A stretch of 64,000 nucleotides of DNA from Buxus sempervirens. Lineage: Eukaryota; Streptophyta; Magnoliopsida; Buxales; Buxaceae. Location: NCBI GenBank assembly GCA_947561395.2, contig OX387194.1, positions 22,058,048 through 22,122,047 on the forward strand. Direction: 5' to 3'. Each line of letters starts with the position of its first letter. The first letter of the stretch is position 1. The position numbers and the translations under genes were made by a program. This document shows positions 1 to 64,000 of the stretch, piece after piece. The notes under the pieces were generated by a model, which was given only the letters and a program-made list of their open reading frames with translations, was not told where the DNA came from and searched no databases.

Positions 1-337
1 AATATATATGTATTGAAGAAAATGTTACCAGAACCCTTGCTTTGCTATTACCTTCTTTTGGTTGAGGTGGTGAGTTCTTCGAGGATTTCGGCAGCGCTTC
101 CGCGTCCTCCAAAAACTCTTAAGTTGGGGTTGAAAGGGATTCAGTAGGTGGTTATGTTCAAAGGAAGATTAGAGAAGGTTTGGACATGGTTTTGGTGAGA
201 CAGGGGTATTTTGGGAACAAAAAAGGTTTGGATTTAGGGGTGGCGGCAATTGGGCAGAGGTTTGTCATGGGAACATGAGGGGATGAAGGGGGGATCGGCC
301 AAGGGATCAGGCTTGTTCAAATGAGGGGGTGGCCTCT

Positions 338-346
338 CTATTTATA
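338..346 (-). promoter_or_regulatory. TATA box of LTR C0
   Basis: TATAAATAG on the minus strand, immediately downstream (in LTR sense) of the hairpin array at 362-558. The same order of hairpins, TATA and pyrimidine-rich leader occurs in C1, C2, C3 and C4, which supports this as the U3 promoter. Confidence 0.65.
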
Positions 347-361
347 GGCAAAAAGGGTCGT

Positions 362-558
362 GCCCGTATTTGAAATACGGGCATGCCTTGCCCGTACTTC
401 AAATACGGGCAAAAAACGCACATTTGCAAATCTCACTGAATCGGCCAGCTGTCGCCGTACGGGACGCGTGTCCCGCCGTACGATGACGCGTGTCCCTTTC
501 TAGAAGCTTGCCCGTATTTTAAGTACGGGCATGCCTCGCCCGCACTTCAAATACGGGC
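362..558. repeat. Array of four U3 hairpins (core GCCCGTA...TACGGGC)
   Basis: Four 21-nt inverted repeats start at 362, 390, 510 and 538, in two pairs each offset by 28 bp. The first has perfect 10-bp arms (GCCCGTATTT with AAATACGGGC, one-base loop); the others differ by a few bases. Between the pairs lies a further palindrome, GGGACGCGTGTCCC, near 460. All lie just upstream of the TATA box in LTR sense. Confidence 0.85.
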
Positions 559-1089
559 GCGCACGTTTTTTAAATGCTGGATTTGAAACACTTTATTAAA
601 TTTGATTTTTAAACGGATTTTATTCGATTTTAATGATTATTATATTAAAATATCTTCAGATATTTTTTATAAACAACTATTTTATTTATTTTATTCATTT
701 ATTCTGCTTTTTTGCTGCTGTTTTGCCACATGTGCAGTTTTCTTGAAACTTCAACTGCCCATAACTTCTTCATCCGGTGTTCGATTTCAGTAAACTTAGT
801 GCCGTTGGAATCGGCTCGGAACCATCTATCCATTGGAATCAATTTTGGCAGCTGAATTGGGTTCGAGCAAAAAGTCAACTTTTCGCTCCACAAAAGTTTG
901 ACCAGCTCATAACTTTCTCATTCGGACTCCGATTCTAGCAAACTCAGTTGCGTTGGAACCGTGTCGAAATGCTCTTTTTAATGAGATAAAGTTTGATGGT
1001 CAAATTCACTTGAATCAAGAAGTCAATTTTTGGCCCCTTTTGACTTTTAGTTTGACTTTTCATTTTTCTTCATTTTGGGGGTGCAAACA

Positions 1090-2859
1090 ATTCGATAATT
1101 GATTAAAAACCAGCTCGAAGAATTACACTAATAACAATCTCAGATCACTAGACTTACATTTGATAATATTAGACTCAAAATAATCCCATTTCTAGTTATT
1201 CTCTAATGCATATCATAAATTTATTCCACCATAATTTTCTACAATCACCTGAGTGCTAAACAAACCTTGATTAACTCATTTGAAAAGGTTTAATAAGCTA
1301 AAACTCAAATTATGCTCAAAAGAGAAATCAGCCCCACATTGCATAATTTATCAAGGGAGCCTACCCTAGACGCCTAGGTTGGCCTGGGCGCCCAGCCAAC
1401 TTCAGTGATTTTAATAGGGGCGGCTACCCAGGGTAGTAAGCAGCCCTGGGCGCCCAGCCATTTTTCTCATTCAACGGTGATTTCAAACGTGCTGCAATTA
1501 TCAGATTTCATCGACTGAATCAAATTCGTCCATCCAAAACACTTCTAACATAATGAAAATCATCTGAATAACACAAATACACTTCTTCGAAATTAATCTA
1601 AACAAATTTAACATGAACTATAGATTCAAGCGCTATTCACAAACAGATTTCATAACTCCAGATTAATTCGTATCTTAATCCTTTGATAACCATAAATCCA
1701 TGCAAAAATTCGATTAACCGATGGTGCTACTTACCTTGATGAAGACAATTTGCAGACCAAAAATGCTTCAACTCCATAGATTCAAATTTTTGTAACAATT
1801 CTTCAACTCAAACAGTCGTTCTTCTTCTGCATAGATTCAGAATTCGATCAGATCTTTATCGATCTGATTTCTAGTTAGCAATATCATTATAATTAGACAA
1901 CTCTTATCACTCAGAACTAGATCTCACCCACCCTATGATTCGATCCTGACACATCCTACTGTTCTCAAACGAACTGAATGTTGCCGCCGCAGATACTCCT
2001 CAATTCTTCTTTGACAGAGATCGACCACCAAAATAATCTGTCTCTCTAGCCTCCACGAATTCAGATACTTCCTCTAAGACCATAACCTCTTCTCTTGATT
2101 CTCTGATTTCCCCACTCGAGCAACCAAAAAAATAAACCGACGATCGAAATTCAGATTCTATTTATAGTTGCCGCCCTTAAGTCTCTCTTCTTCTCATGAT
2201 TCCATACATGCTCCACCACACTTACAGTCTACATGGCCAAGGAGCCTGAATTTATTGATTCTATGTAATGCCACTCTAACCAAATTTTATACTCCACCAA
2301 TTAGTTGAATTACTTCATGATGAGCTGCACTGCTACACCACCTAACATTTTACATTATCCCCCAGTCAACATAATTAAGATATGATATATGTATATCTAT
2401 ATACAATGACTATTATATATATATATATTAAAACTTAATTACTTACCTTTTACAACCTCTTTAATTTCTACTCTTTTAATAAATCTGAAACTTTAAATCT
2501 CCTTGATGATCTCTCTGTGATTGAGCAGCAACCAACTAGAAGAACAACTAACTGCCTACTTCTATATAGTTAATGACCTACAATTGTTTTAAAACCCGAT
2601 CAAGTGCATGCCACTCCAGCAAGGGTTTCCTATATAACCACTATTGAATATGTCTTGGTCGCTTGGTCGCCACCCTATGGAAGCACCAACCCAGCCAATG
2701 AAACTCAATTAACAACTTTACCCTCTTAATAGTTCATTGAAATCTTAATTTTCTAAATTTTCCTCTAAATAACTTACCTTTCTCCATTTTTGAATTTTTC
2801 CATCAATTAACACCCTTAAAATCTAATTTTTAATGTTATTAAAAATTCAGGATTTTACA
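1090..2859 (-). mobile_element. Long Gypsy-type LTR of family E, truncated by C0
   Basis: The minus-strand start is TGTAAAATCCTGAATTTT at 2859, which abuts an integrase remnant, so E inserted into an older Gypsy element. A TATAAATAG box lies at 2157-2165 (minus). About 425 nt downstream, AAG|GTAAGT at 1729-1737 is a perfect splice-donor consensus followed by AGCAC. A GC-rich island with two perfect CTGGGCGCCCAG palindromes (1384-1395 and 1446-1457) lies about 280-350 nt beyond the donor. A (TA)n run is at about 2414-2429. The 3' end of the LTR is lost at the C0 junction. No ORF of note. Confidence 0.65.
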
Positions 2860-2867
2860 ATTGTTTC

Positions 2868-3249
2868 AGCATTGAGAAGAGCATACCTGAAGAAGAGCCG
2901 TGGTATGTAGACATTGAGAAATTCCTAAAAGACAGAACTCTACCAGAAGGTGCCACGGCTTCAAAGAAGCAGACAATTCAAAGACTAGCAGGGCAGTACG
3001 TCCACAGTGGAGGCAGGATGTACAAGAAATTGTATAATGACTCATTGCTACTATGTGTCAAAGAAGATGAAGCACGGAAGCTGATCAATAAAGTCCATGG
3101 AGGTTTGTGCGGTGCACACATGAATGGGCATATGTTAGCAAGAAAAATTCTAAGGATGGGCTACTACTGGATGACTATGGAATCAGACTGCTACGTTCAT
3201 GTTAGGAAATGCCAGCTATGCCAGTGTAATGCCCCGAATCCAGATCATT
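2868..3249 (+). pseudogene. Gypsy (Tat/Ogre-type) integrase N-terminal zinc-binding fragment
   Basis: An uninterrupted frame from 2868 encodes the linker and H2C2 zinc-binding domain that precede the catalytic core of Gypsy integrases. Visible landmarks are EEPWYVDIEKFL near the start, then HGGLCGAH, ARKILRMGYYWMTMESDC and RKCQLCQ, giving the H/H and CX2C ligands. The WMTMESDC segment is typical of Tat/Athila-type elements. The upstream part (RNase H) is cut at 2860 by LTR E, and the downstream catalytic core is replaced from about 3250 by LTR B'. It is a fragment with no complete catalytic domain. Family assignment is from motif recognition only. Confidence 0.75.
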
Positions 3250-3558
3250 TTTTTTGCTCGAATCATGGTATTAACTTGTAGTACATCACAATTACCTCAA
3301 AAGATAAGACTAAAAGATTTAAGAGTTATGAAAGTGCTAGGAAGCTTAAATTATTCAATAAAGTCTATATCTTACTATTACATCAATTAATTAAATGAAA
3401 GGCAACTACAATTTAACTAACTCTTAAACTTTACTAGATCATCTACTATTATTCTAAGAAAATAAAAACATTTGCATCAATATGCTACTCTTGACTTCTG
3501 AATATTCTAAACTTCAAGCCCACTATCAGACTAACCCAAGGCGTCCTTTTCAAGATCA

Positions 3559-3604
3559 CTTGAAAACAAAACATTTAAAAGCAAGAATGAGATATGAAAT
3601 CTCA
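3559..3604 (-). other. Hairpin plus 3' splice-acceptor-like module in LTR B'
   Basis: In minus sense: TGAGAT / ATCTCA stem (3588-3604) with a 5-nt loop, 3' arm running into CTCATTC (branch-site-like), then TTTTGTTTTCAAG ending at 3559. The exact AG is shifted by one base compared with the other copies. Confidence 0.5.
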
Positions 3605-4169
3605 ACAAGTAGCAACATGCATGAAAGAAAACAGTTCATATATATACATATCATTTACGAACCTTTCATAAGTTGCAAAACAATATCACAAGTATCACCA
3701 AAACAAGAAGACAAAGCCGTATAAATCAAATCTATAATTTTCCCCAAATTCATACAAATAGTTTTTCCCAATACAATCATCATGTCAATCATGTCATTTT
3801 AATATTTCTTTTCAAAACCTTGCTTGTCAAAACATGGCTAAACCGATTAATCAATCTCTTTCTATTTAAAAGAAAACAAATCATATATAATTAGTAATTA
3901 AAACTCACCTTCAGGTAATAGCCTACCTCTACCACAAGATGTAAACACGTAATATCCACATCTCCTTCGCAGGAGAATGCACATCTTTAAGACCGCAAGC
4001 ACCTCCTGCAGAAGATAGCATAACTCAACCGCAGAATGTGAACACATTGCGCCTACATCTCCCCCGCAGGAGATAGCTTCCTCACCTTCAAGTGGTAATT
4101 TACACACCCATCTCCTATGTAGGATGCAATCACATAGTAATCACATCTCCTCCACATAAGGTATCATAT

Positions 4170-4356
4170 CTCTACCACCAAGAAGGTAAAATCTCTGCCA
4201 CCAAGCAGGTTACACACACCTTTGCCACCAAGCAGATTATACACATCTTTGCCACCAAGCAAGTTACACATCTCTGCCACCAAGCAAGTTACACACATAT
4301 CTTTGCCACCAAGCAGGTTACACACACATCTCTGCCACCAAGTAGGTTATACAAAT
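4170..4356. repeat. Minisatellite, about 27 bp, seven copies
   Basis: Degenerate direct repeats of a unit like CTGCCACCAAGCAGGTTACA, with copies starting near 4170, 4192, 4220, 4247, 4275, 4301 and 4330. They lie inside LTR B' and account for the repetitive histidine- and threonine-rich ORFs in all frames. Confidence 0.85.
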
Positions 4357-4852
4357 AATCCACATTTCCATCCATGGCATATAAATCAGTCCATGGTACA
4401 TGGAACATGGTACATGGAAGAGCATAAATCCACAATCCAATTTTGTATATAAAATAGTTTGCTCATGTTCAATCAATAATCCAAAACCTCTTGTCAATAC
4501 TTATTATATTTCAAAACATAGGCTCAACGTACTCAAATCTATTACAAAAGTATTTTTATCAATTCCAGAACTTGAATCACTTCTAAAACAATTTTTTACA
4601 GGTGTAGAAATCAACCAAATCGATTTTAAACAAACTCTAGAATCAAAACTTTCTTTCAAGTCAAAATAAGATATATTTCAGTAGAACGTACCCAAAACTT
4701 TGTATAATTTTTATAAAATTAATCAATCACTGAAAACAACTCATAAACATCCAAATCTTATTTGTACATATGTTTGATTTGTCTAAAAATCATTTTACAA
4801 TAAAAATCTAGGTATATTTCTCAAAATTAGAAAATCTGGGTTGGGCGCTCGA

Positions 4853-5113
4853 TAGGTCGCTCAAGCGGTCCTGTCTAGCAGCCTTTGAAACAAAACAGAA
4901 CAAAACAGATAAACGGGCACCTAATAGATCGCTTAGGCAATCCTTTACTTAACATGGGCACTCAATAGATCGCTCAGGCGATTCTTTATTTAATCATGGG
5001 CACTCAATAGATCGCTCAAGCAATCCTTTATTTAATCATCGGTGCTCAACAGATCGCTCAGGTGTTCCTTTATTTAATCATGGGCGCTCAATAGATCGCT
5101 CAAGCGATCCTGT
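4853..5113. repeat. Minisatellite, about 42 bp, six copies
   Basis: Direct repeats of a unit containing GCGCTCAATAGATCGCTCAA and an AT-rich spacer (CTTTATTTAATC). Copies begin near 4853, 4915, 4953, 4996, 5037 and 5079; the first and last are the most GC-rich. The array occupies the position that the GC-rich palindromic island has in the other long LTRs. Confidence 0.85.
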
Positions 5114-5789
5114 CAGGCACCCATAAAAAATCGCAAATTCTGAGTTTTCTGTAATTTGTGAAATTTCATTCTAAATCTGAATAACATTAAACCAACTTCT
5201 CAAATCACTTCTAAATCATATATTTTCAACCTCTAAACATTTTAGATCATTCCAAATACATCTAAACATAGATTTACAATAAATCTAAATCAAAAACTAA
5301 GGAAACTCAATACTTTAAACATGCTTGACAGTCTTCATAAACCACATATAAGATCAATCAAACCCACGAAATCTATTGTATAAAATACATGGTTTAGTAT
5401 TTCAAATCATCATATATTAATTCCAGATTAAACCCAAATGTTTAAACCTAAAATCATGCAACGATTAAACAAAACGACGTGTTACTACTTGCCTCAAAAT
5501 GCAAAATCCTTATCTTCAAGTTACCGCCAAGATTTTGCTACTAAGCGCACCCCTCTAGAGACCTTAGAACACCATCTCCACTGGTCAGATTGAAGTTCCA
5601 CTAGTCGTGAACAAAACACCAAAATTTGAGGCCAATCCAATGGTTGGATCTTTTTAGATCGCACTTTGATGAACGCTGGTCGGAGGTTTCTGCAAAACCT
5701 TCTCTCTCTATATTCCCCAAACGTGAGAGCCCTCCTTTTCCTTTATATGATTTGATTAGAAGAAACCCTAAATCCTTCCTAAAGCTTCC

Positions 5790-5797
5790 CTTTTATA
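5790..5797 (-). promoter_or_regulatory. TATA box of LTR B'
   Basis: TATAAAAG in minus sense, preceded by GGTGAGAC. The equivalent box in copy B is TATAAAAAG at 29200-29208, preceded by GGTGAGCC. Confidence 0.55.
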
Positions 5798-6051
5798 GTC
5801 TCACCCAAAGTAGAAGTCCTATTTGGTTTAGGAAACTTCTAACTAACCCCACTAGGATTCCTAATCTCACTTAGAAGCTTTCAATTCCTAATCTTTTACA
5901 ACTCCTCCTTCAAATTCTTTCCTTTTAATTTTAAATAAGAGAAACTTCTATTTTTCCTAATTTTCGTGCTAATTATTTCTCCTATTTTTAAATATTACAA
6001 AAACTCTCCAAAACTCCTCTTTTCCTTAACTTAAGACTCCTAATCAACTAT

Positions 6052-6510
6052 TGTAACGCCCCAAATCCGGGTCACGTAAATAAACCGTAACACGTCTCCG
6101 GAGGTTAAAAGGTAACACATGATCGCAATATCAGAGTGAAGGAAAAACATGAAATGACAATAACTAAATAATTAGAGCACGCTAAAATCCCAAACTGAAA
6201 TAAACTCACATGATCGATCAACTACCCGCAGGAAACGTCCTCTCCAAGAGCCGCTGAAAATAAAACAAAACAATACGGAACGAGATACGAATATCCCAGT
6301 GAGCAGCACATGCATGCACAAAACCATTTAATTCAGTTCTAAAACATGCCATGGTGCAAAAACATATACGATGATGATAACACATATAATCCGAATAATC
6401 CAATAGAATTCCAATAATCCATGTGATATAAACGTGGAAATCCATCATGTAAATCAAGCAATAACATCGGTCTCAAATCACGAAGATAGCAATAAGATAA
6501 TGAGTAACTG
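6052..6510 (-). mobile_element. Gypsy-type LTR family A, 3'-end fragment (A1)
   Basis: The plus-strand edge TGTAACGCCCC at 6052 is the LTR 3' terminus read in reverse. The 459 bp match the corresponding end of solo LTR A3 (13458 to about 13925), including the block ACTACCCGCAGGAAACGTCC and the hairpin-acceptor module. At 6511 the sequence switches to the terminus of a second A-family LTR, so A1 is cut there. The missing part of A1 is not recognisable after 8869, so simple nesting is not proven. Confidence 0.7.
6254..6298 (-). other. Hairpin plus 3' splice-acceptor-like module in LTR A1
   Basis: Minus sense: TGGGATA-TTCG-TATCTCG (6298-6281), all seven pairs possible with two G-U wobbles, then TTTTATTTTCAG ending at 6254 and GCTCTTGGAGAGGACG at the start of the exon-like block. 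Confidence 0.6.
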
Positions 6511-6835
6511 TGTAACGCCCCGGATCCGTGTTGTTCAATAAAGATATAACACGTCTCACGGAGGTTAGGCAAGGATCGTTAATCAATTATGATCGTTGGA
6601 TAATCATTTAACTATAACCTGTCAGAGTGCACAATTTGATTCATCCAAGAATGTAACATTTAGAACTTAACTAGAATCATATGGTTCAACTCCAAATAGA
6701 CTTTAATACACCTCAAACATTCAAATTACTCAAATTCGGAACAAGATAACCTACAAGTCTAAGGAAGGTAATAGTAGTCTTCCTCCCTATAAGCCTCAGA
6801 CAGATCTACCCCAGTAGTCGCCTCACCACGAGTAT

Positions 6836-6879
6836 CTGAAAACAAAACAAAAACAACAGAGTGAGATACGAATATCTCA
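6836..6879 (-). other. Hairpin plus 3' splice-acceptor-like module in LTR A2
   Basis: Minus sense: TGAGATATTCGTATCTCA (6879-6862), a perfect 7-bp stem with a TTCG loop, whose 3' arm continues as CTCACTC (branch-site-like). TTTGTTTTGTTTTCAG ends at 6836, 26 nt after the stem. Confidence 0.65.
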
Positions 6880-7854
6880 GCGAGTAACACATGCATGCAG
6901 AAATAGTTAATCACAGTTCAAAACTATGCATCGATAAACATTCTGTACGATTAAACAACTAACATCAATTTCAAGTTTAAACCAAAACCCATTTCATCAG
7001 TCAAATCACATCTCAGTTAATCACGGCAACACATCGATTGGTCAATGTCATGACTATCGTTTAGTTGATAAATTAAACATGCCAAGTAGACACTCCACAC
7101 CTCCATGTACACAGTTCCGGCCTACTTAGGGTTTCGGAAACTCTGAAATGATGGCCTACTCAGGGTTTCGTCATCCAATGCAGGCCTACTCCCCGGGTTT
7201 CTGCATTGACAACCAGGCCTACTCAGGGTTTCTGGCTGCTCTACACTGGTCGTGGCAACACACAAGGCCATGCAATTCCAACAACCAACAATAACATTAC
7301 ATTACTAAGCTTAAGCATCTGGATCCAGGACAAGCTAAACCAAACAGTAAATCATCGTATAATCGCAATTCCGACATCAAAATAAAGTCATTCATTCTAC
7401 ATCGTATATAACTCATTACGGTTCATCACCTGTCCCTCTGGACCAAGCAGTATCTCAAATACTTTCAGTATTTTCTCATTTCCGCAACACATGCCATTTG
7501 AATACAAAACACAGTTATTCATGCCAAGAAAAACTTCACAATACATTCAGAATTTTCCAAACAAGTGAAACCAGAAGTTAATAATTTCTCAATCAAAACA
7601 GTGTAAAAATTCAAGGGAAAAACTAATTAGGAACTTCCATTGTTTTGGTATCCAGCACAACACATACAAATAACCTAAACTCAACCTTAGATGCCTTTAA
7701 GAATTTGCCACTAGAATTTCCTTTAGGAATTTAATCGGTAATACAGGTTCCAAGGTTCCCAAACAAGTGATTGGTTAAGTGGTATAAACCTCAAGACATC
7801 AAAATCCCCCTTGGTTCAGTCAAGAATCAATTTCAGTAAGTTAAATTGGGTATG

Positions 7855-8110
7855 CGCTCACTTCCTGAAGTGAGCGCCGGTCGGCGGATAGGAATCAGGC
7901 CAAATTTGGACTATGCGCTCACTCGACACTAAATGAGCGCGAGCTGAGCGGGAAATGGGCGCGAGATGGGCGCCGGCTTCACGCGAGATTTGTGCATACT
8001 ATTTAGTGAGTGCGAGCTGAGCGCCAAGTGAGCGCTAGCTCGGCGGATGGTGTGATTTTAACGGGCGCCTACTTCCTAAGTGAGCGTGAGTGGGCGCCAG
8101 GTCGGCGGAT
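7855..8110. repeat. GC-rich palindromic island in LTR A2
   Basis: Dense short words GAGCGC, GGGCGC, GGTCGGCGG and GCGAG in direct and inverted order, strikingly GC-rich against AT-rich flanks. The equivalent island in A3 is at 15063-15330. Confidence 0.7.
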
Positions 8111-8869
8111 ACCCATTGTGATTTTCAACACTCTGTTATTTCGAGATCTCTATCTCTGGCCGATCTGTAATTGTTCCAATACACTCCCAATGTTCCCAGA
8201 ATACTTCCCAACCAGTTTTGGATTTAATCTAAACACATTTAATTTCCAGTTATAATTTTACCCTCATGCTCGGACTCATGATGTTCCAGAAAACCCAGAA
8301 AACTCACAATACAACCATGCAATCAAAATACATCACGAATAAACTAAAACCTCAGTTGTAAATCAGTGCTACTCACTCTTATACGCTTATCCCAGAACAA
8401 CAGCTTATTCCACAACCACGGCCGATCACGACTCCGGCTGCGCGCGCGGATGCAAAGGTAGCCGAACGAATCCTCTGCTCACGAGAGAAATAACCCACCG
8501 AACTCCGACTCCAATAATCTCCTAGTAGCTCTTGCGATTCTTGTTCTTCACAGGCAGAACCCTAATCGCCACACCAGCCGCAAATCGCCAAGTCGCCCAG
8601 TTCTCCAGATAACGAGAGTAACGAAAGTATTGCCAAAAGTATGATACGAGTATTCTAAAAACCCAAAGACCTAACTTTCCCTTTTGGTATATTTACCTCA
8701 TACGCTACATACGCATTGCCACTCGACAACCCTTTTAAAGTCCTTGCTCCTGTGCATGCTCGCCCACTGAAACCCTACATATTCCGGCCACTTAAGTTAA
8801 CAAGCGCCCAAGCTATATTTTAATAATAAATAAATAAATAAAAACTCTACCAAAAATCAGGGTCTTACA

Positions 8870-10867
8870 GTAAGCCCCAACAACAATAAAAAGTAGAACA
8901 CTGTGCAAACCCAGATAGTTAAGCCTTTTGAGCTGCTTACCAGTTCTTCATAACCTGAAACCAAGCCTACATTTCGTCATAATCCCAAGACCTCTCAGAC
9001 CCCAAGAAGAATGATCTTGACAAACAATCAAGTCTGTGTTGGTTGGTAACGACGGAATCCAAGGTTTCCAGGAAGACTAGATACAGTGAAGACCCAAAAA
9101 AGGTGCAATGTGTACAAAAAGGGTCATTCGTGGCTATTGAAAAGAGCGGAAAAGATGTTAGAATGGTTTGGAGTGAACAAAAGTGAACGCCGAAAGAGCA
9201 GAAACAAGGTTAAGTAATGAGCTGAGAAAGGCAGACAAATCTGAAGGGTCCAGATCGGTAGGTTGTGTCTGGGTTAGAACTTCACAATGCCCCGTGATGA
9301 CAATGCTGCTGAAAATACCAAGTACACCAAGTCCCGTTTGACCTGGGGATCAGCTGTTGATATTGCAGACACGAACACACACCGACATGTCTATTTTTAC
9401 TATAATTGTTCTGCTTAACTATTCTTGAGTTCCATATTGTGCTACTAACCTTAGCCCATAAGTTCATAACCAGGATGTGAGCCATTTCTGGCTACGATGG
9501 GTAGAAGACTAGAAAGAGAAAAGAAAAATACTTTTGCATACCTGAAATTCTATGTCTTCTTTGTAAGTACGATCAAGGCAGGAAAAGAGATGGCCAAGGG
9601 CAAAGGGAAGGACAAACCCCATAGAAGAGAACAAATACCCTCTCCTCGATCCCCAGTGGAGCTTCATTAATGATGAAAAGCGATATCCAAGAATGAGAAT
9701 GATCCCCCCAAGGTGACGCTGGACAAACAGAGAAGCTTGTAAAGAATATATGACATTCTCTCACCAATCCCCGGCAGAGTTGCATACCCGAGGAGAGTGT
9801 CATATCAAAGAAATTGTTCAGATAAAAAAGGCTCCCACAAATCCCCAGCAGAGTTTTCCCTACTCAATGGGAGCCCGAACCACAGCCCATGCCCGACCTA
9901 AGGAAACGGGCTTTGCAAAAAGAATGACAACTATGAGAGGCCTTCCACAAATCCCCAGTGGAGCATTTATTTCAAAAGGAGTCCTCGGGTGTACCTAAGA
10001 GAGTCCCAAGGATTGCCTAACAATGATCCCTAACTCAGTAGAAGCCCTACATCAAAAAGAGGAAAAGAGGAAGATGCCTCTCCACGTATCCCTAGTGGAG
10101 TTACTTCCAACCAGGAGGGCCTTACCTCATCATAGAAGAGGATCGATAGGGGAACACCTTCCCATCAAGAAGGGGACCTTCTCCCAAAAGAACCAGGGCA
10201 AATATCAGACCCTATTCTCCCCCAACAGAAGAAGCCTTGCGGAGAAAAAGCTGGACTTAATCAAGCCACAGTCCCCAGTAGAAGAAAGAGATGGCAGATC
10301 TCCCAAGACATACAAAAATGAAGAGCTTCAAGGCAAATGGACCCCTCTTGTAATTTTGATTTCTCACTTTTGTAAGAAGAATAGGATAGGTGTGCAAGCT
10401 CCATTGAGGTATCGGACAGCAGCAAGAGCACCTCCTCCTTCCTTCTTCCCCTTCCTTCCGTTCCCTCGCCAACCCCAAAAAAAAAAAATAATAAGTCCCT
10501 AAAGTCCTAAGTCTGAAAAAAGGAAAAAGAAGTTAAAGCTAAAATCACCTAAAAGCTTTAATGGAACAAACAAGAGAAAAGACTGCTGTCGAAACAGGTT
10601 GGCCAGCTTAGATCCAATATCTTTCAAAAAAACACAAACTAAAGGACAAGGAGTTGCTCCAGGAAACCCAAGCTTCAACACACAATAAACTTCAATACAC
10701 AAAGGTGTTTAAGACAAAATTGATAGTTGAGAACAAGACATTTCTGTCAATATGCATAGACTCAAGCTTCCTGAATTACGATTTTAGTATCAAGAACACA
10801 TAAATTCATTTTGAACAGACATGTAAATCATTTTACATCTAAATTAACTCAAAACAGAACCTGATTT
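8870..10867. other. Unclassified region between LTR A2 and Copia-1
   Basis: I see no supported gene. The region contains a degenerate repeat array (9640-10290). The longest ORF, 10023-10502, lies across the array and ends in a low-complexity AAAAAAAA tract, so it is probably not coding. The missing 3' LTR of Copia-1 should lie here, but the termini seen in its 5' LTR do not recur. The origin of 8870-9640 and of 10300-10867 is unknown. Confidence 0.5.
9640..10290. repeat. Degenerate array with core ATCCCCAGTGGAG
   Basis: The core occurs near 9649 (GATCCCCAGTGGAGC), 9771 (AATCCCCGGCAGAG), 9838 (AATCCCCAGCAGAG), 9950 (AATCCCCAGTGGAGC), 10089 (TATCCCTAGTGGAG) and 10271 (AGTCCCCAGTAGAAG), each usually preceded by a CTC..C/CCACA stretch. 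Spacing is about 70-180 bp. In reverse complement the core reads CTCCACTGGGGAT, which resembles part of the primer-binding region I associate with Tat/Ogre-type Gypsy elements; that link is from memory. Confidence 0.6.
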
Positions 10868-12284
10868 TCAGTTTTGAGAGCATACTCCTAGGGATTTCCT
10901 AAGAGTTTCAAATCTGTTTTGATCTAAAGGTTTAGTGAAAATATCAGCTAACTGTTTTTCAGTAGATATATATTCAATCATAACAGTTTTGTCTTCAATT
11001 AACTCTCTTATAAAGTGATGCCTGATGTCTATATGTTTAGTCCTTGAGTGTTGAACAGGATTTTTGGAAATATTTATGGCACTTTGATTGTCACAGAAGA
11101 GAATCATTTGATCCTGATCTAAACCATAATCAGATAGCATTTGTTTCATCCAAATTAGTTGAGTACAACTGCTTCCTGCAGCAATGTACTCTGCTTCAGC
11201 TGTACTCAGTGAAACTGAGTTTTGCTTTTTGCTTAACCAAGCAATGAGGTTATTACCCATATAAAAGCAACCACCAGAGGTGCTTTTTCTATCATCCATA
11301 CACCCAGCCCAATCAGCATCAGTGTATCCTGTAAGATATGGGTTTGTTTCTTTGGAGAACCAAATTCCCAGATCAACAGTTCCATTTACATACTTTATAA
11401 TCCTTTTCAAAGCATTTAGATGAGATTCTTTAGGATTAGCCTGATATCTTGCACAAACTCTAAAGATTAGCCTGATATCTTGCACAAACTCCAACACTAA
11501 AACTTATATCAGGTCTACTTGCTGTTAAGTACAGAAGACTTCCAATCATCCCTCTGTACAAGGTAGGGTCTATATCCTTCCCAGATTCATCTTTTCCAAG
11601 CTTTAAGCTAGTACTCATAGGAGTCCTAGCATGTTTTGCATGAATTAAACTGAATCTCTTGACTAGATTTCTTGCATATTTTGCTTGAGAGAAAAAAATC
11701 CCTTGTTGAGATTGATAAATCTGAAGTCCTAAGAAAAAATTCAGTTCACCCATCATACTCATCTCAAATTCACTCTTCATTAAGTCTCCAAAGGAATGAG
11801 CATGATTTTCAGAAGTAGATCCAAACACTATATCATCAACATAAATTTGAGCAATCAAAATATGCTTGGACTCTCTTTGAATAAAGAGTGTTTTATCCAC
11901 ATTTCCTCTCATAAATCTAGATTCAAGTAAGAAAGAGGTGAGTCTCTCATACTAAGCTCTAGGAGCTTGTTTGAGTCCATACAAGGCCTTGTTCAGCTTA
12001 TAAACATGTTTAGGATAATTTGAGTCCTCAAATCCTTTAGGTTGCTCTACATAAACTTCTTCATTCAGATATCTATTCAAGAATGCACTCTTAACATCCA
12101 TTTGAAACAGTTTAAACTTCAAATAGCATGCAATAGACAAAAGCAATCTCATTGACTCTAACCTAGTTACAGGAGTAAAGGTTTCATCAAAATCTATTCC
12201 TTCTACTTGGGTGTATCCCTGAGCAACAAGCCTAGCTTTATTTCTGGTTACTACCCCATTCTCATCAGATTTGTTCTTAAAAAT
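10868..12284 (-). pseudogene. Copia-1 reverse transcriptase and RNase H, broken
   Basis: The RT part includes QMDVKSAFL, LNKALYGLKQAPRA and the intact active-site IYVDDIVFG; the RNase H part includes WAGCMDDRKST and LSTAEAEYIAA, ending with IFTKPLDQNRFETL. A TAG replaces an expected Trp codon after KQAPRA (11952-11954). A 31-bp direct duplication (copies starting at 11436 and 11467) breaks the frame between ARYQAN and the rest, so RT and RNase H now lie in overlapping ORFs of different frames. Another stop, TAG at 12285-12287, separates this part from integrase. Inactive by inspection. Confidence 0.9.
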
Positions 12285-13457
12285 CTATTTGGTTCCTATC
12301 ACATTCAGATTAGAAGGTCTTTCAACCAATTCCCATACATTATTGCTAGTAAATTGGTTTAGTTCTTCATGCATAGCATTTAACCAAGATTCATCCAACA
12401 AGGCATCTTTATAAGATTTTGGCTCAAATTGAGATAAATAAGAAGAAAATCTTACCTCATTATGTAATTGATGTCTTGTTCTTACTCCATCAGAAATATT
12501 TCCAACAATTTGCTCAGTTGGGTGGTCTTTGAGAGTTTTTGTCAGACGAACAACTTCATTGCTTGTGGAAGCATCTTTGATTTCATCTTCTTCATCTACA
12601 ACCTGCAAGAATTCACAGTCAATTCCTTCATCATCTATTAACACATTAATAGACTCCATGACAACAGATTTTTGCAAGTTAAAAACTCTGTATGCTCTAC
12701 TTGAAGAGGAATATCCTAGAAAAATTCCTTCATCACTTCTAGAATCAAATTTTCCTAGATTTTCTCTGTCCCTTAAGATATAACATTTACTTCCAAAAAC
12801 TATAAAATATTTCAAGTTTGGCTGTTTTCCTTTCCAAATTTCATAAGGAGTTTGTTTCCACCCAGATCTGACATATACTCTGTTACTTATATAACAGGCA
12901 GTATTTATTGCTTCAGCCCAGAATTTTGTTGACACTTTCTTGGCTATCATCATGGTTCTAGCCATTTCTTGCAAAACTCTATTCTTCCTTTCCACAACTC
13001 CATTTTGTTGTGGAGTCTTAGGAGCAGAAAATTCATGATTAATTCCTTGTTCTTCACAAAACTTGGAAAACATCTGATTTTCAAATTCTGTCCCATGATC
13101 AGATCTTATTCTTACAATCCTCCCTATTTGCAAGTTCTTTTCAACTTGAATTTGACAGCACAATTGTTTAAAGCAATCAAAACATTCAGATTTTTCTCTT
13201 AGAAAATTTACCCAGGTGTATCTACTGTAGTCATCTACAGCAACAAAGATATACCTCTTTCCTCCAAGACTTTCAATCTTTGTAGGTCCCATCAAGTCCA
13301 TATGAATCAGTTCTAATGGTCTAGACGTTCCTACAATGTTGGTTTTCTTGTGTGTGGCTTTGATTTGCTTTCCTTGATTGCAAGGACCACACATTCCTTT
13401 CTTTTTATTATTCCCAAACTTGGGAATTCCTCTAACCAATTCAGACTTAGAGATTTT
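12285..13457 (-). pseudogene. Copia-1 integrase and linker to RT
   Basis: Encodes the end of the zinc-binding pre-integrase domain (CGPCNQGKQ), then the catalytic core with all three acidic residues visible: Asp in VAVDDYSRYTW, Asp in RSDHGTEFEN and Glu in NGVVERKNR. The C-terminal YEIWKGKQPNLKYFIVFG and GIFLGYSSSSRAYRVFN segments are typical of Copia integrases. Sequence upstream of KISKSELVRG in this frame belongs to the inserted LTR A3 and is not part of the protein. The domain itself is well preserved, but it is disconnected from gag-protease by the insertion and ends in TAG. Confidence 0.9.
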
Positions 13458-13660
13458 TGTAACGCCCCGGATCCGAGTCACATGAAAAACCCGTAACTCG
13501 TCTCCAGAGGTTATTATAAAACTCAGGATCGCAATATCAGAGTGAAGGAAAAACATGAATACAACAAAAACTATATAACAGAGTGCTAAAATAATCCCAA
13601 ACGAAAATAAACTCACATGACCAAGTAACTACCCGCAAGTATCGTCCTCTCCAGGAGCAG

Positions 13661-13705
13661 CTGAAAACAAAACAAAACAATACGGAATGAGATACGAATA
13701 TCCCA
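13661..13705 (-). other. Hairpin plus 3' splice-acceptor-like module in LTR A3
   Basis: Minus sense: TGGGATATTCGTATCTCA (13705-13688), seven pairs with one G-U and a TTCG loop; the 3' arm runs into CTCATTC. A TTTTGTTTTGTTTTCAG acceptor ends at 13661, and GCTCCTGGAGAGGACG follows. Confidence 0.65.
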
Positions 13706-14011
13706 GTGAGCAGCACATGCATGCACAAATACATTTATTTCAGTTCTAAAACATGCCACGATTATAACCATGTACAATGACGATAATACGCATATTCCGA
13801 ATAAGCCGACTAAACTTCAATAATCCAATTCATATCAGTGCGGGAAAACCATCAGGTAAATCAAGCAATAACAATCCGTTTCCAATCCCGAAGATATCGA
13901 TAAAATAATGATTAATTGGCAACAACATAGCAAATAAGCATAATTTTGTATCTCAAGATATAATTCCAGATATACCAATGTCACATAACACCAAGTCTTC
14001 TCATAACCATG

Positions 14012-14480
14012 CCCACGCCTCCAAATGTATATCCGGCCTACTCAGGGTTTTGGATATTGAAATGACTGCGTCATCCAATGCAGGCCTACTCCCCGGGTTT
14101 CTGCATTGACAACCAGACCTACTCAGGGTTCCTGGCTGCTCTACACCGGCGGGAGGTACAATACCCAATAATCGGTAAACAATATTCCATGAACCATAAA
14201 TACCAACAAACCAGCGAATAAAACATATCATGTCAAACCAAATCAAGTACCAACATTGGTCAATGTCATGACTATCGTTTAGTTGATAAATTAAATATGC
14301 CAAGTAGACACTCCACACCTCCATGTACACAGTTCCGGCCTACTCAGGGTTTCGGATACTCTGAAATGACGGCCTACTCAGGGTTTCGTCATCCAATGCA
14401 GGCCTACTCCCCGGGTTTCTGCATTGACAACCAGGCCTACTCAGGGTTTCTGGCTGCTCTACACCGGTCGTGGCAACACA
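14012..14480. repeat. Partial tandem duplication with CCTACTCAGGGTTTC subrepeats in A3
   Basis: Two related blocks begin near 14012 and 14313. Both contain several copies of GGCCTACTC(A/C)GGGTTTC, the segment TCATCCAATGCAGGCCTACT and GGCTGCTCTACACCGG. LTR A2 has a single such block (about 7097-7260), so the duplication is specific to A3. Confidence 0.8.
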
Positions 14481-15062
14481 CAAGGCCATGCAATTTCAAC
14501 AACCAACAATAACATCACATTACTAAGCTTAGACTCTGGATCCAGGACAAGCTAGACCAAAACAGTAAACATCGTATAATCTCGATTTCAATATCAAAAC
14601 AAAACCATTCATTCCACATCATGTAAGAACTCATCACAATTCATCACCTGTCCCTCTGGACCAAGCAGTACCTCAAGTACATTCAGTATTTTCTCATTTC
14701 CATAACACAAGTCATATGAAAGTAAAACTCAATCCATTCATACCAAAGAAAACCTTTCAATACGTATAAAGTTTCCAACAAGTGAAACCAGAAATACAAG
14801 AACTTCTCAATCAAAACAATGTATAGAACAAGGAAAAGTAACTGGTAACTCTTACTAGTTTGGTGTCCGGCACAATACTCATAAGTAACCTAAACTCAAC
14901 TTAAAACTCATAAGATGTTCACAAATTTTTCCTCTATTAATTTCATAGGCAAAATGGTTTCCCAGGTTCCTAACCAAGTGAATAGTGAAGTGGTTTAACC
15001 CCTAAGTAATGCAAATACCCTTGGTCAAATCAGAAATTCCATTTCGGTAAGCAAAATAGGTC

Positions 15063-15330
15063 TACCGCTCACCTATTGAGGTGGGCGCGAGGTGAGCGCC
15101 GGTCGGCGGTGAAGAAAAAGGGCAAAATCGACCTGCCGCTCACCCGACGCTAGGTGAGCGCGAGATGAGCGCGAGATGGGCGTGAGGTGGGCGCGAGATT
15201 CGCGCGAGATGGGCGCCTCGTTTTCTACTTCGCGCGAGATGAGCGCGAGGTGGGCGCGGGATCGGCGGTAGGTCGTTATTAACGGGGCGCCTACCTCCGA
15301 GGTGAACGCCGGTGAGCGCGAGGTGAGCGG
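15063..15330. repeat. GC-rich palindromic island in LTR A3
   Basis: Repeated GAGCGCGAG, GGGCGCGAG and GGTCGGCGG words in tandem and inverted arrangement. In LTR sense it lies about 300-570 nt downstream of the donor-like site at 15635. Confidence 0.75.
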
Positions 15331-15895
15331 ATACCCCCTGTGGTTTTCATTTCTCTGTTATTTTGAGATCTACATGACTGGCCGGTTTGTGAAGGTCTGT
15401 AACTACTCCAATACACTCCTAATACTCCCAGAAGACTTCCCAACCATATTTGGAATTAATCTAAACACTTTCATTTTCAATTATAAAACTCAATCCGAAG
15501 ACTCTGTTCATGTAACTTCCCGAAAACCAGAAACCAGAAAAACTCATACTATCAGTTGATATGTAAATCATGCATCAGAATAATCTCGAGAGAAACAGAA
15601 AACACAAATCCCAGTTGTAAATCAGTGCTACTCACCGTATGCGCTTAATCCCAGAACAACAGCTTCTTCCCCATTCGGCCGATCGCGATTTCCGGGTGCG
15701 CGCGAAGATGAAATGGTAGCCGAACAACTCCTCTGCTCGCGAGAGAGATAACCCGCAGAAATCCGACTCCAATAAACTCCTAGCAACTCTTGCGGTTCTC
15801 ATCTCTTCCCAGCGAAACCCTAATCGCCACAGTAGCCGCCCTAATTTCAGAGTAACAACATTCCCCCAAAACCCCGAAAATTTATATCAGTTACC

Positions 15896-15904
15896 TATTT
15901 ATAC
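15896..15904 (-). promoter_or_regulatory. TATA box of LTR A3
   Basis: TATAAATAG in minus sense, about 345 bp from the LTR start at 16247 and about 265 nt upstream of the donor-like site. Confidence 0.65.
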
Positions 15905-16252
15905 ACCGCGAGGGTTTAACCTAATTCACCATTTACCCTGGGAATCCCCTTTCTACCCCTCCTTAGTGTAGGGTTTTCCCGGATTTTAACCATTGACCCA
16001 TTTTTTATTTATTTTCGGTCCGAATATGACCTACGTATAAATATTTCCACCTCATTTTCTTTAACCCTAATGACCACAAATTTCTAGCAATAATAAAGTT
16101 GATTTAACCTGTACATACATCCATATGTGCATATACTTTTATTTTATCTACTGTTATTATTTGTTTATTTTTATTCTATTATTATTATTTCATTTTATTA
16201 TTTTATTATTTATTATTTTTTTTTCTACTCAAAACTGGGGTCTTACAATTTT

Positions 16253-18124
16253 TGACAAATCTCTATAGTTAATGTGACCAAGTCTTCTATGCCACAAATC
16301 AATTTCATTGCATATAGAAGATTTTAAAGAGCTTTCATTGTTTCCAATGATTCCATAACAATTGTCACTTGTTCTTACACCTATAAGAACAGTTCTACCA
16401 GAATTATCCAAAATTTTACATTCTTTTCTGGTAAAGTTGACAAACAATCTTGAATCCCATAACTGGCTAATACTAATTAAGTTTGCCTTCAAACCAGATA
16501 CAAATAACACATTCTTTAGACAAACTCCATTAGGACCAGTTACTGTTCCTTTACCTTTGACTTGGGAAGTGCTTCCATCACCAAATGTTACACTTCCACC
16601 AAAATATTCTTCAAAGGTACTAAACATAGACTTATGTCCACACATATGTCTTGAACAACTACTATCCAAGTACCACATGTTGACATCATGAACTTTCAAA
16701 GCTATATGAACCACATTTGCAACTAAGCAGTCTTTTCTAACCCAAATCTGTTTTTCATGTGTTTTCTGAGAAGTACCTTCATCAACAACTTGGGATTTTA
16801 AAGGAAGTTTCTTTGACAGATTTGTAACTTCCTTATTTAATGATTCAGTCAATTTTAACAAGGAATCAAATCTGTTATATAAATCCAAGGACTGACTTTG
16901 TTTTACTTTCCTCTTACTGTCAAAATATCCCTTGGGAAAACCATGCAAAACATGACACTTTGGTCTTATATGGCCTCTTTTATTACAATGATGGCACACA
17001 GGTATGAACCTGTATTCAGAAGAATCAAAATTTCCAGATTTGACAGTATTTCTAAACTGTACAGATTTAGATTTTTCAGATTTTGAAGATTTACCTGTTG
17101 AGCTTACTTCTCCAGTAGAAATTTTCTGTGAAAATTCCTTATTTTGATTACTTACAATCATTCTCTTTTCAGCAGAATTTGAGCTTTCAGGAACTTCCTT
17201 TGAAGTTGATTCCTCATCAATTTGATGATTTCCTGCAGAAACATTTGAAGCATTAGATTTAATTGAATTTGACAATTTCTCAAGTTCAATAACTTTACCT
17301 TGAAGTGCAGAAATTTGAGCTTCTTTTTCTTTTAATTTTTCAGTTTTTTCAGTCAAAGAAGTTACCAGAAAATTTTCTTTGACATGTCTTTCAAGTAACT
17401 TCTTGTTTATTGAATCTATTTCTGCACAAGCTTTATTTTTCTCTGTTTCTGACTCCTTCAATTTTTTACTCAGTTTCTTGACTTTCTTCTGAGCTCTATT
17501 GAATTCCTTATATAGCTGATTGTAGGCTTCTTGTAATTCTTCTTCATCATCTGATAAACTTTCTTTATTATCTCCTGCAATGTCAGAGATTGAACTACCA
17601 GAAGAAGATGAGTAAAAAGAATTGAAAGCAGTAAAATTAGCAGAAATATCCTCATCTGATTGTGAAGAATTATCAGTATTACTGTCATCCCAAGTAACCT
17701 GATAATTTGTCTTTTTCTTTTTATCCTTTGAGGGACAATCAGAAGCAACATGTCCAAATCCTCTACATTTATAACATTGAACTTCATCGTTCTGAGAAAA
17801 TTTCTTCTCCTTTCTTAGATCAGAAATTTTCTTATCAGATCTTCTATTAGATCTGTCCATGGATGATAAAGGATTAGATTGTCTCTTTTTAAACATTCTC
17901 TTAAACTTTTTAGCTAAGAGAACTAATTCATCCAGATCTACTTCAGAATTATCTGATTCTTCATTATTTACAGATTTTAGAGCTATTCCTTTACTCCTTT
18001 TAGGAATATTCAGATCTAGCTCATAAGTCTGTAAAGATCCTACAAGATCTTCAATTCTCATGGTATCCACATCTTTTGCCTCTTGAATGGCAGTAACTTT
18101 TGGTCTGAATTTTTCAGGCAAAGA
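16253..18124 (-). pseudogene. Copia-1 gag C-terminus, protease and pre-integrase
   Basis: The frame runs from just after an in-frame TGA to the A3 insertion. Visible parts in order: gag tail with a CCHC knuckle (CYKCRGFGHVASDC), an acidic and lysine-rich coiled-coil-like middle, a second CCHC-like motif (CHHCNKRGHIRPKCH), the protease around WYLDSSCSRHMCG, and the pre-integrase LWHRRLGHINYRDLSKI. The protease active site has Ser where Copia proteases have Gly in Asp-Ser-Gly, a likely inactivating change. The last residues in this frame (after SKI) are translated from A3. Confidence 0.9.
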
Positions 18125-18649
18125 TCACAAGATCTTTCTAACAACCTTGGATGTAGAGATCTTTTCTCCAAGGTTAAAGCTCGAATTAACAATATCCGAA
18201 AGTCTAGCATAAAATTCATCAAAGGACTCATTATCTTTCATGTATAGAGTTTCGAAAGATGTTGTAAGTCTTTGAAGTCTAGACAGCTTGACAGCTGAGG
18301 TTCCTTCATGAGTGACTTCAAGAATGTCCCAAGCTTCCTTACCTACTTCACATGAGAAAATTCTCCTAAATTCCTCAACACTTACAGCACAAAATAAGGC
18401 ATTCATTGCCTTGTTGTTCCATCCACATAGATCAGATTCAGCTTTACTCCACTGATCATGAGGTTTAGGCATCACAACACCTCCTTCTATTGTGATTTCT
18501 GGTGGATGATAACCATTACATACCGAGAGCCAAACACGCTCATCGATAGATTTCAGGTAAGCTCTCATCCTTGCTTTCCAGTAAGAATAATTGTTACCTT
18601 CAAATAATGGAGGTCTAGAGGCAGATCCTCCTTCTTTTCCAAAGTCCAT
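18125..18649 (-). pseudogene. Copia-1 gag N-terminal part
   Basis: Begins MDFGKEGGSASRPPLFEG and contains the hydrophobic and aromatic pattern NNYSYWKARMRAYLKS that opens many Copia gag proteins, then a helical region rich in Leu, Ser and Glu. The chosen ATG at 18649-18647 lies 46 nt downstream of the primer-binding site, the usual place for gag. The frame ends at TGA (18125-18127) and continues in the same frame in the next ORF, so the stop is a point mutation rather than the natural end. Gag would form the particle that packages element RNA in the cytoplasm; this copy cannot. Confidence 0.85.
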
Positions 18650-18694
18650 GCTATAGATCTAGATCACACTTTGTATAACAATTCAAAGTGAATA

Positions 18695-18707
18695 GGCTCT
18701 AATACCA
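18695..18707 (-). other. Primer-binding site of Copia-1 (initiator tRNA-Met type)
   Basis: Minus sense TGGTATTAGAGCC, one mismatch from the standard TGGTATCAGAGCC, two bases from the LTR end at 18710. Confidence 0.8.
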
Positions 18708-18709
18708 AT

Positions 18710-19829
18710 TGAAAGAGTAGGGGACTACTCTACAGGTCCACGATCTACAACAATTATGATCTTAACAATGCGGAAACATACACACAGAAATTATACGAGG
18801 AAACCTGAATCCAGATCCAGGAAAAACCTCGAGTCTATATGAGGCGACTAACCCTTAGAATCTCCACTATTGAATGAAAAGCAATTACAAAGGAAAACAC
18901 ACTTAACCTTTACAATTGAACTCACTCAACAGCAATCTACAGCTCGAATCCACGAACTGTAGCACAACTTGAATCCACAAGCTGCAATTCACGATCTATC
19001 CAGATCCACAGCTCGAATCCACGAACTGCAACACAACTTGAATCCACAAGCTGCAATTCACGATCAATCCAGATCGTAACAATCACCTCAGAGTCCACTG
19101 AGATGATCCAATGCAATAGGAATCCACCTATGCATCCATCAAGCTTGATCACCAATCCAGGAGATCATACGATCAAGTGAAGTTCCGAATTGAAGAAGAA
19201 TCCTCAAACTTCAATTCCAGGCGATCTCTCTCAGATCTCCCCCTCACTCGATCACCGACTCTCTAAAGACAAATTGATTGAATCTCGAACACCTCAAGAT
19301 TCAAATCGAATTGATCAAAAGAAAAAAGTCATTCCAAAAAGAATACAGCTCGTCTATTTAAAGAAGAAAACTCAGATCGCATCGAGCACTGGTGGCATCG
19401 CCTTGCGATCGGGGTAGACGGCTGGAAGCGAAGTCAAGTCCCGCTCAAATCCAAAAGAGTCAGTTAAGGGCGCGCTGCCAGCGCGCTTCTAGCAGGAGGG
19501 AAAGCGGCATGTGCACAGCTGATTTGTAGATTCTTCAATCTTGCTCTGCGCTACCAGCGGCGTGTCGGCGTCGCCTTACGAAGCCGGTACGCGTGCTTTA
19601 CTATCAAAGTGCTATTTCACTTATGCGCTGCCAGCGGAGTGGTAGCGGCGTTGTTCCTTGCAAGTGCCTTTACGAAATGTTCTTTCTTTAGAAATCTTTA
19701 CATTTCCTTGAGCTACCAGTGGCATGGTAGCTGTGTGGCAGCCTCACCTTCCTCTTTACTAAATTCACAGAATTTATATTTTGATTCTGCACATTTTGAA
19801 GATTATTAGAGGATATAATTTGTCAAACA
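18710..19829 (-). mobile_element. 5' LTR of Copia-1, about 1,120 bp
   Basis: The inner edge TG at 18710 (plus view TGAAAGAG) is fixed by the adjacent primer-binding site. The outer edge is proposed at 19829 (TGTTTGACAAATTATATCC in sense), where C3-like sequence begins. It contains a tandem duplication of about 68 bp (about 18940-19075, GCTCGAATCCACGAACTG) and, from 19380 to 19740, repeated GCTACCAGCGGC-like inverted words. A TTTAAATAG TATA-like box lies near 19350 on the minus strand. With no second LTR to align, the outer edge is an inference. Confidence 0.7.
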
Positions 19830-19863
19830 TTTGCCATATAAGGAGTGTGAACAAACAAGACAT

Positions 19864-19890
19864 CTTGTCCGTACATGGTGTACGGACAAG
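19864..19890. repeat. Perfect U3 hairpin of C3
   Basis: Arms CTTGTCCGTACA and TGTACGGACAAG, 12/12 paired, loop TGG; it lies 38 bp upstream of the TATA box. Confidence 0.85.
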
Positions 19891-19928
19891 GCTTGCCCCA
19901 TATCGTATATACAGACATGTTTGTTCTC

Positions 19929-19936
19929 TATAAATA
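19929..19936 (+). promoter_or_regulatory. TATA box of LTR C3
   Basis: TATAAATA followed by CAGCCCCTGC, with the usual C-family order hairpin, TATA, pyrimidine-rich leader. Confidence 0.65.
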
Positions 19937-22060
19937 CAGCCCCTGCACCTCAGTGCAGGGGGTTGGCTTCCCTTTGCTTGTTCCCAAACCACTCTCCCAC
20001 ACCCAAGAGACTCCCTAACCCTACCCCATCACTCCTAAGGCCCTCAAAACCCTCTCAATCACCTCCAAACCCTTCCCTCCCCCTCTCTTTCAACTAGTAA
20101 CCAAGGAGGAGGCAAGAAGGCATTGTGGAGTTCAAAGAGGAGCCCCCAAGTGCTGTCTACGCCTCAAGGGACCCCCAACACCCTTCAAAAAGGGGTAAAT
20201 ACCTCAAGGTAAGCCTCCTAGAACCCTTTTGTATGACATATGTGAATATGGAATGAATGTGAGCCTCTTATTTTTCACATGTGTTGTTCCCATTTGTTCA
20301 AGCATTCTCCCCCTCTATTTTGTCCCCTTTCTCTTTATTTCTCTCATGATAATGGATTCCCATGGTGAGGGGAGGTGATCAAGTCAAAAGGAGAGGGAGG
20401 GCCCATGTCAACACAAGTAGAGGTCATTTTTGAGGCCACCTTTATCCCCTTTTTTTGTTTATTGTGTTTCATTTAACACAAGGAGAGTATGTTCTCCTTT
20501 CTTACATCTCATGTATCCTTTAAAGCCCCCCATCCCCTTCTATTGTGTCTCTTCTAACTCTCTTGAAGCATGATGTGCCATGATGGTATGACAGAGGTTG
20601 TTTGCATGAATCAGCATATGTGATCATTATGTGTTAAATGTGCACTCTAACATGTCTCATTCATTGTTTTGGCTAGTTTTGTATGCATACATTGAGCAGA
20701 AATCATCTTGCACATGAATAGAGCACTTAGCATGCATGCCTAGGGTTCTTTCCTTCTCATTTTCATTTTAATAGCATGAAAATTAACATGTTTAGCACAC
20801 ACATGCTAGTTCACTGATTTTAGCATGTCTTAGTATCTTCATTGCATGCTTCCTTGGAATATTTGATTGCTTGAATGTGCATATATGCGTGGTTTGGCTG
20901 GTTACCCTAAGGTTTGGACCAATCGGGTCACTTCCCCTCCTCCCCTCATGGAAGAAGGGAGGAAACTTTCCACACCAAAACAGGGGCACTTAAGGTCCTT
21001 GTTTAGCTTGGGTTTAAACTCAAAGTAAGGAAGGGAGAGGCCCCAAGCCTTCTCCCTCCTTTCCCTTTGGATAAACACCTAGAAAATAGGGTTTATCATG
21101 CTAAAAACCAATCTCGGAAGCCACCCACAGATGCATGCAGACACACATGGAATAGGGGCCCTTGCTCCCCTTTCGAAAATTGGAATTTTGTGGTTCTCGG
21201 GTCCCGCCCGTACACACAGAGCAGTTTGGCCCAATCCGTATGGGTCATATAGATTAGGTCAATTCGCATGCAATGTACGGGCAGCACACAGAAACATAAA
21301 AAATCTGATTTTCCGGGATTAATCATGATCAAGTCAATAATTAACCAACCTACCTTAACCTAATGAGGTTTCTGAGTAATCAGAGACCTCTCTTGGGGTT
21401 TGGGCCCATCCAAGGCCAATGATCCTTCCTTGTGGGCCTTCCAACAGGGCCCACAACCGCATTGCTCTAACCCATATCCATCTCAATGATGGGTCTCAAG
21501 CAACTTGGATAAGCCCATGGGCCTTCTCCAAGCCCAATGGACCCTCTCTTTAAAAATCTAAACCAACCAAAGTAACCTTGCATGTTTAAAACACTTCCAA
21601 ATCAAATGAACCAACTCCAAAAGGGGGTTACCTAATATAACCCCCAAATGGGACTTGGCCTTGACTTGAGCCCAAATTGGCATTTCCGTTGGCCATCCAA
21701 TGGGCCCACAACAAACCCAGATCACCTTAAAAAAAAAAAGATTAAAATCAAATAGAAGGGGACCCACACCACTCAGGTGGTCCCCACAAAGACTTCAAAT
21801 AAAAGTGCATATCTGAATAGGATTGGGTGAGAAACAAACGTTGACTCTAAACCAGGAAGATCTGTGGGACTTGTCATCCGACGGGGCAGACTGGGGTTTC
21901 TACGGGCTTCCCCGGACCATGACCGAGCGCTTAGACAGAGTCTCAAGCCACAGATTACTTAATAGACAAACTTCAAGAACACTGGTGTCTGCCTGCACCC
22001 CATCAGGTAGTGGCAAATCCAAATCCTGATTTCCCAAAAGGAGGCACGCACTCACGTGCA

Positions 22061-22659
22061 CCTAGACGTGCAGCCGGCGGATCAACGCGTGCACACCTGT
22101 ACAACCAGTTTATTCCCAAAATAATATCAAACCCAGAAAATTCCAATTCTATCAAGTCTCCTAGTAATTCTATCTGATTAATCCTGATCATGTAATCTCT
22201 ATAGATGATCTGGACTGCGGTAGTCTCACACAATGGTGTGTGTACAGATAACATGGAATCCAAGACAGTAGGTATAAGACCAATATGATGTGCACATGCA
22301 GGAGAAATAAAAGATCTAGATGCTCCAGAATCAAATAAACATACTACAGATCTACCATGAATAAATAAAATAGCTCCAAAAAGTTCTGGTGCCTCGGGTT
22401 CCTCTTGAACCTCTATTGCATAGACCCTAGCTGGAGGCCTTTGATCTGGCTTAGATGGTGCTCCTCTGCCCTGGTCTCTGTGCCTGTGGCTGTCCTTGTA
22501 CAGGTGCACTAGCTGTCTGTAGTCCCATCGGTGGACGAGTAGACTGAAGTGACTGGTAAGTAATTGGTAAAGGGCAACTCGAAATATGGTGTCCATGCTT
22601 GCCACATCTGAAACATGCTCCCAATGGTGCAATGCAAGGCCCTGGGATATGGAATTTGT
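22061..22659 (-). pseudogene. Gypsy X: gag zinc knuckle and protease, truncated
   Basis: On the minus strand, just after the B insertion, a CFRCGKHGHHISSC zinc knuckle (CX2CX4HX4C) is readable in one frame. Protease is readable in another: LFDSGASRSFISPACAHHIG carries the Asp-Ser-Gly catalytic triad, followed by FDIILGINWLYRC, the usual end of Gypsy protease. A frameshift therefore lies between knuckle and protease. Reverse transcriptase and integrase are absent; the element is cut at 22061 by LTR C3. The ORF at 22003-22782 joins this to unrelated LTR sequence at both ends and is not a real reading frame. Confidence 0.85.
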
Positions 22660-25600
22660 AATGCCCCGGTTCCGCGTCAATTTTTCCAGACCCAAGGAGT
22701 TATTGAATGTGTGTGCGCGCGTTGGGAACGCCGCACGGGAAAATTCGGAGTCGCCACCGCCTGATGGGGTGCAGGTGGACACCTAGGTGCCTAAGTTAGT
22801 CTATTTTGCGCTTTGGTCTGCGGCTTGAGATTCTAAGTAGGGTCTCGGTTGTGGTTTGGGGAAGTCCGCAGACACCCCAGTCCACCTCGTCGGATGACGG
22901 GTCCCGTGGATTCCCTGGTTTGAGTCAGCTTACTTTGGTCTCACTCGATTCCTAATCCGGCATGCCATTGGGTTAAGTTTGGCGGGACCACCTGGGTGGT
23001 GTGGGTCCCTTTAATTGATTTTATTTTGCTTAATTAGGTGATCTAAGTTTGACTGGGTGGGCCCCGTTGGAAGGCCCACGATGTCCTTGGTGGGCTTGGT
23101 TAAGCCCATGTGCCTCTGGTGGGTCTCTGCCTAAGCCTAGGAGGCCCTTTGGGCTTAGGTGTAATGCATTGATTTTACTTAGTTTATTCAAGTTGGAGCC
23201 TTAGTGATTTTCATGCAATTGGTCTGCCTTGGTTTGCAGGCCCCTGGGTGGGCCGCCATGATGGATGCCAAAGTGTTTTCAATTTATCTTTGTTTAAACT
23301 TGCCAAGATGTTTTGGACATTGGGCTTGGGGCCCATAGTCCAATTCCGGGCTTGAAAGCCCGAATTCCATGAAGTTAGGGTTTAAACCCACACTTGGTTT
23401 GGTTAGTGGGCTTTGGCGGGCCCGATAGGCTCTAGCCCTGGGTCTCGGCCAAACCATGCAATTCACATCATTCCGCACATCAAGGTTCGGGTGGGCAGCA
23501 TTGGGTTTGGCCCGCCCGATTCAATTAGTTCATTTTACTTAACTTACTTTTTTGCATGCTTTTGGATTTATCAGGCTTGGTGGGCCCCGTTGGAAGGCCC
23601 ACTAATATTCCGAGTTGGATTGGCGGTCCAGGTCCCAAGTTGGGTTTCCGGGTGACCCGGAAACCCTATTGGTTTGCTTAGTTTGGTAAAAGTGATCACA
23701 AAATTCGGCCAAGGACAAAAAATCCTGAAAATGACATTTCTGCCGAGTATCCGGCCTTAGTTGCCGAATACACACAAGCTTTAGGTGATCCGGCCTGAGT
23801 TGCTGGATCACCACAGAATTGCATTTTTCGGGCTTTGCCAAATGGGATGCATCTGTGGGCTTCTTGGGGTCTTTCTACAAGTCATGTGGGCCCTTGGGAA
23901 GGCCCACATTGGTTCAGGTTTTGGGGTACACCCCCTTTGGTTTCCTTTGGGGCTTCTTGGCTAAGGCAAGGGGCTAGCCATGGGTGCATGGGGCATGTTG
24001 CTCCCCTCCTTCCTTCCCAACAACTACAGCAGCAAGGTGGGTATCTTGGCACCCCCACCTGAGTGTTTTCACTTCACCCGGCAAATGACATATCCAATCC
24101 CAGCAACTAAGGATCCTGTAATACAATGACATAACACCAGCACCCAAAATACAGAACCATGGAATAGCAAAAAAAAAACAACAGCTAATAGGGGAGGGTT
24201 AGGCAATTGCTAGGTGAGTGAGGGGCGCATGGGGTTTGCGGGGAGGGGCTGCCTTCATGCAAGGTTCTGATGGGTTGGTTTTTAGGAGCCTAGACAGGTG
24301 GGTAACCTTGCTAGGAACAGCAACTGTTCCAGGGGACTTAGACACACAAAATCAGCAAGCATAGAGGAGGTAAGGGGATCAATCTCACATGCTCAATACA
24401 GCAAGTCACGTGAAAAAGAAAGCATGATCTCATATTTGAAATCAGTGAGATAAAACAGAGAAGGGGCATATTCACATGCAGCAAATTAATGGGTTGGTCT
24501 TGGGGAGAGCACGGGCCCTTGGTTAGGCTTGCTGGAGATTCTGGAACAGCAACAAGCAATAGGGATTTGTTGTTGTCCCCACAGCAGCTCGCATGGGTCT
24601 TGGGAGGACTCGAACAGCAAACCTAAAGGGGGCAAAGGGGATGGGGATCATGCATTCACATGCATCTCCGAGTACAACACATGGTGGAGGGGTTAGGGGA
24701 GCATGATATTCGCGTGAACACAGCGAGTTGCATGGAAGGGAGAACATGCTTTCATATCTGAGAACAGAAAATTAGCATAAGTGGATGAAGAAAACTTGGC
24801 TGTGGGTTAATGGGCTAGGCTTGGTAAGTGAAATAAAATAAAATGGAGCTAGGAATCAGGCTCATGGGGGGTGCATGGGGTTAGCAAACTTGCTGGGAAC
24901 AGCGGTAGCATAAGGGCTTGCTGCTGTTCCCAGCAGCAGCTCATATGGACTAGCATAAAGGGGGTTGTGGGGGTGAAGGGGAAACATGCTTGGCACCTCT
25001 TAGCATCAGCAAAACAGGAGAAGAAAAGCACCAAACAACACTAATTGCATGTAAGGATATGGAGTCTAACTTACATCTAAACATATCCACAAGTTGGCAA
25101 CCAAACTCACACCCAAAAGCAAAGGACATGTGAAAGGCATGCATGGGGCAACCATAGCAAAAGGGAACAACAAACAAGAGGAGGGTACGACCAGCAAGGA
25201 AAAGAAAACAGAAAAATTGAGAAGAGAGAAAAAAGAATCAAGAAGGGAAATGGGGCTTATGTTGGGATACATTAGATGGTACACCAAGAAGGAACATGCT
25301 CCTTCTAAACGATGCTTGAGATGACCCATGGACAGCCATCAAAGGACACTAAAAATAATATATAAAGGAAACTCCCATGCTCCCTAAAAAAGGCCTACGT
25401 GGACTTCTTGCTGGCAGTGGCTTTCATGCCATGAAGAAGATGGTAAAGGCATGGTTGCACCACCATGGAAGTGTTCATGCTAAGCAAGAAGAAAATAGTA
25501 GGAAAGGTGGCAAAAAAAATCTAATTTTAATATATGTTAAACTACATGTGACCGGGAACCTCACCTGAGGGTTCTTGAGCTTTGGAGTAGGGGGGAGACC

Positions 25601-25847
25601 CCTTCTTGAAGTTGGACAGCAGCTGGAGCTAGCTTCTCCTTGCACCAACAGCAACTACTCACCTTCTTGTTGTAGTGTGAGGCCAAGGAATGAAGGGGGA
25701 AGGAGGGTGGAAGTGAATCGGGTGGTGTGGGGAGGTGATGGAGAGCAAATGGAGGTTAAAGAGGCAAGATTCAGATGGGAACAAGTGGTGGAAGAAAGCT
25801 GAGAAACAGCAAAAGAATCCAAACCCCGGCCAGAGGTGGCTGCTGGG

Positions 25848-25855
25848 CTTTTATA
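25848..25855 (-). promoter_or_regulatory. TATA box of LTR C1
   Basis: TATAAAAG in minus sense, immediately downstream of the hairpin array. Confidence 0.65.
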
Positions 25856-25867
25856 GACAAACTTAAT

Positions 25868-26112
25868 GTATCCGGCATTAAATGCCGGATACACTGCATG
25901 TCCTTTGTATCCGGTATTTAATGTCGGATACACTGAACCTCCTTTGTATCCGGCATAAAATGTCGGATACAAACAAAATCATTTCAAAAATTTAATGCCG
26001 CCGCGAATTTGTTGGGGAATTGACGCGAATTTCGCCGAGCAAATCTTTGTATCCGACATTTGAGTCCGGATATGAAGAGGAGCAAGTGTACCCGGCATAT
26101 TTGGTCGGATAC
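25868..26112. repeat. Array of five U3 hairpins in C1 (arms GTATCCGGC...)
   Basis: 25-nt inverted repeats at 25868-25892 (12-bp perfect arms GTATCCGGCATT/AATGCCGGATAC), 25907-25931 and 25946-25970, at an exact 39-bp period. Two more degenerate copies lie near 26047-26071 and 26088-26112. Confidence 0.9.
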
Positions 26113-26896
26113 AAATCGAAAAATTACGGATTTGCCCCTCGACTTGACCGATTTGACCGATTTGACACTTTTGGATATCTATGGATTGCCCCCTGCGAAT
26201 TTTTGCTTTAAACCTTGGGATATTTTGCATGTTGGATATTTACGGATTGCCCCTCGAGATATTTTCTTGCACCACTCGCCACGTGTGCGGCTTTTTGCCA
26301 CGTGTGCCGCTTTCTGGGTTTTGCTGCTCGGAAACTTCGACAACTCATATCTCCTTCGTCCGAACTCCGATTTGAGCAAACTCAGTTGCGTTGGACTCGT
26401 ATCGGAGCCCTCTACCCAATGACATAGAGCTAAGCACCTGGCTCGGGGTTTAAAAAAAGTCAACTTTCGGCTCACCCTTCAAGTTTGACCAGCCTGCAGA
26501 ACCTTCATCCGGACTCTGATTCCAGCAAACTCAGTTGCGTTGGACTCATGTCGGGATTCTCTATCCATTGAGATAAATCAAGGTAGCCAATCATCACTTG
26601 ATTAAAAGGTCAAATTTCGACCCCTCAGGGTTTGCCTAAGGTTTTGCATTTCCGGCTCTTCCGGGAGCGCAAAAATGAGGTGCTTACAATGTGGCCAAAG
26701 CAACTAAAAATAGAGTAATTTAAAACTTTTACTATGTTCACTATCAGAGTAAAGTGCGGAAACATGTAACAATGTTCATTAGTAATTAATGTTTAACATT
26801 TACATAATTTTCTAAACTCATTAAAACTATTCTACAACTAGAAATACTACCCCATTTACAAACTAGCCCAAGGCTTGCCGTCCTCGCCAAGAGTAC

Positions 26897-26933
26897 CTAA
26901 AAAATGGGAAAACTAGAGTGAGAATAAATCTCA
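26897..26933 (-). other. Hairpin plus 3' splice-acceptor-like module in LTR B
   Basis: Minus sense: TGAGATTTATTCTCA (26933-26919), 5-bp stem and 5-nt loop, 3' arm continuing as CTCACTC. TTCCCATTTTTTAG ends at 26897, 22 nt after the stem, followed by GTACTCTTGGCGAGGACGG. Confidence 0.6.
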
Positions 26934-29199
26934 ACAAGTAGCAATGTGCATGGGGTAAAACAGTCCATAAATTTTTTTATACAAACTAAGTCATGAGGTG
27001 AAACGATAAAACAAAATCATGATAATATATCCAAAGCAATTATCAAACCAAACATGTGTGACATGACAAGACTCATGAGCTGAAGCCACTTAATAAGCTA
27101 TTCCTGTCCCCATTTTCGCCACCTCACGACTTACATGATAATGGAGCCAGCAACTGCGGATTATCCATTCCTCCGTCAACCATCAATGAGGATCACCCCC
27201 GAGATACACGGATAGGCTAGCGCGTACAATCCAAGTCAACAACAAATAAGTAACCAGGGGAATACCAATCCGATCATAGATATATGGATCGCCGACAAAC
27301 ACGGCTAATACCAATTCCTGTGCAAGTCACAAGTAAACTACAAGCACAGCCAAAATATAGCTCTCAGGTGCAAGTCACAAGTAACCTAAAACATGACCAA
27401 TATAAAGCTCGTGTAAGCTGATGTCCCATTGAAGCACACTGTGGTAACCCAAATAAACCACTGTCGAACAACTCGGCTAAGAAACCAATAACCAATATAA
27501 ACCATTGCCGATCAACAAACTCGTCTAAGACCAGGTCGAGGTAACACGATGGTCTGGATTGCTGCCCTCATCGAAAACACGACGGAATGTATACTGGGGA
27601 ATAACTAACAAGAATAACTTACCAGACAATTTCATTTCACTTCCTAGCTAAGTTATGAATCCATACTAAGCACTACCCGCTAGACACAACTCACAATCAA
27701 CAACATTTAATAACTTGATAATGCGTAAAATCAATAACAAACCCCCATATGAGGAGACACCAAACGTGTCGAATAATGTGTCCACAATCATCACCAAAAT
27801 CCCGGTTGCAAATCAACAAATATTTAAAATAACCAAAATTAGGTCTTAAACAGAGTTCCAGGTCTCTAAAACAAGATAGGTATGAAAACATGTACAATTT
27901 CTTAATGAAAGGTTCAGAATGTGTTTTTTCAATGTGGGCATCCTTAAATCATCCTTCTTTAATCAATAAACAAGTTAGAATTTCACTCCTATAAGTTTTA
28001 CTCAACTTCTACACCTTAGTCACACTTATTTTTGTAATTCATTCAATAGTGTTTCCATTTACCTCATTAATACCCTAGACTCCAAAACTTATGAACAATG
28101 TTATTGATTCCTCCCAAAGGTTAATCTAGGTCTAATATGATATGTTAGACAATGTTTCATTCCTAAATTCCAATTAAAATTAAGCTAAGTTCACACATTC
28201 CACCTAACTAGACTACTTTGGTTCTAGATTGCATTCATTGTTCCAAATAATTATTCTTTTACCCAATTTTTATTTTGCACTTCCTGCATCTCAAATTATC
28301 CTAATTACAGGTGTTACTACTTTAAAATTCCCAGAAAATTATTAAAAATGAATTTGGGCGCAAATATCTAAAAGCTGGAAATTCTGTCAGATGCAGCACA
28401 AACGGGCGCTCGAACGGTCTATCGGGCGTGCTCCTACTGGTAAGACTATTCTTTGACCACTCGCAATGTCGCTCGAGCGGTGCTTCAGGCGACGGGTTTC
28501 TAGCGCTCAGCCAAATACACTGTTTTCTGGGTTTTGCTGATTTTCCGAACTTTATAAAATCTCCATGGTTTTAGGATTGTTCCTAACTCTTATTTTCATT
28601 CCAAATTGTTTCTGAAACTACTCTAACCTAATCTCAATAACTAAAATTTTGTCTAAGTTTTACCCCATTAATTCAATCTCCTATAATCAAAACTTTCCTA
28701 GTTTCTTAAAGAAAGTTTATAATACAAAATTAGGTTTTATAAATCACCAAACTTTTCAAACGAATTCTAACTCAAATTTAACCACGATCAAACATCCAAA
28801 ACACAAGAAAATCATGCAAGTTCTCCAGTTTCAAAGGGGTTTGCTACTTGGCTCTTTGTATGCAACCAGATCTGCCACAAATCCCTAACTGTGTACCCAT
28901 TTTTTGAGCTCGATCGCACCACTTTAGGCTTCTCCAAATCCAATCTCCACCGTTCAGATTGAAATCCCTCATGTGTAGATCAAAACCTCAAAATTTCATG
29001 TTAAACCAACGATTGGATTTCTCTAGAGCTCAGTTCGAACCTTGCTGGTCGGCCATCTGCAGTCTCCTCTTTCTTCAATAAACCCTCTTTTCTTATCTCT
29101 CTTCTTTCCTCTATTTTCTCCAAACCTAGGCACGAATTTCCCTTCTCTTTTCCCCTCATTTTGGTCTATTTTCAAAACCCTAAACTCTCTTAAAGTTAC

Positions 29200-29208
29200 C
29201 TTTTTATA
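29200..29208 (-). promoter_or_regulatory. TATA box of LTR B
   Basis: TATAAAAAG in minus sense preceded by GGTGAGCC, matching B' at 5790-5797. Confidence 0.55.
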
Positions 29209-29704
29209 GGCTCACCTCAATAGCAACCCTAATAGGTCACCCTCACTTTAAATTTTAAACTATTACCTCCTCTACCCCTCTTCCTAATTACTTCCCTTAA
29301 ACTCTCTTTTAAAAAGCTTTCTAATGAATTTCGTGCTAATTCTCATCCTAAATTTTCAATTCTAATTAGACACTTATTATCTTTCCATATTGCCAAAATT
29401 AAGGACTCTAAATAATATAATTACCATTAGGCCCTTAATCCTTCTCTTAAACCTTAAATTTCTTATCTTACATTTAGCTAAACTAAAATTTGGTCTAGTT
29501 TAATTTATTAACTTAATAGTTAATTATCTTATTCCTTCCATGAATTTAACTAATTGGAAATGACCAAATTACCCTTCTCCTTAATTTCCTTACTTAACCT
29601 TGAAATTTCTTCCCAATTCTTCAACTATTATTATTCTTAGTATTTCCTCTAATTTATTCCTTATTTATTTATTTATTTTATTTTAGGAAAATCCAGGGTT
29701 TTAC

Positions 29705-30664
29705 AGAATCTCTGGCACCGCTGGCATCTAGAAGGTCCTGATCTACTCCCTGACCATTACTACTCTGAACCTCTAGCCTCGGCCTCTTGTCTGTAAGAAC
29801 AAATGTCCTTTGTGGGGTTGGCCTGTATGGAACTCTATCTTTTTCCCGAATCTGGTCGCCTTTCTGAAATCAACCGCTCTGCCCTCTCGGCTCTACAGAC
29901 TTGCTCAGCATATTGGGTGCACTTCATAACTGACACCGTATCCTTAATATCAACTCTTAATCCCTGCTCAAAGTGCTGGATCCTCTTTACCTCATTAGCT
30001 ACCATGTGAGGCGCAAATCAAGATAACTCATCAAATCGAGCCTCGTACTGCAATACAGTCTGACCTCCCTGGACGATGTACATAAACTCTTTCGCCTTCT
30101 GCCAGCGAAAGTTTGTAGTGAACTATCGCTCATAGAAGATCTCTCTGAATCTCTCCCAGGTGATTTGACATCCTGGGTCAGTCCTCCTTCTCACAAATCG
30201 CCACCAATGAACTGCCTCTCTCTCAAACATGAATGTGGCCAATCTGACTCGCTTATCTACTGGGCACTCCATGCCCTCAAAGATCCACTCGATCTTCAGC
30301 ATCCATCATTCTGCCTCCATGGGATCTACCTGTCCCCCAAAGATGGAGGTCCCATTTTGCGAAACCTCTCTAATTCCTTAGCAAAATCTTCCTCATCTCT
30401 CCTGGGAATTCTATCCTCTCCCCTGTTCCTCTCAACTCTATCTATCATCCTAGCAACAGCTGCAATAGCCCTCCAGACATCCTCTTGTGGAGCAGGAATG
30501 GGTGGAGGTGGTGGAATAGGCCGCTCAACATGATCCCCAGTAGGATAGTCCATTCGTGGCTCAGTCTGTGGTGCAATTACCGGCTCAGGCTCTATAGTTG
30601 GTATCTCTCTAGTAGTGCGTGCAGGTCTACCTCTGTTTTTAGAACGAGTATTCATGATGATCAA
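29705..30664 (-). pseudogene. Gypsy X gag, broken
   Basis: The gag starts with MNTRSKNRGRPARTTREIP, proline-rich, then an Arg/Glu-rich helix. It continues after a frameshift into the capsid-like retrotransposon gag domain, recognisable from MEAEWWMLKIEWIFEGM, AVHWWRFVRRR and FREIFYERQF. A TGA interrupts the frame around 30020, where an arginine codon is expected. The downstream zinc knuckle and protease lie at 22061-22659 beyond the B insertion. The layout (basic, proline-rich start; gag domain; CCHC; protease) fits Tekay/Del-like chromoviruses, but without integrase this is tentative. Confidence 0.85.
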
Positions 30665-30797
30665 TCACTACAAAGAAAACGAAGCACAATTAGATTAAAG
30701 ATCTCTCATCCTAGAAGATAATTTGATGGTGCTATCTAGCGTATTACACATTCACATATCAACCTAAGGTCTTCTACCTAAGGTTGGGATCCTATTT

Positions 30798-30809
30798 GCT
30801 CTGCTACCA
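30798..30809 (-). other. Primer-binding site of Gypsy X
   Basis: Minus sense TGGTAGCAGAGC, one mismatch from the initiator tRNA-Met type, four bases from the LTR end at 30814. Confidence 0.75.
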
Positions 30810-30813
30810 CCTC

Positions 30814-31777
30814 TGTAACGCCCCGGATCCGAACCTCGTATCCGAACCCGGAGTGTTAAAGTAACAGTGGCCCAAAAGGATGCTGAATCAGACAATAATT
30901 AAAATTGAACTTTATTCATAATCAAAGAGCAGAAGAAAAATATGAAATCTAAATAAAAGCGTGGATTACATAAATCAAAGTATCCAATCATAACTACCGA
31001 TCAACAGCAATCATCAATTAAAACTGTCTGGTATGGGTTTAACTACAGTGCCCTAAAATAACCAATGATCAACTACTATAAATCTCCTACTCAAATTAAC
31101 ATCAAAATAATAAATATCGCTAATCCTACATAGTAAAGTAATCTTCTTCTTTGTAATCAGAATAGTCCCCTCGCGAATCAGGTTCCGCAATGTCCTCACC
31201 AAGATAATCTGAAAACAAATCCGATAAAATAATGTGAGATAATAAAATCTCAGCAAGTAGCCATGTAGAAAAGAAACATTTATATAGTTCTAAATATGCA
31301 AACGAATAATTAGATTAATCTAGCAATTCAAAGCTCAAAAACAAGCATTCACGATAAGTCTTGCAGGTCTCATGAAATAGAGAATAAGGAAATGACAAGC
31401 TATGCCAATATGCTACCTAACCGATTTATAGGTGGACCAACCGCTACCGATCAGGTTATTCAACACCCAACGGAAGAACTCAACCGTTATCGGAGTGAGT
31501 TAGCATGTACGGCTCAACCAATCCAGGAGTGGGTAACGTAACAACCAACCAACCCAAGAGCGGTACCATCCTCGAGATGATGGAATGCCTATGACCCAGA
31601 ATCCAAACTCTAATAACATTTCACATACTAGCTACTCTATGGATCTATGTAAGAGCTAAGCCCACTCAACAGTGGCAAACCAAAAACAATCAATTTAGAT
31701 GCCGGAAATAACATTATTAATCCACAAGACAACTCCAAGATACATGAAGGAAACCCAAGTCTCAAACTCAAGCTACA
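30814..31777 (-). mobile_element. 5' LTR of Gypsy X, 3' portion only
   Basis: The LTR end GGGGCGTTACA (minus) at 30814 directly precedes the primer-binding site and gag of X. About 960 bp remain before LTR C2 begins at 31778, so U3 and the promoter are missing or displaced. It contains the same hairpin-acceptor module as the A, B and D LTRs (31209-31251). The ends and general design match family A, but most of the sequence differs. Confidence 0.75.
31209..31251 (-). other. Hairpin plus 3' splice-acceptor-like module in LTR X
   Basis: Minus sense: TGAGAT-TTTATT-ATCTCA (31251-31234), 3' arm continuing as CTCACATT, then GGATTTGTTTTCAG ending at 31209, 25 nt after the stem, and ATTATCTTGGTGAGGACATT. 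Confidence 0.6.
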
Positions 31778-32339
31778 TGTAAGCACCTCATTTTTGCGCT
31801 CCCGGAAGAGCTGGAAATGCAAAACCCGGCTAAAAAGTCAAACCCTGAGGGGTTGAAAATTGACATTTTGATCAAGTGAAAATTGGCCACTTTGCTTTAT
31901 CCCAATGGATAGAGAATCCCGACACGAGTCCAACGCAACTGAGTTTGCTGGAATCGGAGTCCGGATGAAGGTTCTACAGGGCGGTCAAACTTGAGGGTGG
32001 GCCGAAAGTTGACTTTCTTTCGAACCCTGAGCCAGGTGCTTAGCTCTATATCATTGGATAGAGGGCTCCGATATGAGTCCAACGCAATTGAGTTTGCCCA
32101 AATCGGAGTTCGGATGAAGGAGATATGAGCTGTCGAAGTTTCCGAGCAGCAAAACCCAGAAAGCTGCACACGTGGCAAAAAGCCTCACACGTGGCGAGTG
32201 GCGCAAGAAAATATCTCAAGGGGCAATCCGTAAATATCCCAGGGTTTAAAGCAAAATTTCGCAGGGACCAAATCTGTGAATATCTAAGAGTATCAGATGA
32301 ATCTGAGAATATCCTGGGGCAAATCCGTAATTTTTTCGA

Positions 32340-32590
32340 TTTGTATCCGACCAAATATGTCGGATACACATACCTCAGTGTATAACCGACACTATTCATC
32401 GGATACAAGGAGATCAGCCCGCGAGATTTGCGCCGATTCCCCGACAAATTCGCGGCGGCATTAAAATTTCGAATAATTGTGTTTTGTATCCGGAATTTAA
32501 TGCCGGATACAAAGTGACATGTGTGTAGCCGGACATGGAGGCCAGCTATGAATAAGAGTTAGTGTATTCGGCATATAATTTCGGATACAT
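32340..32590. repeat. U3 hairpin array of C2
   Basis: Inverted repeats with GTATCCG/CGGATAC arms near 32343, 32380, 32484 and 32565. The copy near 32484 is closest to the C1 core (GTATCCGG...CCGGATAC). Confidence 0.75.
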
Positions 32591-32600
32591 TAAGTTTGCC

Positions 32601-32608
32601 TATAAAAA
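32601..32608 (+). promoter_or_regulatory. TATA box of LTR C2
   Basis: TATAAAAA just after the hairpin array, followed by CCCAGCAGCCACC as in the C1 leader. Confidence 0.65.
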
Positions 32609-34128
32609 CCCAGCAGCCACCTCTGGTCGGGGGTTGGCTTCTTTTGTTGGTTTCAAGCTTGCTTCCCCCACCTGTTTTGGTCCGAATCCCTCTCTTCTCA
32701 ACCCTCTTTGCTTCCCCTACCTTCCCACATCCTCTCAAGACCATCTTGCCCAAGCCTTCTTCTTCCCTTCCACTTCCTTGTTGAAACAAGAAGGAGAGAG
32801 TTGCTGGTGGAGCAAGGCGTGAGCATCCAAGGAGTTTCCAGCTGCTGTTTGGCCTCAAAGAGGTGCTTCCGCACTACCTAGGAACTCCAGAACCACCAGG
32901 TGAGACTTCTTGGCATATTTGGTTACACATATATAAAAATGGGAGTTTTCTAGAAAGTTTGTTAAGTTCATCTCTTCCCCTAGCTTGAGCCTGGTTTTGG
33001 TGCCCATTTGCATGCATGCTCTTCACTTTTTTTGGTAAGGTGGGGGTCTCTAAGGGTAAGAGAGACCCCACAGCTGGTTCCATGAGAGAATGGGAGAGAG
33101 TCACCTCATTCCCAGCCTCATTAAGTTACTGTTTTGGCTGCATTTAAGCTTTCTTTTAGGAGGAGCATGTTCCTCCCTTCTCCACCCAATGTACCCCCAG
33201 GACAACCCCCCACTTCCCTTCTGAATTTATTCTCTCATCTCACCTTTTTATATGGTTTTCGTGGATATCTTGCTGCTGTCAGAACCATCCTGGTTTGCTG
33301 TTCTTAAGTACAGTCTTTCGGATACCATGCTGCAAATTACAGTCGATGCATGTTAAACCGCCTTTGTGTTGCTTTCACATGTATGCGGTTGCTGTTGGTG
33401 TTTATGCCTTAAGCCCTCTTGTCATAGCTCCAAGCATGCTAGGACCACGTGAATGCTTCTCCTTGGGTTGTCCCCACACGGGTGTTTAAGTTTGGATGCA
33501 TGTTAACTATTGTTCTTATGTGTGTGCATGCATTTTCGAGTGCTGGAAAAGCATGCAACAAGTCGCATTTCTGGTATTTGTTGGGGACGGAGGCCTGGCT
33601 ATTTGTTTGTCCTTCCACCCTAAGAGGCCTCCATGCGTATACTTGAGCATGAATCCTCTTATTAAGCTTTTGTGGTAGGTCTTGCAAGGATAAAACACCT
33701 GCTGTATTTTTGTATGCCAACACCTATGCACCCCACCAACCTAGCCGAAGTATCATGTTTGCAAGTCCCCTCCCCCCATGAACCTTGCTGTTTTTTTTGT
33801 GTTGATATGCGTTCCCTTACCACCTTGGTATTAACCCACATAGGCCGCTGTAGGGGACAGCAGAAAGCCCGTATGCTATTGCTGTTCCCAGCAAGTTGGC
33901 CAGCACCTAAGCTCCCTATTCCCTTGGATTTCTTTTGCTGATTGGACGCACATGAGCGTGCCCTCAGCGCTCTGATGATTCACTGAATTTTAGCATGTGT
34001 TAGACCCCTGGGGGCAGCAGCTGTCCCTGGTAGAAGTGATCCCTCCCTAGCATGCCAGCTTAATTGCTTGAATAGATCAAGTCAAACTTGGATGGATCTA
34101 ATCCATTGGGCAGCATCAATTAAAATTG

Positions 34129-34554
34129 GTAATGTGAAGACCCGAACACTACTCAAGTTGTCCCTAGCAGCTACGGTATATCACGTATGGAGGGAAAGGA
34201 ACCGGCGGACTTTCAAGAACAGTTACATGCCATGGTAAATTGTGAAGGCAAATATAGTTTCAGATGTTCATGCAAAAGCAAACACGGAGTGGGTGAGCAT
34301 CCCAGATTCACCTATCCATGGGCAACTTGTTAACAAGTGGGACCTGAAAGGGGAGCTTCTCGGATAGGCAACTGACCTCACTTATTGCGGCTTGGTTACA
34401 ATGGTTTTCATTGTTATCTCATAGTTTGGAGTTATAGTGTAGTATCATGTTAGCTCTAATGTATGGGCTACTTTTGATGGTTTTTATTTTGAGCTCTACA
34501 TCATTGTAAATATTTATTTATTAATATAAATTTGGACTTACCTAAAAAAAAAAT
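34129..34554 (+). mobile_element. L1-type LINE, 3' tail
   Basis: A short frame reads LSLAATVYHVWRERNRR, the conserved segment near the C-terminus of plant L1 reverse transcriptases (zinc-binding RVT region). A second frame reads WVSIPDSPIHGQLVNKWD, so the reading frame is shifted or stopped in between. An AT-rich 3' UTR follows and ends in an A-run near 34545-34553. The 5' part is absent, as is usual for LINE copies. No target duplication was identified, and the junction with C2 is approximate. Confidence 0.65.
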
Positions 34555-35088
34555 TCATGTGTTTTATATGAAATCATCTGTAGTGCTTTCTTTTCCTTTC
34601 TTTTTCCACTTTTTCTTCTCACAAAATTTTACGCTGAGCTCGTGATTGCTTACCGGACATTTTAGAAATGTTTATTGTACAGGCAACATGGGTGGGTATT
34701 TCTAAAATCATGCCCATGTGAGGATATGTATATCTATTCTATTATATAAAACCAACATCCCCGATTCCCTTGACATTCTATACGCAAAACACTCTCCAAT
34801 TTTTTTGAAATTTACTCCAACACCCGCGTTTATTAGTCCCATGTGGACCAGTAACTAACTGCCCATCTTACGGGAACATGTTACGGGCACTTTCCATTTT
34901 CTCTTCTTAAATTTCGTTAACAAAGGAGAAAAATGTATATCAAGAAAAGAGAACTAATGGACAAAAGTTTTCATGCATAATAGGAGATCTTACAGATGAA
35001 ATATAGATTTCAGACATAACAAGACACCAAAGTTCCAAAAGCTATAACCAGAGAATTCAGTGTCACTTCTTGTATAAAACCATAGCAA
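34555..35088. other. 3' flank of the ankyrin/PGG gene
   Basis: AT-rich sequence without an ORF. On the minus strand the part next to 35088 should hold the 3' UTR, but I cannot place the polyadenylation site. Confidence 0.4.
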
Positions 35089-35715
35089 CTAAGCATAAAA
35101 TGGTTTTTTGTAAAATGGTTTTGTATCCTTAATAAAGACACCAGACCCATAAGTAGACTTAATCATATCAACAAAGAGTGGAAATTGCAACATTGCAAAC
35201 AAGGTGACTGGGACGCCAACCAGAAGACAGATGGGAATTGTAATCCACACAACTTCATGGCGAAGCATAATGAAGAGGGCAGCACCAAAGGACATCATCA
35301 TAGTCAACATAGAGAGAAAGAGGAAGACAAGTCCAATGATTAATTTCTCCGGCAAGGACCGCAGGAAATCTTCTTGTGCATACCTCGAAGTTAAGATGTA
35401 TAAGAACATCAATGCAGAAGTAATGGAAGAGAAAAGAGAGAAAGCATCTGCTATGGCAAACAACATGAAGGATCTTGAATGTAAGAAATTTGGGACGCCT
35501 TTGTCATCATTTCCACCTGGTACTTGAAATGCAGCAGAAAACATGACAGTTGCAATAAGGGTGGCTACCACTGTAGATGATGTGGCAGTGTCCTTCATCC
35601 ATTTTTCTCCTTCTTCAACTAAATCCTTGTGTTGCTTTCTAAATAGAACATGAGGAATTTGTCCACCGGCGTTCTTTAGATTCCTGTGTGAAGGTGGTGT
35701 GATATATTCAACTTC
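35089..35715 (-). CDS. Ankyrin/PGG gene, last exon (PGG domain)
   Basis: The acceptor TTTTTATCATTTTAG ends at 35716, and the exon opens with GAAGTTGAA (Glu-Val-Glu), continuing the Trp-Phe-Lys end of exon 3. About 39 residues including EEGEKWMKDTATSS lead into the PGG domain: a first hydrophobic span (TVVATLIATVMFSAAF), the signature VPGGND, then spans around FMLFAIADAFSLFSSITSAL, LIIGLVFLFLSMLTMMMSF and VWITIPICLLVGVPVTLFAM. The stop TAG is at 35091-35089. Domain length is normal for the family. The antisense ORF at 35204-35527 is a shadow. Confidence 0.93.
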   Translation of the reverse strand, partial: EVEYITPPSHRNLKNAGGQIPHVLFRKQHKDLVEEGEKWMKDTATSSTVVATLIATVMFSAAFQVPGGNDDKGVPNFLHSRSFMLFAIADAFSLFSSITSALMFLYILTSRYAQEDFLRSLPEKLIIGLVFLFLSMLTMMMSFGAALFIMLRHEVVWITIPICLLVGVPVTLFAMLQFPLFVDMIKSTYGSGVFIKDTKPFYKKPFYA

Positions 35716-38700
35716 CTAAAATGATAAAAACACATCAAACACAAACAAGGGTCAGCTGATAGACTAACGAAACCAGTAGCTTATTTTGAGGGTGCATTTG
35801 GGGCCAGTTTTCGTGAATTATATTGCCATCCAAAGTTCAAGCAAAAGCTTATAAAATTGAATTTCCATTTTCACAGGTTATGAAAAATAAAATGGAAGAA
35901 GTAAGGTAAATACTAGTTATAGTGCAGTTATGAAGAAAAGGATTTGAAAAATATAGGCTAAATTATTTTACCTGAAATGAGATAATCATAGAAATGAATC
36001 TGTGGGAAAGTGTCAAGGTCCCATATGAGAAATTTACAAAAAATGAAGAAAGAAGATGATGCAAAAAGCATTCCGTCCAGAAATTGGTAGTCCCACACGG
36101 TATTCTACCAATGTTGAGTGGAAATAGTTTTTAAATTGATACTTCTGAGTGCTTCTAAGCATGAAGTGCACAAAGGGTTAAGTGGTGTGACTCAATAAAT
36201 TCCTGCAAGTGTTGGAGAGTTGGTGGAACAGGCAGAGGCATTTCCACACAACTTTGTCAGTCAGGATAATTTAAATGATATCATAATGACAAGATAAAAT
36301 TGCCCTTGAACCACTGATTTTAGTTGCCTTCGGCTATTTTACCTAAAAGAATTGAGCTCTGTTCCTCCTTGCTTATTGGCTGAAACTGGACTTTTCATTA
36401 AATTTCTTAACAAATCCAATTAAACAGTAAATTTTTCTATAACCTCAAAATAGATACTTTTGGAGACCCATAAAGCTGCTTTACTCACCTAGTCCCTGTT
36501 AGGCATATAATTGAATAGAAACTGAGGTTCCACTTTATTAGCCTGTTATTTTCTTCCAATATATTGAGAAAAGCGTGCTTAGAAAACTAGTGTTTTCATT
36601 TTGATGGCATGCCACACCTAGCCTCTGTTAGGTATATAACAGAATCGGAACTGACATTCCACTTTATTAGCTTATTATTTTCTTCCGATATATTGAGAAA
36701 AAGGTGTGCTTAGGAAACCAGTGTGCTGTCAAAATTTTGGCATTTACAACCCATCTGGAAAAAAAAAAGAAAAAGAAAATGTGTCGTTCTTTCTTTTTCT
36801 TTTTTTGGTTTTGGTTTTCTAGAGGAGGAGGGAGGAGAAAGAGGGGTGGCGGGGGGCTTGCTTGATCCAAAGTCAAGCGAGTTTTTGCAAGGGCGCCGCC
36901 GAAACACAACAAATTTCGCCACTTTTCGGCAGCACACTTGTTTTTTTTTTTTTTTCCCTCTTGTATTCTTTTTCTTGGGAATTTTTTAGCCTTTGAAGAG
37001 ATTTCTCCCCATGTAATGACCTGAGTCTACGTGGTACGATATTGTTCGCTTTGGGCCCTATAGTTTGCATGGTTTTGTTCCCAGGTATAAGTATAACACG
37101 AGGAAGACTTCCCAGTGGTCACCCGTCATAGCACTACTCTTCACCTGAGCACACTTCACTTCAGAGTTCCAAAGAGTTATCTTGTGGGTCCTATCTGTGG
37201 GTGGTACGGATGTGTGGTTGACCCAACCCGCTTTAAGATGCCCAATATGAGTGTGCAGGGTAGTTCAAGATAGAGATGAAGTGTAAATAAGAATCCTAAA
37301 ACTATTGGATTCTATCTCTTGCTCTCTCTATAAATAGCACCCTAGGGCTCCCTATTTGTGTAATTGTCGTCATTCGTGAGAGTACAACTAGAAGGAGCCA
37401 AAGCCAAGAGGAGCAGTGTTCCAGCTTGGATAGAAAGATCCACTCTACGGAGAGCAGTAGTTCTATCTAGAAGACCTAGGGATCCCGTCCAGCCTAGGGA
37501 AGGATTTACGTTGCGGAAAGCAAAGAGGATCCTAGTTATCAGGTTCTCTAAAAATGTGGGTGTAGTCTGATTCGAGATCCGTTGATTCCGTTGCGAATTT
37601 CGGGTTTGGATATGTTACAGGTATGTATCTAAAATCCTACACAAAGGGATTTAGCTCCCGTGTCAGCCCTAAAAAGTCTCATACTAAGGAGTTCCAATGC
37701 TTTACTCAAATAGCACAGTCACCTTTTCACACTCAGGCGATGCGGGATTACAACCATATGCACATCCCCGCCTAGTAGCTCGCCTAGGTCTCTCACCACG
37801 CCCACATCACAGCCGTCCACTCAGACAACCAAGATGTCACACCCCACCTCTCTCAAAAAGCACACTTGTTTTGATTTTTTCCCAAGTTGCCCAAGACTCA
37901 CTATGATTCTTCAGATCAATGGTATGAAAACACTAAAGAACCCTTTTAGAGAGCATGTGGAGTTTGATCATGTCCATATCCATGCCCTTTGAAGGTAAAA
38001 CGTATAATTTTTTCATTTTGAAGGCTTTAATCTTATTAAAAATAGTTCATTTTCATCCATATGATATAGCAACACTCGATCTATCGATAGGTGTCAACAT
38101 TTTGATAAAAAATTATTTTAACCGAAAAATCATTAAAAATTTTTCGAAAAATATAGAACCATAAAAAAGATGGGTTTTTGTTGTTTTTTTTTTTGGTTAC
38201 ATATTATTAAATTTTAAAAGTAGTATTTTTAATTATAATTTAAATAATATAAACTATATAATAATAAAAAAAATTAAAAACAGAAATTAATTAAAAATTG
38301 TAAAGATTTTGAAAAACTACAAAAATTAATTTTAAAATTAGATGAATATATTAATTAAATTAATTTCTTTTTTATATACAAATAATATAAATGGCATTAA
38401 ATTACATGGAATGAAGCAAAATATTTGCAGGTATAAAATTTGTAAATTACTCATTCTATTATTTGCTTAGTAATATTTACAAAAATATAATACTAAAACA
38501 GAAAATAAAAATAAAAAAGGAAAAGAAAATTTTTTGAATCATTGGAAAGATATATGAATGATAACTATTCAACTACTTATGTATATAAATTATTTTTCCA
38601 TTCTATAAATTTACAATGATATTCAAAATGATTAAGTGAAATTTTTAAATATATGATAAAAAGTAAATGAGTGATATTTTTGTTACTAAGGTACCGTTTG

Positions 38701-41700
38701 GTAATGCTTTCAGAAGTGCTTTTTTGCTTTTGAAAGCAAAAAATTGCTTTTGAAAGAAAAAGTGCTGTTTGATTATGCACACGTAAAGCAATTTATAAGA
38801 AGCAAAAAAGCAATTTCATTGCTTTTCAAAAGAAGCATAAAAATGTTGCTTCACACTTTAACCATAAATTTGCTTTCTTGCTTCTAAAACCCATGACACA
38901 AAACTAGACCGGAAAAAAATTGACCCATCATGTCCAATCCAACCCGAATAAAACGGGTTTGGGTTGACCCGTGTAATAGTTGGATGGGCTTCGGGTTGGG
39001 GATTTAGTAACCCATTCGTATTCGGGTCAACTCAAATCTAGCCTGATAATGATCCATTAAACCCGATAATAACCTGTTTAACCTGATAATGACCCACTTA
39101 ACCTGATAATGATCCGTTCAACCCGATAATAACCCATTTAACACGATAATGGCCTGTTTAACACGATAATGGCCCATCTAACCAGATAATGACTCGTTTA
39201 ACCCGATAATAACCCGCTTAACCCAATAATGGTCTGTTTAACCCAATAACGACCCGTTTAATTCGACAATGGCCCATTTAACTTGATAAACCCGTTTAAC
39301 CTAATAATGACCTGTTAAACCCTATATTGTATCACTAATTTACTTTATTTTCTATTGGTGTATTTTTTATAATTAAAAAATAAAAAATTTTAATTGGGTT
39401 GGTGGGTTGAAGTCGATTATTGGCAAGTTGGGTTTGGTTTTGGATTTTCCAACCCACTAATAAATAGATTCAACTTGAACCGACCCGATTATTGCTCAAC
39501 GCATTACAATATACGTCGAGTATATTTTTAAGTAGAATGCATCAATTGTTTACGGTAGTTTTATATGATAGTATAAAAGCAATTTATATGCTATTGTAAT
39601 TACCAAACATGCTTTTTTGCTTTTTAACAGTAAAGGAAAAGTTTACCAAACAGTTTTGCTTCAACAAAAGATCTTCTGAAAAGCAGAAAAGCGTTACCAA
39701 ACGGAGCCTAAGCTGTGTGTTTCTTTTTTGTACGCTGTGAAAGTCTCTATCAGCCTGTTATGATTGTGTGTAAATCGTTTTCAAGTTTTGAGCAACAATG
39801 TAGCAATATGTTAATTGGCAATGGAAGTCGAGGTGAGCGGCATGGTCAGAGGTAAGATATAAGCTGGAGCCATAGGACCAAATATTAAGGGAATAGCAAT
39901 AGGACCGTCTGTAACTATTGCAAGCAAGTTATTAGTGGAGTGTCATGATTAAAAAAACACTTGGCACATGAATACAATAATGTTGTAAATTGTCCATGAG
40001 TGCCTCCAAAGGTGAAGAGGCAAAAGAGAGAACACTTGCTAGATGGAGTTGCGGGTAGGCAGCAGAGGAGGATAAATTGGAGATATCAAACATACGCTAG
40101 TGTACCCTGATTATGGTGTTAGCTATGGCAAAGAAGGGCTCATACTTAGCCTCCATTCAAACATCTCTACCGTTTAAGTTTAAGAGGAGGAAGGCTGAGA
40201 GATATGGCTTTCAAAGGGGTTTTGTACATTCAGAGTATCATGGTATGGGGCTAAGGGTGATCCACCTGGGTTGGGGTTTTACACAGCAAAAATATGCCGA
40301 ATTATCCTATAAAGTGCTCTTTGTATCTATCATCATATTCCAAGTAAAAGATATTGAAAGACACCTAGAGCAAGGAATCAGTCAGAGATGGGAAGTTTAC
40401 ATCCAAATTCTTTCTATTCAATCATACTCCAGCAAATGCAACAAATACTTTTAAGAATATGGTTGATGCAGATTCAAGAATCGGGTGCTAGAGTGATACC
40501 CCTTACACCACATGAGATTATGGGGGTATACTTGGATTGGGAGAAGAGGAAGATGAGGGATTTCATTTCCTCATTAGGACTAACTAGGAACAGTTGGGTT
40601 TGGCTATTGTGTGTGATGGTTGGATTGCATAATAGGACAAGTCCTACTAGACTATCCATCATCAACTTCACGATGTATAGTAGAGACAAAGCTGTATTTT
40701 TTAAATTAGTGGACGCATCATATAAGATTAAGGATGCGAGATGCAAGATGCATTGCTAGTCTACTTGAAGGTGTAATAGATGAGGTCAATAGAGACCATA
40801 TGATTCATATTGTCATAAATAATGATAGTGCATTTAAGAAGGCTAGTTAGAGGTTATAAGAGAAGTAAGCCCTTTGTTAGATCCCATGTACAATCGATTT
40901 TATTGGCTTAATGTTGGAGTCGATTACATAGAGGAGCAACGTAGGTAGCATGCTACAAGATGCACTGGCATTCAAGCATTTGTTTATAATCATAATTATT
41001 AACTTGTGAAGATGAAAGAGATGTGGTGTAAACACAGTTTAACTAAGGATTACTAGATTCGACACACACAATATTGCTTTGGAGAGTATTTTGAAGCACT
41101 GGTAGGGATTTGGGTCACTTTTCTTGAGTCAAACTGGACAAGGTGCCGTCAGAACCACATAGATATTGAGAAGAGAGTCAAAGATATCATTATTCCTAGC
41201 TCATTTTGAGATAAAGTTAGAGATTTAGTAGTCATGTTGAATCTACCATATATTGAGGGTTTTGGATACAGATGATTATCCCATAGTAGGATCTATATAT
41301 GAGTGCATAAAAGTGATGAAATCCCACATCAAGGCCGCAGCACCTAAATCATATAAATCAGTTCAAAAGATAGTTAGCAATCAATGGTTTCGGACACTAG
41401 ATACCTCCAACATTTAGCTGGTATGAATTTGTTATCATATTTTATTATTGCATTAGATATTTTTGTTCTAGTTGTTCTAATAAAATTTTTTTTCTTAATC
41501 ATCAATACCGCATACTACTTGAACCAAAAGTAACATTATAAGGACGCACTTGAGTCTCACATAGAGTTGTGCATTATAGCGCATGAGGTACATATAAAGT
41601 TGGATCCTAATTCTAATGCACATGCATGCTTTGGAAATAAGGTAAGCCACATATTTTTGTACAATGATATCACAATTTAGTATCATTTTTCAACACCAAC

Positions 41701-44700
41701 CATTTTTCAAACATTGTCATCTATCATTTACTAGTTGATATTTTTTAGAGATGCACTTGGCTCATTCAGATCTACCACAGCTATCTCATAAAAGGCAACG
41801 CTGATATAGTGTAACTTTATGTGCGCATACTTTAGTATATGCTGTTTTTTTAAATATTAATATTTCGTTTATAGCTCCAAGTAAATGGTGGATGATGTAT
41901 AGGGCTGACATCTCTACATTGAGGAAACTAACTGCTAAGTTTTTCACTCAAACAGCATATTCTTCTGCATGTGAGCGGAAATGAAGCACATTGCTCTCAT
42001 ACACATAAGCAAAGGAACATATCGGTGTACGAGAGGTTATAGAAGCTGGTGTTCTATAATTATAATATGAAGATAAGGAAAAAAAAACAAAAGGAGATTA
42101 AACGTCGCAGTACCATTGTGGAGGATGCTCCAGACGTGCTATTCAGTAATGATGTTGATGACAAGGACCCTTTCACAGATTGAGTTACGTGTGTTTAGAT
42201 AGACCAGCCAGATGGTAGATCGAGCTCAATTACTGTTAGTGCTGCAACAACGATGTGCATAAACGTTAATACTTCGATAAAGGAGGAAAGAAAGACATGA
42301 GCTCAGACTCACTTGATCGAGCAAAGAGAGCTGTTCCTTCCCTAGTTTCACTAGTAGTAGTTTCCAACCCCAACCCAGCCTCAACACATGGAAGGCAACG
42401 TGATCCAATCCATCAGAGGAGGAAGAGGGAGATGAGACAGAGGAAAAAATCAGAGGATAATGATGATGATGATGATGGTGGTGGTAGTGGAGATGACAAC
42501 AATCAAGGTAGTGCAGATACAAGTGTCCGGGGTTGAATCCTTTCACTGGAGAGGCTGTGTTCGAGCATATCACACAAGATTGGGACCCTAGCACCAAAGA
42601 TTTCGGTGGTGGTGATAGCAGTAGAACACCGACTTTTCAAAGGAGGGGCAAAGAAAAGCATAAGCAACATATTGATGTACATAACAAGTCTTCTATAGCT
42701 TAGAGTATTGGATCTATGGATGTTGGATCTATACTTATGAATATAGGGATAGTCCAATTATAGTTTTTGAAGGCACTATCTACAACAAGGCCAGGGACTT
42801 TTGGGACACATCTTATGATTTATAGTTCATACGGTTCACGCTACTATCCTCAACAGCCTGGACTAGCAAATTAGTCTGATAATAATTACGGTTCATACAA
42901 ATATCATAGATTGCAGTTGCATACATCTAATACTTATGGGTTCTTCCCAATGAATCTTTATCCGTATGGTTTCTATGTTGCATCAAGTGGAGTGGTACAC
43001 CTTGCATATGGCTTTATTTGTTATCTTTACCACCATTAGCTGGAGCGAAAGCCTGATATTTTGGTAGTTAATGTTCATCATCTCGAGTATCCTCTAGTTG
43101 GCATCATGGCACATATTACCCAAGAGGAATACAAGGATCATGTTCGCTTATACAAGGAATATCAATGTAGGATGTGATGGAATCGCTTCTACCACTTCAT
43201 TGGTGAAAGAGTAAGGTTTGGGCCACCTAGAGACTCTAGTCTGTTTTGACAGCACCACGAACCACCATTGTGTATCATTCTTTTTTTTTTCACCGGTTAA
43301 TCAGTTACTATTGTTTGTTATTAACCATTTCGTTTTCTTAGTCAGTTGAATGTTATTTGATTAATGTTTCATATTCCACCATTATATGACTTATGATTGA
43401 TTATCAATCATCATGTGATTATTAATTTTTTTTAACATATTATTATGAATTTTGAGTATATAATGAATATGATGCATGATTGATGATTTTTTTTTCCAAA
43501 CATTATAGGTTTTCAATCGAAAGAGAAAAAATTTGTTTTTGGAGAAATTTTGACAGCACACCAGTGTGTGCTGTCAAAATTTACTTGATCTGGATGATTT
43601 GATCTTTTCCCCCTAAATAGGTGAGATGTTGGTGGCATGCCCCAGAAATTTCATTTTGTGCCCTTTACAAAATATCCATCAGCACCAAAACATAAAACCT
43701 TGTCATTGGGAACTCCAATATTTACATCAAATTCTTGGGTTGTGTGCCATCATAGAATTGAGTCCATGTCAAATTTCACTATTGTGACTAACAAAGAGGA
43801 AGACTCAATGTAGCTGTTTGACTGTTGGGCTCTAAGTGTCCAAGTGCCGTGATCTCCTTCCAAAAGTTAAAACTCTTGTCATGATTTGCCAAGCAAATCT
43901 AGAGCATTGAATTTGTAGCTAATGCATTTAGATTTGTGCGGAACTATCCTCCAATGCTACCCATGGTTAAAGTCACTTAAGTTTGATTAACAACAGCTTT
44001 GGGTTTACATTTGTACTTTCCAAATCGAAACAACAGAGTGCTGAAGGGAATAAAGTAGATGACTTGAAAAGATGATGCCTATGTTATAACTACACTAAAG
44101 CAGGATCTTTTGTGGACTATATATGGCCAGCATCAAAGATGCAGAGAATGTTTCTTATACATGGCAAGCAGGATTTGTCATGACTTTGCAGGAAAGGTTA
44201 ATATATATATTAGGACACCTAGAAGTTACAAGAAAATGTGGCATTAAAGAATATCCACGTTGATTTCCACAAGCTTGAAAAAGGCTACCATTTTATTTCC
44301 TTGTGGTTTATTATTTCATACCAGAAATATTGCTGTAGCTCTCATTTTTTGCTAAAAGTTCTAATGTCCTCCTTGAATCATTCAACTTTGTCCTATACTA
44401 ATGCAATATCCAAATTCCTTGCACTTGATTCTCTCACGTCACTCTTCCAACTTTCAAATGTACTCCTGCTATCCAAATGGAGCTTATATCGATTCCTACA
44501 AACAAGCGAAGCACAATAATCTAACAAGAGATAAGTTGGTTAAAAAGTCTTTTTCCAAGAAATCATTCAAAATCCAGGGGGGCATATAAGTCTGGAGAAA
44601 GAAACAAGCTTTTTGAAGCCAACTTCAATGAGAAAATCCAAGAATTAGTTGAAAAAATGGGCAGTTTTGTCATTCAATCAGAATTATGAATATTCGATCA

Positions 44701-47700
44701 GATTGTTATGAAATATTGGTGACAAAATTAATAATCCTTAGTTATGGTCACCTTCATAAATGTAAAAATTGTATTGCAGTCTTAATTTTATTAACTATAC
44801 AAGGAATGTATGTTCTGTCATAGCTACACACACACACACACACAGATGTATATAAAGATATATATCTAGGTAATCAGTTTCTTTGTTTAGAACTTAGTAC
44901 TATACAGTAGACTTCCCAGGAAAACAGGTAGTAAAACTAAAGAGAAAGAGTCAAGCTATCTGTGAATGAAACTATGAAAAAATTAATTACCTTAAACCAC
45001 TGTAGCTCACGTTGTAGCTGCAGAGCAGCACCAGATACCCTACGCAGTCGCTCCGGAGGGGCCAAAAGTGCAGCTAAATGCAATATGTGATTTCCTTTAT
45101 CATCTGTTTGGCATGCCATGTTTGCCTTTTCAGCACCCAGCTTATAGATGAGATTGAAAATCTTCTCTTGTCGATGCTTAACTGCAACATGAAAGATGTT
45201 CTGATCATGTTGATCAATTATCCGAATAAGATTGGGGCAAGAATTGGCAATCTCAATAATAAACTCCACAGTTCCACATTGAGCGGCCTTGAAGATTGCA
45301 GAACGCACATGAAATTCCTCATGCTCTGAGTAATCAAAAGTTATAACTTGATTACATAACAGTCTCAGAAGTTGATGGGCTTGATGATGCATCAGTTTTT
45401 CCCTATATATTTGGTCCACCCTGACGATTGCTGTCATTGTGCCAGTGACCATTAGGTGAATATCATGTCAACATCCAGTCAATCAAGTAAAAAAAATCCA
45501 CCCATAAAGCAAAATTAGTGGAATTGCACACCCAGTAGATTTGAAGCAAACCAAGATAATAATACATGCAGTTTTCCCGGACCTGCGAGATGGAACCAAG
45601 TCTACAACATTAATAAATGGTTTGAAATGGTTTTTTTTTATTGTTTTCTTCTTTCGGTTAATATATGAGAGAAAACCTTACCTCGATAGCCCACTTGATC
45701 CCCAGAGTTACAAGGGGAATTATCTTCGTCCTCTTCATCCACTTTCACGCAAGATGGGGCAGTGCAACATATTGTCTCAGACTTTACAGTCACACCTTCA
45801 AGACAACATGGGTTTATTTCATAATTCTTCTACTTTATCAAATACAAAATGATGAATAAATAAAGAATAAGTCATAAGAATCTCCTTTGAGCTTCATGCC
45901 AACACACATACGCACAAAACAGTTACAGATATCACTCATCACTTAATTTCTAAAATAACATTGACTTCCCGTCAGATTCTATAGTCTGTACCTACCTGTT
46001 CGTCAAGAAATAACAATACAGATCTTAATCAGAACTATTGACTTCTCATAATTGTGAGTGTTTCACCATGATCCTTAAAAAATAAAAAATAAAAACTTCT
46101 AAATATCCAATTTTATAAAGGGAATTAGCATAAAACATAATTCAACATGTACAGGTGCATCCTTAGAAATCTAAAGTTTTAATATTAAGCATATTCACTC
46201 AAGAGACTTAATTTCACTTAATAGAAGTTATAGGTTACATCCAAGGAATCAGCAGTGAGGTTAGTGTTATTATTTTATAAAAGCAAATAGAGATATCTAT
46301 AACTTTATCAGACCTCAAGCATAGTTCGTATAATTTAATCTAATTAAAAAAAAATTTGTGAAGCATGGATTTCGCATGTAACAGATAATTTGTGAATATC
46401 AAAGGTTCTACCCTGAGGTACATAACCTGAAACAAATATGTTGTTCCCACATGATCCATTTGATCAAATTAGAACACTCTAGCACAAAAACCTTAACAAA
46501 TATTGTGTCCCTAAGTGTCAGAAAAGTGTTCAACTTATAATAAAGAAAAGGCTAAAACCATGGTTTTTCATTTCGACGACATTTCACGAAACGTTGCGAA
46601 ATGTCACCATTTTCAGAGGTGTTGACTCGAAATGTTGTGAGAGAGGGAGGAATATTGACCATTCCTGGAAGTTGGTAAAATGTTGTTGACATGAAGTAAA
46701 AGTTGACTCATGAGGGCGACTGCTCGAGATGTTGCAATTTCAGCACTTCCTATTTTTGTGGCTGTGACCTTGGTAGAAACATGTACTACCTAATTTTGTA
46801 TGCATTTTAAGCTTTACCATGTATGCCTATTCCATTGTTTCTTCATTACAATTCCTTTAAAAATGCAAATGATTCATTTATATACCTTTTTTTACCAAAT
46901 TCATAGGTTTTAGGGGTATTTTATCTAATTTAAACTTAAATATAGCATAATTCTAGAGTACTATATAATTTTACTGCTTTTTCTTATTTTTTTTCTTCAA
47001 TTATATCTCCTCTGGAGAATTTTCCTGCAAGTCGGAGAAGAGCCACCAACATGTCAGTGGAATTTCACCAGTAGCAGCTGGGAAAATTTCAATCAACATG
47101 AAATGTAAAACCTTCGCTAAAAGCTTAAAACAATGGTACCATAACAATATACATAAAATCAGTGTAAAAGATAAATACATTTTCTGTAATGGGATACATC
47201 CTCATTGTGTATGGGAGTACGCCATGTTTGTAAACAGCCACTGGAATGGCAATTTGGATATGTAATTTGCAATAAGAGTGGTGATTTGGTTTTAAATTTT
47301 TGCTAGGTATAATAGTCTTTATGTACCGTAGTAAAATTACAAAGAAAAAATATTCTATTTTACTATCTACTTGGCTGCTTTAATCATCATCTACTACACT
47401 TTGCTATGAGTTGAAATAATTTGGAAGCTGTTGTGGAAATCTATTTAGTCATTAATTAACTGGAATGATGGACGAAGGGTTTGCAATTTTGCGACATTTT
47501 GGTAAAATGTCGTGAAATTTTGCTATTTTCCAAGGTGGCAACACAAAACCACCTTGGAAAAGGAAATGTCGAAGATTCTATAATGTCAGCGAAATTTCAC
47601 GAAATGTCAATAATACACAAGTTTGAGCTTATTTTGATTTTTTTTAAGGTCTGGCAATTTTCCCTCATTTCTGCGACATTTCGCCGGCAACACCTGGGGA

Positions 47701-48957
47701 AATGTCATTCGAAACGACCTTGTAAACCTTGGATGGACGCTTGTGCACAATAGCATCCAATCAGTAATGGAAGAGTTTGAAAACAGGATCCAATACAAAA
47801 AAAGTTAAACTCAATGAAGAAAGGTTATCATCAGGTGGGATGTTTGATGTGTACCCTACACCATTCAGCATAGGACATAAATCACATATATGCACTATAA
47901 CACGCAAAAGCAACACGTCCTATTCTCAATGATGCCTGGGTACCTAATAAATATCCAATCAGTAAATAAATTTAGTTTTCTTTCAAATCATCCTAATAGT
48001 ATTGTAGGTCCATAATGCCATGCACATGTAACAACACTTTCACTAAACACATGTAAGAAACAAAGTTGGGTTTGCCTATGTTGGCAATATGGACCAAACA
48101 AAATTAGTAGCATACCAAAATAACATAAAGAAAGGAGCATAGATAGTTTGTCCACTTTCTTTGTATGTATAAACTAACTGAAGGATGGATGCACCAACAT
48201 TGGTATACACATCTTGCCACGAATCCCATTTGACTTCCACTTAGAAATGCAGAAGGTCTTTCAGCAAGTTGACCTAGGGCAGTTTCCTCTGGGAGGCTTG
48301 GGGTGATTGCTAACTTTCCATGCCATTGCACTAGACGTGAAGACACATCTGCAAAAAGTACCATCAATTGCTCTGTAATAGATAAATGCATTAATCTGAC
48401 ACAGAGCATTAACCTGACACAGAAACACACACACACACATAGTATACTTGTCCCTCACCATACATATCGATAGAAATTAAGGTTGCAACAAGCATAGACC
48501 CATTGAAATAGTTCCTCAGTTGTAGATCTTCTTTTGGGGTCACTTCATAAAGATAACGCACCATGTCCTTCTTGTCAAACTGAGCAGCAGTAACAAGAGG
48601 TACCCACCCACCAACATTTTTAATCCTAACTAAATCCCTGTTCTTTTCCACTAGTACCTTTGCAATCTCTGTGGTTCCTCCCACAGCAGCAAGAGAAAGA
48701 GCTGTTACCCCATAATCGTTCTTAATTTCCAAATCTTTTGGATCCATCTTGTTTACCAGTTCTTTAACAGTCTGCAAATGTCCCTGTCGAATAGCAAAAA
48801 TAAGAGGGGTGTCCCCTGCTTGTGTGATTCGTGCAGTCACAGTATTAGGATGCTGGTCAAGGAATGCTTTGGCACTCTTCCAATCACCTTTTGCTATAGC
48901 TCTCTGAAGTGGTAGATACTCCTTATAATCTTTGTTTGCTATCACTGCACCAGCCAT
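35089..48957 (-). CDS. Ankyrin-repeat, PGG-domain membrane protein gene (at least four exons)
   Basis: The only credible host gene. Proposed exons on the minus strand: 48957-48459, 48372-48179 (end uncertain), about 45430-44991 and 35715-35089, giving about 585 residues. Exon 1 holds ankyrin repeats; exon 3 continues them; exon 4 has the PGG domain with about four membrane spans. Relatives include plant ACD6/ITN1-like proteins, plasma-membrane or ER proteins linked to defence and salt responses; a specific role here is unknown. The exon 3-4 junction is in phase, with consensus donor and acceptor, across a 9.3-kb intron filled by a hAT element. No stop or frameshift was seen in the assigned exons. 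The exon 2-3 junction does not phase as drawn, so an extra small exon or another donor is likely. Confidence 0.85.
36485..36723. repeat. Tandem duplication of about 125 bp in the large intron
   Basis: Two similar copies, from about 36485 and 36610, share CCACTTTATTAGC, TTATTTTCTTCC, ATATTGAGAAAA and GTGTGCTTAG-like segments. The second copy runs directly into the hAT left end. Confidence 0.7.
37013..37619 (+). mobile_element. LTR-like or TRIM-like repeat with an antisense 5S-like block
   Basis: TG...CA-bounded block: TGTAATGACCTGAG at 37013 and GGATATGTTACA at 37619. A TATAAATAG box sits on the plus strand at about 37329. The minus strand of 37096-37185 resembles 5S rRNA, as in Cassandra-type TRIMs, except that here the 5S-like block is antisense to the TATA box. 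No second LTR or target duplication was found, so the class is uncertain. Confidence 0.5.
37096..37185 (-). ncRNA. 5S rRNA-derived sequence (pseudo-5S)
   Basis: Minus sense includes GAACTCTGAAGTGAAGTGTG, a GTGCTCAGG stretch (A-box-like), AGAGTAGTGCTATGA (intermediate-element-like) and GACGGGTGACCACTGGGAAG (C-box-like), ending CTCGTGTT. The order and spacing match the second half of plant 5S rRNA and its internal promoter, with several substitutions. The first third of 5S rRNA is not recognisable. It is a transposon-borne derivative rather than a 5S gene. Confidence 0.75.
38690..39708. mobile_element. Tourist/PIF-Harbinger-like nonautonomous element, 1,019 bp
   Basis: Ends GGTACCGTTTGGTAATGC and (inverted) GGCTCCGTTTGGTAACGC, 15/18 identical, flanked by TAA on both sides (38687-38689 and 39709-39711), the target duplication of Tourist-like elements. 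Subterminal sequence is rich in short GCTTTT/AAAAGC words in both orientations. No transposase. A minisatellite occupies the middle. Confidence 0.8.
39030..39325. repeat. Minisatellite of about 22 bp inside the Tourist-like element
   Basis: About thirteen degenerate copies of a unit like ACCCGATAATGACCCGTTTA. Copies differ mainly at CCCG/CCTG and GACC/AACC/GGCC positions. Confidence 0.85.
39880..42190 (+). pseudogene. hAT transposase remnants (BED, DUF659, dimerisation)
   Basis: About 39880-40030 reads VCNYCKQVISG followed by LKKHLAHEYNN, a BED zinc finger. About 40450-40850 has the pattern of the DUF659 core: LTPHEIMGVYLDWEK, a TRNSWVWLLC segment, RLSIINFTMYSRDKAVFFKL and VDAS, later IHIVINNDSAFKKA. 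About 41870-42090 matches the C-terminal dimerisation region (PSKWWMMYRADISTLRKL, FFTQTAYSSACERK). Many stops and frameshifts interrupt these parts. A related autonomous transposase would cut and paste the element in the nucleus; this one cannot. Confidence 0.8.
43546..43583. repeat. Perfect 17-bp hairpin at the hAT right junction
   Basis: AAATTTTGACAGCACAC, then CAGT, then GTGTGCTGTCAAAATTT: the hAT right terminus, the duplicated target and a third copy of the terminal-repeat sequence outside the element. Confidence 0.9.
43584..44990. other. Remaining intron sequence of the ankyrin/PGG gene
   Basis: No supported coding sequence; the ORF at 44238-44519 has no recognisable domain. It contains a (CA)9-like microsatellite near 44826-44843. 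Confidence 0.5.
44991..45430 (-). CDS. Ankyrin/PGG gene, exon 3 (distal ankyrin region)
   Basis: Encodes QIYREKLMHHQAHQLLRLLC, then AAQCGTVEFIIEIANSCPNL, FHVAVKHRQEKIFNLIYKLG, DDKGNHILHLAALLAPPERL and ending GAALQLQRELQWFK. This is the usual degenerate ankyrin block and linker before the PGG domain in this family. The donor AAG|GTAATT lies at 44991/44990 in phase 0, joining the last exon. The start is uncertain: AG acceptors at 45431 and 45421 give different phases; 45430 is used here. The exon is 440 bp from that start. Confidence 0.85.
45431..48178. other. Intron 2 of the ankyrin/PGG gene
   Basis: About 2.7 kb, AT-rich. It includes a possible nonautonomous DNA element (46556-47733). A short exon may be hidden here, because exons 2 and 3 as drawn do not share phase. 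ORFs at 45541-45852 and 47481-47753 show no domain. Confidence 0.5.
46556..47733. mobile_element. Possible MITE-like element with TTTCG/GAAATGTC words
   Basis: Both ends contain repeated and inverted GACATTTC/GAAATGTC words: near 46570-46605 and near 47500-47710. Outer ends AACCATGGTTTTT and (inverted) CCAAGGTTTACAAGG are related imperfectly. No clean target duplication was found, so boundaries and class are tentative. Confidence 0.4.
48179..48372 (-). CDS. Ankyrin/PGG gene, exon 2 (3' end uncertain)
   Basis: The acceptor TTTATCTATTACAG ends at 48373. The exon completes the codon split after exon 1 (G+AG, Glu) and reads EQLMVLFADVSSRLVQWHGK, then EETALGQLAERPSAFLSGSQ and MGFVARCVYQC. The PSAFLSGSQ-GF stretch is characteristic of this family right after the first ankyrin block. 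The proposed donor TCA|GTTAGT at 48179 leaves phase 0, which does not fit exon 3, so the real donor may be upstream. Confidence 0.75.
48459..48957 (-). CDS. Ankyrin/PGG gene, exon 1 (start and ankyrin repeats)
   Basis: Starts at ATG 48957-48955: MAGAVIANKDYKEYLPLQRA, then AIAKGDWKSAKAFLDQHP. Ankyrin repeats are visible in GDTPLIFAIRQGHLQTVKEL, DYGVTALSLAAVGGTTEIAK and GGWVPLVTAAQFDKKDMVRY. The LPLQ-AI-KGDW start is typical of the family, supporting this ATG. The donor TATG|GTGAGG is at 48459/48458. A (CA)n microsatellite lies in the intron about 20 bases beyond the donor, at 48425-48440. Confidence 0.9.
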
Positions 48958-49549
48958 TATAATATCTGTTATATATGTATATATTCTATAAATTTATCTT
49001 CTAAATGCTTGAGAAGTGAAGAACATTACTAAGAAGCCAAAGCCAGATGCTAGAATTCGAGGCAAGAAGTTGGGTTTGTATGCACTTGTGTGCACATGTA
49101 GACATATGTGGAGAAAGGGTGAGGGCATCAACTTCGGAAGACAAAACTCTTACTCCTCTCTTGATTGCGGAGGACATTAAATTTCATGTGTAATTTTCAT
49201 TAATAAATCAACTTTTGAGTGAATACATAAAGATTTCAGACATTAAATGCCACGTGTATTGCTGGTTAATAAATAAACTGTTCTGTATGTAAACCGGAAT
49301 TCTGAAAGAACCAAAAAAAAACAAAAGAGAGAGAGAGAAAAAACATTATTTTGTAATTTCATGCACAAAACAAGAATACTTTCCTAAATATTTTCACATA
49401 CATATTTCAACTCTATATATGTTAGATCTTTCCTCAAAAACTATAACTTACAGCAAAAGGTACTAATCTCACGAAATTAACTAGATGATAGATATAAAAA
49501 GTTCTTAAAAGTTGAAAGATGTTTTTCTGTCATAGTTGCTGCTCTAGAT
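48958..49549 (-). promoter_or_regulatory. Upstream region of the ankyrin/PGG gene
   Basis: About 590 bp separate the ATG from the Copia-2 target site. It contains an imperfect duplication of ACATTAAAT...CATGTGTA/CACGTGTA units (about 49172-49210 and 49243-49281); the second carries a CCACGTGT G-box-like site near 49251. AT-rich TATATA runs lie 15-30 bp before the ATG. No transcription start can be fixed from the sequence. Confidence 0.35.
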
Positions 49550-49554
49550 ATTTC

Positions 49555-49784
49555 TGTTACGATAGAGAAGTGTGGAGGCAGAAATAAAGCATTAATATAT
49601 TTTGTACAGATTGTATTTACTTTATTAGAATTGTCCAACTAGCATGTATATCTAGTTGTTAGTAGGTTTCCTAAAATCTAGCTTGTACAGTTAACAATAG
49701 GAGAGTATACCTTGTATAAAGGAGAAAAGAATGTAACAAAAGGGGAACTTTTGGAGATTTCAGAAGAACAGAAAATTATTGACA
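49555..49784 (+). mobile_element. 5' LTR of Copia-2
   Basis: Begins TGTTACGATAGAGAAGTG and ends AGAAAATTATTGACA. A TATA-like TTGTATAAAGG lies near 49711. The primer-binding site follows directly. Confidence 0.97.
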
Positions 49785-49797
49785 TGGTATCAGAGCC
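49785..49797 (+). other. Primer-binding site of Copia-2
   Basis: TGGTATCAGAGCC, an exact initiator tRNA-Met type site, directly after the 5' LTR. Confidence 0.95.
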
Positions 49798-50428
49798 TAC
49801 TCTGTTTCGTAACTGAATATTCTTGAATTTCTTCGTGCGTGGGTGGTTGACAGAGATTGTGTCAACATCCTCTTGGATTTTCTTCTGCAACTGAGAAGAT
49901 CTCTGCGACTGAGAAGAGACGTCGACTCCTTCTGCAACTGAGAAGATCTCTGTGACTGAGAAGAGACGCTTGTCTCTTGTTTTGGCATCATCTGTTCTCT
50001 TCTACGACTGAAAAGAGGCTAACGAATGCTCGTCTCTTGTTTTCGCATCATCTGTTCTCTTCTACGAGTGAGAAGAGGCAGAAGATTCTCGTTTTTGGCA
50101 TATTTATCATCTCGTTTTGGTGATTCTTGATTCAACAGTGAGTGATTCTTGTTTTAGTGATTCTCACATCCTTCTGCAACAGCGGTGATTCTCATTTTTC
50201 TGCTCGTTTGAGGATTACGATTGGTTTTGTGCCTTGCGATTGATTTCGTGCCTTGAATTTGCGGTGATTCTCGTTTTTCTCCTTATCATCTGACAAGTGT
50301 GACTGGTTTCGTGCCTTTTATTTCTCAACTTTGTGTCTCGTTATTTCTTCATCTGATCAGTGCATCCGACGTCTGCGACTAATTACGGCATCTTTACTTA
50401 CTGTTTCTTGGACCTGTTTCTTCATCCA
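49798..50428 (+). other. Copia-2 untranslated leader with duplicated segments
   Basis: Pyrimidine-rich leader. It contains repeated CTGAGAAGA(T)CTC and CGTCTCTTGTTTTNGCATCATC segments (about 49890-50110), apparently short tandem duplications. No gene. Confidence 0.6.
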
Positions 50429-51350
50429 ATGTCTAGTGTGAACGTTTTGCTTCGTTTCAATGGGAAGAATTTTTCTGCTTGGGAATTTCAATTTCGTATG
50501 TATGTGAAAGGCAAAGAGTTATGGGGCCATCTCGATGGGACTACCAAGGCTCCAGAAGATGCCAAGGCTCTTGGTTAATGGGAGAGCAATGATGCCAAAG
50601 TTGTGTCTTGGATTTTGGCTTCTATTGAACCTCACATGGTTAACAATCTGCGTACCTTTTCCAAGGCCAAGGAAATGTGGGATTATCTTCATCGCATCTA
50701 TTTTCAGGATCATACTGCTAGACGTTTTCAGTTGGAATTGGAGTTGGCCAAATATACTCAAGGCAACTTATCAATTGATCAATACTATTCTGGTTTTCTA
50801 ACTCTGTGGAGTGAATATTCTGGTATTGTAACTGTTAATGTCCCTAAGGAGGCATTGGAGGCAATACATACTGTACATGCTGCTAGTCAAAGAGATCAGT
50901 TCTTAATGAAATTACGTCCGGAGTTCGAATTGGTACGTGGAAGTTTGTTGAATCGTGATCCAGTCCCATCACTTGAAATTTGTCTTGGTGAGTTGCTACG
51001 TGAAGAGCAGAGATTGAGCACTTTGCAGGGAATGCAATCTGAAACCGGATCTTTGCAGGTAGTAAATGTTGCCTATGCTGCACAAGGAAGAAGAAAGGAC
51101 AAATCTACTATTCAGTGTTTTAGTTGCAAGGAATTCGGGCATATTGCTTGTAATTGCAGGAAGAAAATTTTCAATTACTGCAAACAACCAAGTCACATCA
51201 TCAAAGAGTGCTCAATTCGTCCTCAGAATAGACGCACACAGGCACTCCAGGTAAATGTCATTGACTCCACATCTTCCAATTCAGCACCATCTTCTCTGAC
51301 TCCTGAAATGGTACAACAGATGATTGATGTTGCTTTTTCTACCTTTGGGC
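50429..51350 (+). pseudogene. Copia-2 gag
   Basis: Starts at ATG 50429 with MSSVNVLLRFNGKNFSAWEF, the usual Copia gag opening. A premature TAA at 50576-50578 interrupts the same frame, which continues through the capsid-like region (VSWILASIEPHM, KAKEMWDYLHRIYFQD) to the zinc knuckles. The first knuckle CFSCKEFGHIACNC is complete. The second reads FNYCKQPSHIIKEC, lacking the first Cys, and has Ser where the pre-His Gly is usual. An upstream in-frame ATG at 50360 gives 23 extra residues and is less likely. Confidence 0.9.
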
Positions 51351-52650
51351 TTCAAGGTACGTCACCCAAAGTATCACAATCCTGGATTGTTGATTCTGGT
51401 GCATCCAACCACATGACAGGTAGTACACATGGTCTCACAGACATTCAACCATATAATGGCCAGGAAGAAATTCAGATTGCCAACGGCAGTATCTTACCTA
51501 TTACTGCTATTGGTAGTTTGGGTTCTTCAATATCTAATGTGTTTGTGTCACCTGGTTTATCTACTAATTTAATTTCAGTTGGACAATTGGTTGATAAAAA
51601 TTGCAATATTCATTTTTCTTGTAGTCGTTGTCTTGTGCAGGATCAGGTGTCAGGGAGGGTGATCGCGAAGGGGCCTAAAGTGGGACGACTTTTTCCGCTG
51701 CAGTTTGATATTCCTAGTGCAGTTTCTTTAGCATGTAGTACTGTCAGTTGTAACAGTGAAATTTGGCACATACGTTTGGGGCATCCTAATGCTGTTGTCT
51801 TATCTCATCTTGTTAATAATGATTATTTGGGAAATAAAGATCAGTTTTCTTCATCTTCTATTTCTTTTGATTATACTACTTGTCGTATCGTATTAATAAG
51901 AGCAAGACTTTATCTTTTCCCTAACATGGAAGCCATGCAACTAAGTGTTTTGATCATATTCATTAAATGTTTAGGGTATCAGTCTTGTTATTTCTCATGC
52001 GAAGTATAAATATTTTGTTAGATTTATTGATGACTACAGCAGATTTACTTGGATATACTTTCTTCGGAATAAGAGTGATGTTTTTTCTATATTTCAAAAT
52101 TTTGTTGTTTATCTAGAAACACAGTTCTCAACCAAGATGAAAGTACTAAGATCTGATTCAGGGGGAGAATACATGTCAAAGGAATACCAAGAGTTTCTAC
52201 AACACAAAGGGATTCTCTCTCAACGATCTCGCACTTACACTCCTCAACAAAATGGAGTGGCTAAGAGGAAGAACCGCCATCTGTTGGATGTAGTCCAGAC
52301 ATTGCTACTTGAGTCTTCTACCCCACCGAAGTTTGGGTTGAAGCTTTATCTACTATGGTTTACTTGATTAACAGGTTACCTATGCAAGCAATTGGGTATG
52401 AAAGTCTATACTTTCGATTATTTGGGGTTAATCCTAAGTATAGTTCTCTTCATACATTTGGGTGTGTCTGTTTTGCACACTTACCTTCTTTAGAACGTCA
52501 TAAACTTGGAGCTCAAGCTGTGAAGTGTGCATTTCTGGGATACAGTCTCTCTTACAAAGGATATGTTTGCTATGATCCTATTACTAATCGCATTCGTGTA
52601 TCTTGCAATGTTGTTTTCTTTGAGAAGATTTATTTCTTTCAAACTGTGTG
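51351..52650 (+). pseudogene. Copia-2 protease and integrase
   Basis: Protease: SWIVDSGASNHMTG with an intact Asp-Ser-Gly. The pre-integrase zinc domain follows (IWHIRLGHPN). Near 51880 the frame shifts, giving a false C-terminus at 52009. The integrase core continues in another frame: IDDYSRFTW, then RSDSGGEY. The catalytic Glu is replaced by Lys in NGVAKRKNR (codon 52263-52265), which would abolish strand transfer. Further frame changes split the C-terminal part (YKGYVCYDPITNRI, about 52550-52600). Confidence 0.92.
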
Positions 52651-52949
52651 ATTGATGATGCTAGTCTTGCTCAACTGCCAATATTTGATAGATGCTCAGA
52701 CTCTGTTACTCAATTCAAGCCTGGAATGGTATATCAACGTTGTCATTCCCCACTTCCATCAACCCCTTCAGTGCTTGCTCCCTCACCTGTTCCATCACCT
52801 GATTCTGTGGAACCCACCCTTCGACATTCAAGTCAGGTCTCTAAGATTCCCAACAGGTATGGTTTCTCTCACACTTCGCTTTCTGCAACTCTAGATATTG
52901 TGCCTGTGCCTACTTATTCTCAGGCATCTTCTCAAGCATGCTAGCAAAA

Positions 52950-53682
52950 AGGAATGCAAGATGAGCTTCAGGCACTTCAGGAGAACTGTACATGGGACCT
53001 GGTTCCTTGTCCTGCTAATGTAAAACCAATTGGATGTAAGTGGGTGTACATAGTCAAGTTGAGATCTGACGGATCTTTGGAGAGATATAAGGCTCATTTA
53101 GTAGCTTTTGGAAATTGACAAGAATATGGAATTGACTATGACGAGACCTTTGCTCCAATAGCTAAGTTGACAACAGTACGGTTAAGTCTTGCTATTGCTG
53201 CCTCGCAATCTTGGTCTATACGACAAATGGATGTGAAGAATGCCTTTCTTCACGGAGATCTTAAGGAGGAGGCATTTATGACACCTCCTCTGGCGTTATT
53301 TAACACTCCTTCCTCCACAATTTGTTGTTTGAAGCGATCTTTGTATGGTCTAAAACACGCTCCTCGTGCTTGGTTTGAGAAATTTCGTTCGACTCTACTT
53401 CAATTTCATTTTAACCAAAGTAATTTTGATTCTTCATTATTTCTCCATCGCACGTCCACAGGTATTGTTCTTCTTCTTGTCTATGTTGATTACATTGTCA
53501 TTACTGGTTCAAATCCTCAACTTTTGAGCGACTTGCAAACTTATCTTAGCACATCATTTTATATGAAGGACCTTGGGTCACTTCAGTACTTTCTTGGTCT
53601 TGAGGTTGAGTCTACTCCGACATGGGTTATTCTTCATCAACACAAGTATACACAAGAATTGATTGGTCATGCTGGTCTTTAG
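52950..53682 (+). pseudogene. Copia-2 reverse transcriptase
   Basis: Segments in order: MQDELQALQENCTWDLVP, GCKWVY, RYKAHLVAFGN, then TGA at 53116-53118, then DYDETFAPIAKL, RQMDVKNAFLHGDLKEE, LKRSLYGLKHAPRAWFEKF and the active-site region. The active site reads YVDY instead of YVDD (Tyr codon 53491-53493), removing a catalytic Asp. The frame ends with TAG at 53680-53682 within the connection region. Confidence 0.93.
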
Positions 53683-54390
53683 AATGCAAACGTTGTTATC
53701 ACACCTCTTGATGTGAATTTGAAGCTGCATACTAATGACGGCGATCTTCTCTCTAATCCTTCTCTTTATCGTCAATTGGTTGGAAACCTAAATTATTTAA
53801 CTATTACCCGGCCTGACATTTCATTTGCAGTTCAGCAGGTCAGCTAGTTTATGTAGGCTCCTCGACATCTTCATATGGCTGTTGTTCGTCGTATTCTCCG
53901 TTATTTGATTGGTACTTCAGGTCGTGGCTTATTATTTCCTGTTGGGCAGACTCTTCAATTGAGAGGCTATTGTGATTTTGACTAGGCTGATTGTGTTGAC
54001 ACTCAGTGTTCTGTTACCGGATGGTGTATGTTCTTGGGAAATTCTCTTATTTCCTGGAAAAGCAAGAAGCAAAAATGAGTGTCCAAATCCTCTATTGAGT
54101 CCGAATATCGATCTATGTCTTCGGCTTGCTTTGAAATCGTCTGGCTTCATGGTTTATTGATGGAGCTTGGTTTTCCACCTAATGATTCCACTCCAATTTA
54201 TGCCGATAACACTAGCGCTATTCAGACTGCAGTGAATCCTATTTTTCATGAACGAACCAAGCACATCAAGGTAGACTGTCACTATATTCGAGAGGTTGTT
54301 GATATTTTCACCAAAGCTCTCTCTCTTCAACGTCATCAATTTCTGGTCGACAAATTGATGCTTATTGATCGCCAACATCAATTTGAGGGG
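53683..54390 (+). pseudogene. Copia-2 RNase H
   Basis: The frame continues from RT with further stops (TAG 53845-53847, TAG 53854-53856, others near 53985 and 54075). Recognisable pieces: RQLVGNLNYLTITRPDISFA, RRILRYLIGTSGRGLLF, SSIESEYRSMSSACFEIVWL, IYADNTSAIQTAVNPIFHER, TKHIKVDCHYIRE and VDIFTKALSLQRHQFLVDKL. A polypurine tract GAGGGGGGA (54385-54393) immediately precedes the 3' LTR. Confidence 0.92.
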
Positions 54391-54393
54391 GGA

Positions 54394-54623
54394 TGTTACG
54401 ATAGAGAAGTGCGGAGGCAGAAATAAAGCATTAATATATTTTGTACAGATTGTATTTACTTTGTTACAATTGTACAGCTAGCATGTATATCTAGTTGTTA
54501 GTAGGTTTCCTAAAATCTATCTTGTACAGTTAATAATAGGAGAGTATATCTTGTATAAAGGAGAAAAGAATGTAACAAAAGGGGAACTTTTGGAGATTCC
54601 AGAAGAACAGAAAATTATTGACA
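54394..54623 (+). mobile_element. 3' LTR of Copia-2
   Basis: 230 bp, same termini as the 5' LTR, followed by the ATTTC target duplication. Confidence 0.97.
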
Positions 54624-54628
54624 ATTTC

Positions 54629-55789
54629 CACTATAAATGTTAGTTTTTTTTGGTTTCTTTTTCTTTCCCTGCTTTTTGTTGGGTGGAGGAAGAGATAAAG
54701 GGGTTGGGGGATGGTGTTGGGGTTTGTTTTATGAGAAGTAATTGATTTTGGGATTTAACAAAAAAGGGGGAGATAAAATCATAGACCTCTCCCCTCGCTT
54801 TCTCCCTCTCTCTCTACAAGAGAGTGACTTTCTTCTGTAAAAGAAAGGGGAAGTAGCAACCAGAGGAGAGGGAAGCACAAACAGATCTAACAGTAAAAAA
54901 GGAAAAATAGATAGGGATTTTGTTTAGGAAGAGATGTCTGGGAAAAGAAAAATAGAAGAAGGAATATTTGGAAGAAAGAAGTATTGCAGAGATTTGATTT
55001 TCTGAGAGAAGTGGAGGGGTCTCTGTTTTTGGGAGCAGAAGTATGCCTCAACCTGGGAAAGTTTCTATAGAACATTGAAGGAAGGTTGATGGGATCCGCA
55101 AACCACCCAGGAACATGAGAGAGCTTGCAAAGACTATAGAGTGCTCCACCGTGGGACAGGAGCTCCATTACTTGGGAAATCTTGAGCAACATTTCAGCAG
55201 ACAAAAGCAGGAGCGTTTAATGAGAGAAGAGAGAAGATTGAATATGGGAGAACAATAAGAAGCTGTGGGAGACGTTATGACAATATTCAGCTAGGAATTT
55301 GAGAGTAAAAAAAAATGAGAAAGGAAACATAAAGGACATGAGCTAATAGGCTGCATTACCAGCAGACCATAACAGGGTCTATGTCCAAAAAAAAAAAAAA
55401 AAGTGCACTTGCAGCGTAGGAAGAAGAAGAAGAAAGGAGTGTTGGAACAGGGTATTATTGACAGATAATGCAAACTTAATTGCTGACTCAAAACCTGGAA
55501 AACATAACTGAACAGAATGAAACAGCAATTAAACAAAGTATGAGTTGCAGAATTTTCAGATGTTAAATCATAGAAAATCAGAACATGAAAGGGAATAGCA
55601 AACTAACACAAAGAAGACAGTGGATGAGGTATTAAATCAGATGAAATGCTAGGATAGCCACAACAAACTAAAATGAAATTCTAAGTTATCAATCAGAAAT
55701 TTGAACGATGAGTAAAAGGAAAGAACTTATCGGTAGGAGACCAAGATGAGGCTTGAAAACCTCTGTGCTTAAAGGGATTAGCACTTGCT
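54629..55789. other. Unassigned interval between Copia-2 and Copia-3
   Basis: No supported gene. It has pyrimidine-rich tracts (around 54785-54840), an A-run near 55387 and ORFs without domains on both strands. The 3' LTR of Copia-3 would be expected in the right part, but I could not recognise it without a second copy. Confidence 0.5.
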
Positions 55790-56432
55790 ATTGGAACTAT
55801 TCCTCAGTGCATGGGTTACGATGCCTTCCCATCCAGCATTTCACAGACCTCTCCAATAAACCGCACAATAATATTGTGCTCGAGGGACCCGTTAGCAGTG
55901 TCACTCATTGTTGCAGCAAGAAGAAGTTTCCACCCATTAGCAATAGATCTACTAAATTTCCACCTGACCTCACATATGTCAATGCAATTACTCCATCATT
56001 GAGCAATTGTCAAAACATGTTATGCCTCAATCTAATATGTTTCTTTTTACCACTATAAATCTTATTCTGGGCTTTAGCTATTGCTGCCTAGCTATCATAC
56101 AAAATAGTAAAAGGAGGTACAAGTCTTATCCATAAAGGGATATCATGCAGAAGGTTTCTCAACCACTCTGCCTATCCACCAGCTGGCTCTAAGGCTACAA
56201 ATTCAAATTCCATGGTGGATTTCGCATTACAAGATTGTTTACATAATTTCCATGAAATAACCCTACCCCATAAAGAAAAAACATAGCCACTAGTTGAGTT
56301 AGACTCATCGTGCCCAGTCACCCAGTTGGCAATGCAATAGCCCTCCAAAACAGTAGGATAGCTTGAGTAATACAATTCATAATGTCATGTACCCTTTAGG
56401 TACCTCAACATCCTAACTAATGCACTCCAGTG
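55790..56432 (-). pseudogene. Copia-3 RNase H, C-terminal part
   Basis: Reads VLEGYCIANWVTGHDESNST, SGYVFSLWGRVISWKLCKQ and STMEFEFVALEPAG, then NLLHDIPLWIRLVPPFTILY and KKKHIRLRH, all Copia RNase H landmarks, followed by a degenerate tail to RHRNPCTE near 55800. Asp is replaced by Ile in the GYC(D)ANW motif, and several stops are present. Confidence 0.85.
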
Positions 56433-56613
56433 CAAGGTTTAAAAACTCCGTATTGGGTTGGGTATCGACCCAGCCCGATAGCCGATACTAAGAAGTATCG
56501 TTCGATAATTCCAGTAAAATAGCTTTTATTAGGCCAATACTCGGTATCACCTCAAGCCGATACTGAGTCGTATCGGCCAATACTTTTGGATATCGGTCGG
56601 TACATAAAACCTT
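56433..56613. mobile_element. MITE of about 180 bp in Copia-3
   Basis: Ends (C)AAGGTTTAAAAACTCCG and (inverted) AAGGTTTTATGTACC, flanked by ACTCCAGTG (56424-56432) and ACTCCAATG (56614-56622), a 9-bp duplication with one difference. The interior is made of repeated ATCGGC/GCCGATAC/GTATCGG words. A 9-bp duplication suggests a Mutator-like parent. Confidence 0.8.
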
Positions 56614-57063
56614 ACTCCAATGCTCATAGTTGGGACAATGTGTGTATCTACTCAATCTTTTTACTGCAAAAGCAATATCAGGCCTGATGCAGTACATCAA
56701 ATACATTAAGGAACCAATCATTCTAGCATACTCTATTTGTGAGACACTCTCACCAGTGTTCTTCCTTAGATGTATGCTAGCATCATTAGGTGAGGACAAA
56801 GGATCAAAGTCAAAATGTCCAAACTTCCTTGAGATTTTCTCTACATAGTGTGATTAGGTTAATGTGATACTACCTGACTCCCTAATGATCTTGATGCTTA
56901 AAATAACATCAGCTTCTCCAAAATCCTTTATATCGAATTTAGAAGAAAGAAACAACTTAGTATGGGTTATTGTTTCTAAATTAGTACCCATAATAAGCAT
57001 ATCATTTACATACAAGCATATAATTACATCAGTATTATCAATAAATTTCGAATACACACATCT
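56614..57063 (-). pseudogene. Copia-3 reverse transcriptase, C-terminal part
   Basis: Contains KFIDNTDVIICLYVNDMLIM, with YVND for YVDD at the catalytic site, then SSKFDIKDFGEADVILSIKI and, after a frame change, YARMIGSLMYLMYCIRPDIA. It connects at 57058-57063 (one copy of the ACATCT duplication) to the part beyond the RTE insertion. Confidence 0.88.
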
Positions 57064-57645
57064 ATAAAAAAGATGGAGAAATTGATGAAGATGTTGCACA
57101 TAGGACTAGAGTTGGTCAGCTTAAGTGGAGGGGTGCTTTTAGGATTTTGTATGATAAGTGTGTTCTACTTAAATTAAAGGTCAAATTTTATAAGACAGCA
57201 ATTGGATTAGTTAGGTTATATGGTGCAGAATGTTGGGCAACAAAGAATCAACATGTTCAGAAGATGAATGTTACCGAGATGAGGATGCTAAGATGGACTT
57301 GTCGCAAAACTAAGAAAGACAAAATAAGAAATAAAGATATTCGAAACTAGTTAGGTACAGCATACATTAAAGATAAAATGGAGGAAAGTAGACTAAAGTG
57401 GTTTGGTCATATAAAGCGAAGACCTAGAAATGCATCTGTTAAACGTTATGAGAGTATGCAGATTGAAGGGCCTAAGTGAGCAAGAGGGAGACCTAAAAAG
57501 ACATAGATGGAGTCTATAAAACAAGATTTACAAAAAACATAAATTAACAAAAAATATGATTTCTGATAGAGTGGGATAGAGAGACAAGATTCGTATCGCC
57601 AAACCCCACTTTGATGGGAACTGGCTTATGATGATGATAATGATG
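57064..57645 (+). mobile_element. RTE-type LINE, 3' fragment, in Copia-3
   Basis: Plus strand, 582 bp, flanked by ACATCT (57058-57063 and 57646-57651). It encodes the C-terminus of an RTE-clade reverse transcriptase: FYKTAIGLVRLYGAECWATK, NQHVQKMNVTEMRMLRWTC, then (after stops) RLKWFGHIKRRP and ARGRPKKT. It ends with the TGATGATGATAATGATGA-like microsatellite tail typical of the clade instead of poly(A). Removing it rejoins Copia-3 RT in frame. Confidence 0.92.
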
Positions 57646-57651
57646 ACATCT

Positions 57652-58825
57652 CTCAGAATCATTTTATATGAAAACCATTTTTAACAAGGATGATATCAAA
57701 TTTCTTATGTCATTGTTTAGGTGCTTGTATTAAGCCATATAAGGATTTAGCCTACATACTTTATTCTCTTTATCCGGTACTATAAAAACTTCTGGTTGTT
57801 TCACATAAATGTCTTCTTCTAATTCACCATTTATAAAAGATAGTTTTTAAATCCATTTGGTGAATTATAAGGTTATTAATTGAAGCTAAGGCTATTAAAA
57901 TTCTAATAGTTGTAATTCTAGCTACTGGTGCATGTGTGTCAAAATAATCTACTTTTCGTTGACTAAATCTCTTAGCCACCAATCTAGCCTTATATTTATT
58001 TATAGAACCATCAGTTTTAAGTTTCTTTATAAAAATCCATTTGTAATCTATAGGTTTGTTTCTAGGTCACAAATCAACCATTCCCAATTATGATTGGTCA
58101 TAATGGAATCCAACTGACTATTAATGGCTTCTCTCCAGAATGCCACATCTGGAGAGGACATAGCCTCATCATAGGTCACAAGGCCACTATCAACGAAAAA
58201 AGTATAAAAGTCATCACCTAGGCTAGTGGCTTTCCTAGGTTTCTTAATTACTCTTAGTTCAATTTCAAGTTAAGGTTTTCCTCTTTAGGTTGGCTTGTAG
58301 AAGCCACATCTAAACCTATCACAAACTGTCTAAATGGAAAAATAGACTGAAAAAGTCTGCAACTCTTGACTCTATTATAGAATTAGCTAACATTATATTA
58401 TCATCCACAATTCTTAAAACAAGAAATCTGTAGGCAGCACTATGTTCAACATATCCTATAAAAGCACAATCAATGGTCTTAGGAACAATCCTCTTTTTTT
58501 TTTATTTCTGGAAGACCTACCTTAGGTCCTTAGCCAAGCAACCCCATACCCTAACATAGCTAAGGTTGGGAATATGCCATTTCCAAAGTTTATCAAGTTT
58601 CTTTCCAGTCTTCTTGTGAGGTATCCTATTTGTAATAAAACAAGCAAATAAGATTGTCTCCCCCCACAAGTTTGAGGGTGAACCAGAACCAATCAACATG
58701 GAGCTCATCTTCTCCTTTAAGGGTTCTGTTCTTCCTATCAGCCAATCCAATAGACTCTGGAGATTATGGAGCAATGACCTCATGGATTATGCCACTTTCC
58801 ACGCAATATTTCTAAAAGGGGTTCG
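57652..58825 (-). pseudogene. Copia-3 integrase C-terminus and RT N-terminal part
   Basis: From high to low coordinates: CVESGIIHEV, then a stop, then GLADRKNRTLKEKM (Asp where the catalytic Glu is expected), LIGSGSPSNLWGETILFACF, ITNRIPHKKTGKK, LSYVRVWGCLAK; then degraded linker and RT start (VDYFDTHAPVARITTIRILI, LASINNLIIHQMDLKT), ending at the RTE insertion. Numerous stops. Confidence 0.85.
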
Positions 58826-59190
58826 TGGTGCGAACACCAGAGTTGAGCACTACTAGAGTCACTTGGATACTTGGGTTAGGGAATTAATATTTGGGTTTAT
58901 TTAGCTAGTACTTGAGTTAGGGAGTTAATATTTGGGTCAATATAGCTAGTACTTGTGTTATCTTGTAATTTCCGTTATTTTTGGGTTTTTCTGGTAATTT
59001 ATGTTTGGGTCTTAGGCTATAAAAGCCTAAATTTTGTAAGAGAATGGAACTTTGAAGAATATTGAATCGATTGTTTTCCTCCAGCACCTCTTCGTCTTCT
59101 CTCTTCTTCTTTTTCTTGGCTTTTCTTCTTCTTCTTCATTCTTCTCTACTTTCTTCTTCTTTTTTGGCTTCTTATTATTGTGCTACATCA
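58826..59190 (+). mobile_element. Solo LTR of 365 bp in Copia-3 integrase
   Basis: TGGTGCGAACACC...GTGCTACATCA, flanked by perfect GTTCG duplications (58821-58825 and 59191-59195). Plus-strand TATAAAAG near 59024 and a TTCTTCTT-rich leader indicate orientation. It contains a duplicated segment TACTTG(A/T)GTTAGGGAGTTAATATTTGGGT-like (about 58878-58945). No internal genes. Confidence 0.88.
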
Positions 59191-59195
59191 GTTCG

Positions 59196-59589
59196 AGTCA
59201 TACTCTCCTCCCTATTAGTCCTAAGTCTTTTAATTTTTTTTATGAAGCTGGTTTTTTTATCTCTAATTTATGTTTTATAAATGCTTCTTTAGCTTCATCT
59301 TTTACTCTTTAGTAGATAAACCTTAGTATATCAATTGAAGTCATTTATGAAGGCAATGTAATATTTCTTACCACCTCTAGACATCGTATTTTTCATATCA
59401 ACTAGGTCACTATGAATAAGGCTTAGGTATTCAGTTTCTCTAGTTACTGATTTGAGATTTATTAGTAAACTTTGCTTGCTTTTAAGCAAAATTCACATTT
59501 ATCAAAATTATAATTTTGATATATTTTTAATTAAGCTTACACTATGCATTCATTAACATATGCAATATTTGTATGACCTAATCTAGCAT
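59196..59589 (-). pseudogene. Copia-3 integrase N-terminal part
   Basis: Reads HARLGHTNIAYVNECIV (pre-integrase), then LSLIHSDLVDMKNTMSRGGK and KYYIAFINDFN (catalytic Asp replaced by Asn), KVYLLKSKDEAKEAFIKHK. It breaks near 59195 at the solo LTR. Confidence 0.85.
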
Positions 59590-60063
59590 TGTAACGACCA
59601 AACCCAACGAGGTATTATCCGTTTTGGACCTTAGCCAGCACGGTTTTGTCCTCAAAAGGCACCTCACTAATAGAGTATTCTTCCTGACCCTTATACCTTA
59701 CCAGGCATTAATACGTTTCCGATGCGAGATTGGGATGTCATAATCTCCCCCCCCCCCTTTCAGGGCTGCACATCCCCATGTAGTGGCCACCTAAAAGCAT
59801 GCTAGCACCTCATGGGCCCGCCCTCGTTGGTCCAACCACCCCTATGGGCAACTCTAGGACCCACATTAGCAGAACGGGCTACTGGACCCAGATATAGCTC
59901 CGAACCATTTGTAACGACCCAACCCAGTGAGGTATTGTCCGCTTTGAGCCTTAGCTCGCACGGTTTTGTTCTCAAAAGGCATCTCGCTAGTTAAAGTGTT
60001 CTCCTTGATTCTTATACCTTACTGGGCATTCATCTGTTTCCGATGTGGGATCGGGATGTCACA
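59590..60063 (+). mobile_element. TRIM-like element with two terminal direct repeats of about 154 bp
   Basis: Direct repeats 59590-59742 and 59910-60063 both begin TGTAACGACC and end GGGATGTCA(T/C)A, separated by 167 bp that include a poly-C run. It interrupts Copia-3 between the Leu-Trp and the His-Ala-Arg-Leu-Gly-His of pre-integrase. An AGCA word occurs at both borders (59585-59588, 60063-60066), but a clean 5-bp duplication is not seen. No coding capacity. Orientation is nominal. Confidence 0.7.
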
Positions 60064-60259
60064 GCAAGCCATAAAGAAATAGAATCCATATAAGCAGAAC
60101 TCAAAACTTCATTAATTTCATAAAAAATGTTCAGTACAAATAAACCATGGTTACAATAACCATTTCCCAAGAAAACCCCATCTTAGACAGAATTAATTTG
60201 TCCCATTCAAATACTAATCTAATTTCAGCTTTGTTCAATAGGTATCCCAACATTAGATT
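60064..60259 (-). pseudogene. Copia-3 region between protease and integrase
   Basis: Reads LLNKAEIRLVFEWDKLILSK, GYCNHGLFVLNI and SSAYMDSISLW, the linker before the pre-integrase domain in Tork-like Copia elements. It ends at the LTR D target duplication AGATT. Confidence 0.75.
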
Positions 60260-63018
60260 TGTGAAACCCCATCCCAATATCCCTAGCACATCCTAATCAG
60301 TGAGTTTGATGTGTAGGTGAAGCTGGAGAAGCCAAAGCCTAAAGCCAGTCAAAGTGGCTAAGCCCCAGCTCGTCAATAGGCCAAGGAGATGAGTAATCCT
60401 TAGATCCTTGAATAAGATTTTTTTTTTAATTATTGTGAGATGAACAAGTTTAAAGAGTTAAGTGTTGGTTGGTATTGTGCAATGTAGGAGGAGAGAGTGG
60501 CAAAATTGTAAAAATTGATGTCTTGTGGAGAAGATTTATTTAAGTGAAGAAAAACAAAGGGGAAAAATGCCATTCACGACCAACCCCTTTCCCTAACCCT
60601 TTCCTCTCTTCTCTTGCTCTCCCATTCTCCCATTTCTTCTTCATCTTCACCCCATTTCGTCCCCATTCATTTCTAAACTCATTGGAGGAAGTTGCTTGCA
60701 AGAAAAGAAAGAAGAACACCAAAGAAAGCCATTTTCGTTTGGGGGTTTGCTTGGTGAGATTGTGGGAAAATCACCAAGGAGCACATCAAGAGCTGTTCGT
60801 GGCTTGCATTGGAGGCTAAACAACATGCTTAAGAGATTGCAAGAGGTAAGCAATACCACCCCAACCCTTTTTTCACGATTTCGGCCATTTTCGTATGTTT
60901 AGATGAATGTTAGGGTTGAGATGTGAAAACAAGTTATAGGCCAAATGGGAGGGATTTCTTTGAGGGTTTGTTGGTAGTAGATAACTATACATGCTAGGAG
61001 TAAATTAGAGACCAAAAACATTAGGAATGAATGAGATTTGAGAAAATCAAAATCCCCAAAAGTTCGGATTTCGCGAACTGTCAAAAACCCAGTCACCCGC
61101 GATGCCGCTCGAGCGAGGTATCGGGCACCTCTTTTTGAACTAGTTTTAAGGCATGGCCGCTCAAGCGACTATTCTAGCGACTTGTCTGAACAAAAGAACC
61201 TGAGAGCAAATTATGGCCGCTCGAAGCAGGCTCAAGCGACCTATCGAGCGCCCTTACCAGATTTTCACAATTTTGAGTTTTTAGCCCAGATTGAACTACC
61301 CTTTGTTTTTATTCAAATCCAATCTATGTATAAATGAGAGTTAGGTGTCTAGGAGGTGTTCCAACTGGAAGTATCTCAAAATTCCAAATAACAAGGATTT
61401 TGGGTACGTTTTGCCAAAGAAGGTCTTAGAAAGAGTTTGTCCCAGATTACTATAGAAATAGGATAACTTGATTCCACCACTTCAAACACTTTCCAAATAA
61501 CCCTTAGAAGTAGAAATTAAGAACCAAAACCAAGTTGTTCAAGTATCAAAAGAGTTGGGGCATAGGTTGCCCAAATGAATCATGAAAGGTAGAGAATTTA
61601 TGAAAACCAAACCTTTACCATTGACCATCAATGTGAGTACACCACCCATGACCTGATGGGCTTCGGCCTGGTATTTTACACATAGTATGAAGGGCATTGG
61701 CCCGTATTACATTTGCACTACATCAAGGGCTTTGGCCCGTTATTTGTAATACGCGATGAAAAGGGCAGTGGCCCAGGGATATTGACACTATGAATAAGAG
61801 GACAGTGGCCCCGATGACATTGAGATATATTGAACAGAAGGCTTGGCCCAAGATTGACTCGGGTAAGGCCATGGGCTACCCTTGAGCATTTTCCATGCAA
61901 GTGTGCATGAGGTATTGATATGAGAAATTGACCAGTAAGTCTTGGTGGGTTGTGAGCGGTTCATCTCAATTGGGGTAGTGGACCATTGTTCCTCCCAACT
62001 TAGAGATAAAGAACTAGCATCCTCCACGCAAGCTTGGATATTTGAGATGTTACATTTTTGTTCTTCACTGTTATACTTTGTGAATTTGATAAATAAACAC
62101 ATCGGCATAATGAACCCTTAAGGTATGGATCCATAGACTTAAATAGGGTTGTTTGTATATATATGCCATAGCCAATTGTTATTGTTACTGTTACTGCTCT
62201 ATTGTGATATCATCCCGGCACCAACAACATCGGTGGCCGATGCCCATTTGTTACGGGGAATCGGCAATGGATGCCTGTACGTCAAGGGGAATTAGCATAT
62301 AGATGCCTACGTCAAGGGGAATCGACGTAGATGCCTAGCCACCACGAGGAATCGGTGAAGCTAGATGGGGCCATGTGTAGTATATATAAACATACTAGAT
62401 AACAAGTGATAATATTGAATACATGATTGATATTAAATGGATTATCTGTACACTGAGGCACATACATGCACTATTGTATGACACCAAGATGCCGTGGATT
62501 TTGTAGTATTAGAACTACTCGCATGCCATGGTTTTATCGATAGATATTTGCATCAACTGTATTTTCACCGATTCATGCATGTGTTGCTTACTGAGACATT
62601 TGTCTCACAGTTGCTTCTTATCTCATTTTTCAGATCCATCGACGTCCACTGTGAAGGACTGGGCTGGGGATAGAGGCAAGGAAAAGGCCATCGGGTACAG
62701 AGAGGAAGACTATTATATGCCTTAGGATTTTTATTCTGTCATACCTGTATAGTTTTGGATTGTAAAACCTATACATTGAGAGGAGTGATTAGTTACCCAA
62801 TATTTTGTAACCAACTTTCATGTTTTATTTAATTCCAAATATATATATATATATATATGAACAAACTTTTGATATGCACATGTATAAACTGTTTGCACTT
62901 GCACTTGTATAGAAAAAGTTTTTAATTCTTTCGTGTTTTATCAAATATCATGACCCACCTGCCACGGTCCGGGACGGGTTGTGCCTTGGAGGGGCAAACC
63001 TGGTTTCGGGTCATGACA
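60260..63018 (+). mobile_element. Solo LTR D (Gypsy-type), 2,759 bp, in Copia-3
   Basis: TGTGAAACCCCATCCC...TCGGGTCATGACA, flanked by perfect AGATT duplications (60255-60259 and 63019-63023). A donor-like CAAGAG|GTAAGC lies at 60846, a CGCTCGAGCG-containing GC island at 61090-61255 and the hairpin-acceptor module at 62592-62633, giving a possible 1,788-nt intron. It also has repeated GGGC(TT)TGGCCC-type words around 61650-61850 and a (TA)n run near 62839-62858. No retrotransposon genes; the ORF at 61038-61337 crosses the GC island and has no domain. Confidence 0.92.
62592..62633 (+). other. Hairpin plus 3' splice-acceptor-like module in LTR D
   Basis: TGAGACATTTGTCTCA (62592-62607), a perfect 6-bp stem with a C-G pair where A2 has T-A; CTCACAG overlaps the 3' arm. 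TTCTTATCTCATTTTTCAG ends at 62633, 26 nt after the stem. Confidence 0.65.
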
Positions 63019-63045
63019 AGATTCCTTCTGATGCCCAGTACATAC
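63019..63045 (-). pseudogene. Copia-3 remnant between LTR D and LTR C4
   Basis: Twenty-seven bases, including one AGATT copy, that continue Copia-3 beyond LTR D. They are too short to assign a domain. Confidence 0.4.
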
Positions 63046-63564
63046 TATAAGCACTCAATTTTTGCATCCCAGAAAAAATGCTGAGAAAACCCTAAAAGAC
63101 AAGACCAAACCCTCAACTAAAAATTTGTCTTTTGCCAAAAGTTGAATTGGCTAGTAACCTTTATATCGTTGAAAAAAAGACTTCAAGACGGTTCCAACGC
63201 AATTGTGTTTGTGGGAATCGGAGTCCGGATGAAATAGTTATGGTCAAAACAGTTTCAGTGGCAGTATTGTAAAATTGTGCAAAAAGTGTGCCACATGGCA
63301 AGAATGCGAGTTGTGCACACTTGCCATGCGACAAACTAAAACAAAGTCAAAAAAGACATAAGAAAAATGTTGAAAAGACAAACAATAAAAAATTTAAAAT
63401 ATCTTGAATAAACTATTCAACAAAATCTTTAAAAATCAAAGAAAATCTTTAAGAATCAAATCAAAATCTCCTATCACCGTTCACATTGCAAAAAAAAAAG
63501 CAAAATCAGCATAAAAATCATCAAATCTCATCCAAAATCACACAAAATCGATTTGACAGGATTT

Positions 63565-63805
63565 GCATTGCAACATATTGCAAATACGGTGCAAAACATG
63601 TTGCACCATATTGCAAATATGATGCAATGTCCCATCACGATCTTACCTATTCCCAAACAAATCCCGTAAAATCCGAAATTTGGATTTTTGAAAGGACAAG
63701 TTTTGCACCAGTACTTAAATTACGGTACTGAAGAAAAATCTTGCATACGTATTTCAAATACGATGCTGAAGGAAAATTAATAGCACCACACTTTAAGTAC
63801 GGTGC
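63565..63805. repeat. U3 hairpin array of C4
   Basis: Inverted repeats: GCACCATATTGCAAATATGATGC-type (about 63602-63624, imperfect), GCACCAGTACTTAAATTACGG..., GCATACGTATTTCAAATACG (from about 63743) and GCACCACACTTTAAGTACGG (from about 63782). Positions match the hairpin arrays of C0-C3, but the core differs. Confidence 0.7.
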
Positions 63806-63818
63806 AACTTTCCCAAGC

Positions 63819-63826
63819 TATAAAAG
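63819..63826 (+). promoter_or_regulatory. TATA box of LTR C4
   Basis: TATAAAAG just after the hairpin array. Confidence 0.65.
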
Positions 63827-64000
63827 CTCGATTTTTCCCATTTTTCAGGAGGGAATTCATTTTTCTTTGCTTTCTTCACTTGAGCTCCGGGACTTCTCAA
63901 GTTCCAGCACCTTCAAGCGTTTAAAGGTCCATCTAAACCTTCCCAAATCACTTAAAAAGCCTCCAAACTCTCCCAAATTTTTCAAAATCATCTTCTACCT

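Follow-up and report, generated by a model that had tools for sequence, protein, structure and literature searches.

Predicted intron with complementary ends in long terminal repeats of Buxus sempervirens retrotransposons

Long terminal repeats (LTRs) of retrotransposons in Buxus sempervirens carry a predicted intron whose two ends are complementary to each other. About 10 nt directly 5' of a conserved hairpin (P2) are the reverse complement of the first 10 or so nt of the intron, and the complementarity of the predicted helix (P1) is kept through compensatory changes between families. The interpretation that we favour, with a probability of roughly 0.6, is that the ends of this LTR intron are locked by stacked P1 and P2, with most transcripts left unspliced and some spliced. 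Should this reading hold, an intron with both ends locked together is present in thousands of LTRs of a single plant genome. This would bear on how LTR elements keep genomic RNA unspliced yet splice some of it for translation, on how an LTR intron can survive reverse transcription, and on the masking or pre-alignment of a donor and a branch point by RNA folding alone. Such introns would, in addition, place splice sites near host genes on a wide scale. The natural families with their compensatory changes make the intron fold directly testable.

All seven LTRs of the window (the whole stretch of 64,000 nucleotides that was analysed) do contain the hairpin, which forms one part of a larger structure. 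The first-pass annotation had described an inverted repeat in LTRs A1, A2, A3, B, B', X and D. Six of the seven were correctly placed and that of X was off by one base (Table 1 has the corrected position), while the stems of 5-7 bp and the loop sequences agree in all seven. It had also reported CTCAC, CTCAT or CTCG where the 3' arm ends, followed by a T-rich CAG or TAG; this holds in the LTRs other than B', which reads TTTTCAAG. The sense orientation was correct, as seen from the order of LTR, primer-binding site (PBS) and gag-pol in L039 and L042/L043, and the strand that had been read is the LTR sense strand because L039 shows an LTR pair, a PBS and then gag-pol matches. The proposal of a structured 3' splice site with a predicted branch site in the stem stands as anatomy, but the hairpin is only half of the structure. 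The unit is the whole intron, because the block beside the hairpin is complementary to a donor in the same LTR (anti-5'ss). No Rfam family matched within the window at the gathering score.

Table 1. Positions of LTR features in the window (a slash marks the predicted splice site)
Feature	Position	Strand	Basis
LTR D, solo LTR, 2759 bp	60260-63018	+	sequence, script
LTR D, TATA-like TATTTAA, weak candidate, 309 nt before donor	60537-60543	+	script
LTR D, predicted donor GAG/GTAAGCAATAC, intron +1 = 60846	60843-60856	+	complement search, 5'ss matrix
LTR D, predicted intron, 1788 nt	60846-62633	+	script
LTR D, anti-5'ss TGTGTTGCTTAC, pairs with intron +1 to +11 (P1)	62580-62591	+	pairing counts
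LTR D, hairpin P2 TGAGAC-ATTT-GTCTCA, predicted branch A 62607	62592-62607	+	sequence
LTR D, tract ending TTTTTCAG, predicted acceptor AG 62632-62633	62608-62633	+	sequence
LTR B', predicted donor, GC type, GAG/GCAAGTAGTAAC, intron +1 = 5492	5492-5494	-	complement search, 5'ss matrix
LTR B', anti-5'ss GTTGCTACTTGT	3605-3616	-	complement search
LTR B', hairpin	3588-3604	-	sequence
LTR A3, predicted donor ACG/GTGAGTAGCAC, intron +1 = 15635	15635-15637	-	complement search, 5'ss matrix
LTR A3, anti-5'ss TGTGCTGCTCAC	13706-13717	-	complement search
LTR A3, hairpin	13688-13705	-	sequence
LTR A2, predicted donor AGA/GTGAGTAGCAC, intron +1 = 8376	8376-8378	-	complement search
LTR A2, anti-5'ss TGTGTTACTCGC	6880-6891	-	complement search
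LTR A2, hairpin	6862-6879	-	sequence
A1 LTR tail, hairpin (6281-6298) and anti-5'ss (6299-6310)	6281-6310	-	sequence
LTR B, hairpin (26919-26933) and anti-5'ss	26919-26945	-	sequence
LTR X, hairpin (31235-31252) and anti-5'ss	31235-31264	-	sequence

The predicted donors lie upstream of the hairpin in the same LTR. In the LTR of L042, a strong donor, CACTCAG/GTGAGTAGCACTG, is found about 1.5 kb before the hairpin, and GTGCTACTCGC, directly 5' of the hairpin, is its reverse complement. A script that took the best upstream complement of the bases preceding each hairpin found a strong 5' splice site (5'ss; AG/GTRAGT or the GC type AG/GCAAGT) in most copies with enough sequence. The donor-like complements are mostly 1.3-1.9 kb upstream, with larger distances for A1 (2078), L047 (2945) and one copy in L044/L045 (3129). 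In targeted stretches, donors were found at nine of 20 places and none at another nine; the site in two more f4 copies, CAG/GCAAGTTAGCAC, could pair if one base bulged out. Of ten places in new families, six gave a donor, with none found for L077, L079, L085 and L087. LTR D, flanked by an intact 5-bp target site duplication (AGATT at 60255-60259 and 63019-63023), has the donor that ranks first among the 88 5'ss candidates of its stretch. The A2 donor is the fourth-ranked 5'ss in its stretch and is also the best complement found for the A1 anti-5'ss; A1 showed no clear donor that belongs to it. For LTRs B and X no donor was found within 3.2 kb upstream of the hairpin. Family f2 keeps a GC-type donor, with 1331 matching donor sites at three or fewer mismatches.

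A 5'ss matrix that takes no account of the anti-5'ss points to many of the same sites. Among 44 copies examined, 43 had a top score of at least 5, and in 26 of these 43 the top site pairs with the anti-5'ss at nine or more of 11 positions, although three of these top sites (L077, L089 and one in L042/L043) were probably picked in place of the true donor. The other 17 top sites pair at 5-8 positions. Conversely, 28 of 49 copies reach a complementarity score of at least 16, and in 24 of them the best complement is also the top-ranked 5'ss.

P1 covaries between families, and this is where the main covariation lies. Pairing was counted in 16 family or subfamily representatives, several of them related; L091 was retained with its two mismatches, and the representative of L089 (D89), the second-ranked 5'ss in its stretch, was picked by homology to D and complementarity. 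From +1 to +10, 158 of 160 cells are paired, compared with 25-95 when the strands are slid by 1-3 nt. Extending to +12 gives 172 of 192 paired cells, against a mean of 157.5 (sd 3.0) when partners are swapped, a value reached in none of 20,000 swaps, which treat the representatives as unrelated. Pairs of families that differ by a double change number 197 (swaps 60, sd 21; 0/20,000). The signal is present outside the match to U1: at +7 to +11, 74 of 80 cells are paired (swaps 65.1, sd 2.2; 0/20,000), and including +12 weakens it (2/20,000). Six representatives have a donor with C at +2, and in five of them the opposite base is G. The exon bases -1 to -3 do not extend P1 (19 of 48 paired). The isolated duplexes have predicted energies of -9.4 to -18.0 kcal/mol, except for L091 at -3.8.

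P1 ends where P2 begins, with no gap in the copies examined. The main collecting patterns fix this spacing; TGAGATN{3,7}ATCTCACTCA, in which it is not fixed, gave 21+21 matches (1+4 for the reversed control), with the block in six of eight loci and a gap in none. Unconstrained folding of six whole introns recovered 8, 0, 11, 0, 10 and 0 of 11 native P1 pairs and, respectively, 0, 6, 6, 6, 0 and 5 P2 pairs, so that native P1 formed in three of the six and both helices together only in D. P1 and the hairpin can compete, because the exon CAG of one f1 copy extends P1 into the hairpin.

The block is retained in numerous copies across the assembly (676.5 Mb, 247 contigs), where pattern counts for the large families are lower bounds. 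The pattern CATGN{2,14}CTACTYGYTGAGA, which stops at the 5' arm of the hairpin, has at least 4214+3035 matches (7249, overlapping double matches counted), against 3+0 for the reversed pattern. The hairpin and acceptor together (CTNAYTGAGAN{4,9}TCTCAN{12,30}TTTYAG) are matched at least 1160+1219 times (2379), against 0+0. These controls rule out chance occurrence of the block. A scan of IMG/VR for the block gave three matches, judged from their contexts to be chance. An unselected sample of 25 distinct copies from 30 loci was picked solely on sequence up to the 5' arm. The TCTCA 3' arm is kept in 20 of the 25, and a T-rich AG in 22, preceded by C in 21 and by T in one, the degenerate hairpin of L012; two of the remaining three read CAA and one is truncated. 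In L012 (1510-1610) the anti-5'ss block occurs twice, 69 nt apart, and the first copy has this degenerate hairpin.

Covariation inside the hairpin is mild. Stem length ranges from 5 to 7 bp and loop length from 4 to 7 nt across the 25 distinct forms, in which base pairs were counted by script, as the MAFFT alignment misplaced the loops. Pairs 1-5, which the collecting patterns largely or partly fix, are nearly invariant and without covariation. Pair 6 is T-A, C-G or T.G in 22 of 25 forms (18.5 on average under swapping; 22 or more in 52 of 20,000 swaps), and pair 7 gave no covariation signal in the same forms. Among the 100 matches listed for the hairpin and acceptor pattern, pair 6 is C-G in 45, T.T in 28, T-A in 16, C.A in eight and T.G in three. 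The T-A to C-G change noted in the first-pass annotation is thus genuine, being one of the two main paired states at pair 6; covariation is modest in the hairpin and is found mainly in the donor/anti-5'ss helix. Stable tetraloops (UUCG, GUAA) were considered as the main feature and rejected; the loop is unconserved, because AUUA, ACCC and UUUAU occur beside them. A donor directly after the acceptor (GGTGAGG) was also rejected as unconserved, several copies reading GGAGAG.

Splice signals are conserved outside both helices. Plant U2-type introns have an AG/GTRAGT or AG/GCAAGT donor, a branch-like YTNAY, a U-rich tract and YAG, and these signals are present here in the expected order and spacing. 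Of the 16 representatives, 14 have G as the last exon base (-1) and 13 have A before it (-2), both positions being outside P1. The distance from the predicted branch A to the AG is 26 nt in D, 23-29 nt in eight introns of 1542-1975 nt, and 34 nt in family E; B', which reads CAAG, lies outside this measurement. A3, f2 and f3 have TATAAA 251-356 nt upstream of the donor. Among four f1 copies, one has TATATA at 293, another TATAAA at 286, and two have such a signal only beyond 480. Downstream of the acceptor, AATAAA lies at a distance of 115 nt in f2, 161 nt in f3 and 251 nt in A3, and none was found after the acceptor (exon 2) in D or the four measured f1 copies. The TATA and AATAAA signals thus vary among families, so that a place of the intron within R is an inference.

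The arrangement suggests that the element may control its own splicing through folding. An intron of about 1.3-2 kb would sit in the transcribed part of the LTR. Its first 10-11 bases would pair with the anti-5'ss as P1, and P1 would stack on P2, so that a single helix would hold both the U1 site and the branch site and bring G+1 next to the branch A. Such a fold would mask both splice signals, most transcripts would stay unspliced, and the unspliced genomic RNA would retain the full LTR sequence for reverse transcription. Opening or remodelling of the fold would permit splicing and yield a shorter leader for gag-pol translation, so that splicing, masking and the choice between genome and messenger would all follow from one structure. 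With the intron in R, the switch between genome and messenger could possibly operate at both RNA ends. A more specific form of this proposal is tentative: the gapless junction of P1 and P2 would put the branch A next to G+1 and its 2'-OH beside the scissile phosphate, so that the first splicing step would be pre-aligned, with the sites hidden from U1 and U2 yet poised and each transcript switching between genome and messenger.

The same anatomy might instead promote splicing. P1 and P2 would hold the two ends of a long intron together, with its middle looped out, and make mRNA splicing efficient, and genomic RNA would be kept unspliced in some other way, such as early export or packaging. Stems that bridge introns are known elsewhere, and here the fold would put the two intron ends side by side, the branch A adjoining G+1. 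Looped-out introns with long-range pairing are discussed in the accessible part of PMC8052449. However, a genome-wide search for predicted spliced junctions at three or fewer mismatches gave none for f1, f2 or D, and the same rule finds 592 unspliced donors of f1 and 1331 of f2; the RNA that was reverse transcribed was therefore apparently unspliced. The missing spliced copies fit masking, and they would also fit a complete lack of splicing. Masking is favoured over promotion because P1 covers the U1 site (+1 to +6) and P2 covers the branch site, and we regard promotion as doubtful, though worth keeping in view.

Somewhat less probable is a U1-based control of polyadenylation, by analogy with foamy viruses, in which splicing would be secondary. 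The donor lies upstream of an in-LTR AATAAA in f2, f3 and A3, and this layout and its logic match those in PMC3694450. On the other hand, exon 2 of D and of the four measured f1 copies lacks AATAAA, the donor is more than 1.6 kb from the poly(A) signal, and such control would not need the conserved hairpin, branch-like site, U-rich tract and YAG.

A role outside splicing (reverse transcription, packaging, antisense transcription or a DNA-bound protein), with incidental splice-like letters, is improbable. The anti-5'ss read on the opposite strand is itself donor-like in several families, but the conserved AG before the donor, the U-rich tract and the YAG lie outside both helices, and loop lengths of 4-7 speak against a fixed DNA-binding palindrome. 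Least credible of all is that a few old changes, inherited by many families, mimic covariation without selection on pairing: the 16 representatives are related, some share a donor and the +3 change could be one or two events, but double changes occur at +3, +8, +9, +10 and +11 in different families and the match is lost on sliding.

The locked LTR intron that we favour resembles known systems in part. In yeast RP51B, a long-range stem joins the regions of the 5'ss and the branch site, and its strips leave both sites free. Complementary strips near both intron ends are common to the two, whereas the pairing predicted here starts at +1 and abuts the branch hairpin. Foamy viruses have their major splice donor in R, where an RNA structure is reported to block U1, and they likewise place the donor inside the LTR upstream of the poly(A) signal; in the accessible text, however, only the donor is in the LTR and the fold is local (PMC3694450). 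The Buxus elements differ from foamy viruses in that a single LTR is predicted to hold donor, branch site and acceptor, and in that the strip complementary to the donor is 1.3-1.9 kb distant, next to the branch hairpin. Plant LTR elements generally have no introns, with Ogre and EVADE as exceptions (PMC12786077), and spliced ones also include BARE1, Bagy2 and CRR (PMC3735527). These elements are similar in having partly spliced transcripts and genomic RNA that differs from messenger, but their introns lie in the internal region (separating ORFs, inside gag or serving an env RNA), and the accessible parts of both papers describe none that sits in an LTR or has paired ends. The open-access papers searched for introns in LTRs and for structural analogues gave no case of an LTR intron whose ends pair.

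The host elements are LTR retrotransposons, with paired TG..CA LTRs, a PBS after the LTR in L039 and L043 and a polypurine tract before the LTR in L042. The LTR pair of L039 matches at 98.9% over the 1604 bp fetched, and its PBS, TGGTATCAAAGCC, begins four bases past the LTR end. ORFs of L039 and L042 match models for gag, protease, reverse transcriptase, RNase H and the integrase zinc-binding domain; L042 also has weak matches below the cut-offs to rve (29.8 bits, cut-off 32.6) and Chromo (22.3, cut-off 25.1). The sole family for which pol was recovered is presumably a chromodomain-bearing Ty3/gypsy element, Tekay/Del-like from its domain sequences. It shares Ty3/gypsy domains, a chromodomain-like C-terminus (L042) and an iMet-like PBS with Tekay/Del chromoviruses; the LTR intron predicted here is not mentioned in the accessible portion of the paper on them (PMC6317226). 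L117, placed with D on the basis of its LTR end, shows a PBS followed by a segment that shares 39.6% identity with L039 gag over 159 aa, and L115, a copy near L081, has a PBS directly after the LTR. In L116, an E-family copy, the sequence past the PBS reads by eye like a chromodomain end, and the copy looks internally deleted because this end follows the PBS.

Some other features were seen beside these elements. L039 has a second intron-like stretch at 1646-1752, between the PBS and the gag ATG: AG/GTAGTAAG ... CTTAACTAATG ... GTGCTTACAG/GTATACATG. In the window, a donor of the same type, TCATCAAG/GTAAGTAGCACC, is present at 1734 on the minus strand, and its acceptor would fall at or beyond the window start. 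At 6051-8581 and 13457-15839, A1 is an LTR tail of about 460 nt adjoining A2, and A3 matches the A1 tail plus the body of A2, a pattern suggestive of LTR nesting or recombination. The reading frames at 35089-48993 resemble what we take to be plant ankyrin/PGG-domain genes.
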